A stretch of 46,665 nucleotides of DNA from a virus. Shown one piece after another: positions 1-46,665 of the stretch. Numbering within the stretch: position 1 is the stretch's first letter; each line of letters starts with the position of its first letter. Under the pieces are notes generated by a model. The model had not been told where the DNA came from. It ran no database searches and was given only the letters and a program-made list of their open reading frames with translations. The stretch spans positions 1-46,665 of IMG/VR virus record IMGVR_UViG_3300008267_000612; one strand, written 5' to 3'. A program made the translations under genes and the position numbers.

Positions 1-711
1 GATCCTGCTTTTATGAGTACAGAGGCTGTTGATAGACTTATACAATCTCAAGGTAGAACAGCTATGGAAGATGCTAGTCTTTATGGTTCATCACCACAAA
101 CTCAAGCTGCTAGAATTGCTCAAATTAATGCATCTGTATTACCAGCTATGGTACAAAATAGAGTGCAAACAAATGCACAGAATATACAGAATGATATGGC
201 AGTAAGACAATATAATGCTCAGGTGGCTAATCAAGCTGCTCTTCAAGATGCTGCTAGGTCTACAAGTTTGTATGATAAAACTGCAAAAATGGTTTTTAAT
301 AAACCTAAAGAAAAGGTGGAAGGTAGAACTAAAGTTAATCAGGCTATAAATAAATTAATTACTAACTATGGAAATACAAAGTTAATAAATGAATTATTCC
401 CACAATATGCATTTAATCCTGCAAATTATGAAACATTTTTTAAAGGAGGTAAAGGATTTAGAGATGATGGTACAGGTATCAGTGGAGAATCTGATATGTC
501 TAAATATGCAACTTTATACAAACAAGCAGAGGCTATGGCAAAAGAAACAGGATTAACTGACCCTAATAAAGTTCACGATCTTGCTATAAAAATTATGACT
601 CCTTATATGAAATCATCAGCAGATGATGATAAAACTAATTTCCTTAAACAAGTTACTGGTATGAAAAATGGAGGATCCTTTATCCCTGTGTATAACTTAG
701 GAGGTTGGTAA
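1..711 (+). CDS. Virion-type protein, 5' end outside the window
   Basis: The reading frame is open from base 1 (Asp-Pro-Ala-Phe before the first Met at 13), so the gene almost certainly starts upstream and only its C-terminal part, about 236 residues, is visible. Residues from about 30 to 80 are rich in Ala, Gln and Asn and look like one long helix, as in phage structural or injected proteins. The end is Gly-rich (GGSFIPVYNLGGW). I recognise no enzyme motif. It lies directly upstream of the giant genes but is separated from them by a terminator hairpin and a promoter-like box, so it probably ends its own transcription unit. A tail, portal-proximal or ejection protein is inferred from position only. 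Confidence 0.6.
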   Translation, partial: DPAFMSTEAVDRLIQSQGRTAMEDASLYGSSPQTQAARIAQINASVLPAMVQNRVQTNAQNIQNDMAVRQYNAQVANQAALQDAARSTSLYDKTAKMVFNKPKEKVEGRTKVNQAINKLITNYGNTKLINELFPQYAFNPANYETFFKGGKGFRDDGTGISGESDMSKYATLYKQAEAMAKETGLTDPNKVHDLAIKIMTPYMKSSADDDKTNFLKQVTGMKNGGSFIPVYNLGGW

Positions 712-714
712 ACC

Positions 715-747
715 TTATAAGTTTAGTTTTAAACTTATAATATTTTT
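715..747 (+). terminator. Intrinsic terminator
   Basis: A perfect 11-bp inverted repeat (arms 715-725 and 730-740, loop GTTT) is followed by a T-rich run at 741-747. It begins 4 nt after the TAA of the upstream gene. The stem is AT-rich, so strength is uncertain, but the hairpin plus T-tract arrangement is standard. Confidence 0.65.
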
Positions 748-748
748 C

Positions 749-761
749 AGTATATTATATT
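749..761 (+). promoter_or_regulatory. Candidate phage promoter box AGTATATTATATT
   Basis: The 13-nt string AGTATATTATATT sits between the terminator and the ATG at 771. The same string recurs at 40602-40614, in the only other long gene-free stretch, upstream of the structured element. Its position between a terminator and the first giant gene suggests a promoter. It does not match the usual Bacteroides -7 consensus (TAnnTTTG) well, so a phage-specific promoter is possible. If so, the transcript for the gene at 771 would have a very short leader. Confidence 0.4.
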
Positions 762-770
762 ATATCAATT

Positions 771-3700
771 ATGGCAACATACTTACAAGATGGCGTTGGT
801 TATTTTCCAGATGAGAATCTTTTTACTCCTGATTATAACATTATTATACAGAGCTTACAACAGCGTCAAAATAGATATGACAAAGGTTTTTCTAAATGGA
901 AGAACGTTCGTAACTCAGTAGTAAACTCAAAAGTTAGTAATGATGAGAATGAAGAAGTTAAGAACCAATACATTCAAAGTTTTGAAAATTCTTTAAAAGA
1001 TTTACCATCTATTGATTTATCTATAGACAGTAATGTTGCAACTGCAACATCTGTATTTCAACCATTTTTTGATGATAAAGAATTAGTTAGAGACATTACC
1101 TTAACTAAAATAGCAGGAGATGAACTATCAAAAGGTCAGTCTATGCTTATGTCATCTGATCCTAAACAGAGGGCTATGCATTCTGCTATATCAGATGAAT
1201 ATGTGGGAATAACAATAGATGAACTTAAAAGATCTAAAAGAGGTGATGGTAGTATGATGAACATCAAACCTCGTTATTATGTACCATCTGTTAATCTTGG
1301 TGAAAAATTTAAAGATTTTCTTACTAGTAAAAACTTATCATTAGTATCTGAAACAAGAGATGGTAAAGGTGCTATTTTTTCTATGGGGAATGGTAAAATG
1401 ATAGAGATGCCATTAAGATCTTTATTTGATGGTTTGGTTACTGGGGATGAAAGAAAATACTTTGATGCTTGGGGTGATGTTCTATATAATAGGCAGATTA
1501 ATCAGCAAATGGGTCAAGGGTTAAGTTTAACAGATGCTAAAAAAACAATAGCTGTAGATTTAGCTACTCAAACTAAGCAGTATTATGATGATGATTTAAA
1601 GTCTAATATGGATGCTTACACCAGATCTTTAACTCAGTGGGAAGATTATAAAAAACAACATACGGTTGATGGTAAAATACTTGAGACAGAAGATGCATAT
1701 ACTTTAAAAAATAATGTAATGTTTTATCAAGATCAAGTTAATAAACTTAAAAATGATGTTGCTCAGTTTGATTTAAATAAAGTTACAGACGAATACTTGA
1801 ATCAAGGTTCTAATTATTGGTCATCTAGATTGTATAATGATTCTCTTACAAAAATTGTAAGGGGGTATGCTGCATTAAATGCTAGCAGCACTGTTAAATC
1901 AGATGATGCTTTTTGGAAATGGAAAGAAATAGAACAAAAAGAATTAGATAGACAAAATGCTAGAGATATTGCACAAATGAGAACTAGTGGAATTTCTGGT
2001 GGGCTAGGTGGTGCAACATTAAGTATTGGACCTGATGGTGAACTTGTAATAGTTCCTGGTCAAACAGGATCAAAAAAATCTCCTGCAGATAAAACTAAAG
2101 AAGAAGTTGCAATGGAAGAGGCTAATGCAAAAGATTATATGGGTTTGCAAAATGTACCAGCACCTACTAATCAGAGCTATGTTGATATCTTATATGATAC
2201 AAGAAATAAAACAGAAAAATTAATAGCTTCTTCAAAACTTACATTTACGGAAAAAGCTTTAAGAACTGAATTTCCAGAAGTTAGTAAGTTTTTTCAACAG
2301 GTTATTAAAGAGCAAGAAGAGAATGGTCAACCTAGATCTGCAAGTTCTGTTCCAGGAAATGCTGGACAATGGACAGATAGAGGATTAAATGTTATAGGTA
2401 AGGATATCTCAAAGTTTCTACCATATAGTGTAGATGCATTTAAAAATTCTGTTGAAAAAGATCCATCTAAAGATATTCCAGCTGTTACACAAAGAGAAAA
2501 AGCTGTTAAATCTTTTATGCAATCTTCTGGTAAGGAGTTTAGGGAATATATTACAAATAAAGATATAGAACCTACATATGCAGCAATGGTTGATTTTTTA
2601 TATGAAAAAGCTCGCACTAGTTATATTTCTAGAAAAGAGAATATGTCTAATTCAGAAAGAAATGATTTTTCTGAAACATTGCATGTTATAGATAAAGGTC
2701 TTACAGTGCTGGATCAATTTAATAAAGATGTATCTACAATATCTAATGAGTTATTAAATCCTGATAAAAAAATAGTACAACCTTTAATGGTTACTAAAAA
2801 TGAAAGAGGTGATTGGAGATTTAAAACTAAAGAGGAGGTAGAAGAAAATTACAAGTACTATTCTCAAGAAGTAGGAAGAACTGCTGCTAAAGGTAGTCCA
2901 TATAGAGAATATTATGAACCAAGTGTTCCTATTCTTAGAGATGCAGGATTAGCAAAACAATACTTAGAGTTAATGCAAGCATATGATAAAAACATAGAGA
3001 GCTTTAATAAGACAGTGGCAATGCCATCTTCATTAAAGTTTACAAATGATATGTTTAAACTTAAACAATATGGGGTTTATGAAATAGGGTCATCCCCAGA
3101 TGTTAAAGGAGAAGATGCAGAAAAAGCTATTGGACAGCTTTTGTATATTGCAAATAATGATTACATGGAAGGTACTGATAAAAGAACACCTCTTGAAAAA
3201 TCTGTAGATGAAACTATTTTTGAAGGGTTGGATAGAAGCGGTGTAAAAGTAGCAATATCTAATTTAGTAAACTCTATATCAACATCTGATAAACAACATA
3301 GAATACAATATCTTCAATATACAGGTATTCCTGGAGATGAAAGACAAGGGTTTGTTATTAGATTTAATGATGAGTATATAAACTCTAGAATCTCACAAAT
3401 CAAATCTGTTGAAGGAAGAACAGGAAAAGAAATAAGAGAGGATGATTCAACTATTGCAGCTTTAAGGGCTATACAACAAAACGGTTTAAAAATATTTGCT
3501 GGGCAAGAGAAAGGTATTGCAGGATCATTAGCAGGTGAATATAATGTTTTTGAAAGAGCTTTGCAAGAAGATATGAATTATAGTAGTCCTGAGTTTGATA
3601 AAGATAGAATGCAGTATAATATTAGAAAACTAACAGATAATACATATGAATTATCTGGAAAGTATTACATAAAAGATTTAGATGAGAAAGGTAATGTTGT

Positions 3701-3929
3701 AACAAAAGAAATATCACTAGCATCAGGAAATGAACAAGTTGTTAGATTTCCATTTAAATCTAGTTTTACTTCTATTATTAAAACTACAAATGATTGGATA
3801 GCATATCAATTAGATCAAGCTCAAAAAATGTATGAGAATAAAGTTAAAACTTTACCTAAAGCAAAAGTTGTAAATACAGTAACTGAAGATGATTTAGAGA
3901 AAAAAATAAGAATGTCAAAAGGACAATAA
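771..3929 (+). CDS. Large virion/cargo-type protein (1052 aa), function unknown
   Basis: The protein starts MATYLQDGVGYFPDENLF and is almost entirely charged and helical, with no signal peptide or membrane segment that I can see. Residues 28-60 (LQQRQNRYDKGF and on) resemble the helical N-termini of phage injected or virion-interior proteins. A short Gly-rich stretch near residues 405-415 (GISGGLGG) may separate two halves. No catalytic motif was recognised. It is the first gene after a terminator and candidate promoter, and ends 6 nt before the ATG of the next gene, so it should be co-transcribed with the RNA polymerase gene. In crAss-like phages genes next to the virion RNA polymerase encode cargo or muzzle proteins. 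A similar role is inferred here from size and position, not from a motif. Confidence 0.6.
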   Translation: MATYLQDGVGYFPDENLFTPDYNIIIQSLQQRQNRYDKGFSKWKNVRNSVVNSKVSNDENEEVKNQYIQSFENSLKDLPSIDLSIDSNVATATSVFQPFFDDKELVRDITLTKIAGDELSKGQSMLMSSDPKQRAMHSAISDEYVGITIDELKRSKRGDGSMMNIKPRYYVPSVNLGEKFKDFLTSKNLSLVSETRDGKGAIFSMGNGKMIEMPLRSLFDGLVTGDERKYFDAWGDVLYNRQINQQMGQGLSLTDAKKTIAVDLATQTKQYYDDDLKSNMDAYTRSLTQWEDYKKQHTVDGKILETEDAYTLKNNVMFYQDQVNKLKNDVAQFDLNKVTDEYLNQGSNYWSSRLYNDSLTKIVRGYAALNASSTVKSDDAFWKWKEIEQKELDRQNARDIAQMRTSGISGGLGGATLSIGPDGELVIVPGQTGSKKSPADKTKEEVAMEEANAKDYMGLQNVPAPTNQSYVDILYDTRNKTEKLIASSKLTFTEKALRTEFPEVSKFFQQVIKEQEENGQPRSASSVPGNAGQWTDRGLNVIGKDISKFLPYSVDAFKNSVEKDPSKDIPAVTQREKAVKSFMQSSGKEFREYITNKDIEPTYAAMVDFLYEKARTSYISRKENMSNSERNDFSETLHVIDKGLTVLDQFNKDVSTISNELLNPDKKIVQPLMVTKNERGDWRFKTKEEVEENYKYYSQEVGRTAAKGSPYREYYEPSVPILRDAGLAKQYLELMQAYDKNIESFNKTVAMPSSLKFTNDMFKLKQYGVYEIGSSPDVKGEDAEKAIGQLLYIANNDYMEGTDKRTPLEKSVDETIFEGLDRSGVKVAISNLVNSISTSDKQHRIQYLQYTGIPGDERQGFVIRFNDEYINSRISQIKSVEGRTGKEIREDDSTIAALRAIQQNGLKIFAGQEKGIAGSLAGEYNVFERALQEDMNYSSPEFDKDRMQYNIRKLTDNTYELSGKYYIKDLDEKGNVVTKEISLASGNEQVVRFPFKSSFTSIIKTTNDWIAYQLDQAQKMYENKVKTLPKAKVVNTVTEDDLEKKIRMSKGQ

Positions 3930-3935
3930 TTGATT

Positions 3936-6900
3936 ATGCCTGAAACTACTCCTCCACCAGTAATACCACCAGACTTTCATCCTGAGGCACCTCAGTTGGG
4001 AGCGTTATACCCAGAAGCTCCTGCTCCAATGCAAGAGTTACCAAGTCCTGGTGAAACTATACCATACTTACCAGAAAGGAGAGGATCATCAGATATAGCT
4101 GAAATACTAAGCAGGAATGATCTTCAATCTATTGCTAATAAATCATTTGATCCTAACTTTTTAGTTCAACCTACAAAGTATAATGATGAGTCTTATGATA
4201 GACTTCAAAAAACATTTGATAACCCTGATAGGAATAATTTATTTTCTAAGGTGGGGTTCTATCCTGGTATAAACAATGAAGATAGATTTGCTAAAAGTTT
4301 ATCTAAATGGCAAAAAGTAGGACTAGCCTTTGATCAAATGTGGGGATTAGCTAAGGAAACATTTTCTCAACAGTGGGCTACAGAAGCTCAATTTTGGGGA
4401 AACCTGGTATCTGGAAATGTGCGTAATGCATTTTTACCATTTAATGATAAAGAGGAACTAGAACAAATGAGTAGAACAATGGAAAGTACTACTCTTCAAA
4501 ACTATGTTCCATTAACATATGAAGAACAAACTGGTGAATTTGGGTTTGGTAAATTTGCTACAGGACTTGGTCAGTTTGGTTTTACTCTTGGTACAATTGG
4601 TGCATTTGGTACACAGTTAGCATTAGAAGCTATAGCAGCAACATTATTAGCTCCAGAAACAGGGGGTTCATCTGCTGTTGCTTTTGGTGCTAGTGTTTTA
4701 AATAAATTCAAAAGATCTTTAACTGTAGCTCAGTTTTATAATAATTTAAGAAAAGTTGAGAACACAGTAGAAACTACAAATAAGATTAGAAAAGCATGGC
4801 AGTATTTATCAAACACTCAAAACATTAAAGCAGGGTTTGGTAATTTTTATTCTTTTACTAAACAATGGAATGCTGCTGCAGGTGAAGCTAAATTTGAAGC
4901 TGGTTCTTCATACACTGAATACTTAGATAGAGCATACCAAGATGCTACAAATTCTGGTAAAATATTAACATATGAAGAAAGGCAAGCTTTAGAAGAGAGA
5001 GCTGGTAAAGTTGCTATAAATAATGGTATAACAAATACAGGACTTCTATTCGTTATGAATAGAATAAATATGGGTAATGTATTTAAAGGTCCATTTAGCC
5101 CACAAAGAAGATTTTTAACAGAGCTGGGTGAAAATGTTGATGAAGCTATTGTTAGAAATTCTAAAGGTTTATGGGTTCCAAAAGGATCTATGAAAGAGAT
5201 GTTTACTAAAAAGGGAGGTCTTAATGTTTTAAAAGGTCTTGGTAAATGGAGTATAGATAGTGGTTGGGAAGGTGTTCAGGAAGTAGCACAAGGAGTATCT
5301 AATAAATACTGGCAAGACTATTATACTAAACAGTATGATAGGGATCCTCACTTTAATCCAATGACTCTACTTGGTAAAAGTATTTCAGAAAGACTTGATA
5401 GTAATGAGTCTTTTGATGAGTTTATTAGTGGATTTATTATAGGTGTGCCTGGTTCTGCTATCAATTATGGATTTGGTAAACTACAATCAAATGTATTCTA
5501 TGGTAAACAAACTAAAGAATATGAGAAGAATCTTAAGAGTTTAGCATCAGAATTAAATAAATGGGAAGCTGATCCAACTAGAGTGTTTGATCCTAGAGTG
5601 GCAAATGTAAACAATCAAATAGAGTTTTCTCAGCAAATGAAAGATGCTGTTGAAACTGGTAACATATATGCGTATAAAAATCTAAATCATCAGGCTATAC
5701 GTGACATGGTTATGTTAGGTATTAGAACAGGTAAGCTAGATTATATGATTGATGGTTTAAAAGATCAAATACAAAATCTTAAACCTGAAGAATTTGAAGC
5801 ACTGTTTAAAGTTGCAGGTGATAGTACTAATAGAAAGTCAGCAATGGATTATGTAAGCTTATTAGAAAAGCAAGCTGAGACATTAGTGAAAGATTATGAT
5901 GAGGCTAAACAAAAATATGCAAACCCTTTCTCTAACTTCTCTAAGTTAAAAGAAGGTACTCCTGAAGCACTTGCTCATAAAATTAGATATGTTGCTTGGG
6001 AGAATGCTGTACAAGATTTAGTATTTCAAAAAGATACATATAAACATACAATAGAAAGAATGGGTAATATTCTTTCTGATGTAACAGAAAATTTAGGTTC
6101 TGCTCTTTACAGTTCATTTTTTACTCTTACATCAACAGAAGGAGTCGATAGAGAGATAGCAATGTTACAAAGTGAAATAGCTTCTTTAAATCAATCTGAA
6201 ACAAAAGATGCAGCTCTAACAAAACTTATTAATGATAAAAAGAATAGACTTGATGCTTTAAAGAAATGGTCAGGGTCTTATTCTTTAGTGAACTCTGCAA
6301 TTCTTTCTAAAGGTGATGATTTTGTAGAGTCTCTTGCTAGATATACTGATGAAGCTAAAGATGCTTTTATTAAAGTGATGCAGGTTTATCAACAAACCAC
6401 TGAAAATGTTGAAGAGCTTACCACTGAACAAATAGATAAGGCTTACAACTCTATTATAGACTATGCTAGATTAAACAATGATAACAAAACAGCTGTTAAG
6501 AATATTTCTTTTTTAACATCTCCAGAGGGATTCTCTGATCACTTTGATAGACATTATGTTCAAGCTGAACAGTTTTATCAAATGGAAATAGCTAGAAGAG
6601 ATAATAATGTAAGAATTAAACAAGCTCTAGTATATGAACTGAATAATAATGAAGAGTTTGCTAATCTTCCTTCTGTAAGAGTTTTAGAATCTAGACTTGA
6701 AACTGCATTAAGAGATAGAGATTTTGAAGAAGCTGAGAGTTTATTTAATGATCTTTTAGAGGAATATAAGAAACAATTTACACCTGAAGGTCCAGCTACT
6801 GAAGAAACTCCTGCTGAAGAGGTAGAAACAACACCAGAAGTAACTCCTACACCTACCCCTGAACAAGTTACCACTCCTCAACCTTCTGAGTCTGGAATAG

Positions 6901-7640
6901 TTAAGATTTATAGAAATCGTATTAACACTATTAAAGATTTGACTGCTTTAAATAAACTAGCTGAAAAAATACAAAATGAAGGTCTTAAGAAAGGATTATC
7001 ACAAGATCAAATTAATTCTTTGCTTCAGTCTATACAAACTAAGGTTGAAGAGTTGGCTAAGACTAAAGGTAAGGGAAGAGAAGATGCTGAAAATGTTTTA
7101 GAAAACTTTAGAAAGAAAGCTTCAGAAACATATACAGAAGATGAACAAAAGGCCCTTAAGAAATTATTCTTTGATACTATTTCTCAGATTACTTCTCTAG
7201 CTGGTGAGGCTCCAGACTTAATCACTGAAGCTGAAAATATAATTACAGAAAGAATAACAGGATTGCAAAATGGAACTATTACAAAACCTGCTAAGATCAC
7301 TGTAGCTGAAATGAGAGCTAAGATAAAAGAATCTACAGTGGATGATATACTAGCAGTTAAATCTGAAGTTGAAGCTAACTTTGATGGTAAAGAGAAGCAA
7401 GATTTGTTAGATGAAGTTATTGAAAAAATGAATATATTTGCTGAAGAGGAAAGACAAAAACAAGAACAACAAATGAATAATACTTTTGACTTATCTAACA
7501 TAGATGGATTTGATTCATCAATAATTGATGGAGAACTCAATGACATTGCTGGTGTAACACCAGAAACTGAAACAAAACCTGAAGAACCTGGTGAAGATAA
7601 TGATCAGGCTAAAAATGATTTGTTTAATTCTATTTGCTAA
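3936..7640 (+). CDS. Large virion/cargo-type protein with hydrophobic segments (1234 aa)
   Basis: I place the start at the ATG at 3936 rather than the TTG at 3930, because the ATT-ATG context matches the neighbouring genes. The N-terminus is Pro-rich (residues 1-45). A Gly/Ala-rich hydrophobic stretch lies at about residues 205-245 (GLGQFGFTLGTIGAFG). Another lies near residue 500 (FISGFIIGVPGSAINYGFG), preceded by a GWEGVQEVAQ segment. Residues about 600-960 are helical and charged. A Pro/Thr/Glu-rich linker of some 35 residues starts near 960, before a helical, acidic C-terminus. Two hydrophobic Gly-rich segments in a large phage protein next to a virion RNA polymerase would suit a DNA-ejection protein that inserts into the host envelope, but that is inference. 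No enzyme motif was found. Confidence 0.6.
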   Translation: MPETTPPPVIPPDFHPEAPQLGALYPEAPAPMQELPSPGETIPYLPERRGSSDIAEILSRNDLQSIANKSFDPNFLVQPTKYNDESYDRLQKTFDNPDRNNLFSKVGFYPGINNEDRFAKSLSKWQKVGLAFDQMWGLAKETFSQQWATEAQFWGNLVSGNVRNAFLPFNDKEELEQMSRTMESTTLQNYVPLTYEEQTGEFGFGKFATGLGQFGFTLGTIGAFGTQLALEAIAATLLAPETGGSSAVAFGASVLNKFKRSLTVAQFYNNLRKVENTVETTNKIRKAWQYLSNTQNIKAGFGNFYSFTKQWNAAAGEAKFEAGSSYTEYLDRAYQDATNSGKILTYEERQALEERAGKVAINNGITNTGLLFVMNRINMGNVFKGPFSPQRRFLTELGENVDEAIVRNSKGLWVPKGSMKEMFTKKGGLNVLKGLGKWSIDSGWEGVQEVAQGVSNKYWQDYYTKQYDRDPHFNPMTLLGKSISERLDSNESFDEFISGFIIGVPGSAINYGFGKLQSNVFYGKQTKEYEKNLKSLASELNKWEADPTRVFDPRVANVNNQIEFSQQMKDAVETGNIYAYKNLNHQAIRDMVMLGIRTGKLDYMIDGLKDQIQNLKPEEFEALFKVAGDSTNRKSAMDYVSLLEKQAETLVKDYDEAKQKYANPFSNFSKLKEGTPEALAHKIRYVAWENAVQDLVFQKDTYKHTIERMGNILSDVTENLGSALYSSFFTLTSTEGVDREIAMLQSEIASLNQSETKDAALTKLINDKKNRLDALKKWSGSYSLVNSAILSKGDDFVESLARYTDEAKDAFIKVMQVYQQTTENVEELTTEQIDKAYNSIIDYARLNNDNKTAVKNISFLTSPEGFSDHFDRHYVQAEQFYQMEIARRDNNVRIKQALVYELNNNEEFANLPSVRVLESRLETALRDRDFEEAESLFNDLLEEYKKQFTPEGPATEETPAEEVETTPEVTPTPTPEQVTTPQPSESGIVKIYRNRINTIKDLTALNKLAEKIQNEGLKKGLSQDQINSLLQSIQTKVEELAKTKGKGREDAENVLENFRKKASETYTEDEQKALKKLFFDTISQITSLAGEAPDLITEAENIITERITGLQNGTITKPAKITVAEMRAKIKESTVDDILAVKSEVEANFDGKEKQDLLDEVIEKMNIFAEEERQKQEQQMNNTFDLSNIDGFDSSIIDGELNDIAGVTPETETKPEEPGEDNDQAKNDLFNSIC

Positions 7641-7648
7641 ATAATATT

Positions 7649-10600
7649 ATGGAAAAAAAATGTTCGGTAAATATACCACAGGTATTAGCTTATATCAAAG
7701 ATAGAGTGGGTAAAGACGTAAAGTTTAAAAACTTTGACGAAGTTGCTAAGGATATTCTTAATACCAAGGGACAACCTGATGATGCTAAGATGATAGTGTT
7801 AAAGGCTTTAGCTAATATGTATAAGTCATTAGCTTTAAAAAATCCTGAGTTTGTTATAGATAAAAAAGCTGATTTAATATTAAACACTCCATTACAGACA
7901 GCTGATCTTAGTGCTTTACATAATGATGTTAGAAAAAGCTATTTACCAGGGGCAGCTAAAGTTGTAAGTATAAATACTTCAGATGATCTTATTGAATATG
8001 TAGAAAAGTTAAAAGACCTATCTGATTATGAATTAATAGAAGGTAGCAAAATTATATTTAGTTCTATAGGAGTTATGTTAAACAAAGGTTCTGTAATGTC
8101 AAAGATGACAATAAAGAATAATTTATTGTTTGCTATTACTAGATTTGAAGAACTTATTAAAGCAAATTCTAATGTTTTAGATAAAACTAAAGATATTATT
8201 CAGAAAAAGTTAAACAGTATTAAAGTAGATGTTACAGGTATAAATTCTTATGCTCCTCTAAACACTACAAAATATGGTGAAGCTTTTAGAATCTATGATA
8301 AAAATAGTAAGCTTATAGATCAAGTTTATTTAAATAAACAAGATGGTCAATATTATTCTTTATCTAATCCTACAAAACAGATTGATGTTCAAGCTCTTAA
8401 AGATAAAGGCTTTAGTGTAGAACAAATCATCTATGATACAAGATTAAGTTCAAGATTTGAAACTGTAGAACATGGTAGAGTTAGATTGCTTAATAGCAAA
8501 GAACTAACTGCTGGTTTATCTTTAGGTAGATTTACAAATGAAGGTTTAAAACAAGCTCTTTTATCAGTTTCTGATCCTAATAATTTTATCACTGTAGTTG
8601 CTTCAAAAGTAAATATTAAACAGAATCAAGAAAGACTCAAGAGAATACAAGAAGATATTCCTGGCAGAAATCATGAGACTTTTGAATCATATGAACAACA
8701 GTTAGCTTTAAGAGATGGTAATTCTATTGCAACAGTGTCATCTCCTACAAAAGGAGTATCTTTAAGAATAGAGGGTCCTGGTGTAGAAGGGTTAGCTTTA
8801 ATTTATGATATTACAAACTATGTAATAGTTAACTCTGATAATACCACTGAAGCTATTGACTTTTCAGATCCAGCACAAAGAGAACTTATTAAAAAGTATT
8901 TTAAAAAGACTGGTGCTAATCAGACTGCAGTGGAGTTGTCTGATTATGATTTGCAAAGACTAGCTTCTTTGCACTCTGTAATATCTCAGTTTAAAAATAT
9001 TGCAGCAGATTATTTAGAGAAGAATGGAGGAGATGAAGTAGAACTACCTAAAGAATTATACAAAGATGTAATATCACTAGGTAAAACAGACTTTAATCGT
9101 CAAGCTGCAGCTGTTAAATCAGAGCAAGAAGGTGCATTGTTATCATCGGCATTAGAAGATGAGAAGAACAAAAAGTGGATGGTTGAAGTCGATGTTGTTA
9201 AAACTGACGATACAGGTGCTGAAATAGAAAGAGAAAAAAGATCTGTACCCATCTTAGTTAAGAAGGTTCAACGTGAGTGGCAGTTTGTAAATGGTGTATT
9301 AGATGACAATGAGTTTGTAGATTATAATGGTGAGCTTCTTCCTTTAGAAATATACTTAAACAATGTATATCCAGATGCTAAAAATGTACATTCTATTGTA
9401 CCAGGGTTTCCTCAGCATATAGGATATGCTATGATTCTTCCTAAAAATGAACTTAGTAATAACTACCAAGTTATAGGAATGAACAGAGACTATGGTGCGG
9501 ATCCTGTAATGAACTTCCTTAAGTTTATACATAACTTAAATAACTTAAAGAAAGAAATATCAAAAAATCCATCTGATCAAAACAGACTTACAAAAAGTTT
9601 TAATATTGAGCAGTATGGTTTTTCTCCAGCCTATGGTTGGGGTTCTGATCTAGCATCTTATGTAGATAAGAAAGGAGAAGTGACTTTCCATTATGAGATA
9701 AGGCCTTTAAGTAATAAAACCTTAAATGATGACTCTAAATTAAAATCAGCATCTAGATTGGTATTTGGTCAAGGCGTGATGGATGAGGTTACTAAGTTTA
9801 TAAATAAAAATACTACAAGTGAATCTTTTAAAAAGTTTTTAGCTGATAACTATCCTCAGTTTGGTAGTATGCGTGATCTAGTTGATTCTAAGACAGGTGA
9901 GCTTGGTCAAGTGTTTTTTAATGTAGTTTCTAAATACATAGAGAGTAAACCAGATCTTAAAAAAGATTTAGAAGGAATGTATGATGTGTTTACATCAGCT
10001 CTTGCTAGAAACATGGAGAATGTTCAGAAGAAGTTTAGAGAGGCTGGTTATGGTGAACAACCTAGTCTTTACACTATGTTAGAAAATGAGAGTAAAGATT
10101 TAAAAGGCAGATGGTTCTTAAAAGTTAATGATAAGAGTGTTAACCTAAACTTTATGAACTTAGATCAGTTTAGATTGACAACCACTCAAGATCTAGCTAA
10201 AGCTAGTAATTTATATTTAGAATCTCCTATAGCAACATATTTAAGTGAAGGTTCAACACAACAACCTACAGCACCAGTAACACCTCCTGCTGCTCCTGTT
10301 GTACAACCTGCTCCTGTTTCCACAGATGCTAAAGCTGATATAGAAGCTAAGAAAGCTGATATACAAAGAAGAAGAGATATTAGTTTGCGAGGCATAACAC
10401 AAACCAGTCTTAACTTTGATGCAGATAGAGGGTATGTAGGAAAATATAATATAGCTGGTACTGAAATTATAGACAGTAATGGTAAACCTTCTACTTTATT
10501 TAAAGAAACTGAAACTATAAGAGAAGACACAAAAGAAGAAGTAGAAAAAGAACTTAATGCTAAATACGATGCAGAACTAGCTGCTTTAGGAAGTAAGAGT

Positions 10601-13600
10601 ACTACAGATGCTAAAGCTGATTTATTTAAATCTATTCCTCAGCTTGGTTCTATAGGAACAGCTGAACAATATTCAGCATATTTAAATTCTATATTTCCTG
10701 ATAGTAAAGTAAAAGATATTGTATACCATGGTACAGAAAAAACTTTTGATAAATTTTCTAAAGATGCTGAAAAAGTAACTATTGCTGATCAAGGTATATT
10801 TTTTGCACCAACAAGAAATCAAGCAAGAAATAGTGGTAAAAATATAATACGTGCTATTATTAATATTAATCCTTTAATATCTGATGATAGACTTGAAAGA
10901 ATTTCTGAAAATAAAAAACAAGACTTATTAAGTAAAGGTTATACAGGTTATGTTTATTCTTATAATAAAACCATAAGTAGTGCTGATGATATTGTTGTAT
11001 TTGAACCAGAGCAAATTCATATATTAGGTAGTAATGATGATATAGAAGGATTTAAAAATTTTGTAAATGATTTAAAAGGTGCTGTTACTAATCCAGAATT
11101 AGAAGCTAAGAAAGCTGAATTTGAAAAGGCTAATGATGAAGTAATGAGACTTGCTAACATTAGATCTAATGATAATGTTGTAAGGCAAGCTATTATGGAT
11201 TCTAATAAAGGAAAAATAACTATAGATCAGTTAGATTCTACATTTAAAAAATGGGATGATGAAAACGGTATGACTGAAGCTATTGCTAACTTTGATAGAA
11301 TAAAAGCTGAGTTATCTGCTTTAGAAAGTGGAAAAACTACACAAACATCTGATATAGCTAAAGGTGAATCTCTTGTTAGAGAAATGCTATCTAATAATGG
11401 TAGACTATACACTGACTTTAGTGCTGAAGAAAGAGGTTTAATAGATGGCATATCTATAGGAAGAAAAGAAGAGATTAGAAAAGAAATAGAAACTAAAGAA
11501 ACACCTGGAAATACTACACATAAAATCACTGAGATGGATGAAGATCCATTTAGTCTTGTAGGTGTAGATGAACCAGTAGTTATGTATAACGACCAGTCTT
11601 ATAAGTCAGAACTTGATTGGTTTAATAAAAACATGCCTGCTGAGTTTAAATTAGAAGATCTTAGTAAGATTATAGGAAACTTAAAAGCAGAAGGTCAAAT
11701 CTTAGGATATTATAAAGATCTTACATTGTATGTATCTAAGGTATTATCTGGAGAAGGATCTATATATCATGAAGCTTTCCACGGTATTTTTAGAAATGTG
11801 CTATCTGACAAAGACAGATCTTTCTATATTGGTAAAGCATTACAAGAACTAGGTCAAGTAACTAAAGCTGATGTAGAAAAGTTTAGAAAAGAAAGAGGTA
11901 AGTTCCATCTATCTGATGCTCAAGTGATACAAGGTATTGCTGAAGAGTATTTAGCTGATGGATATAAGAGCTATAAGTTAAATAAAGTTGAACCTGCTAA
12001 AGGGTGGTTAGCTAAGTTTGTTAGACTAATAGATAAGATAATTAAATTCTTTACTGGCAAGTCTAAAGATATTGATGCTATTACAGAGTTGTTTAATCGT
12101 ATAGATACAGGGTATTATAAAAATGCAACTGTTGTACAAAACTTTAAAGGTGAGGGTGTTTTCCAAATCATTCCTTCTAGACCAGTGATCACTGGAACTA
12201 AAGCAGATGGTACTCCTCTTATTCGTAAGTCTTACATGAATACTTATGAGCAGAATCAGTTGTTATATCGTATTGCTTTTGAAGTGGCAAACTCCCCTAT
12301 TAATAATTTTGATTTAAGATTTGACTTTGCTGTAAGTAAACTATTACAAGAATATGATATAGAAAAACTTGTAGCTGATAACAGTGGGTTGGATGAACAA
12401 AAGATAAGAAACAAGTACACTCAACTATATGATGATTATAGATTTATATTAGGTGATCCTTTTAGCACTTATAAGAATGAAAGTGGTGTAGAGTCTCACG
12501 ATGCTATAATTAGCGAGGTAGATAGATCTTCATTAGGTACTCTAGCTCTTTTGAAAGGAGAGGTTAAAAACATCCTTACTAATATTGATATGCGTTCTGC
12601 ATTATTATCAGATGACTTTCAGTTTGAAGAAGATAATGATGAAGATAAACCTAATGGATCATATGAGGACAACTATGCTAACTTAAATCCTCTTGATGGA
12701 TTGAGTAGACAATTTAGAAAGTTCTTTTCTTTACTTCCTTATGAATACAAAGACAAAGATACTGGAGTAACTGTTACTAAGATGGTGGATGGGTCAACAA
12801 CCTTTGATGCTATTATGAAAATATCAGCAGATGTTCCATATGATAGTATTATAGAAAACCTTAGAAGTGTTATTGATAGTCTTGGTGAAGAAGGTGAGAA
12901 AGATGCATATAATAAACTCAACACTGTATTTAAGTATATGGATGAAAAGTTCTTTGGATTAACTGAAGACTTCAAACCTACTAGAAACTTCAATTTATAT
13001 AATCAATTTATATCTACATTCTTTGTAACAGAAGTTTCTACAGAAATCATACATGCTACAACTAACAGTGACTATGGTACAAGAGGTAAGGTTTATGATG
13101 CTACTATACAGAGAGATATCAGCAGAGAGATTGAAAAACTTAAAATAGGTTATACATCATTCTTTAGAATGCCATCTGATGTAAAACAACAGATATTTAA
13201 ACAAGCATCTTCTGTAATCAAACAGGAGGTGTTGGCGTCATTAGATCTTAAAACTGAGAATGCTGTAGAATTAGAAAGAAAAGCTAAAGTGGTTCAGTCT
13301 GCACTAGCTCAAATAGGACTTAATTTCTCAAAGAGTATGATTAAGTTTTCTCTAGTTAATATAGATAAAATAAATAATCCATTAAAAGAATTCTCTTCAA
13401 AAAGTACAGCATCAAAGCTTATAAAGAATAATCCTATTCTTGCTTCTTCTGGTGCATATTTAAAGAAAGATTTCTTTACATGGGTGTTTGGTGCAACATT
13501 AGGTCCTGATGTTAATATATTTGAACGTACTGATTATGACAATATAAATCTAGATCCTGAGGATTTAGAAGAAAAGGACATTATAAAAGAGCAAAGATCA

Positions 13601-16600
13601 CCACAACAGAAAACTCAAATTGATGGTATTGCTGGTATATTAAAAGATGCAGCTAGGTTTATGATTAAGTATAATCCTAATGCTGCAGTGAGTGTATTCC
13701 AGGATGCTCAGAATAAAAATGTATACAGATACTTAAAGTACACCCCGTTGTTGTTAATGGCACAAACTGTTAAGAACAAAGGACTACAAGGATTGATTGA
13801 TGAATATCCTATATTTGAAGATTGGTTTAAAGATAACCCATACTTTAACAGTAAGGATAAAGAACTTAAGTTATACCTTGATAACTTCTCTATAAGTATG
13901 CTAGGTGGTTCACGTCAGTCTATAGAGAAATTTGAAAAAGAAGGTATTACTTTTAAGAACATGGATCCTAGAAGTAAACAGATAGCTGATTTAATTTTAT
14001 TCTCTAATAGAACTATTGTAACATCTGGTAAAACTCAGATTGTCACTTATAAAAGATCTCACTCTATTCTTGAAGCTACTTCTACAAACTTTATGGTTCC
14101 TTCAATGTATCAGCAATTATATACTAAAGAAGGTTTTATAAATACAACAGATGACACTTTAAGAGCTTATAACTTTAATACTTTTGCTAAGTTTTTTGGA
14201 AAGACGTCTTATGTTCATCCTGATTCAACAATACAAGCTGATAGATTAGACATTGGTGAAAGACTAATTGAGAATGCTAAAGCAGGTATTCCTTTTAAAG
14301 ATATCCTTAAAAAAGAAAGATATAGTGATGAGCTTACTAAACTAAAAAGTTTATTAGAAGGATATGCTGTAGATGAGTTTTATGATTACTTAGATAACTT
14401 AGCTGCAACAGGTGTAATTAATCCTCTTGAAAAAGGAGGGTTCACTTCAGAATTAATTCCTACAAGTGTTAAAACAGGACCTGGTAATTATGCTTCTTTA
14501 GATCAAATGAATCACAATCTTGAAAGTTTCCTAGCAGATTACTTTTATAATGACTGGATGAGTAGAGTTTTTGTATCTCAGTTCTTTGATGGTGATGCTG
14601 CTGTTACAACAGAATCTGCTACTAAATATGGATTACGTAATAGATTTGCTGTAATTAAAGGTGACTCTATGAGAGATGGTTTCCACACAGTTGCTTACAT
14701 CAACAAGCTTAAAGTATGGATGCATAAGTCTGATATTGAAGCAGGTCAGTATGATAATATAGATGATGTTCCAGAAGAATATAGAATAGATGATAACTGG
14801 AAAAATAACTGGGAGAAAGTGGATGTTGCTGATGGTCAGAGCTATACAACAGTGGAACATAGAATTGACATGTACAATAAGCAAGGTAGAATAGAAGAGG
14901 ATAGAAGTTTGGATAATGATGAAGGGTATTCTGTATCTGCAATTTTACAGAAGTCTAGAATAGAAAGACTTACTAATGAAGAGATAAAGTATATTGAGAA
15001 ATTTAAAGTGGTGTTGGGTTCTTATAAAACAGCTACTGGTGGTATGATAGAATATCATAAATTATCAGAGCATATTCTATTAAGGACAGATGTTAGCTAT
15101 ATTAAACCTTTAGGAACAGATAGTATTGAAGATTCTAAAAAACTTTTAAAATCTTTATACTCAGAAGCAGATAGACTGAGAGAATATATTAATCAGGGTA
15201 ATGAGTCAATCTTAATACCTGAGTATAATGCTACTCCTAGAGAAGCTCTTAAAGAAATATATAATGATATACATTCATTATTCCAACCTAGACCTGGCAG
15301 AGAGATGTTACACAACATGCTCAACTCTATGGAAATGCATGGTATAGATCAGTTGATAGATGTTAACGCATCTAAGAAGGGTACACTACTAGCAATAGAC
15401 TTAGTTAAAGATGGTATTACAGATTTAAGTTTGTCATCTAAGCAGGTACCTAATAAGTTTAAAATGATGCAGGTGGAAACATCTGGTGTTTCTAGAAAGA
15501 TAACTAATCCTACACAGAAACAACAATTGATAGATGCTGATATAGATATCAGTGATGAATCAGATGTGCCTAAAGATCTTAAGAATGCAGTTAAGAATTA
15601 TAGAAAAGCTCTAGAGCAGCATTCTATGCTTTCTTTAAATGATATAAAATTAATATTAGATAGACCTGATGGGGAAGTAAACATCACTCCTATTATTGCT
15701 ACAATGAGAAAAGGTCTTGAGCAACAAGGTGCTGATGCTAACATTCTTAAGTTTTTTGAGATTGATGAAAAAACAGGAAAACCTGTATACAATATCAATC
15801 TCCCTATGAGAAAAGCAATGTTCCAAAACTACTTCTTCTCTTTATATTCAGATAATGTATTTGGTGGTAAAGTGAGTGGTAGAAAAGACTTTGAGGTTTC
15901 TTCATTTGGTTACAAACTAGTTGTTGATGAAAATGACAATGTAATTAAACAAGATGAGATAGATAAAAACCCTGAGAAGTATGCTGGATATAAAACTCGT
16001 TACCCTGGTGTTAAAATAGAAATAGATGAAAATGATAATATTACTTATGTTGTTGAAGTAATTATACCAAAACCTTTATTTAATAGTAAGCAGGAAGAAG
16101 AGTTATACCTAAGAAGACTTACTAAAATGATCTCCACTCGTATTCCTACAGAGGATAAGAGATCTATGGTGGTTGCTAAAGTGGTAGATTATATTGATGG
16201 ATCTTATCAGAATGCTGTTATAGTACCTCAATTAATACACAAACTAGCAGGATCGGATTTGGATATTGATGCTTTGTATTCTCAAACCTTAGCTACATAT
16301 GAAGATCTAAATGGTAAGATGCATGTGTATGGAGAATACGACACTCATGAAGGTTTAGAAACAGAAGAAGCTAAGTTCTTAGAGTATCTTCTTAATAGAT
16401 CTGAAAGTGATATTTTTGCTGGTGATATAGACTTAGAGTATGATAGAATTCTTAATGATACAGATAGTATTACAGAATTACCTGATGCTATGGAAAAACT
16501 TAAAGATTATTTAGGTCTTCCTGGATTAGGTATCAATAAAGAAAACATTAAGGAAAGAATTAAAGAACTCAACGAAGCTAGAAGATCATATTATACTACT

Positions 16601-19600
16601 TATCAAACAGTTAAACAAGCTAGACAAGAAGTATATGACTTATACGTTAAACTTAGAAGTGAGAATGAAGCTATTTGGGAACCTGCATTTAAGAGTGTAG
16701 TAAGAGATCTTAAAGAAGCTGGTGAAAAGTTTGATGAGAGTGATGAACAGTTTCAAAGAAGTGTTTCAGAACTAGTTTACAATAGACTATCTGAGTCAGA
16801 CCGTAAAAAGATTGACTGGAAAGGTCAAGGTAAACTATCTTCTGAGTTAAGAAGGTATGAAGAGCAAGCTAAGATGGCGTTTAATATAATGACTGGTGGT
16901 AATGCAGAATATGCAGATGCTAGAAAAGAAGCTAAGAAAGTTATTAAAATGTTTGAGAAGCAACTGAGAATGATTGCTACTATGAATGTCTTAGCTAAGT
17001 ATAAGCAACCAGTTAATATAAATGATTTTAAAAAGAGAACCAAAGAGTATGTTAAAGAGGTTGTTCAGAATAATAACATGAAGCAACAGATGAATATTCT
17101 AGGTAGCGCTTATGTATTTAATTATTTATATAAGAATGAAGAGTCTTCTGTGAAATCCTTTAAAGATTTAGGTAAAGCTTTGAATGAATCTATTGATACT
17201 AAAGTGGAAGCATTTGATAGACACACTCCTACATTCGGTGTTAATGTAATGGGTATCAACTCAAATAGTGAAGGTGGTATTGGTATAGCTGCAACAGCTA
17301 ATAAAGCTACTGCATTCATGACAAAGTTTGGTGTTAGACTTCTTAAACCTATTTGGGAAATTAATGGTGAGGTGTATAAAGAATATACAGCATATAGTAC
17401 TGATGATAAGGACATAACAAGAGTTATTAAGTCTATTGGTAAAGCTTTGGGTATGTTTGCTGATGCTAAGAAAGAACCATATCCTTCCATATTAAACCTT
17501 AATGAAACCACAGCAGGTGTGAGTTTAGGAATGATTGCTCAAGGTGTTCCTGAAACAGCAGCATATTTAATCAATAAGATACCGTTAATAGAACAATCCA
17601 TTTTAGAATCAGAAAGAAAAGCATCTGGTGTTCAAACTGTACAAGAATACTATGAGCGTAATAATCTTAAGAAGACTTTGAATAGAGCTATGGATATTGA
17701 AGTAGCTAATATTATAAAAAGTAAAGAAAAAGAATTATTATTTGCTAAAGATAAATCAGGTAAGTTTACTGATAAACTAAGACCTATTGTTCTATCTTTT
17801 AACTTTGATATTAAAGAGTCAAGAACCAGAGAGAATCTTGAAGACTTAGGATTTACAGCTGTATACAAAGGAACAGATGAAAGAGTACCTGATAATGTTT
17901 TACAAATACATCTTATAGATATGTACATCAAACAACTTGATTTGAATAATGATGTATTAGCTCTTGGTAAAATATTGAACTTAATTAAAAAGCAAGAACC
18001 TAGCTGGAAAAACTTGGATGATATTGTTAGATCTTACATGTATTTAACAAATAGATTAAGCAGGACTCCTAATTTCACTAATATGAAGGACATATTAGAG
18101 AATAGAGCTAAAGAATATAAACCTTTAATTGAAGCTGTATTACATTTATACTCTACTTCAGAAAAAGTATTTCTTGAGAGAAACCCTGTGTTTAAAATCA
18201 TAAATGAAGAACTTGAGAATAGTATGTATTCATTCGGTATGTCTGATACTATTCTATCAAACTTGAACAGCTATCCTGTTAAATTCTTACTGGTTAATAA
18301 GTTTAAACAAAGAACTCAAGAGCAGTTGGATTCTGAGATGAAATCTGAAAACCCTAGAGAAGAGTTGATTGAAAAGCTTAAAAATAGATTAAGCATGCTA
18401 TCTGCTGACTTCTGGATGAATAAAGATACAGAACTCACTCCTACATTAGAGGATGATGTAAACTATCTACAAAAAGAATATCCTGATAATGCATTTGCTA
18501 ATTTTATTAAAACAAGATCCCTTAATGGAGTTATTCTTACAGAAGCTTTAACAAGGATGAAGCTTGATAGTGAGATGACAAATAGTATTATTGATGGATA
18601 TAATCTATTACAAAGAAGTCTAGATAAGAGAACTAGAATTATTGCTGATAAATTGTATATGTATTTGTTGGTTAAGGATAACCTAGGTATGAGTAATAAT
18701 AGTTTTATTAACTATTTAAATCCTTCTTTATATAAATCAGTTAGTCAAGACTTAGATGAGATACAAAAGATATTAAACCAGACTTTGGTTTCTAAAAAAG
18801 GTAGAGATAGAATGGTTAAAGGAGAGCCTTTCAAAGAGTTCTTTAATAATAAAGACTTGGATCTTCCAGCATTGCTATCTAATATTTATTTTAAAGCAAT
18901 GTCTCATGTAGGAAACAGAAGCTTTTTACATTCTTCTAGAATGTTTTTACCTGGAGCTCTTAAAGGCATTCTCTCTAGTAAATTATCAAGATTAAAATCT
19001 GAAGATTTATTAGATTTGATGTCAAAGGTTGTACCTATGTCTACAAGTGTTAACTTGAATGAATTATATGAATTGACTGTAGAAGATAGATTGTATGATG
19101 TGTATACGCCTGATTCTAAAGAATTAGATAAAGGAACTGCTATTGTTGATATGAGTATTATTAATGATCCAGGTGATATAGGATTACCTCCTATGCAAGA
19201 AGAACTAGCAAGGGCTTTGAAAGTTTCTCCTCTTTATAAATATGAATCAGATGGCAAAAAAGTATTTACAGGTTGGTCTTTCCCAGGAACTGTAGTTAAT
19301 TCTCAAGGTCAGCTTTTAAGACTTGATAGTATTGATGGTAAACCAGTTGGTCAGTTTTTAGTAGAAAAACTAAATGATCGTCTTATTAATACAAGACTTA
19401 ATTCTGATTATGCAGTTGGAGGAATGAGAGCTGTTTATAAAGTTTCTCAGTTTGAAGGTACAGATAGAATACTAAACACTGTATTTAGTACAGAAGATGC
19501 TAGGGATTTGTATGAGTTTGTTGAAAGCTCTAGAACCTATTCTATGGTGAAAACTACAGAAGAGTTTGACAAATTTATAGCTAGAATGTATAGTGAAAAT

Positions 19601-20473
19601 GGCATACCTATTCCAGCATTAGAATTACTTCAGAAGTGGGTGAAAAAAGATTTTGATAAATATGGTTATATTAAGTTTGGTAATAAGGGGGTGTACACTC
19701 TAAAATATTCTAAACCAGTTAGTGAATATGAACCAGATAATCAGTATATTTTAGAGCTGAGACCTTCTGATAAAGGAGATGGGTCTACTATAGTTGGTAC
19801 ATTATTCTTAGTTACTAATGGTGCTTATAGACAAACTTTCCAAAAAGAGTTTAAAGCTGTTGAGTATCAAACACTTAGTAAAGAGGAAAGAAAGAAACTG
19901 AGACTTGCTGAGGAAGAAAGAATAAGAGATGAGAAAGCTATGGAAGCTACTCTTAGATTATTCCCAGGACTAACTAGAGAAGAAGCTATAGAAAGAGGAC
20001 TTATACCTGATCCAGAATTAAAGAAACCTGCTGAAGGTACAAAAGCTGATGCTGAGGCATTAAAGTATTATGCTAGCTTATTAGGTTATATAAATGGTAT
20101 AAAAACCATGGATGAGTATAAGTTTATAAATGGTTTACAGTTTAATATAAATTTTGTAAAGAGTATTCCAGAAGGATTGTTTAACAATGTTGCTGATGCA
20201 ATTGAACAAAGAGGAGACAGACCTTTTGAAACTCCTACTGGAGATATGGTTATTCCAGATTTTTTACAGAAATTTACAATGAAAAAAGAAGTAAAAGCAA
20301 TTGAATCTAAAGATTTTACAGAGAGTGATCTTAAAACTATCTATGACGCAAGGATTAGTAAAACAGATCTTTCATTTGATGATTTTAAAAACAAAGCTTC
20401 TGATGTAATTGTTAGAGGTGAAAAAAATAATTTAACAAAAGAAGACATTATTGACGCATTAAAATGTTTATAA
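7649..20473 (+). CDS. Giant multidomain protein: ART-like, zincin and virion RNA polymerase core (4274 aa)
   Basis: The start is the ATG at 7649 (TAATATTATG context, as in the next gene), not the in-frame TTG at 7634. Recognisable parts in order: a Pro-rich linker near residues 872-890; an ADP-ribosyltransferase-like domain at about 1020-1130, with YHGT (H1027), GIFF and FEPEQIHIL (1118-1126); an intact zincin motif HEAFH at 1374-1378, followed by EEYL as possible third ligand; and a single-chain RNA polymerase core. The core shows RIPTEDKRS followed by GSDLDIDALY, with D2870, D2872 and D2874 as the DxDxD metal ligands. An upstream segment at about 2595-2625 (KQVPNKFKMMQ, NPTQKQQL) may be the Lys-bearing partner barrel. 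The order resembles cellular beta' (RxPTLHR then DFDGD). It is roughly twice the length I recall for the phi14:2 virion RNA polymerase. It probably travels in the virion and transcribes early genes; the zincin could process the polyprotein. The polymerase call is confident, the other roles are inferred. Confidence 0.85.
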   Translation: MEKKCSVNIPQVLAYIKDRVGKDVKFKNFDEVAKDILNTKGQPDDAKMIVLKALANMYKSLALKNPEFVIDKKADLILNTPLQTADLSALHNDVRKSYLPGAAKVVSINTSDDLIEYVEKLKDLSDYELIEGSKIIFSSIGVMLNKGSVMSKMTIKNNLLFAITRFEELIKANSNVLDKTKDIIQKKLNSIKVDVTGINSYAPLNTTKYGEAFRIYDKNSKLIDQVYLNKQDGQYYSLSNPTKQIDVQALKDKGFSVEQIIYDTRLSSRFETVEHGRVRLLNSKELTAGLSLGRFTNEGLKQALLSVSDPNNFITVVASKVNIKQNQERLKRIQEDIPGRNHETFESYEQQLALRDGNSIATVSSPTKGVSLRIEGPGVEGLALIYDITNYVIVNSDNTTEAIDFSDPAQRELIKKYFKKTGANQTAVELSDYDLQRLASLHSVISQFKNIAADYLEKNGGDEVELPKELYKDVISLGKTDFNRQAAAVKSEQEGALLSSALEDEKNKKWMVEVDVVKTDDTGAEIEREKRSVPILVKKVQREWQFVNGVLDDNEFVDYNGELLPLEIYLNNVYPDAKNVHSIVPGFPQHIGYAMILPKNELSNNYQVIGMNRDYGADPVMNFLKFIHNLNNLKKEISKNPSDQNRLTKSFNIEQYGFSPAYGWGSDLASYVDKKGEVTFHYEIRPLSNKTLNDDSKLKSASRLVFGQGVMDEVTKFINKNTTSESFKKFLADNYPQFGSMRDLVDSKTGELGQVFFNVVSKYIESKPDLKKDLEGMYDVFTSALARNMENVQKKFREAGYGEQPSLYTMLENESKDLKGRWFLKVNDKSVNLNFMNLDQFRLTTTQDLAKASNLYLESPIATYLSEGSTQQPTAPVTPPAAPVVQPAPVSTDAKADIEAKKADIQRRRDISLRGITQTSLNFDADRGYVGKYNIAGTEIIDSNGKPSTLFKETETIREDTKEEVEKELNAKYDAELAALGSKSTTDAKADLFKSIPQLGSIGTAEQYSAYLNSIFPDSKVKDIVYHGTEKTFDKFSKDAEKVTIADQGIFFAPTRNQARNSGKNIIRAIININPLISDDRLERISENKKQDLLSKGYTGYVYSYNKTISSADDIVVFEPEQIHILGSNDDIEGFKNFVNDLKGAVTNPELEAKKAEFEKANDEVMRLANIRSNDNVVRQAIMDSNKGKITIDQLDSTFKKWDDENGMTEAIANFDRIKAELSALESGKTTQTSDIAKGESLVREMLSNNGRLYTDFSAEERGLIDGISIGRKEEIRKEIETKETPGNTTHKITEMDEDPFSLVGVDEPVVMYNDQSYKSELDWFNKNMPAEFKLEDLSKIIGNLKAEGQILGYYKDLTLYVSKVLSGEGSIYHEAFHGIFRNVLSDKDRSFYIGKALQELGQVTKADVEKFRKERGKFHLSDAQVIQGIAEEYLADGYKSYKLNKVEPAKGWLAKFVRLIDKIIKFFTGKSKDIDAITELFNRIDTGYYKNATVVQNFKGEGVFQIIPSRPVITGTKADGTPLIRKSYMNTYEQNQLLYRIAFEVANSPINNFDLRFDFAVSKLLQEYDIEKLVADNSGLDEQKIRNKYTQLYDDYRFILGDPFSTYKNESGVESHDAIISEVDRSSLGTLALLKGEVKNILTNIDMRSALLSDDFQFEEDNDEDKPNGSYEDNYANLNPLDGLSRQFRKFFSLLPYEYKDKDTGVTVTKMVDGSTTFDAIMKISADVPYDSIIENLRSVIDSLGEEGEKDAYNKLNTVFKYMDEKFFGLTEDFKPTRNFNLYNQFISTFFVTEVSTEIIHATTNSDYGTRGKVYDATIQRDISREIEKLKIGYTSFFRMPSDVKQQIFKQASSVIKQEVLASLDLKTENAVELERKAKVVQSALAQIGLNFSKSMIKFSLVNIDKINNPLKEFSSKSTASKLIKNNPILASSGAYLKKDFFTWVFGATLGPDVNIFERTDYDNINLDPEDLEEKDIIKEQRSPQQKTQIDGIAGILKDAARFMIKYNPNAAVSVFQDAQNKNVYRYLKYTPLLLMAQTVKNKGLQGLIDEYPIFEDWFKDNPYFNSKDKELKLYLDNFSISMLGGSRQSIEKFEKEGITFKNMDPRSKQIADLILFSNRTIVTSGKTQIVTYKRSHSILEATSTNFMVPSMYQQLYTKEGFINTTDDTLRAYNFNTFAKFFGKTSYVHPDSTIQADRLDIGERLIENAKAGIPFKDILKKERYSDELTKLKSLLEGYAVDEFYDYLDNLAATGVINPLEKGGFTSELIPTSVKTGPGNYASLDQMNHNLESFLADYFYNDWMSRVFVSQFFDGDAAVTTESATKYGLRNRFAVIKGDSMRDGFHTVAYINKLKVWMHKSDIEAGQYDNIDDVPEEYRIDDNWKNNWEKVDVADGQSYTTVEHRIDMYNKQGRIEEDRSLDNDEGYSVSAILQKSRIERLTNEEIKYIEKFKVVLGSYKTATGGMIEYHKLSEHILLRTDVSYIKPLGTDSIEDSKKLLKSLYSEADRLREYINQGNESILIPEYNATPREALKEIYNDIHSLFQPRPGREMLHNMLNSMEMHGIDQLIDVNASKKGTLLAIDLVKDGITDLSLSSKQVPNKFKMMQVETSGVSRKITNPTQKQQLIDADIDISDESDVPKDLKNAVKNYRKALEQHSMLSLNDIKLILDRPDGEVNITPIIATMRKGLEQQGADANILKFFEIDEKTGKPVYNINLPMRKAMFQNYFFSLYSDNVFGGKVSGRKDFEVSSFGYKLVVDENDNVIKQDEIDKNPEKYAGYKTRYPGVKIEIDENDNITYVVEVIIPKPLFNSKQEEELYLRRLTKMISTRIPTEDKRSMVVAKVVDYIDGSYQNAVIVPQLIHKLAGSDLDIDALYSQTLATYEDLNGKMHVYGEYDTHEGLETEEAKFLEYLLNRSESDIFAGDIDLEYDRILNDTDSITELPDAMEKLKDYLGLPGLGINKENIKERIKELNEARRSYYTTYQTVKQARQEVYDLYVKLRSENEAIWEPAFKSVVRDLKEAGEKFDESDEQFQRSVSELVYNRLSESDRKKIDWKGQGKLSSELRRYEEQAKMAFNIMTGGNAEYADARKEAKKVIKMFEKQLRMIATMNVLAKYKQPVNINDFKKRTKEYVKEVVQNNNMKQQMNILGSAYVFNYLYKNEESSVKSFKDLGKALNESIDTKVEAFDRHTPTFGVNVMGINSNSEGGIGIAATANKATAFMTKFGVRLLKPIWEINGEVYKEYTAYSTDDKDITRVIKSIGKALGMFADAKKEPYPSILNLNETTAGVSLGMIAQGVPETAAYLINKIPLIEQSILESERKASGVQTVQEYYERNNLKKTLNRAMDIEVANIIKSKEKELLFAKDKSGKFTDKLRPIVLSFNFDIKESRTRENLEDLGFTAVYKGTDERVPDNVLQIHLIDMYIKQLDLNNDVLALGKILNLIKKQEPSWKNLDDIVRSYMYLTNRLSRTPNFTNMKDILENRAKEYKPLIEAVLHLYSTSEKVFLERNPVFKIINEELENSMYSFGMSDTILSNLNSYPVKFLLVNKFKQRTQEQLDSEMKSENPREELIEKLKNRLSMLSADFWMNKDTELTPTLEDDVNYLQKEYPDNAFANFIKTRSLNGVILTEALTRMKLDSEMTNSIIDGYNLLQRSLDKRTRIIADKLYMYLLVKDNLGMSNNSFINYLNPSLYKSVSQDLDEIQKILNQTLVSKKGRDRMVKGEPFKEFFNNKDLDLPALLSNIYFKAMSHVGNRSFLHSSRMFLPGALKGILSSKLSRLKSEDLLDLMSKVVPMSTSVNLNELYELTVEDRLYDVYTPDSKELDKGTAIVDMSIINDPGDIGLPPMQEELARALKVSPLYKYESDGKKVFTGWSFPGTVVNSQGQLLRLDSIDGKPVGQFLVEKLNDRLINTRLNSDYAVGGMRAVYKVSQFEGTDRILNTVFSTEDARDLYEFVESSRTYSMVKTTEEFDKFIARMYSENGIPIPALELLQKWVKKDFDKYGYIKFGNKGVYTLKYSKPVSEYEPDNQYILELRPSDKGDGSTIVGTLFLVTNGAYRQTFQKEFKAVEYQTLSKEERKKLRLAEEERIRDEKAMEATLRLFPGLTREEAIERGLIPDPELKKPAEGTKADAEALKYYASLLGYINGIKTMDEYKFINGLQFNINFVKSIPEGLFNNVADAIEQRGDRPFETPTGDMVIPDFLQKFTMKKEVKAIESKDFTESDLKTIYDARISKTDLSFDDFKNKASDVIVRGEKNNLTKEDIIDALKCL
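10322..10339 (+). repeat. 18-bp direct repeat A, copy 1 (linker)
   Basis: ACAGATGCTAAAGCTGAT occurs here and exactly again at 10604-10621, in the same reading frame (TDAKAD, residues 892-897 and 986-991). The second copy is the left border of the ART-like domain. Confidence 0.85.
10342..10359 (+). repeat. 18-bp direct repeat B, copy 1 (linker)
   Basis: AGAAGCTAAGAAAGCTGA lies 2 nt after repeat A copy 1 and recurs exactly at 11101-11118, in the same frame (EAKKA, from residues 899 and 1152). The second copy is the right border of the ART-like domain. Confidence 0.85.
10604..10621 (+). repeat. 18-bp direct repeat A, copy 2
   Basis: Exact copy of 10322-10339. It immediately precedes the ART-like segment (LFKSIPQLGSIG and on) of the giant protein. 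Confidence 0.85.
11101..11118 (+). repeat. 18-bp direct repeat B, copy 2
   Basis: Exact copy of 10342-10359. It follows the end of the ART-like segment after about 25 residues (residues 1127-1150). Confidence 0.85.
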
Positions 20474-20477
20474 TATT

Positions 20478-23400
20478 ATGAGTTGTCCAAATAAAAATTC
20501 AAGACAGTTTAAAGATTTAGTTGATGCAGTTGGTGAAGCTAATGCTATGGTGGTATTTAAGCTTAACAATGATGATATCCCTAGTGTTGAAAAAGCTAAA
20601 GAACTTTTAGGACCCCAGGTGAGTGATGAGTTTATAAACATTAATACTAAAGCTCAGAGAGAACTAGGGTATAGAGCTAAAGAACTTTTAGATAGTCATG
20701 CTGCTAATAGTATAGCTGAAATTATTTCAATAGATCCTCAATATTCAGGATGGTATGCTAGATTGATTCCATCTCTAGATACATCTACAAATAATATTAA
20801 ATATAAAGTAGAGCTTCATCCTAATTCAGAGAGAACAACTCCTTCTAAAAGTTTAGATAGTAAAGAGTCTGTAGATAAGATGATGTCATCTTTAATAGAT
20901 AAGTTTGAGGGCGTTTCTTACATTTGGATTAAACCATCAGACTTAGTACAGAGTGAGCATAATGTAAGTATAAATTCTATCAATGCATTTGTTAAAGGAA
21001 AAACTGTACATCTTGTAGAGGGCAGAGTGAACAATAATACTGCTATAGAAGAGTTGCTGCATCCTTTTGTAGAGGGTTTGTTTAATGAAAACAGATCTGT
21101 ATTCTTAGGTCTTCTTAAAGAAGCTGGTAATATCTATCCAGATATGGTTGCTGATATTAGAAAAACATACTCTAGAACAAACACTGTTATTGAAGAAGAT
21201 ATAAAAAAAGAGATTGTAACAAGAGCTTTACAACAGGCTTTAAAAGATGATCTTGCTAACAATCCTGAAAGAAAGTTTGATCAAATTAAATATCTACTAT
21301 CTAGATTTTTAAACTGGTTATCTGATATTTTAAATAATGTATTCGGTATTGATATGGATAGATATAAAGTGAAGCTTTACAGTATTCCTTCATCTATCAC
21401 TCTATCAGAATTGGCATCTGTAATCAATACAGAAAAGCTACAACTTGAAACTAATTTTATAAACTCTCCTGCATACAATCTTTCTGAGATGGAGCAGGAT
21501 GATGAGATGTTTGGTTCTAGACAAAAGAATATAGTTCGTATAGAGACTCAAATCAATATGTTAGATTCTATTATGTCTGGTCTCACTGAAGACGATGACA
21601 TTAATAAACTACAAACATTAACAACTCTTCAAGATAAACTAAAAGAACATTTAGAAGATATTAAGTCTGGAAAAACTACAATAAGTGTAACTAAATTAAA
21701 AGGCGGTGGTGCTTTGGATTTGTTTAATCAAAATCCTAAGTTCCAAAACTTTGGTACATTCTTACATGATGGTTTAGAATTACTTCAAAGAGAATACTTA
21801 GATGATCCTAGTATATTACCATCCAGAAGAATAAATGAGGAGTTTATAGATAAGCTGTTAAAAAATCAAATGGATAAGTTACCAGAATATAGATTCACTG
21901 TAGAGACAGGGTCTAGTTCTGATATTACTGACTTAAATAAGAAAGAGGTTTTAGCTATGATGAGATCTCTTTTACAGACGTATGAATCTTATATAATACA
22001 AGGGTACACTATTATTCCTGAGATAACTATCGCTGGGATGGATAAATCTGGAAGAACTGTAATAGGTCGTATAGATACATTAGCTATACACAAAGATGGT
22101 TCTGTGAAGATTATAGATTTAAAGACTAAAAAGTTAAACGAGGAAACAGCTTGGGATAAAATTAATGCACAGCTAGAGAGAACATATAGAATAGAAGCTA
22201 GTGCTGATTCAGATGCTGATTTCTTTTTAACTCCTCAAATGGCTAACAGAAATGCTTACCAAGAGTGGGATATTCAGCTTGGAATATATGAGCAGATTTT
22301 TAAACAAATGGGTATAGATGTTTCTAGCAAAGAAATCATAGGTCTTTTATATATGGGAATTAATGATTTTGTTCCTGTAAAAGATAGTCTTACAAATGCT
22401 TATGATTTTAAATATAAGTCTTTTATGATTATTAACCACATATCTGGGGTGAATAGTTATCAATCTTTGTCTGATAGACTTTCATTTGAAAAATATCAAG
22501 AGACAGTTAAGAAGGTTGTTCCTGTCAAAGAGGCTACACTTGAAGAGAAAAAACAAAAAGCAAATGTCATATTTGATTTAACTGAAGATCAGCAGAATAA
22601 TATTCTAGCTAGATTGAAAGATGTTATTGATAATGAGATAGGTAAGGTTACTTCCACTATAACTAAATATAGAAAAGAGGGGCTAGGTGATAGTGAAATG
22701 GTTAAATCTCTTTCTGAAAAGAATGAAACCCTTAAGAAAGTAAGAGATACAATGAATAAAGAGAACTGGGATACAGCTTATAAACTATCTCTCACTCTAC
22801 AATTTTTAGATGAAAGCTACGACAATCTTACTAAAACTATAAGTGAGATTAAGAAAATAGATAATAATCAGGAAAAAGCTAGACAACTAGATGCACTAAG
22901 AAGAAGAGCTACTGGATTAAACTACTTTATAGATGAACTAGAAAGAGCTCTTATATCTGTAGATCCTACTTTAAATAAAGAAGCAATCTCTATAATAGGT
23001 AGAATTAAGTCTAATATGCAGAGTGTTCTTATTGCTTATAATGAATTAGGTGCTGACTTTATGATTAAGATAGTACAGTCTATGCAGGGTACTAGAAGAG
23101 AGACTGTTATGAGTAAACAAAGAGAAGAAGCTATTAAACCTAGACTTGAGTATTTAAAACAAAAGTTAGATAGATTAAAATCAGGAAGTGCGAATATAAC
23201 AGATGTAGGTTCTAATATTTCTTATTTGTTCTTAGGATCTATTAAAAATATGATAAGAGGTATACAAAAAATACCTGGTCAAGAGCTAAATCTAATAAAA
23301 GATTTAGAGGCTCAAATTAAAAAGTTAGAATTAGAACTAGAGGGTATTAAGTTAGAGAGTCCTGAAGAACTTAAAAAATTTATTGAGGGTGTTTTAGAGA

Positions 23401-26400
23401 ATAAAAATTCTCTATTATATCTTGGTCAGGGAGTAAGTCCTATATCAGATATTATTGCAGCAGCTTCAAATTCTGATTTAGGCATATCATCTTTTGCTAA
23501 CTTCTTAAAAGCTGTACAACAAGATGCTCAAAAAGAGTATTTAAACTTTATAGAACGTAATAAGTTTCAAGATGAGATAGATGCTTTCTCAGGTGGAAAT
23601 AAAGATATGAATGAGGTGAGTAAAAGACTCACTGAAGTTAGGACTATAAAAGAAATAGATGATGAAGGTAATGAGACTGAGAGAGAAGTATTATCTTTTA
23701 TAGATCCTATACAAAAAGAATATAGAAATACTTTTGATGAACACTATGCTACACTTAGAGAGATTAATCAAGAAATAAAGAATGCCCCTAATGAGAGTAA
23801 GAGGAGAGAGGTTGTTAAAAAGAGAGCTGAGATAGTAGAAAGTCATAGAAAATGGAGACTTGAACATTCTCAGATGCCTTTGAAAGATGAGGTTTATAAA
23901 CTTGAAAATCTACTACCTGCGGAGTATAGACAAAGAAGAACTGAAATACTTGATGAGATTAATGCTATTAAACTTAGACCAGGTTATAATAATGAAGAGC
24001 TTCTTACAGATGAAGACCGTAGTGACATAGCAGAATTAGAAGTGGAGCTTCAAAGACTTAAGATAGATATGCTTAAGGGTGACACCAAGTATGCTGATTA
24101 TATAGAGAAACTTGATATGTATTATACATATGAAACAAACTGGAACTTCTTTAATAGAATGAAGAACTCCAAAATGATTCAGTATGGTGAAAACAGTGAG
24201 GAGTTTAGAAAATGGATGGATGAAAATACTATTAAAGTAGCTAACTCAGCTTATTATGAAGAGTTAGAAGAAATCTTTGAAGAGATGTTTAGTATTCTTG
24301 ACAAAGATGATGAGATGGAAGACGTTAGAAAACAACAAAGAGAACTTCTTCAAAAAGTAAAAAGAAAAGGATATGCTGATGTTAGATTCTTAACTGATGA
24401 AGAGAAAGAAGAATACATGCAGCTGGATGCTTTAATGGCTGAAATGAGAGAAGACAAGGTTAGAGTAGAATTAGATTCTTACGATAGAGATAGACTTTCT
24501 GAATTAAGAATGAGATTAAATTCCATAAGAACTTATACTACCAACCCTTACTATCAGATGGAGTATTCTTCTAGAAAACAAGCTTTAGATCAAAAGTATA
24601 GTTTGTATAAACAAGCTGAAGAAGAATTAGCATCTTCAGAAACAGACCAGAATAAGAGAAATCTTGATATGGCTATTAACAACTATTATGATGAAGAAGG
24701 TAGGTTTGAAGAATGGTATAATAAAAACCACTATGACATCTATGAGAGCAGGCTTATTGCAGAAAAACCTCTTAATCCTAAACCTCTACCTTTTAATGTA
24801 ATCAGTATTCCTACAAATGAGAAGCATTTTGATCAAAAACCTATAAGCAAATACAGTATTAGAAAGATTAAGGATACAGCTAAAAACAAAGACTACCAAG
24901 AGGATGTTTATGGTGTACCTATGCCTAGATCTCTTAAAAGAGATAATACAACAGGTGAGATTAGTATTGTTGATGAAAGTAGTAAATGGATAAACCCTTC
25001 ATACAGACTACTTAGTAAAAATCCTTTAGACTTTAAGTTTTATAATTTCTTAGTTAACAAGTTTATTCAGACACAAGGTGAAACCTATGGTCATAAACTT
25101 GGATACCTTGTTCCTGGATATGAAGAAATGTCTATTAAAATTTATCAGGAAAGAGGTGTAAAAGAAGGCGTAAAACAAAACTTTAATATATGGAAGGAGA
25201 AAAACTTTAGTATAGATTCTCCTTATTCTTACAACATTAATGAGTATAGCGCTGATTTAGAAAGAACAAGATTTAAATTTAATAGACCATTACCTATTAA
25301 TGAGCAGTCTCAAAATGCTATAGGGTGTGTAATAAAATGGTATGAAGAAGCTTTTATAAACAAACATGTTAGTCAGGCTCAGCCTGAAGTAAATGCTGCT
25401 ATATCTTATATGGAGAGTATTTATTCTCAGCTTGAAAACTCTAATGTACCAGATAAAGAACTCCGTAAAAAAGAATTACAGAAGACTATTGGTGTAATGA
25501 AGAGTGAGTATAACAAAATAATCAAAGGTGAAACTAAAGAAAATGAAGGACAACTAGGTAGAATTGGTGATCTTATTTTGAGAGGTTTGGGTATGTCAAG
25601 AATGGGACTAGATGTTCCAAACCAAATAGGTAACTTGTTCTCAGGTAATGTTCAGATATTCTTAGGTGGTCATAAAACTGGTCAATACAACAACCAGGAT
25701 TTAATTTGGTCTAAAAAGAAAATATGGGGTAGAAACGGTTTGATGAACAGTTTAGTAGATGATATATCTAAGATATCTGGTAAAAGCTTTATGACAAACA
25801 TGTACTTATACTTTAATCCAATGCAGCAATCTGTTGCTGAAAAAGTAGATAAGAGCATGTCTAGAAATGACAGAGTTAAAGAATCATTACTAGATCTTGA
25901 GTTTGCATTTTGGATACAGGATAAAGGAGAGGTAGAAATAGCATCAACTATATGGTTATCTATGATGAATAATAGAAAAGTTGAAATGACTATGCCTGAT
26001 GGAAGCAAGACAATGATACCTTTATTTGAAGCTTATGAGTCAAATGCAAACAATGAGATTGTCATTAAACAAAATGTAAACTGGACAAAAGCTGATGAAA
26101 ATGAATTTTTTAGAAACCTGTATTCTGAAATAAGAAGAACACAGGGTAACTATGCTGGTGTTGATAAAACTAAAGTTGAGCAAAACATTTTAGGTAGATA
26201 TGGTATGTTCTTTAGAAAGTATTTAGCTCCAGCTATTCAAAACAGATTTGGTCCAAGAAGAGAAAATCATGAAGGTAGTGAGATAGCAATGGGATATTAT
26301 AATGGATTAATTCATGCTATTAAATACTATGGAATAAAAGAAGTATTTTTAAGTTTGTTTAAGAAAGATACAAAGGTTAGTGATTTCTACAGACAAAGAT

Positions 26401-26879
26401 CAATGTGGGCAGCTAGAGAGCTTGCGGTGAGTACAGCTTTGATCATTATAGGAAATATGTTAGCCAGCTTAGTATCAGCTTGGGGAGATGATGATGATGA
26501 AATAACTGTCCCTAAGGTGTTAGTTTATAACATGTTAGCTGTATTTTTGAAAGTAGAAAGGGAAACTAGAGGTTTAGTACCTCTTCCTGGAATAGGTGGG
26601 TTTGAAGGATATTTAACACAGTTGTCAAGCTTTACTAATGCAGGTAGTGATTTTGTAAAAGTTGGAAAAACAGTAGTACATGGTTTAAGCTTAGCTGCAG
26701 CTCAAATATCTGATAGTGAGCGTATTAATAAATCAGCTTATTATCAAGCTAAATCTGGATACTTTGAAGAAGGAGAAGCTAAGGTTAAGAAAGACCTTAT
26801 GGATGTTTTCTCTGTATCTAATGTTTACAATATATTTAATCCAGTTAGTCCTACTAAGCAAGGATTTAAAATGAGATAA
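20478..26879 (+). CDS. Giant virion-type protein with degenerate zincin and PD-(D/E)XK nuclease domain (2133 aa)
   Basis: It starts 4 nt after the stop of the RNA polymerase gene, with the same TAATATTATG context. Residues about 165-290 resemble the zincin module of the upstream protein, but the HExxH site reads EELLH (191-195), so the first zinc ligand is Glu. It is followed by FLNWLSDIL, like the FVRLIDKIIKFF after the intact motif upstream. A PD-(D/E)XK nuclease domain of RecB/Cas4 type spans about 420-640: E515 (PEITI), D533 (GRIDTLA), D547-L-K549 (IIDLKT), Q600 and Y604 (QLGIYEQI). All key residues are present. Residues about 690-1500 are charged and helical with coiled-coil character. 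A hydrophobic segment at about 1980-2003 (STALIIIGNMLASLVSAW) is followed by an Asp run, and could be a membrane anchor. The protein may be packaged with the polymerase; the nuclease target is unknown. Confidence 0.75.
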   Translation: MSCPNKNSRQFKDLVDAVGEANAMVVFKLNNDDIPSVEKAKELLGPQVSDEFININTKAQRELGYRAKELLDSHAANSIAEIISIDPQYSGWYARLIPSLDTSTNNIKYKVELHPNSERTTPSKSLDSKESVDKMMSSLIDKFEGVSYIWIKPSDLVQSEHNVSINSINAFVKGKTVHLVEGRVNNNTAIEELLHPFVEGLFNENRSVFLGLLKEAGNIYPDMVADIRKTYSRTNTVIEEDIKKEIVTRALQQALKDDLANNPERKFDQIKYLLSRFLNWLSDILNNVFGIDMDRYKVKLYSIPSSITLSELASVINTEKLQLETNFINSPAYNLSEMEQDDEMFGSRQKNIVRIETQINMLDSIMSGLTEDDDINKLQTLTTLQDKLKEHLEDIKSGKTTISVTKLKGGGALDLFNQNPKFQNFGTFLHDGLELLQREYLDDPSILPSRRINEEFIDKLLKNQMDKLPEYRFTVETGSSSDITDLNKKEVLAMMRSLLQTYESYIIQGYTIIPEITIAGMDKSGRTVIGRIDTLAIHKDGSVKIIDLKTKKLNEETAWDKINAQLERTYRIEASADSDADFFLTPQMANRNAYQEWDIQLGIYEQIFKQMGIDVSSKEIIGLLYMGINDFVPVKDSLTNAYDFKYKSFMIINHISGVNSYQSLSDRLSFEKYQETVKKVVPVKEATLEEKKQKANVIFDLTEDQQNNILARLKDVIDNEIGKVTSTITKYRKEGLGDSEMVKSLSEKNETLKKVRDTMNKENWDTAYKLSLTLQFLDESYDNLTKTISEIKKIDNNQEKARQLDALRRRATGLNYFIDELERALISVDPTLNKEAISIIGRIKSNMQSVLIAYNELGADFMIKIVQSMQGTRRETVMSKQREEAIKPRLEYLKQKLDRLKSGSANITDVGSNISYLFLGSIKNMIRGIQKIPGQELNLIKDLEAQIKKLELELEGIKLESPEELKKFIEGVLENKNSLLYLGQGVSPISDIIAAASNSDLGISSFANFLKAVQQDAQKEYLNFIERNKFQDEIDAFSGGNKDMNEVSKRLTEVRTIKEIDDEGNETEREVLSFIDPIQKEYRNTFDEHYATLREINQEIKNAPNESKRREVVKKRAEIVESHRKWRLEHSQMPLKDEVYKLENLLPAEYRQRRTEILDEINAIKLRPGYNNEELLTDEDRSDIAELEVELQRLKIDMLKGDTKYADYIEKLDMYYTYETNWNFFNRMKNSKMIQYGENSEEFRKWMDENTIKVANSAYYEELEEIFEEMFSILDKDDEMEDVRKQQRELLQKVKRKGYADVRFLTDEEKEEYMQLDALMAEMREDKVRVELDSYDRDRLSELRMRLNSIRTYTTNPYYQMEYSSRKQALDQKYSLYKQAEEELASSETDQNKRNLDMAINNYYDEEGRFEEWYNKNHYDIYESRLIAEKPLNPKPLPFNVISIPTNEKHFDQKPISKYSIRKIKDTAKNKDYQEDVYGVPMPRSLKRDNTTGEISIVDESSKWINPSYRLLSKNPLDFKFYNFLVNKFIQTQGETYGHKLGYLVPGYEEMSIKIYQERGVKEGVKQNFNIWKEKNFSIDSPYSYNINEYSADLERTRFKFNRPLPINEQSQNAIGCVIKWYEEAFINKHVSQAQPEVNAAISYMESIYSQLENSNVPDKELRKKELQKTIGVMKSEYNKIIKGETKENEGQLGRIGDLILRGLGMSRMGLDVPNQIGNLFSGNVQIFLGGHKTGQYNNQDLIWSKKKIWGRNGLMNSLVDDISKISGKSFMTNMYLYFNPMQQSVAEKVDKSMSRNDRVKESLLDLEFAFWIQDKGEVEIASTIWLSMMNNRKVEMTMPDGSKTMIPLFEAYESNANNEIVIKQNVNWTKADENEFFRNLYSEIRRTQGNYAGVDKTKVEQNILGRYGMFFRKYLAPAIQNRFGPRRENHEGSEIAMGYYNGLIHAIKYYGIKEVFLSLFKKDTKVSDFYRQRSMWAARELAVSTALIIIGNMLASLVSAWGDDDDEITVPKVLVYNMLAVFLKVERETRGLVPLPGIGGFEGYLTQLSSFTNAGSDFVKVGKTVVHGLSLAAAQISDSERINKSAYYQAKSGYFEEGEAKVKKDLMDVFSVSNVYNIFNPVSPTKQGFKMR

Positions 26880-26910
26880 AAAAAGGGAGCTTAATTGCTC
26901 CCTTTTTTAA
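26878..26910. terminator. Bidirectional terminator between converging units
   Basis: A-run plus GGGAGC, loop TTAATT, then GCTCCC plus T-run make a GC-rich hairpin with A/T tracts on both sides, so it can stop transcription from either direction. The + gene stop (26877-26879) overlaps its left edge, and the - gene stop TAA lies in the loop (26891-26893). Confidence 0.9.
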
Positions 26911-27349
26911 CTTCAAATGGATGTTTCATTAAGAAACAATCTTGTTCCCATCCCATGTGTTTTTTAAACCCATTGAGAAATTCTTGAATATTCTTAGAAC
27001 CTACAGGATTATGTGAATGCACACAACATCCTTTTAAAGGAACATTCATTTTTTGAGAATACTCTACTACAAAGTTAGCACAGTCCATCCCAGTCTTCTC
27101 TTTATAAGTTTCATATTCTGGAATTTGAAATCCTTGTTTAGCAAACTGACTATAGTAGTCATTCATATGTTCTTCTGCTAAATCATGGTCAAAGCTGATT
27201 AAATCTGGGATACCATTTTCTATAATCCATTTAGTAAACTCATCGTAGTTTCTCACTACATTCCATGGTTCATAATTAGGAAGAGTTTCTATAGGTGTAC
27301 GCACATCATCTAAGTAGAGTGCTATTTTCTTCTTGCTCATATATTTCAT
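26891..27349 (-). CDS. Cyclic-phosphate-processing receiver-like (cREC) domain protein
   Basis: The 152-residue protein has the pattern of the cREC family, a receiver-like fold proposed to act on cyclic nucleotide or RNA-end phosphates. It shows LYLDDVRTP (D14, D15, R17), ISFDHDL (D54, H55, D56), a central GMDCANFVVEY helix, and HSHNPVGSKNIQEFL near the C-terminus. These acidic and histidine residues are the expected metal or catalytic positions. A second possible start at Met4 would change little. It overlaps the 3' end of the upstream gene by 44 nt and is last in the replication-side unit, ending inside the bidirectional terminator. A part in RNA repair or in countering nucleotide-based defence is plausible but unproven. 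The family call rests on motifs recalled from memory. Confidence 0.7.
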   Translation of the reverse strand: MKYMSKKKIALYLDDVRTPIETLPNYEPWNVVRNYDEFTKWIIENGIPDLISFDHDLAEEHMNDYYSQFAKQGFQIPEYETYKEKTGMDCANFVVEYSQKMNVPLKGCCVHSHNPVGSKNIQEFLNGFKKHMGWEQDCFLMKHPFEVKKGSN

Positions 27350-27524
27350 TTTGTTTTATAAAAGCTGTATCAAAACATTGAGTAAAGCTTTCTTTTATTA
27401 AATTATCTTTCTCCCATCTTTTTGTAGGATAGCAATACCATACATCGGTGAATAACCCATGGGATTTAACTACAAACCATTCATTGTCATTTCCAGACTG
27501 GGCTTTAAATTTAGTCCCTATCAT
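27306..27524 (-). CDS. Small hypothetical protein (72 aa)
   Basis: I chose the ATG at 27524 (MIGTKFKAQSG), which lies 1 nt after the stop of the upstream small gene, over an in-frame TTG further upstream. The sequence has a small beta-rich look with several aromatics (NEWFVVKSHGLF, VWYCYPTKRWEKDN, TQCFDTAFI). There are no membrane segments and I recognise no family. It overlaps the cREC gene by 44 nt and is part of a chain of closely spaced genes, which supports it being real. Confidence 0.6.
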   Translation of the reverse strand: MIGTKFKAQSGNDNEWFVVKSHGLFTDVWYCYPTKRWEKDNLIKESFTQCFDTAFIKQNEIYEQEENSTLLR

Positions 27525-27525
27525 T

Positions 27526-27663
27526 TTATTCTTTTTTACCTGCAATTCTTATTGCAACTTGTTTATTTAATATTGGAGAATATCTCCTTGCTTTGTTTAT
27601 AGCTGCATCTCTAACAGATCTGTTAGTGATCCCTAGTTTAAATGCTTCTATTCTTCCTGTCAT
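27526..27663 (-). CDS. Small basic hypothetical protein (45 aa)
   Basis: The short frame MTGRIEAFKLGITNRSVRD to VAIRIAGKKE starts with an ATG that overlaps the TGA of the phosphoesterase frame (ATGA, 27660-27663). It ends 1 nt before the next ATG. This exact fit between two neighbours, and a basic helical composition, are the reasons to call it. No family or function is recognised. Confidence 0.5.
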   Translation of the reverse strand: MTGRIEAFKLGITNRSVRDAAINKARRYSPILNKQVAIRIAGKKE

Positions 27664-28001
27664 ATTTCAAATATATTTCCAAATGATGTTAATCCTTTGT
27701 CAAACTTTCCATCATCTACACATGTAGCGTTAGAAAATACTGTAGGTGTTTTAGAATAATGACTCACACCCTGGTTGCTTACATCATCCATATCATGGAT
27801 ATGACCAAACAATACAAGTTTAAGTTGATCTTTCATTCTAAAACACTTCTTCATTAGAGCACCACATCCACAGTATTCTAGATTTCCATGTCTATCAAAA
27901 CTAAGATCTCTCACTCCTTTAGGAGGACCGTGTACTATAAGCACATCTGTATCTGGAGGAATCTCATCCCACACTCTATTGATGGTTTGTCTACTTTTCA
28001 T
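27660..28001 (-). CDS. N-terminally truncated metallophosphoesterase
   Basis: The 113 residues match the C-terminal half of a calcineurin-type (MPPED-like) metallophosphoesterase: VLIVHGPPKG (H24) and VLFGHIHD (H67, H69) are the late metal ligands. The early metal sites (DxH, GDxxD, GNHE) are absent. The frame stays open for 22 codons upstream of the ATG and reads NGIKFWGSPHTPQFGEWAF, which is still phosphoesterase sequence. It then hits TAG at 28068-28070, inside the end of the dNMP kinase gene, and no ATG, GTG or TTG is available there. So the gene looks 5'-truncated by the junction with the kinase gene, and is unlikely to be active as encoded. It may be a remnant, or part of a split protein. 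Confidence 0.7.
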   Translation of the reverse strand: MKSRQTINRVWDEIPPDTDVLIVHGPPKGVRDLSFDRHGNLEYCGCGALMKKCFRMKDQLKLVLFGHIHDMDDVSNQGVSHYSKTPTVFSNATCVDDGKFDKGLTSFGNIFEI

Positions 28002-28047
28002 AAATGCCCATTCACCAAACTGTGGTGTATGAGGACTTCCCCAAAAC

Positions 28048-28701
28048 TTAATACCATTTAGAATGTTCTAAAATTGTTTCTACAGTTTGTTTTAATGCAA
28101 ATAGATCAGATACATTTGCAATTTTATAGTCAAACTTCCAATTATCAAGTCCTGTTTCTGAAGGATGGGCGTTGATAGGTTTAACAAAAGGTCTGTCTAT
28201 ACGTATAATAATACCTCCTTTATCTTTAATAGCTTGAGCTTCATTAGGAAATCTTGTATCAGTGATAACCCAGTTAGGGTAGTATCCTTCCTCATCTTCT
28301 TTATAGTCAGCCATAAGAGCATTCACCCATGTGTTAGTGTGAAGTCCTGTTCTCATACACTCCGTACCAAGCTTCTGTAATAAATCTCTTACAGTCATTG
28401 GTTGCATACCTTCATCACAAGGAGTCCACCATTCATTACCTAGTACAGTTTTTTTAAACTCTTGATCCTCAAATCTCTCTCTATCTATACCAGTGAGATG
28501 AGAGGCTATGTCTTTAAGCTTGCCTGCAAACTTCATTATCTCCCATCCTGAATTAAGTTCTAACCACCATTCATGTTCTGAATAATCTGCACAAGCTTGT
28601 TCTATTGTAACTTCTCCTACATCTTCACAATAGATGTATTGTATAATTTTACCTATAGTGTCCTTACCAGATCCACTATAACCTGATACTCCGATTATCA
28701 T
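28048..28701 (-). CDS. Deoxynucleoside monophosphate kinase
   Basis: The 217-residue protein begins MIIGVSGYSGSGKDT, a P-loop (residues 4-15) of the type seen in T4 gp1-like dNMP kinases. Further expected parts are LTGIDRERFEDQEFK, MTVRDLLQKLGTECMR and NWVITDTRFPNEAQAI followed by IIRIDRP. The last pair is the usual core of this family. The enzyme phosphorylates deoxynucleoside monophosphates to supply phage DNA synthesis. It lies downstream of the DNA polymerase gene in the replication-side block. Its 3' end abuts the truncated phosphoesterase. Fold and family are confident; which bases it accepts cannot be told. Confidence 0.85.
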   Translation of the reverse strand: MIIGVSGYSGSGKDTIGKIIQYIYCEDVGEVTIEQACADYSEHEWWLELNSGWEIMKFAGKLKDIASHLTGIDRERFEDQEFKKTVLGNEWWTPCDEGMQPMTVRDLLQKLGTECMRTGLHTNTWVNALMADYKEDEEGYYPNWVITDTRFPNEAQAIKDKGGIIIRIDRPFVKPINAHPSETGLDNWKFDYKIANVSDLFALKQTVETILEHSKWY

Positions 28702-28748
28702 TTTTATTAGAATTTTGGGTTAGAGATATTAAACATAACCATATATGA

Positions 28749-28997
28749 TTAATCCATCCTAGTATGGTATTTTTTCGTGTGTACGTTTCTGAGTTTTGTA
28801 TATTTTTCCTGTAGTTCTGCATGTTGTTTTTTCAAAGATACATACTTATCTGTAATTGTTATCACTTCATGTTTATAATTTTCTAGTTTTTTTTCCATTT
28901 CATTGTGACTTTTAACTAGTAGATTATATTTTTCTGTTTTAGAAAATTCTCTTTTTATCTTTAAAAGGGTTTCTTGGTTAAATTCTTTGTTTCTCAT
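28749..28997 (-). CDS. Small coiled-coil protein (82 aa)
   Basis: The sequence is nearly all Lys, Glu, Leu and Asn with heptad-like spacing through residues 10-75 (NLLVKSHNEMEKKLENYKHE, then SLKKQHAELQEKYTKLRNV). It should form one coiled coil. No domain is recognised. It stands between the terminator at 29018-29043 and the dNMP kinase gene, with gaps of about 50 nt on its downstream side, so it may be transcribed by read-through or from its own promoter. Confidence 0.55.
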   Translation of the reverse strand: MRNKEFNQETLLKIKREFSKTEKYNLLVKSHNEMEKKLENYKHEVITITDKYVSLKKQHAELQEKYTKLRNVHTKKYHTRMD

Positions 28998-29017
28998 ATT
29001 AAATGATTTAATAAAAC

Positions 29018-29043
29018 AAAGGGGAGACTTAATGCTCCCCTTT
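29018..29043 (-). terminator. Intrinsic terminator after the DUF932-like gene
   Basis: A 9-bp stem (AAAGGGGAG with CTCCCCTTT) with an 8-nt loop is followed, reading the minus strand, by TTGTTTTATT. It lies 12 nt beyond the stop of the gene at 29055-29915. Confidence 0.8.
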
Positions 29044-29054
29044 ATTCTGTTGGT

Positions 29055-29915
29055 TTAAAATAGATCCAAGAGATCCACTAGTTCATCACTAGGTTCTGTT
29101 GGAGGTTTCTGTTCAGGTTCTTCTATTATTTCTAATACTTCATACTCTTCTTTAACAGGCTCTACTTTTGTATAAGGTATTTCCATAGGAATATACTCTT
29201 CTGTAGGAACATCTTTAAACTCGTCATTAAAAAAGTTATGAAGATCAATATGTCTCTTCATCCAGTTTTTAGGATTTTCCTGTTTAAAAGCAAATGTAGT
29301 GATATTATAAAGATTCCATGCATTACAAACTGGAACACCATAATCATGTGTTGGTTGTTCAAACTCACGCTTCATGATGTTAAGTTGTGTAGATGTAATG
29401 ATTTCTTTCTCAATATACATTCTACCCATCAACTCTGCCATCTTACGTGGACTAAGATTGATTTGCTTTAAATGTTCTTTATCTTTTATAAGTCTGTCAA
29501 AGATGCTTTTAGCAGCTAGCAGGTAAGTCTTAATGATTTCTAAAGACTCATAGTCTGCAGTGCCTGTGTGCTTTCTTCTATATGCACCTAGGTCTCCTGC
29601 AACACATCCGTTTGCACATACATAAACATGTGCACCTACAGCATACTTAAAAGACACTGCTTTATTATAACTGTTCTGCCATGCTACCATAAGTCCCATC
29701 TCTGGGTCATTACCATATTCTAAGTGATATTCTGCTTGAGCAACAAGACCATCACTTGAAGTTCTATAATAAGTGTTTGATATCTTAAAGTCCATAGACT
29801 TTAAAACTTCTTTTGTCTTAAGATCTATAATCCCATGAGCAATAGGAGTGTAACTTTCTGTTCTTTCTGGGAGAGGTGCTACAGTCATCCTCTCCCATGC
29901 TGATAATGTTTCCAT
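29055..29915 (-). CDS. DUF932-like phage protein
   Basis: The 286-residue protein carries the pattern of the DUF932/TIGR03299 phage-and-plasmid family: a central VYVCANGCVAGDLGAYRRKH block (residues 98-116, with C100, N102, G103) and flanking strands LGYGNDPEMG-like and LMVAWQNSYNKAVSFK. The C-terminal 60 residues are acidic and Pro-rich and end in SDELVDLLDLF, which could be a protein-interaction tail. The molecular role of the family is not established. The gene lies 1 nt after the DNA polymerase gene, so translation is probably coupled and a link to DNA replication is likely. A terminator follows it. Confidence 0.7.
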   Translation of the reverse strand: METLSAWERMTVAPLPERTESYTPIAHGIIDLKTKEVLKSMDFKISNTYYRTSSDGLVAQAEYHLEYGNDPEMGLMVAWQNSYNKAVSFKYAVGAHVYVCANGCVAGDLGAYRRKHTGTADYESLEIIKTYLLAAKSIFDRLIKDKEHLKQINLSPRKMAELMGRMYIEKEIITSTQLNIMKREFEQPTHDYGVPVCNAWNLYNITTFAFKQENPKNWMKRHIDLHNFFNDEFKDVPTEEYIPMEIPYTKVEPVKEEYEVLEIIEEPEQKPPTEPSDELVDLLDLF

Positions 29916-29916
29916 A

Positions 29917-31848
29917 TTAAAATAATTCTAGTTGTTCAAATTTTCGTTTTACAATCTTATCTATATTGTGTATCTCTTTGTAGATGCTTTCAATATAGTA
30001 ATCTTCGTTAATACCATATTCTTCAAAAGTCTTTTGTTCTTTCTTATTGAATACTGTCTGCAACCATCTACCAGATTCTATCTGTATTTCTCTATCATCT
30101 ACTTTGTTTCTTTTTATAAGCTTCACGCCTTCTCTTGATACAAAATATCTAGATGTTTTCTGTTGAGGTATTTCTACAATACTTCCTTTTTCTATAGTGA
30201 CTCCAAATAACTGCCAGTCACCTTTCATTTTAACAGCACCACAATAATCATAGATCTCTCTGTTTTCTTTTAGAAAGTCTTCTGGTTTGGTACCATAGAT
30301 GAAATAAGCATAGATGGCTTTAGGAATAATAAGAAAGGATTTATTCTTATGAAGAACAGCAACCTTCTTTTTCTGAAGGTCTTCCCATTCAAATCTACCT
30401 TTACATTTAGGTTTCTTTTCTGGGTCTTTAGGAATAGCAATATAATTATTTACATCTGCTATAATCATCTTTTTATACTCATCATGCTCTAAAGAAAGTC
30501 TAGTGAGCTTTTCCCATTCTTCACAAACCTGCATATAATCTTTCTTATAGCAGTTGGGAATCATCATCTCTAAACCATCTGTATTAAGCATAAGAGGTAT
30601 AGCACCTGGGATACGTTGAAGAAGCATCTCATAAAGTTTAGTTAGAAGCAATTGACCATTGATGGTAATACTCATAGTAAACTTTGGATCATACAAGAAA
30701 CTATTCTCATCATTACTCAAACCATAAGTGGAGTTAAGAATAATTTTAAATACATAGTTCTTAGGATCTGCTTTTGGTATCTTTTTTCTTTCATCAAAGA
30801 ACCATTCATACTGAGTACAAAAAGCTTCTTGAGGAAAGTGTCCAGGAGATAGTTGATTCCTGATTGCTAGATTAGGATAGAATGATGTTACATCTGAAGT
30901 CATAATTGTATAACCATCTGTAGCATCATATATACCCCCTTCTTTAGCACCATGGATACCACCTAAACCATAATAGATGTCTATACCCTTATAATGAACC
31001 ATATGATTAATAGAACCTTTTGTTTCTTTAATCACCTTACCTTTAAAGAACTCCAGAAGTTTTTGGAATTCTGGAGTCTCAAAGGATATATATGGAAAAA
31101 TGCATTCTCCTAAATATACTACATCTCTTTCTGTTTTCATCCTCTTAATCTCATGTTTAGGAATTCCTAAATTCTTACTTAAGAAGTGTGCAAAAAGTTC
31201 CTTAGCTATTCTGGTCTCTGATGCAGAAAATAAATTAATACCATACTCTTCACTAAGAGATTTTCTAAGCTCTATTTGTTCTTTACTAGCTTCAAAAACT
31301 TTTTTAGTAGACTGTACGTCATTAATACAATACTTAATAATTGTTTCCAATTTTTCTATTGTATCAACTGATTCAGTGTGATGGTGAGGCATGTCTTCTA
31401 CATTCTCCCAATCCATAGAGTATTGTATCCACTTAAGACTGGATCTTTTAGCTGCATTATCCCAGTGATTCATTTTAAATAAGTCAATCTGATTGATGTG
31501 CATCTTCCATTCAGGATAGTCTGCTCTTCTTTCTTCTTGACCATTTATAACATATTGAGCATATTTATATATGATCTTAGCAATTTCATCATTAGTATAA
31601 TATTCCCAATCTTTATAGTTCTCAAGGATATAATGAGTGATTTGAGCATCAAAAGCTAAACCATTATAAGAGATATGCCATTCATCTCTTTCAAGATTTT
31701 GTTGAATAAATTCTATGAATTCTTCAAACTGTTTCTTTGGTGAAAGACGATGAATGACAAATACTCTCCTAGTCTGTTCTTTGTAATGCTCAAATACAGC
31801 TATGAAACAATCAGATAGAGTCTCATAATCCATTACCCAGTGGTTCAT
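29917..31848 (-). CDS. Family B DNA polymerase with 3'-5' exonuclease
   Basis: Exonuclease sites are complete: D7-Y-E9 (ExoI), N62-GLA-F66-D67 (ExoII) and Y173-CIN-D177 (ExoIII). Polymerase motif A is D319-VTSFYPN. Motif B is K368-IILNSTYG. Motif C reads N422-T423-D424, where most family B enzymes have Asp-Thr-Asp. A YGLGGIHG segment (293-300) fits the linker motif between the exonuclease and polymerase domains. At 643 residues it is compact; motifs A and B are only about 49 residues apart, so the fingers are short. It should be the replicative polymerase of the phage. Its ATG overlaps the stop of the upstream gene (TAATG), indicating coupled translation. Confidence 0.9.
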   Translation of the reverse strand: MNHWVMDYETLSDCFIAVFEHYKEQTRRVFVIHRLSPKKQFEEFIEFIQQNLERDEWHISYNGLAFDAQITHYILENYKDWEYYTNDEIAKIIYKYAQYVINGQEERRADYPEWKMHINQIDLFKMNHWDNAAKRSSLKWIQYSMDWENVEDMPHHHTESVDTIEKLETIIKYCINDVQSTKKVFEASKEQIELRKSLSEEYGINLFSASETRIAKELFAHFLSKNLGIPKHEIKRMKTERDVVYLGECIFPYISFETPEFQKLLEFFKGKVIKETKGSINHMVHYKGIDIYYGLGGIHGAKEGGIYDATDGYTIMTSDVTSFYPNLAIRNQLSPGHFPQEAFCTQYEWFFDERKKIPKADPKNYVFKIILNSTYGLSNDENSFLYDPKFTMSITINGQLLLTKLYEMLLQRIPGAIPLMLNTDGLEMMIPNCYKKDYMQVCEEWEKLTRLSLEHDEYKKMIIADVNNYIAIPKDPEKKPKCKGRFEWEDLQKKKVAVLHKNKSFLIIPKAIYAYFIYGTKPEDFLKENREIYDYCGAVKMKGDWQLFGVTIEKGSIVEIPQQKTSRYFVSREGVKLIKRNKVDDREIQIESGRWLQTVFNKKEQKTFEEYGINEDYYIESIYKEIHNIDKIVKRKFEQLELF

Positions 31849-32237
31849 TACTGTGTTATAATTTTAGGAGTTTCTAATGAAGTCATGTATTGATCATAGT
31901 TAAAAGTATCTTCATTAAGAGCGTTTGCTTTAATAAATGCTCTGATTTCATCCTTCTCATGTATAAAGTATTCCCAAGGAGTAGCAAGTTGTACTCTTTG
32001 CATCTTAGCTTGAGAACCATCAGAACCCTTACCAGTTTGACCTGAAGGATTACCATTTTCATCTAATCTCTCTAACATAGTGAATGTGTCTCTAGTAGAC
32101 TTACCTAGGATTGCTAAAGCTTCTAGCTTAGGCATATAGATAGCTTCATTAAAAGGACAGTCTGCATGCAAGGGAATAAGACTAAATGTTTTGTCACCAT
32201 TTGTAGCTGTGGTGTACAGCATCATTGTTTTTTCCAT
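31848..32237 (-). CDS. Hypothetical protein coupled to the DNA polymerase gene (129 aa)
   Basis: The protein has no membrane segment or enzyme motif. Conspicuous parts are IYMPKLEALAILGKSTRDTF, then MLERLDENGNPSG, a Gly/Ser/Gln-rich turn (QTGKGSDGSQAK) and TPWEYFIHEKDEIRAFI. The stop overlaps the start codon of the DNA polymerase by one base, so the two are likely made in fixed proportion and may act together. I do not recognise the family; a polymerase accessory protein is only a guess from context. Confidence 0.6.
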   Translation of the reverse strand: MEKTMMLYTTATNGDKTFSLIPLHADCPFNEAIYMPKLEALAILGKSTRDTFTMLERLDENGNPSGQTGKGSDGSQAKMQRVQLATPWEYFIHEKDEIRAFIKANALNEDTFNYDQYMTSLETPKIITQ

Positions 32238-32270
32238 AATTAATTTTTATCAAAGATCAGAAAACTTAGA

Positions 32271-32819
32271 TTACTTTCCAAGTTTTTTAATTTTTATTTT
32301 ACAAGTCTCCTTATCCCTATCATATACATTAGCTAGTTCTCCAACTTCTTCTAATGCAGATACTGGTACTTTTAGTATTTTAGAATACTCTTCATAATAC
32401 TTTTCAGGATACAAAAAACTTTCAACATAGTCATGTATATTAGTCTTTTTAGAATAGAAACTTAATATTTTATATTTTACCACCTCACTCATCTTTGAAT
32501 ATTTACCACTTAAAAAGATGTCAATTTCTTTATTGAATATAGAAAGATTAAAAACATAAAGTCCATCTTTATCTGGGTCTTGTGTTTTTAAACTTTCTAC
32601 AAAGAAATTATTCTTAAATAAATATTTAATTTCAAATAATCCAAAACCTTCTCCAGTTTTTTCAAAATGACATATCAATTTATAATCTTTTTCAGTAATA
32701 TAATTCTCTATTATCAGATAGGTGTTTTTTGGTAGTTGTATATCCCATCCCTTTATTCCTAACAAAGGATATAAAAAGAAAGTAGATTTTTGAAAATACT
32801 TTGGATAGTCTTCTAACAT
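32271..32819 (-). CDS. Hypothetical protein (182 aa)
   Basis: The protein mixes aromatic beta-strand-like stretches (residues 10-70 and 75-105) with a Lys-rich helical C-terminus (YDRDKETCKIKIKKLGK). It is soluble in appearance. It begins directly at the end of the exonuclease gene (ATG at 32819, exonuclease stop at 32820-32822), so it belongs to the same unit. No family is recognised. Confidence 0.55.
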   Translation of the reverse strand: MLEDYPKYFQKSTFFLYPLLGIKGWDIQLPKNTYLIIENYITEKDYKLICHFEKTGEGFGLFEIKYLFKNNFFVESLKTQDPDKDGLYVFNLSIFNKEIDIFLSGKYSKMSEVVKYKILSFYSKKTNIHDYVESFLYPEKYYEEYSKILKVPVSALEEVGELANVYDRDKETCKIKIKKLGK

Positions 32820-33878
32820 TTAAATAATAAATTGTTCTTTTATAAATTGATAAGGTAGTGTATAATCCTTATTTGTATAATGGTAATCTACCGTTGTTAA
32901 TACAGAATGTAACTCTACCATCCATTCTTTCATAGTTGCATCACTAACCAGAAAAGGATACATTTGCTGATTCTTGTCAATGACAATAAATCTAAATTCC
33001 ACTTTATACCCATCTTTTATAAGATCGGCATACTTATAGTTTATTAGCAAAACATATATAGCAGCCTGAAGATTATACTTATAAAACTTAACAGTCTCTG
33101 GAAAATCAGCTAAGGTTTTACTAGTAGTTTTAAAGTCATTAATCTTTATAGTTTTAGTAAGAGGATCTACAACAAAATTATCAATGATACCCTTAAGTCC
33201 AAATTTAAACTTTTTAAGTTCCATTTCCAAGGGCACCTCATTGTAAACATCTATTGTTTTCCACCATTCAGAGTCAGAGTTTAAAGACAATAGCTCAGAT
33301 ATTTCTTTATTAACTCTTATCTTTTCAACTATATTTTTACACTTTTCATACATCTCGCTATCTACAATCTGCTTACCTCTACTTTTAAATAGGAATTCCC
33401 AGTATAGATTAGCATCAGCTGTATATATTTTAGCAAACCTTTGCTCATCTGTTTTAAGAGACTGGTGAAGATTCATATCTTTAAGTACATCTATAATAGC
33501 ATTTTGATAGTCAGCAAGGGTTTCTCCTCTATACGGTTCACCTGAATCATAAAGCTCAAGATGATGGGCATACACTCTGTCTACTACAGTTTTAGTATTA
33601 TCACCAGGCATCTTACCTGTCATTACAATAAACTGCTCATCAAACTTTTTAGGCTCTAATAGAAGACAATGGATGAGTCTTCCTTCTGTAAGGTAGGTTT
33701 CATCCTTAACATCTTTCTCACCTAGTATATATTCTCTATAAAATATTTCTGGACAATATAAAAGTTTATTAATACTACTATAAGAGAAATAAAACTTCTT
33801 GTCATAGAAAAATATTTCTTCTGGTTTAATACCATCTAAAAACTGCTGTGGAGTAATTGTCGTTGTTCTTATACCCAT
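32820..33878 (-). CDS. PD-(D/E)XK exonuclease (RecE/RecB-like)
   Basis: The 352-residue protein has the full set of PD-(D/E)XK residues: SYSSINKLLYCPEIFYREY near the start, EGRLIHCLLLEP (E65, H70), GLKGIIDNF (D233), INDFKTTS (D248, K250) and NLQAAIYVLL (Q271, Y275). The order matches RecE/lambda-exonuclease-like phage nucleases that resect DNA ends for recombination. Together with the Sak4-like ATPase and the SSB-like protein it could form a phage recombination set. It overlaps the upstream small gene by 10 nt. A role in host DNA breakdown is an alternative. Confidence 0.8.
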   Translation of the reverse strand: MGIRTTTITPQQFLDGIKPEEIFFYDKKFYFSYSSINKLLYCPEIFYREYILGEKDVKDETYLTEGRLIHCLLLEPKKFDEQFIVMTGKMPGDNTKTVVDRVYAHHLELYDSGEPYRGETLADYQNAIIDVLKDMNLHQSLKTDEQRFAKIYTADANLYWEFLFKSRGKQIVDSEMYEKCKNIVEKIRVNKEISELLSLNSDSEWWKTIDVYNEVPLEMELKKFKFGLKGIIDNFVVDPLTKTIKINDFKTTSKTLADFPETVKFYKYNLQAAIYVLLINYKYADLIKDGYKVEFRFIVIDKNQQMYPFLVSDATMKEWMVELHSVLTTVDYHYTNKDYTLPYQFIKEQFII

Positions 33879-34168
33879 GTTTCTTTAAGTTTTAACATTG
33901 CTGCTTCTGATAATATGATACCTGATACTTGATTACCACTGATTATATTATGCTCATTAGAAAAGTCAGGATGGTTTTTTACAAATAACTCAGCTAAACT
34001 TCTCCAGCTTAGCTCATCTTCACATCTTAATTTTTTAACATCATCAGCTCTCTTTTTACCAAGAGCTTTAGATAGGTCTTTTATATCCTTATTGATGCTA
34101 GACTTCATAACATCTGTATATATAGATTTTATAAGAGGACTGTCGCTTGATCTTTTTTCTATTTCCAT
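33869..34168 (-). CDS. Hypothetical helical protein (99 aa)
   Basis: Mostly helical and charged. The stretch LRCEDELSWRSLAELFVKN, followed by GNQVSGIILSEAAMLKL, has a small helix-turn-helix look, but no family is recognised. It overlaps the exonuclease gene by 10 nt and the short gene upstream by 10 nt, which supports translation within the unit. Confidence 0.55.
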   Translation of the reverse strand: MEIEKRSSDSPLIKSIYTDVMKSSINKDIKDLSKALGKKRADDVKKLRCEDELSWRSLAELFVKNHPDFSNEHNIISGNQVSGIILSEAAMLKLKETWV

Positions 34169-34308
34169 ACTTCTAGTATTGTTAATAGTGTTCTGATTCT
34201 ATTTGCTGTTTCTTTATCGTTTGTCATGGCTTCCTCATACTCAAGGAATTCTATAAGACCCTTCACTACCAGTTCAGGTTCTATATCTTTTTTTATTTCT
34301 TCTGCCAT
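34159..34308 (-). CDS. Small acidic helical protein (49 aa)
   Basis: The frame MAEEIKKDIEPELVVKGLIE to LLTILEVWK fills what would otherwise be a 124-nt gap. It overlaps its neighbours by 10 and 16 nt, in the style of the unit. It ends with TAG, which shows that TAG works as a stop here. The protein is probably a short helical hairpin. Function unknown. Confidence 0.55.
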   Translation of the reverse strand: MAEEIKKDIEPELVVKGLIEFLEYEEAMTNDKETANRIRTLLTILEVWK

Positions 34309-34496
34309 CTTATTCTGATTTGTTTTCCTAACTCCATATCATTAGGAAACTGGGTGATTAAATTGGTTAATGCATTCTCTGTTCTAATCTCTTTATCTTC
34401 TAAAGCATCAGCTATTCTTTTAAGCTGATGAGCAATATCTGGTAATGTACCTTCTATAAGTTTTCTACCCATCAGGGTTTCATGTAGTTCAGGCAT
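34293..34496 (-). CDS. Small hypothetical protein (67 aa)
   Basis: Begins MPELHETLMGRKLIEGTLPD and continues as one or two amphipathic helices (IAHQLKRIADALEDKEIRTE), ending in a basic tail. It overlaps the upstream gene by 8 nt and the downstream one by 16 nt. The middle looks like a dimerisation coiled coil. No family is recognised. Confidence 0.55.
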   Translation of the reverse strand: MPELHETLMGRKLIEGTLPDIAHQLKRIADALEDKEIRTENALTNLITQFPNDMELGKQIRIRWQKK

Positions 34497-34671
34497 TTCT
34501 TAAGTGTTTAAATTGTTTCCAATCTTCTTCTGGTAAATATTCTATTAAATTCTCTATAGGTAAGAACTTAAGTAGTTCTTCTATAGCTTCATAATAACCA
34601 CAATGAACATCTGTTTCTATTTGTCTTATTACTGTTTTTATAAGGTCCTTTTTATCTTTTGGACTTTTCAT
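34489..34671 (-). CDS. Small acidic protein (60 aa)
   Basis: I prefer the ATG at 34671 (MKSPKDKKDLIKTVIRQIE) over an upstream Met at 34746, because the latter would overlap the HNH gene by 95 nt and add a stretch that mirrors the HNH coding strand. The protein is helical and acidic, with repeated Leu and Ile (YEAIEELLKFLPIENLIEYL). Similar small proteins are common next to phage replication genes, but no function is known to me. Confidence 0.6.
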   Translation of the reverse strand: MKSPKDKKDLIKTVIRQIETDVHCGYYEAIEELLKFLPIENLIEYLPEEDWKQFKHLRNA

Positions 34672-35050
34672 CTTGTGTCTTTTTAGTATGGCAAACATTG
34701 CATAATACTTGAAGGTTATCAATTTCGCAAAAAAGTCTTTCAACAAATCCTGGTAAGTCTTTAGCAGATCTCAGTGTACCAGCAGGAATAATGTGGTCTA
34801 CATTGATTTCTTTATCAGGAAACCAATTCTTACATTGATTACACTGATACTCAAACTTTTGTCTTTTAAGTGGACCTTTATAAGATCTTTTAGCTTTTGC
34901 TTTAGCCTGACTTATAGGTTTCCACCACCTAGACTTTTGTCTTAGACTACTTCTAATAAAACTCCAGAATGCAGATTCTGTCATTGTACCAGCATTTCTA
35001 GTTTTAGGTGCTGCACTTTTCCTAGGTTTTGCTGACTTCTTTTTTGCCAT
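34652..35050 (-). CDS. HNH endonuclease
   Basis: The N-terminal 65 residues are very basic (Lys/Arg/Ala-rich, including AKAKRSYKGPLKRQK), probably for DNA contact. The HNH domain follows: C70 and C73, V-D85-H86-IIP, N112-LQVLC, and C117-C120-H121. The four cysteines form the usual structural zinc site, and D85/H86/N112/H121 the active site. It could be a free-standing homing-type or a replication/packaging-associated nuclease. It shares a TAATG overlap with the primase gene upstream, which suggests an integral part of the unit rather than a recent insertion. Confidence 0.85.
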   Translation of the reverse strand: MAKKKSAKPRKSAAPKTRNAGTMTESAFWSFIRSSLRQKSRWWKPISQAKAKAKRSYKGPLKRQKFEYQCNQCKNWFPDKEINVDHIIPAGTLRSAKDLPGFVERLFCEIDNLQVLCNVCHTKKTQDEKSKR

Positions 35051-36024
35051 TAGTTTAGTTTTTTATTAATCAGAGGTATAAGAACACTAAATGCTTGACT
35101 ATATCCATGTGCTTTTACAGCATCAGATATGTCTTTTTCCATAGGAAAATACACAAAGTCAAGATCATAAGTGTCTTTATAAGTCTTCATTGCTTTTATA
35201 CCTGCCTCATCATTATCAAAGATAGTGATTACTTTTTTATACTTTTCTTTTAAATCTTCTATAACCTCTTTTTTGATAAGAGTGTTCTCTGAGTCTGGGG
35301 CAATAACATCTATCTTTAAGTTTGCAGATTTTAATGTTAGTGCATCTTTTAAACTAGAACATATTATCAAGAAGCTGTGACCTTCTAATTGCTCAGAACC
35401 TTGCAAATAACTACCAACCTTTATAAACTTATGTTCTTTTACTTTAGGTTGATAGATTTTATATAAGGTGCCATCTTTTCTAAAATAACCATATAAGAAC
35501 AAACCTTTTATTTCTAGACTTTTAAGTTCATCCCCTTCTTCTTTTTCCATTTTATAAGACTCAAGAGGTTTGACATTATACTTGTCTAGTAACTTAGAGG
35601 AAACACCAAACTGTTGCCAGAACTTTTTATCCTGAGCACACCATGGTCTAATAGATGTAGATGTAACTTTATATCTACTATTCACTTTAAATTCTGTAAG
35701 CTTATGCTGGGTTCCATTATTTAAAAGAACAAACCTGTTATAGTCTTCAACTATTCTTTTTCCAGATAACTTAAAGTCTTCATTAAATAATTCTTGTACA
35801 AGCTTAACTGCACTACCGCCTTTACCTGTAGAAAAATCTTTAAAGCAGTATTTACCATTATATACAAAAATACACATGCTGGGTGTTTTGTCTAATGGAT
35901 TAAACACTGATTTTATTTTAATATCTTGACCACTAAGTTTTTCTGTAAGTTTACAATAGTTTTCAAATATCCATGTGTCAGGAACATCCTTAGCAAACTG
36001 TATAAGATATTTGGTAGATATCAT
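35050..36024 (-). CDS. DnaG-like primase with Toprim domain
   Basis: The 324-residue protein has a short N-terminal region like the primase entry domain (FNPLDKTPSM, CFKDFSTGKGGSAVKLVQEL) but without a full zinc-ribbon CHC2 set. The Toprim domain spans about 216-305. Its Asp pair is clear (TIFD270-N-D272-E-A-G275), while the first motif reads IICSSLKDAL, with Ser where the catalytic Glu usually lies. SENT (245-248) follows at the position expected in phage primases. It should make RNA primers for the polymerase, working with the DnaB-like helicase. A terminator hairpin lies just upstream of its start, so its expression is probably lower than that of the SSB-like gene. Confidence 0.8.
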   Translation of the reverse strand: MISTKYLIQFAKDVPDTWIFENYCKLTEKLSGQDIKIKSVFNPLDKTPSMCIFVYNGKYCFKDFSTGKGGSAVKLVQELFNEDFKLSGKRIVEDYNRFVLLNNGTQHKLTEFKVNSRYKVTSTSIRPWCAQDKKFWQQFGVSSKLLDKYNVKPLESYKMEKEEGDELKSLEIKGLFLYGYFRKDGTLYKIYQPKVKEHKFIKVGSYLQGSEQLEGHSFLIICSSLKDALTLKSANLKIDVIAPDSENTLIKKEVIEDLKEKYKKVITIFDNDEAGIKAMKTYKDTYDLDFVYFPMEKDISDAVKAHGYSQAFSVLIPLINKKLN

Positions 36025-36036
36025 AAAATAAAAATA

Positions 36037-36060
36037 GGGGATAGCTTTAATACTACCCCC
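36037..36060 (-). terminator. Terminator/attenuator between SSB-like and primase genes
   Basis: Reading the minus strand, a GGGGGTAG arm, an 8-nt loop and a CTATCCCC arm (one bulged base) are followed by TATTTTTATTTT. It lies about 20 nt after the SSB-like stop codon and 12 nt before the primase ATG. It would let the upstream genes be made in excess over the primase. Confidence 0.75.
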
Positions 36061-36079
36061 TTACTTTACAATTGACAAA

Positions 36080-36775
36080 TTATAGATTAAATCCTGATGG
36101 AGTCCAACCTTCTGTTTTTTCTGGTGCAGCATCCCATCCACCAGCTTCAACTTTAGTTTCAGATTCAGTTTTATCTTCCACATGAACACTATAGTTAAAT
36201 GGAGCTACCTTAGATGGTGTGGTTCCTGCAAGTTCAAAGTTCTTATAGTTCTTATCATATTTAGGTAGATGTAAACTAAAGTCTTTATTACCGTCATCTT
36301 TTAGATATGCTGAACCTCCTACACACCAGTAATAGAACTGATTACCAGATAGGATTTTACCAGCTTGTTTAACAAAGTTTTGAATGGTGTCAGCTTCAAT
36401 AGCATTCAACTCATCTCTTTTACCATTAAGATTTGCTATTTCAACTAAAGATCTCAAGATTTCCATATCTCTATTTCTTTCTTTACCAGCTTTAGTTTGT
36501 CCATTTCTATAAGGATAAGCTGAGAATCTAACTTTACCCACTTGACCTTTTGCTCTACCTTTATTAGGGTTATCTTTGTCATACATAAATCCTTCAAAGT
36601 CAGGACCTTGATCCTCACCTTCTAGGTGCAATATTAAATAAAAAGCTTCAGCATCACTTTTCAAAGGTTGTAAAGAGATGTCTAAAATTTTAGCTGTAAC
36701 ATTTCCTGGTTTAATAGTTTTAGGAGTTTTACCAGAACCTCCTGTGCTTAATTGGATGTCTTTTGTACTTAACAT
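36080..36775 (-). CDS. Single-stranded DNA-binding (SSB-like) protein
   Basis: The N-terminal two thirds read as an OB-fold-type domain: IKPGNVTAKILDISLQPLK, FYLILHLEGEDQG, GKVRFSAYPYRNGQT, FYYWCVGGSAYL. The C-terminus is a long low-complexity acidic/Gly/Trp tail (GGWDAAPEKTEGWTPSGFNL), the kind of flexible tail that binds partner proteins in phage SSBs. It lies next to the Sak4-like ATPase, a usual pairing. A terminator follows it, which fits a protein needed in large amounts. The call rests on pattern and neighbourhood, not on a strict motif. Confidence 0.7.
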   Translation of the reverse strand: MLSTKDIQLSTGGSGKTPKTIKPGNVTAKILDISLQPLKSDAEAFYLILHLEGEDQGPDFEGFMYDKDNPNKGRAKGQVGKVRFSAYPYRNGQTKAGKERNRDMEILRSLVEIANLNGKRDELNAIEADTIQNFVKQAGKILSGNQFYYWCVGGSAYLKDDGNKDFSLHLPKYDKNYKNFELAGTTPSKVAPFNYSVHVEDKTESETKVEAGGWDAAPEKTEGWTPSGFNL

Positions 36776-36800
36776 GTTTTGATAATTAAAATGTGAATTA

Positions 36801-37484
36801 TTAGTTTTCGTATGATATAATTGAGTCTCTTACTATTTGTAAGTCATTAGCAATCTCAAAAGATGGAAACATTCCTCTTGGACTCTTGCATGTATTCTCA
36901 CCATTGTTTTGGGTCTCAAATACATATCTCATGTTACCATCTTTATCTTTCTTAACCTTACCAAATAATACAATAGAATATAAACCTTCTAAAGTGAGCT
37001 TGTCATCTACAAGTTTACCTATAGTTTTAGCTTTTACTTTACGTCTACCTTCTAAGTCTGTAGCTTCTTCTGCATGAGTTAGATAGAATACCATAAGGTC
37101 ATCTCTCATCATTATAGGAAGCTTTGCAATATGTGCTAGAGCAGCACCCATCTGAGTGAATTTATCAAAACCTTTTTCTGTAGCTCTTCCAAAATACTCA
37201 AATGCTGACATGTATTGGAAGTCATCTATTACAATGTTTCTAATTTCTTTTCTCTCATTGTTTATAATTTTCAAAACACTTTCTATATCCTTTGGACTAC
37301 TTACATTAGCACAATTACCTGCTTTAGTAATAATATCAAATGTAGGATATTTACTTTTCCATCCTTTAAATGGTAAAGGTTTATTTGCTACATTGATAAT
37401 AAATGTTTCTTTTGGATTTAGTGATTCTATAGAGGTTGATTTACCACAACCTGATTCTGCAATAATTAATACTGACTGTGCCAT
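36801..37484 (-). CDS. RecA-like ATPase of the Sak4/AAA_24 type
   Basis: Walker A is AESGCGKST (residues 9-17) and Walker B is NIVIDDFQY (D87, D88). Sensor-like stretches follow (LMVFYLTHAEEA), then DGNMRYVFETQNNGENTCKS near the end, as in the phage Sak4 family of single-strand annealing helper ATPases. At 227 residues it is a single RecA-type domain. With the SSB-like protein on one side it probably serves phage recombination or replication restart. The stop codon of the upstream gene overlaps its start (TAATG). Confidence 0.8.
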   Translation of the reverse strand: MAQSVLIIAESGCGKSTSIESLNPKETFIINVANKPLPFKGWKSKYPTFDIITKAGNCANVSSPKDIESVLKIINNERKEIRNIVIDDFQYMSAFEYFGRATEKGFDKFTQMGAALAHIAKLPIMMRDDLMVFYLTHAEEATDLEGRRKVKAKTIGKLVDDKLTLEGLYSIVLFGKVKKDKDGNMRYVFETQNNGENTCKSPRGMFPSFEIANDLQIVRDSIISYEN

Positions 37485-38071
37485 TATGAATTGTTTATTA
37501 GATTATTTAACCATTGTTTGTTACTTACAGGTTTCTTTAAAAAGATAGCTGCTAAATCTCTAAGAGTCATCTCAGAGTAGTGAGCATCTTCTTGTTCTTT
37601 AAAACTTTCTGTAACTTGCTTTTTATTAAGAATAGTGTCAATACTAATCTTTGGTTTTTTAGTTACAGTCATTTGAACAATACCTGGTGTTGGTTGCCCA
37701 GCTACCAGCTCTAATTCAGAAACAGGCACTAAATAAGTTTCTGAGTTTTTGTTTCTGGAAGGATCTGCTGGGATAAGCTCATACTCTCCATCCTTATAAT
37801 AAGGATTGTGTCTTAGCTTATATAACACAGGTTGATCAAATAGAGGATAATTTTCACCATTAGTAAGTTCCATATAAATACCATCTACATGGTTCATCTC
37901 TGATGGAAACATACTTACCACCATGTCTTCTCTATGTTTTGGAACATAAGCAAACTTGATGTTAAATGCTGGATCAATCAATCCTAGGTTTTTAAAGTTT
38001 TGTTCATTTCTTTGCTTGAGAGCACTGAGAGCTACTCCTCTGTCAAGCTTTGTTCGTAGTTGTGTCGACAT
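37484..38071 (-). CDS. Conserved-looking hypothetical protein (195 aa)
   Basis: The protein is soluble in appearance, with a beta-rich middle (FAYVPKHREDMVVSMFP, DGIYMELTNGENYPLFDQPV, LRHNPYYKDGEYELIPA) and a helical end MTLRDLAAIFLKKPVSNKQW. It lies between the helicase and the Sak4-like gene and is joined to the latter by a TAATG overlap. It may be a replication or recombination partner. I do not recognise the family. Confidence 0.6.
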   Translation of the reverse strand: MSTQLRTKLDRGVALSALKQRNEQNFKNLGLIDPAFNIKFAYVPKHREDMVVSMFPSEMNHVDGIYMELTNGENYPLFDQPVLYKLRHNPYYKDGEYELIPADPSRNKNSETYLVPVSELELVAGQPTPGIVQMTVTKKPKISIDTILNKKQVTESFKEQEDAHYSEMTLRDLAAIFLKKPVSNKQWLNNLINNS

Positions 38072-38090
38072 CGTTATATTGTTTTAATTG

Positions 38091-39026
38091 TTAACTGACT
38101 GTTTTTGGTGGAGGGTCTGTTTCATAAAGTTTCATATGTTCAAAGTCTTCTTCAAAGAAACTAAACTGACCTGCTTGACCATTTCTGTTTTTAAGATAGT
38201 GTAACACAATATGCTTATGCTGCACTTGATACTTCTCAGGACCATACACTCTAAGATTATACTTAGATGGTCTGTTAATACCTAGTACAATATCAGCATG
38301 TTGTAATAATGCATCACCTCCATAGATGTCAGAATCAAAGATGTAGTTACCATAAGTTCCAGGTTTTTGTCTTTCTACAGACTCCACTTCTCTATTAAGC
38401 TGAGTTAGTACAATAAACATCACTGGGTGCTTCTTAAGATGAGTCATCATCTTAGCTAGGTTATGGAGAGTATCAAATTGATCCTTTTCTGATGAAGATT
38501 TAGCAACAAGAACAGAGTGATCAAGAGTTACAATAAATGGCATATTATATCTACCTAGACATTCTTCAATCTTAGATTGAATTTCTTTTACAGTCATAGG
38601 TTGATCTATAGTCCAAATATCTTTACTATTGTTCTCCTGTGTATACTTTATAGCAGCTTTCAAATCATCATCTGATAACTCACTACTACAGCTAGATAGT
38701 TGTTTCATACTCTTTTTAAGAGCACCTGAAATTTCTCTCATTGCAATAGTACGAGCAATCATCTCAAATTGGAAATCTAGTACACCAAACTTTTGGTCAG
38801 GGTTTAGTTTAAATGCTTCTCTTGTTATAAGATTAGTAAACATTGTTTTACCTGAACCTGGTCTTCCACCAATAACAATTATGTTATTCCATTCTAAACC
38901 ATCCATAGTGACTTGATTAACTTTAGCCCATGGGGTTTTTATACTTTTTATATCACCAGTCTTTCTTTTAGTCATATAGTCTAAAGCTGACTGGTAAGCT
39001 TGACTAATGTGGATCAGATTTGCCAT
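38091..39026 (-). CDS. DnaB-like replicative helicase (ATPase domain only)
   Basis: The 311-residue protein is the RecA-like domain of DnaB-family helicases: Walker A GGRPGSGKT (53-61), FGVLDFQFEM after it, Walker B region MPFIVTLDHSVLV, FIVLTQLNREVE (the H3-like Q motif), and the DnaB-type GGDALLQHADIVLGINRP, then the HYLKNRNGQAG motif. The N-terminal domain of cellular DnaB is missing, as in several phage helicases. It should unwind the fork ahead of the family B polymerase and serve the Toprim primase. Confidence 0.85.
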   Translation of the reverse strand: MANLIHISQAYQSALDYMTKRKTGDIKSIKTPWAKVNQVTMDGLEWNNIIVIGGRPGSGKTMFTNLITREAFKLNPDQKFGVLDFQFEMIARTIAMREISGALKKSMKQLSSCSSELSDDDLKAAIKYTQENNSKDIWTIDQPMTVKEIQSKIEECLGRYNMPFIVTLDHSVLVAKSSSEKDQFDTLHNLAKMMTHLKKHPVMFIVLTQLNREVESVERQKPGTYGNYIFDSDIYGGDALLQHADIVLGINRPSKYNLRVYGPEKYQVQHKHIVLHYLKNRNGQAGQFSFFEEDFEHMKLYETDPPPKTVS

Positions 39027-39204
39027 TTATATTAACACTTGAGCAGGTAAAGATATACATTTTTAGCGAGAATAAAAACAAAAATTCTAAAATAAAATAC
39101 TTAACTAAAGATATTTTTATTATTAATGTATCTACAAAAACCCATGTTAATATTGAAAAGCAAACTGATAAAATAAACCTGTGAATCCAATTAGGTAATT
39201 TCAT
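39004..39204 (-). CDS. Small membrane protein (66 aa)
   Basis: Two hydrophobic segments at about residues 10-31 (FILSVCFSILTWVFVDTLII) and 36-54 make a two-span membrane protein. The frame fills the gap between two genes and overlaps the helicase start by 23 nt. Hydrophobic frames arise easily in AT-rich DNA, so it is only moderately supported. Function unknown. Confidence 0.4.
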   Translation of the reverse strand: MKLPNWIHRFILSVCFSILTWVFVDTLIIKISLVKYFILEFLFLFSLKMYIFTCSSVNINGKSDPH

Positions 39205-39209
39205 AATAA

Positions 39210-39533
39210 TTAAACTTCATCATACTCATCTATGAATTTATCGAGCAGATTTCTCTCCTCATTTGTTAAAGAATCACCATCTTCATAATGGGTTGGTAAG
39301 CTTAACCATTTTTCATCTAATAAATCACCATCATACATTTTTACATAAATGTGAAATGGTTTACCATCAGTCTCTGTAACCTCTTGTGAACACCTTAATT
39401 GTTCATCGTGATTAAGAGCATCTTCTATAACTTGTTTAAGTTTTTCTAGTCCTTCTTTATTGCCTGTGATGAATGGATCATCATTCCAATACTTAGAACC
39501 AAAAATCTTTAAAATAGCTGGTTGTTTATCCAT
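39210..39533 (-). CDS. Small acidic hypothetical protein (107 aa)
   Basis: An acidic soluble protein with the pattern ILKIFGSKYWNDDPFITGNK then EGLEKLKQVIEDAL, and an acidic end. It has a faint resemblance to small alpha/beta proteins in immunity-type families, but not enough to name one. It lies 5 nt from the next gene upstream in the unit. Confidence 0.55.
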   Translation of the reverse strand: MDKQPAILKIFGSKYWNDDPFITGNKEGLEKLKQVIEDALNHDEQLRCSQEVTETDGKPFHIYVKMYDGDLLDEKWLSLPTHYEDGDSLTNEERNLLDKFIDEYDEV

Positions 39534-39538
39534 AAAAA

Positions 39539-40102
39539 TTAAATTGCACTGTTATAACCTTCATCTGTAATATCTGGTAAATCATTATTATCTAGTACAG
39601 TGTCACACCAACTAGCTAATACTGATACTACAGTCTTATCTGGGTTCGCTTTACTTATAAAATATGTTGAAGTTTTCATATACTTATAGTCTTCTGTTTG
39701 ACATGCGTCTATATACTTTTTAGTAGCTTTTAAAACAGTATCCCAAGTGTGGTCATAGTTATTAAAAAACCATAAAAATTTCTTTTCTAACTCTTTAACA
39801 GGGTTTCTTGCAGGTAGTCCATAAGGAAGATTACCTTTAGGAAACAATTCTCTATACTGAGCTACATAAGCTTTATCTTCTTCTGACAACACTTTCTTTT
39901 TAGAGTTTAGTATATTATTTATAACCTCTTCTCCTTTTTCTGTTATCCCTATATCTGTAATAAGGCCATTAGCAACTAGCTGTTTTAGTTCGTTATCTAT
40001 ATTTGATAATCTAACTTCATCTTCTTCTTTTATTGTTAATAGAAGATAGAAACCATTAGGAGTTATTTTGTTATCTATTATCTTGTTAAATAATTTTATC
40101 AT
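39539..40102 (-). CDS. Winged-helix-like replication accessory protein (187 aa)
   Basis: Residues 1-65 look like a winged helix: TPNGFYLLLTIKEED, then a helix LSNIDNELKQLVANGLITDI and the wing GITEKGEEVIN. The remainder (GNLPYGLPARNPVKELEKKF, TWDTVLKATKKYIDAC, KTSTYFISKANPDKTVVSVL) is a helical block I associate with replication-region proteins of Bacteroidota phages, of unknown role. It overlaps the DnaA-domain gene by 17 nt and lies upstream of the helicase, so a helicase-loader or origin-binding role is possible but unproven. Confidence 0.6.
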   Translation of the reverse strand: MIKLFNKIIDNKITPNGFYLLLTIKEEDEVRLSNIDNELKQLVANGLITDIGITEKGEEVINNILNSKKKVLSEEDKAYVAQYRELFPKGNLPYGLPARNPVKELEKKFLWFFNNYDHTWDTVLKATKKYIDACQTEDYKYMKTSTYFISKANPDKTVVSVLASWCDTVLDNNDLPDITDEGYNSAI

Positions 40103-40568
40103 ATTTCTCTTTTATTTTTTCAACAATGCTTATATAAATACATTCATAATTTTGATCATACTTCATGAGGTTTTCTGCTTTTTTACTAAGATGCATTATC
40201 GTACTATGATCTCTATCTATGTATTTGCCTATTGTAGAAAAACTAAAATTAAATCTTCTAGCTATATGTGCAAATATAGATCTTGCATCTACTATTTCTT
40301 TTTTCCTACACTGATGTTTTAAATCACCGTTCTTTAGTTTATAAGGGTAGTGCTCCATAATAACACTTTCTATATCACTTAAAAAGACAACAGGATAGTC
40401 TTGATCTGCTTTATTATCTGAACCTGTCATTTCTTTGTTAAGTGCTGGATTACTAAGCTGGACAGTTATTTTCAACCCTGTCTTGTACTTAAAATCTTTA
40501 ACAAAATCTTTTATTAGCTTTTCTGCTAATACGTTTCTGTACTCTAGTGCTGTCATTGTATTTTTCAT
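40086..40568 (-). CDS. DnaA domain IV-like DNA-binding protein
   Basis: Residues 88-137 match the C-terminal DNA-binding domain of DnaA: RKKEIVDARSIFAHIARRF, FSTIGKYIDRDHSTIMHLSK. The DRDHST signature (118-123) is that of the DnaA-box reading helix. The AAA+ part of DnaA is absent; the first 85 residues are a separate, unrecognised region. It is the first gene of the minus-strand replication unit and faces the 230-nt gene-free stretch, so it probably binds there. This is the strongest contextual hint that the adjacent structured element has a replication role. It could instead act as an early regulator. Confidence 0.85.
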   Translation of the reverse strand: MKNTMTALEYRNVLAEKLIKDFVKDFKYKTGLKITVQLSNPALNKEMTGSDNKADQDYPVVFLSDIESVIMEHYPYKLKNGDLKHQCRKKEIVDARSIFAHIARRFNFSFSTIGKYIDRDHSTIMHLSKKAENLMKYDQNYECIYISIVEKIKEKYDKII

Positions 40569-40601
40569 TTAAATTTAAAATTGGTGAATTGTTTGTTTTT
40601 T

Positions 40602-40614
40602 AGTATATTATATT
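40602..40614 (+). promoter_or_regulatory. Candidate phage promoter box AGTATATTATATT
   Basis: Identical over 13 nt to 749-761. It ends 18 nt before the first paired base of the structured element, a distance that would place a transcription start close to the 5' edge of that element. The box is AT-rich, so chance recurrence cannot be ruled out by eye. Confidence 0.4.
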
Positions 40615-40632
40615 GTAGAATAAGTCTTCTGT

Positions 40633-40761
40633 AAAGAACCTTGGTACTGGGATTTCTCTGTAAATCCTGGGTTAACAAGTTCTGATTAACCTGCACATCC
40701 TCTGTGCTACAATGGCGTAACTAATTGTAAATCAGGATTTTATACCCAGTACTGGTTCTTT
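40633..40761 (+). ncRNA. Four-way-junction structured element (putative small RNA or cruciform origin)
   Basis: Pairings that can be read directly: P1 pairs 40633-40640 (AAAGAACC) with 40754-40761 and 40643-40651 with 40745-40753, 17 bp including one G-U and a 2-nt bulge. P2 pairs 40662-40669 (AAATCCTG) with 40733-40740, 8 bp. Three hairpins follow inside P2: 40670-40675 with 40686-40691 (6 bp, 10-nt loop), 40693-40697 with 40703-40707 (5 bp, 5-nt loop), and 40708-40713 with 40724-40729 (6 bp, 10-nt loop). Almost no unpaired bases separate the helices at the junction. It is not a tRNA: no 7-nt anticodon loop and no TTC loop. Strand is given as + because of the upstream box, but as DNA the fold is symmetric. 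Confidence 0.7.
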
Positions 40762-40798
40762 AAATTTTAATTGTTTATACATGTAAAATGGTTTAAAG

Positions 40799-41134
40799 AT
40801 GATGAATGAACAACTCCCACCTAAAACTTTAAAGTTAGTAAATCAGGTGAAATTGTGGTTGTTTCCAGTATTAGTGACATTGCTAGCTGGAATAATTTAT
40901 AAAGAAGTGTTAGAGATAAGATCAGATGTTAAGCAACTCTTAGCTCAGTCTAACATAGACAAAACTAAGATAGAACAGTTAGAAAAACAAGTTCAAATGT
41001 TAAATAATGCAGTATTTTTTAGGGCTAAACCTGTTTCAAAAGTGTTTTATCCTAAATCTACTGAGTTTTTATATGCTAAGCATGAAGAACCATATCATCT
41101 AGACAATGATGAAAAACAAAAAATATTAGATTAA
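40799..41134 (+). CDS. Membrane-anchored coiled-coil protein (111 aa)
   Basis: One membrane segment at about residues 19-36 (LWLFPVLVTLLAGIIY) is followed by a coiled coil at 38-70 (LEIRSDVKQLLAQ, IDKTKIEQLEKQVQML). The C-terminus is hydrophilic. Two Met codons stand in tandem at the start. It is the first gene of the plus-strand unit and is followed after 1 nt by another membrane-anchored protein. A single span plus coiled coil would suit an inner-membrane spanin or a holin-associated protein, given the holin and endolysin genes downstream, but no family is recognised. Confidence 0.6.
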   Translation: MMNEQLPPKTLKLVNQVKLWLFPVLVTLLAGIIYKEVLEIRSDVKQLLAQSNIDKTKIEQLEKQVQMLNNAVFFRAKPVSKVFYPKSTEFLYAKHEEPYHLDNDEKQKILD

Positions 41135-41135
41135 A

Positions 41136-41765
41136 ATGCTAATTAAAGAGTTAAAAAAAATTAGTCTGTCTGAAATACTAGTAATAGTACTTCTAATCAT
41201 CATACTTCTACAGAGATGTAGTAAAGATCCTGTTGTTGTAGAACAACCCACTATAAAAAGAGACACTGTTTGGGTACATAAAGATAGTACAATTACTAGG
41301 CAGCCTCAGATTATAAAGACTATTACAGTTCCTATAGAACACTGGAATGTAGAGTATCTACCAGATACATCTAGTATGGCAAAGCTTATAGCTCAATACA
41401 ATGAGCTTGCTTCTAAGTTCTTAGCTCTTAACATATCTAAAGATAGTATTGTAGTTGATTCTATTGGTAAGGTGTTTATTACAGACACTGTAACTACTAA
41501 TATCATAAAGAATAGAAAGCTTACATATGATTTTAAGTTTCCTATAATCACTAATACAATCACCATCCCTGAACCTAAGAGAACACAGTGGTATGCAGGT
41601 GGAACTATACAGGGTGAGCAAGGATCTCTCATTAGTCAGATTAATGCTAACCTGTTGATAAAGAACAAGAGAGATCAGATGTTTGGTGGACATGTTGGAC
41701 TAAACAGATCTGGTGCTTTACAAATAGGTTTATCTAGTTTCTGGAAAATTAAATTACATAAATAA
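41136..41765 (+). CDS. Membrane-anchored protein with beta-rich C-terminus (209 aa)
   Basis: The N-terminus has a membrane anchor at about 12-26 (EILVIVLLIIILLQ) followed by RCSKDP. There is no good lipobox, because Arg precedes the Cys. A middle region (about 90-110) is helical. The C-terminal 70 residues are beta-rich (WYAGGTIQGEQGS, FGGHVGLNRSGALQIGLSSF). Proteins with this layout (anchor, DTVWVHKD-type strand region, YAGG end) recur in Bacteroidota phages. With the preceding gene it may span the envelope during lysis. This is inferred from layout only. Confidence 0.6.
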   Translation: MLIKELKKISLSEILVIVLLIIILLQRCSKDPVVVEQPTIKRDTVWVHKDSTITRQPQIIKTITVPIEHWNVEYLPDTSSMAKLIAQYNELASKFLALNISKDSIVVDSIGKVFITDTVTTNIIKNRKLTYDFKFPIITNTITIPEPKRTQWYAGGTIQGEQGSLISQINANLLIKNKRDQMFGGHVGLNRSGALQIGLSSFWKIKLHK

Positions 41766-41772
41766 ATATAAA

Positions 41773-42576
41773 ATGAATCCTATATCTACTGACATATTTG
41801 GAAGACTTAAATGGTTAACAGATAAAATTAAAAGACTTTTTGGTAGTGTTACTTCTTTAGATGAAAGAGTCACTGCTATAGAGAATGGTGGAGGTGGCGG
41901 TAGTGAAGGTCCTGGAGGAACATCTGTAAACTTTCAACTTATAGATCTTTCTGCAGCAGACTACACTATAGCATTGCCTGGTGTATATGATATTATTAAT
42001 CCTGATGGTGGTTATGAAATTATTATAACATGTAATCCAGCAGATAATAAGGGAAAAACAATAACATTTATCAATAAGGGTGACTCCACAGCTCCTATAA
42101 GCAGTTCTGAATGGGTGCCTTATTATCAAGGAAATCTTGCATCAACATTTGTAAATGGTATAAATGCAGGTGCTGTACTTGAAATTGTAGCTGTTTTTGA
42201 TTCAATACATGATAATGGATGGAGAACAAAACCTACAACATTTGTTCAAAGTAAAGATAATGTAGTATTGACAGATGGTGTGGATAGTTTTAATCTTTTT
42301 GTTGCTGTAGATGGTGGTGGATTTTATATAATAGATGCAGCAAATGATGCGATGTCTTTTGGTGGAGTTGTAACTTTTCCTAGTCCTGCTGATTATGAAG
42401 GACAAAGAGTTGTTATTATAAATAGAGATCCTACATATAATGCTACTATAGATTCTTCTGGAAGTATACCAGTAGAACTAGATGGTACTACTCTATCAAT
42501 TATTCCTGCAAGCAGCACTAATGAGTTTATAGCAACAACTGATAATTGGTATTTATTAACTCAAAGAATTATTTAA
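41773..42576 (+). CDS. Tail appendage protein with two beta modules (267 aa)
   Basis: A short N-terminal helical/coiled-coil piece (LKWLTDKIKRLFGSVTSLDE) is followed by a Gly-rich linker at about 38-48, then two beta-rich modules of roughly 100 residues each. Both modules share the pattern of a GKTITFINKGDST or GQRVVIINRDPTYN strand pair and a late DNGW/DNWY strand, so they look like an internal duplication. This is typical of phage fibre or appendage proteins that trimerise through the coiled coil. Receptor or target unknown. Confidence 0.65.
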   Translation: MNPISTDIFGRLKWLTDKIKRLFGSVTSLDERVTAIENGGGGGSEGPGGTSVNFQLIDLSAADYTIALPGVYDIINPDGGYEIIITCNPADNKGKTITFINKGDSTAPISSSEWVPYYQGNLASTFVNGINAGAVLEIVAVFDSIHDNGWRTKPTTFVQSKDNVVLTDGVDSFNLFVAVDGGGFYIIDAANDAMSFGGVVTFPSPADYEGQRVVIINRDPTYNATIDSSGSIPVELDGTTLSIIPASSTNEFIATTDNWYLLTQRII

Positions 42577-42578
42577 TT

Positions 42579-42824
42579 ATGAACACACTTAAAAGAAAAA
42601 AAATCACTAAGTTTTCAAAGAAAGGATATTGGAAACCCACCCCTAAGAAAATGAGAAAAATGGGAGATGCTCTTTTAGGAGTATTTTCTATTACATCTGT
42701 TTCTTCCATGATTATGGATAATAAATCTTTAGCAATTGCTTCTTTAATTATAGGAGTGGTAGGTAAAGTTTTAAGTAACTTTTTTACAGAAGAAACTATT
42801 ATTGAAAGAAATCAAACTGATTAA
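42579..42824 (+). CDS. Holin-like membrane protein (81 aa)
   Basis: The start is set at the ATG at 42579, 2 nt after the previous stop; the in-frame GTG-type start at 42546 would overlap the previous gene. The N-terminal 28 residues are very basic (KRKKITKFSKKGYWKPTPKK). Two hydrophobic segments follow at about 29-46 and 48-66 (LAIASLIIGVVGKVLSNFF), and the tail is hydrophilic. Size, basic end, two spans and position 2 nt before a peptidoglycan peptidase gene all suit a holin. Confidence 0.65.
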   Translation: MNTLKRKKITKFSKKGYWKPTPKKMRKMGDALLGVFSITSVSSMIMDNKSLAIASLIIGVVGKVLSNFFTEETIIERNQTD

Positions 42825-42826
42825 CT

Positions 42827-43243
42827 ATGGTAACGTCTGCACAATGTTTAAAGAAATATGGTGATCCTACTAAAGAATCTAACATGACTGTATGGGATGT
42901 ACCTGGTCATTTAGAAGTGGGGGCTATTCCTAAAAGACTTTATTGTAATAGAGATCTTGTACAACCATTGAATCAAGCCCTAACTAATCTCGTTTCTAGA
43001 GGGTTAGTTAGTGAATTAAAAACTTGGGATGGTTGTTTTAACATTAGAAAGAAAAGAGGACTAAGTTCTATGTCATTACATAGCTGGGGTATTGCTATTG
43101 ATGTTAACGCAGCATGGAATGGACTAGGAAAAATACCTACACTATCTCCAGAGTTTGTAAAATGTTTTACAGATGCTGGGTTTGATTGGGGCGGTACATG
43201 GACTAGAAAAGATGGTATGCATTTTCAACTAGCAAAAATATAA
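42827..43243 (+). CDS. M15-family peptidoglycan peptidase (endolysin)
   Basis: The 138-residue protein has the zinc site of M15 peptidases (VanY / L-Ala-D-Glu endopeptidase type): H85 and D92 in SLHSWGIAIDVN, and H132 in DGMHFQ. The catalytic acidic residue would be D129. The DAGFDWGGTWTRKDGMHF end is the usual one for phage endolysins of this family. There is no signal peptide, so export would depend on the holin-like protein encoded just upstream. It cleaves peptide stems of peptidoglycan to release the phage. Confidence 0.88.
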   Translation: MVTSAQCLKKYGDPTKESNMTVWDVPGHLEVGAIPKRLYCNRDLVQPLNQALTNLVSRGLVSELKTWDGCFNIRKKRGLSSMSLHSWGIAIDVNAAWNGLGKIPTLSPEFVKCFTDAGFDWGGTWTRKDGMHFQLAKI

Positions 43244-43248
43244 AGCAT

Positions 43249-43911
43249 ATGAAAATAGGAGACATTAGAAAACTTGGTATTGCAAAAGGAATATTAAAAT
43301 CTTCTTCTAAAGAAGTAGATGATGTTTTTCCATTAATTAAAAGAATACTAAAAGAACTAAATGTTTCTTATGAAGATGTATGTTGTAATGAAATAAATGA
43401 AGGTATACCTGGACCACAAGGACCACAAGGTGAACCTGGATTAAATGGTGTAGGATGGCATGGATCATTTTTTGATACTACTAACCAAACAGGAGTAGCT
43501 AATTCTGTATTAACAATGTCTATGAATAATTCAGATTCATGGAACAATGGTGTTAGTCTTGTTTCAGGAACACGTATCACACTAGCTAATCCTGGTGTAT
43601 ATAATTTAGCATTTAGTGCTCAGATGCTTAAGACAGGCGGTAATAGTAGTACACATGCTCATATATGGTTAGCTCAAAATGGTACAGCTGTCCCTACTAG
43701 TGCATCTCAAATAAGTTTTCCTTCTAATTCTGTATATACAGTGGCAGCTTGGAACTTTTTCTTTGAAACTACCAGTGTTAATGAGTATGTAGAACTTAAA
43801 TGGGAAATCAATAGTAATCTTGATAACCAATTATTTATAAAATCAGAACTGGCTACTGGTACTATACCAGCTATATCAGGATTAATTGTTACAATAAATC
43901 AAGTAGGATAA
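43249..43911 (+). CDS. Appendage protein with collagen-like repeat and C1q/TNF-like head (220 aa)
   Basis: An N-terminal helical module of about 45 residues (MKIGDIRKLGIAKGILK) is followed by Gly-X-Y repeats (GIPGPQGPQGEPGLNGVG, about residues 49-66), which would form a short collagen triple helix. The remaining 150 residues are a beta-sandwich with C1q/TNF-like features (ITLANPGVYNLAFSAQM, HAHIWLAQNGTAVPTS, VELKWEINSN). Such proteins form trimeric fibres or head decorations. It lies between the lysis genes and the other appendage genes, which favours a fibre. Confidence 0.7.
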   Translation: MKIGDIRKLGIAKGILKSSSKEVDDVFPLIKRILKELNVSYEDVCCNEINEGIPGPQGPQGEPGLNGVGWHGSFFDTTNQTGVANSVLTMSMNNSDSWNNGVSLVSGTRITLANPGVYNLAFSAQMLKTGGNSSTHAHIWLAQNGTAVPTSASQISFPSNSVYTVAAWNFFFETTSVNEYVELKWEINSNLDNQLFIKSELATGTIPAISGLIVTINQVG

Positions 43912-43922
43912 AATATAATACA

Positions 43923-44672
43923 ATGAAACAAAGAGCCTTTGTAAAATACACCAAAAAAGGAGAACTTATACCAGGTAGTTTAATTATTACCAATGGTATA
44001 TATCCTTCAGGAGGTGGTTTATGGGAAGAGGTTCCTGTTAATTGGACAGAAGGTACTACAACAACTACCAGTACTTCAACAACAACAACAACAATTAATC
44101 CTGATACATTATGTGTATCTGTTCCAGGATGGTCTACTCATAATCTAAATGTAACATCTTATAGAAATGGAGATCCTATTCCTGAAGTAACAGACCCAAC
44201 ACAATGGGCTAATTTAACCACCGGCGCTTGGTGTTGGTATAATAATGACAGTGCAAATGGTACAGTGTATGGAAGATTATACAATTGGTATGCTGTTAAT
44301 GACCCAAGAGGTTTAGCACCTATAGGTTATCATATACCAACAGATGCAGAATGGACAACTTTAAGTAATTGTTTGGGTGGTTCAACAATAGCAGGTGGTA
44401 AAATGAAAGAAGCTGGAACTAGTCATTGGAATCATCCAAATACTGACGCAACTAATAGTAGTGGTTTTACCTCGCTAGCTAGTGGATTTCGTCATGATGA
44501 ATTTAATAATGCTAGTTTTATAGGTATGGGTGCTAATCTTTATTATTGGTCATCTACAAGTAGTGGTACATTCTCAGCTTTTATAAGAACTTTAAACTAT
44601 GCAACTGGAGCATTGACAAGAACTTTTTTTAGTAAAAGAGGGGGATTATCTGTAAGAGTAATAGCTGATTAA
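43923..44672 (+). CDS. FISUMP/lectin-like receptor-binding protein (249 aa)
   Basis: Residues 1-38 form a short module (MKQRAFVKYTKKGELIPGSL and on) that is shared with the next two genes. A Thr/Ser linker follows at about 45-58. Residues about 64-249 match the Fibrobacter succinogenes major paralogous domain: YGRLYNWYAVNDPRGLAPIG, GYHIPTDAEWTTL, GGKMKEAG, GFTSLASGFRH, YYWSSTSS and GGLSVRVIAD. This domain has a C-type-lectin-like (formylglycine-enzyme-like) fold. It is likely a swappable receptor-binding tip joined to the virion by the shared module. No diversity-generating retroelement is visible in the window. Confidence 0.75.
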   Translation: MKQRAFVKYTKKGELIPGSLIITNGIYPSGGGLWEEVPVNWTEGTTTTTSTSTTTTTINPDTLCVSVPGWSTHNLNVTSYRNGDPIPEVTDPTQWANLTTGAWCWYNNDSANGTVYGRLYNWYAVNDPRGLAPIGYHIPTDAEWTTLSNCLGGSTIAGGKMKEAGTSHWNHPNTDATNSSGFTSLASGFRHDEFNNASFIGMGANLYYWSSTSSGTFSAFIRTLNYATGALTRTFFSKRGGLSVRVIAD

Positions 44673-44681
44673 AAAAATAAT

Positions 44682-44813
44682 ATGAAAAAAAGAGCATTTA
44701 TACGTTATACTAAAAAAGGAAATATAGTTCCTGGTAGTTTAATAATAACTAACGGATCTTATCCATCAGGTCCTGCTTTATGGATGGAAATAAAAATCAC
44801 ATTATTCAATTAA
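44682..44813 (+). CDS. 43-residue stub of the shared appendage module
   Basis: The frame MKKRAFIRYTKKGNIVPGSL to MEIKITLFN aligns over about 36 residues with the N-termini of the genes at 43923 and 44829. It then stops with TAA instead of continuing into a binding domain. It has its own ATG in the usual A-rich context and lies in line with its neighbours. It may be a leftover of a lost receptor-binding gene or a free cap for the attachment site. Both are possible; the intact frame slightly favours the latter. Confidence 0.65.
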   Translation: MKKRAFIRYTKKGNIVPGSLIITNGSYPSGPALWMEIKITLFN

Positions 44814-44828
44814 TTAAATAAATAAACA

Positions 44829-45602
44829 ATGAAAAAAAGAGCATTTGTAAGGTACAGTAAGCAAGGCAAAATTGTACCTGGTAGTATGATCCTAACAGGA
44901 GGATCTCATCCTTCAGGACCATCTACATGGAAAGAAGTTCCAGCAGACTTGTGTTGTAATACTCTTCAAGAGGGATACACATGCTGCATAGCAATACAAG
45001 CTATTGCTGATGGTGAAAGTGAGTTGTATGGTTTTACATTAGAAACTGTAAACGGTGGACCTAATTTAACAGGAAGTATTCAATGGACATCTGCTGTGAG
45101 CGAGAATTTTTCTTTAACTGCTGATGGGAGTAATTATAATTTTGAATACAACTTTGGAGATCAGATTCCTCACACTGTATACTTGTGTATAAATAATCCT
45201 AGTCAGATTCAAGACTTTGAGATTGGTTTTGGTCCTGGAACTGCTGTAGCAATAAGTAATCTTCAATTACTAGAAGGTATTGATGAATGGGATGGTGATA
45301 ATATGGCATTTAGATCTTTAGATTTTACAGGAATTACTACTATTACACAAATATTTAACATTGATACAGGATTGCAACATATAAATATTACAGGTTGTGT
45401 AAACTTGAATGATGTTGATTTAAATAGTAATGCTTTAACAGAAGCTTCTGTAGATCATGTTCTCATTACACTTGATAATAGTGGCCTTACTTATGGATAT
45501 GTTTCTCTTGATGGAGGTACTAATTCTATACCATCAGTATTAGGTGATGCTGCCATAGCTAATCTTTTAACTAAAAACTGGACTGTAAGTTATAACTCTT
45601 AA
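44829..45602 (+). CDS. Appendage protein with shared N-terminal module and LRR-like C-terminus (257 aa)
   Basis: Residues 1-39 are the third copy of the shared module (MKKRAFVRYSKQGKIVPGSM, then HPSGPSTWKEVP). A Cys-containing stretch follows (DLCCNTLQEGYTCC, 42-54). The middle is beta-rich. Residues about 160-257 resemble leucine-rich-repeat-like phage tail proteins (LQHINITGCVNLNDVDLNSN, then ALTEASVDHVLITLDNSG and the GGTNSIP end). A receptor-binding or fibre-tip role is likely from the module and the neighbours. Confidence 0.65.
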   Translation: MKKRAFVRYSKQGKIVPGSMILTGGSHPSGPSTWKEVPADLCCNTLQEGYTCCIAIQAIADGESELYGFTLETVNGGPNLTGSIQWTSAVSENFSLTADGSNYNFEYNFGDQIPHTVYLCINNPSQIQDFEIGFGPGTAVAISNLQLLEGIDEWDGDNMAFRSLDFTGITTITQIFNIDTGLQHINITGCVNLNDVDLNSNALTEASVDHVLITLDNSGLTYGYVSLDGGTNSIPSVLGDAAIANLLTKNWTVSYNS

Positions 45603-45614
45603 AATTTAAATATT

Positions 45615-45782
45615 ATGCCAATAAAAAAAGTAACCCCAGAAGAACAAGCTATCAGAGACTCTCAAGATAAAAAAGTATCTGATTATATGAAAGAAGGAAT
45701 GACACTTGAACAAGCTAGAGCTGCTATAGCTGCTCTTAAAGCTGAAAAAGAAACAACAACTACAACAACACAAAACTCTTAA
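45615..45782 (+). CDS. Small protein with Thr-rich tail (55 aa)
   Basis: The frame MPIKKVTPEEQAIRDSQDKK continues as one amphipathic, Ala-rich helix (LEQARAAIAALKAEKE) and ends in six Thr in a row (ETTTTTTQNS). It lies 12 nt after the previous stop and 2 nt before the next ATG, and its start context (ATT-ATG) is typical here. A similar small gene with a Thr-rich end lies at 46426-46560. Function unknown. Confidence 0.55.
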   Translation: MPIKKVTPEEQAIRDSQDKKVSDYMKEGMTLEQARAAIAALKAEKETTTTTTQNS

Positions 45783-45784
45783 TT

Positions 45785-46426
45785 ATGGCAATTAGAAAGT
45801 TTAAGCCTTCGAGTCCTGACAGGGCATTAGGTAAAATAAAAGGCGATGCTGAGTTTGCTAGGTTTGCTCATCTTAATAGATTAGTAGATGATGTAGAAGT
45901 TGGTAAAGCTAACCAAGAAACAGGTCTTGCCACTTATGGATATGAATGGTATCCTGATGCTTCTGTAATAAGTACAGGACCTAAGTATGTATACACTGAT
46001 GGTACAACTTTGTATGGATACAAAATAATAGGAATGAGAGCTGTTCCATTTAGTGGACCAGGAAGTGATCATTTAAATGAATACGTAGGAACTCTTGTAA
46101 TGACCAATTCTACAATGGCTAATATTTTTCCAGGTAAGATTTCAGGTACAATAACATACTATGATGGTACTAATGATTTACATTTTAGTCCTTTATCTAG
46201 TAGTGCTTATTTATGGGATGATAATACAGATGATAAAACATTAGTAGAAGGTATTACTATAAACTTTTATCCATACGGAGATTATGGTAATGAAACTTGG
46301 TATGCTGTTGTAATAGAATCAGATACTGTTACTGATGCTGAACTAAGTGGTGTCATCAACTATGAAGTAGAGTTTTCATATCCTTCTGACTTTAATAACA
46401 CAACCTTTAAAATTATACAAGACTAA
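45785..46426 (+). CDS. Tail/fibre-associated protein (213 aa)
   Basis: The N-terminal part (MAIRKFKPSSPDRALGKIKG, then EFARFAHLNRLVDDVEVGK) resembles the attachment segments of phage fibre proteins. The remaining 160 residues are beta-rich with many Tyr and Thr (YVYTDGTTLYGYKIIGMRAV, LVEGITINFYPYGDYGNETW). There is no enzyme motif. It lies among the appendage genes and shares a TAATG overlap with the next small gene. Confidence 0.6.
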   Translation: MAIRKFKPSSPDRALGKIKGDAEFARFAHLNRLVDDVEVGKANQETGLATYGYEWYPDASVISTGPKYVYTDGTTLYGYKIIGMRAVPFSGPGSDHLNEYVGTLVMTNSTMANIFPGKISGTITYYDGTNDLHFSPLSSSAYLWDDNTDDKTLVEGITINFYPYGDYGNETWYAVVIESDTVTDAELSGVINYEVEFSYPSDFNNTTFKIIQD

Positions 46427-46560
46427 TGAACACTGCATTTACTACCCCGCCAGCTCCTAAAGAGCATTCAGAAGAAGTAAAAGCTATTCTTGCTAAGACA
46501 GAAGCAGCTATTACAGGACAACCTGTTGTTGAAACTACAACTACACAACCTAATAACTAA
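46426..46560 (+). CDS. Small protein with Thr-rich tail (44 aa)
   Basis: The frame MNTAFTTPPAPKEHSEEVKA continues as a short helix (ILAKTEAAITG) and ends ETTTTQPNN. The ATG overlaps the stop of the upstream gene (TAATG), which suggests coupled translation. It resembles the small gene at 45615-45782 in layout (short helix, Glu-Thr-rich end), although sequence identity is low. Function unknown. Confidence 0.5.
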   Translation: MNTAFTTPPAPKEHSEEVKAILAKTEAAITGQPVVETTTTQPNN

Positions 46561-46565
46561 GAGTA

Positions 46566-46665
46566 ATGGGAGCACTTGTTGGTAATTTAATCAGTGGGTC
46601 TGTTATAACAGCATCACCTAAGTCAACATCTACTATATCAGCTATTAGTATTGTTAATAGAGATG
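46566..46665 (+). CDS. Partial gene running off the window
   Basis: An ATG 5 nt after the preceding stop opens a frame MGALVGNLISGSVITASPKS that remains open to the last base (33 residues visible). It is Ser/Thr/Ile-rich, as other appendage proteins here are. Too little is present to name it. Confidence 0.5.
   Translation, partial: MGALVGNLISGSVITASPKSTSTISAISIVNRD

Follow-up and report, generated by a model that had tools for sequence, protein, structure and literature searches.

A probable branched RNA element directly behind a promoter-like box in the genome of a putative crAss-like virus

Introduction

What kind of molecule is the branched fold that fills the gap between two divergent genes of the virus genome analysed here, and on what would it act? 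The window, by which we mean the whole stretch of 46,665 nucleotides that was analysed (IMG/VR record IMGVR_UViG_3300008267_000612), contains at 40633-40761, between a DnaA-domain gene on the - strand and a gene for a 111-aa protein on the + strand, a sequence that folds into a four-way junction. An earlier note, made from the letters alone, had offered two readings, namely a structured RNA of the phage, about 130 nt long, that starts from a box near 40602, and a cruciform replication origin recognised by the DnaA-domain protein.

From protein similarity and layout, we provisionally call the genome crAss-like: the best matches of its helicase are crAss-like genomes (35% identity), and its 2133-aa ORF matches cr116_1 weakly. 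Elsewhere in the window, the 152-aa product of 26891-27349 on the - strand carries a cyclic-phosphate processing receiver domain, cREC_REC (PF20274, E 1e-19), that of 43923-44672 in the lysis/tail operon (249 aa) carries a Fib_succ_major domain (PF09603, E 3e-41), and the single ORF of 4279 aa at 7634-20473 has no clear match in Pfam or PHROGs.

Results

The RNA fold of the element has an MFE of -44.5 kcal/mol (z -5.66), and with DNA parameters z is -6.34. The earlier note's stems, that is 17 bp, 8 bp and three hairpins of 5-6 bp at a junction, were reproduced by the RNA fold; they had been described as exact complements, which is true of nearly all pairs, the exception being one G-U wobble in the inner part of the closing stem. 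The further claim that such a fold is unlikely by chance is borne out by the shuffles, as none of 200 dinucleotide-shuffled sequences was as stable, and by pairing that is kept with compensatory changes in other genomes. The features of the locus are as follows.

40086-40568, - strand: divergent neighbour, 160 aa, with a DnaA C-terminal helix-turn-helix (PF08299, E 7e-13)
40600-40618, + strand: promoter-like box TTAGTATATTATATTGTAG, which hardly varies among dozens of relatives, where it precedes the same membrane-protein gene
40633-40651, + strand: 5' strand of P1 (8 bp, UU bulge, 9 bp), from the fold and from pairing in nine type I/II genomes
40633-40640 (AAAGAACC) with 40754-40761, + strand: outer part of P1, 8 bp, from the RNA fold
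40641-40642, + strand: UU bulge in P1, from the RNA fold
40643-40651 (GGTACTGGG) with 40745-40753, + strand: inner part of P1, 9 bp, 8 Watson-Crick pairs and 1 G-U
40652-40661 and 40741-40744, + strand: asymmetric internal loop between P1 and P2, 10 x 4 nt, from the RNA fold
40662-40740, + strand: four-way-junction core of P2, H1, H2 and H3 (model R1), from the covariance model and pair changes
40662-40669 with 40733-40740, + strand: P2, 8 bp, from the RNA fold
40670-40691, + strand: H1, 6 bp, GGUUAA-CAAGUUCUGA-UUAACC, the hairpin with the highest letter conservation
40693-40707, + strand: H2, 5 bp, GCACA-UCCUC-UGUGC, with a pyrimidine-rich loop; its stem covaries
40709-40728, + strand: H3, 5-6 bp, ACAAU-GGCGUAACUA-AUUGU, from the fold and pair counts
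40745-40761, + strand: 3' strand of P1, from the fold and from pairing in nine type I/II genomes
40799-41134, + strand: first downstream gene, 111 aa, with one hydrophobic stretch (IWRDVxEMRSD..LLAQSNIDKT family), 266 tblastn-confirmed relatives

The junction leaves linkers of 0, 1 (U), 1 (U) and 4 nt (AAAU), and the internal loop between P1 and P2 measures 8-24 nt in homologues. A pseudoknot between a 5' AGAAC and the GUUCU of the H1 loop, seen by eye, was not significant (Fisher p 0.12).

Relatives were gathered via the DnaA-domain protein and the helicase (contigs L001, L004-L007), via helicase and membrane-protein alignments, which gave about 200 further loci, and via two DNA-pattern scans of viral contigs, which added L085 and L086; 61 genomes allowed a comparison of the gap between both divergent genes. 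The core in the form found in the window, which we call type I, occurs at the same place in six distinct genomes (the window, L004, L006, L009/L088, L085 and L086), five of which keep the H1 loop letters AGUUCU. Model R1 scores 94 bits in the window and 63-88 bits in the five others, with next-best scores of at most 22 bits in 0.62 Mb searched; type I sequences are few (n=6), and the E-values of the model are rough. The earlier note had suggested a covariance model and a search for compensatory changes as the way to check the fold, and the result supports the structure. In particular, in an alignment that was fitted to the structure and is hence biased towards it, 95.7% of cells stand in standard pairs as against 86.9% in shuffles, and 12 of the 24 core pairs have changes on both sides; none of 500 shuffles equalled either value, and pairing falls to 29-44% when partners are slid by 1-3 columns. 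P1, lying outside model R1, provides an independent check on the fold. Namely, the inner 7 bp pair within their own genome in 63 of 63 cells across nine type I/II genomes, whereas between genomes with differing stems only 35% of cells are paired and complete cross-pairings number 0 of 70. Since pairing is kept while the letters change among relatives, the fold is real and not a product of chance, and it is most probably that of an RNA. An exact search for the stems in viral contigs gave no match, as one would expect of stems this divergent.

Other leader forms occupy the same site. Type II (L001, L139 and L095) has a long stem similar to that of type I at the syntenic position; its P2 is shorter, and of its two hairpins one is H2-like. 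Because R1 gives 15 bits in L095, precisely at the syntenic site, and because L095 has P1 letters GTACTGGG/CCCAGTAC in common with the window, type II is probably a diverged type I. At the same place, the long leaders of L010 and L011-L013 (type III), as well as of L173, form stems of their own, with fold z values of only -1.3 to -2.0; being only putative homologues of type I, they were left out of the pair counts.

Which strand carries the structure can be read from the folds themselves. In each of the 12 long leaders, the + strand MFE lies below that of the - strand (for instance -34.6 vs -19.5 in L004 and -48.1 vs -36.1 in L086), and the helices as read contain 24 G-U against 3 A-C pairs; these helices were chosen from + strand folds, which favours G-U, while the comparison of MFE values is independent of that choice. 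The better fold of the + strand is what one would expect if G-U pairing were confined to that strand, as in an RNA, and such a bias would not be expected of a cruciform in duplex DNA. We are therefore highly confident that the functional molecule is a + strand RNA, and the first of the earlier note's readings, the structured phage RNA, is strengthened by a recurrent box, by the + strand folds and by covarying stems.

The element begins 15 nt after the motif GTATATTATATTGTAG of the promoter-like box. At least 3 copies of the box occur in related records, each 20-57 nt before a start codon and always on the gene strand, and relatives that lack the element still have the box ahead of their membrane gene. 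A second copy in the window, TCAGTATATTATATTATAT at 747-765, lies 5 nt before the ATG (771) of a 1052-aa ORF; an inverted repeat, ATAAGTTTAGTTTTAAACTTAT, precedes this copy and may end the preceding operon. Judged by its recurrence and placement, the box behaves as a phage promoter. That it would be a late one is suggested by the lysis and structural genes behind it, taken together with the timing of gene expression reported for crAss001 and phi14:2 (PMC8375218, PMC10136315). On the - strand, a sigma-70-like promoter, TTTACA-17-TATAAT (11/12) at 40607-40635, extends over the box and is a candidate for driving the DnaA-domain operon; by inspection, neither L001 nor L085 retains its -35.

The DnaA-domain neighbour is kept in nearly all relatives, with or without the RNA. 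The 111-aa product of the first downstream gene is probably a membrane protein, judging from its hydrophobic stretch; it has no Pfam match, no relative in named phages, and its family was not found in bacterial genomes. On a tree of both flanking proteins, carriers are spread across deep branches and most non-carriers form one large clade, with at least 5 changes of state needed; this distribution is compatible with the loss of an old element in one lineage or with several gains. Between the window and L001, 98% of the helicase but only 42% of the membrane protein is shared, and their leaders are of types I and II, respectively, from which it follows that the leader region has been exchanged. 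The slot between the box and the membrane gene is taken by a small gene in L122, L142 and L150-L174, encoding a KNWKTTLGGVLAAIGSF-type or FYAQKDxxGxPIPGTMM-type protein. In relatives among L102-L147 that lack the four-way element, the box upstream of the membrane gene is often followed directly by a small conserved hairpin (locus ~2870-2990), roughly AGAAARGGG-n-UCAAANUUA-n-CCUUUUUCU.

Among genes co-occurring with the RNA, only the tail-fibre-like one at 41773-42576 (N-terminus MNPxSTDIFGRLxWLT) stands out, with homologues in carriers G001, G002, G007 and G009 and none in six non-carrier records. We rejected it as a partner of the RNA, as it belongs to the same operon and kinship explains the co-occurrence.

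No Rfam 15 family matches the element, either at the gathering threshold or at E 10. In line with the earlier note's remark that tRNA features are lacking, ARAGORN calls no tRNA in the window or in 11 related loci. What is more, the region has no relative by DNA similarity among named phages, and our literature search found no paper on RNAs or promoter motifs of crAss-like phages that describes this element.

Discussion

We take the element to be an undescribed structured RNA family, whose structure and strand are well supported and whose function we infer from its setting. The explanation that we rank first, and to which we would give about an even chance of being right, is that of a structured leader at the 5' end of the late lysis/tail operon that acts in cis via a bound protein. 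According to it, transcription would start at the phage promoter (box 40600-40618), a short way upstream of 40633; the initial ~130 nt would fold such that the long closing stem P1 presents the four-way-junction core, and the transcript would run on into the late lysis/tail operon from 40799 onwards. The core would be a likely binding platform for a phage or host protein with an action in cis on its own transcript, for which protection of the 5' end, the processivity of RNA polymerase or the timing of lysis-gene expression are candidate effects. Transcription, protein binding and the effect in cis are thus all presumed steps. Besides the fold, its covariation, the strand and the position of the box, two observations point this way. 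Firstly, letters are conserved in the core (AGUUCU in the H1 loop and UGUAAAUCAGG between H3 and P2) and P1 is conserved in pairing only, which is the pattern of a recognised core held by a stem. Secondly, a search for a G+C-rich stem followed by a T run found no terminator in 40500-41200, so read-through into the gene at 40799 is the simplest expectation. The start codon lies ~37-38 nt past the fold and is not sequestered, and a terminator/antiterminator pair is not visible. This is unlike a riboswitch-type leader, in that no expression platform, be it a terminator or a sequestered start site, is visible. Most relatives are without the element, and it is therefore not essential to the lysis/tail operon.

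The main rival, which we rank second and consider possible while clearly less probable, is a discrete trans-acting phage RNA of ~130-140 nt that would be processed from the late transcript or terminated before it, with P1 joining its ends. Such an RNA should be self-contained, as this fold is, closed by a stem of 15-20 bp and free of any expression platform. What is more, the slot between promoter and membrane gene contains nothing, a small gene or the RNA, depending on the relative, as it would for an accessory gene, and the near-identical helicases of the window and L001, which carry different types, suggest that the RNA is exchanged as a module. That said, no terminator follows the element and none is common to the homologues, there is no known processing site, and no partner protein was found. 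A broader form of this idea, which we hold more tentatively still, is that of a new class of trans-acting phage RNAs with a dedicated slot behind a late promoter, whose exchangeable types (I, II and possibly others) would switch between close relatives with the closing stem and branched layout kept.

Could the element instead be an attenuator or terminator-like hairpin that lowers transcription into the lysis genes until late? Its position directly after the promoter would suit such a role, and in relatives that lack it a small hairpin flanked by A and U (AGAAAGGG..UCAAAUUUA..CCUUUUUCU) is often present at that site. However, most carriers have no U run after P1, no terminator is called, and a terminator needs no multi-branched core with conserved sequence, so that we consider this improbable.

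The second reading of the earlier note, a DNA cruciform acting as a replication origin and bound by the adjacent DnaA-domain protein, has fared worse, and we regard it as very unlikely. It is true that a DnaA_C protein adjoins the element and that the GC skew turns at the divergence, at 40-41 kb, as the earlier note had expected of an origin. Yet the turn is also present at the same divergence in G011 and G019, both without the element, and it falls where the genes switch strand. In the tree set, the DnaA-domain and membrane genes still diverge in 49 relatives that have no such element, and the stems of the element contain G-U pairs when read on one strand and are less stable when read on the other. 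Finally, there is no DnaA box TTWTNCACA within 4 kb, the nearest being at 45184 (3 such motifs observed in the window vs 7 expected). An origin somewhere at the divergence is conceivable, only it would not be marked by the branched element.

Bacterial Y RNAs such as YrlA have a long stem with a bulge, an internal loop and a cloverleaf-like head, and the layout here is alike; unlike YrlA, however, the element has no TROVE/Ro partner gene, no Rfam match and no tRNA-like loops or tRNA call, and as the TROVE domain occurs in 0 of 22 related records (four of 118-128 kb included; the control genome was positive), a Y-RNA-like molecule bound by a Ro/TROVE protein is the least probable reading of all, with a host Ro protein still conceivable as partner. 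For crAss001, a TROVE-domain protein has been reported to be expressed early (PMC10136315).

Comparison with other known RNAs brings out what is peculiar to the element. It resembles a tRNA in that an acceptor-like P2 and three hairpins meet at a four-way junction, but for a tRNA its linkers would be on the wrong side of the junction, the loops vary in size, and ARAGORN makes no call in 12 genomes. The put RNAs of HK022 are two-hairpin elements in early operons of lambdoid phages that act on RNA polymerase. Like them, the element is a fold with which a long phage operon begins, immediately behind its promoter, and no expression platform is needed; unlike them, it is four-armed, and a relation in sequence or fold is not expected. 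Lineage-specific structured phage RNAs, such as GOLLD, are known from comparative genomics and RNA surveys (PMC2864571, PMC8040213), and they too are covarying, branched and non-coding, without known function; the present element differs in being much smaller (~130 nt), in being tied to one crAss-like phage promoter and in matching nothing in Rfam.

Judging from our literature search, which found no paper on one, structured and regulatory RNAs of crAss-like phages are nearly undescribed. If the trans-acting class were real, its members could be decoys or cofactors for host RNA metabolism or defence in late infection. The box motif provides a handle on late transcription in this phage group, and the element itself is a covariance-supported RNA with a promoter, coordinates, a search model and natural relatives with and without it, such that direct tests will be possible once a cultured member exists.
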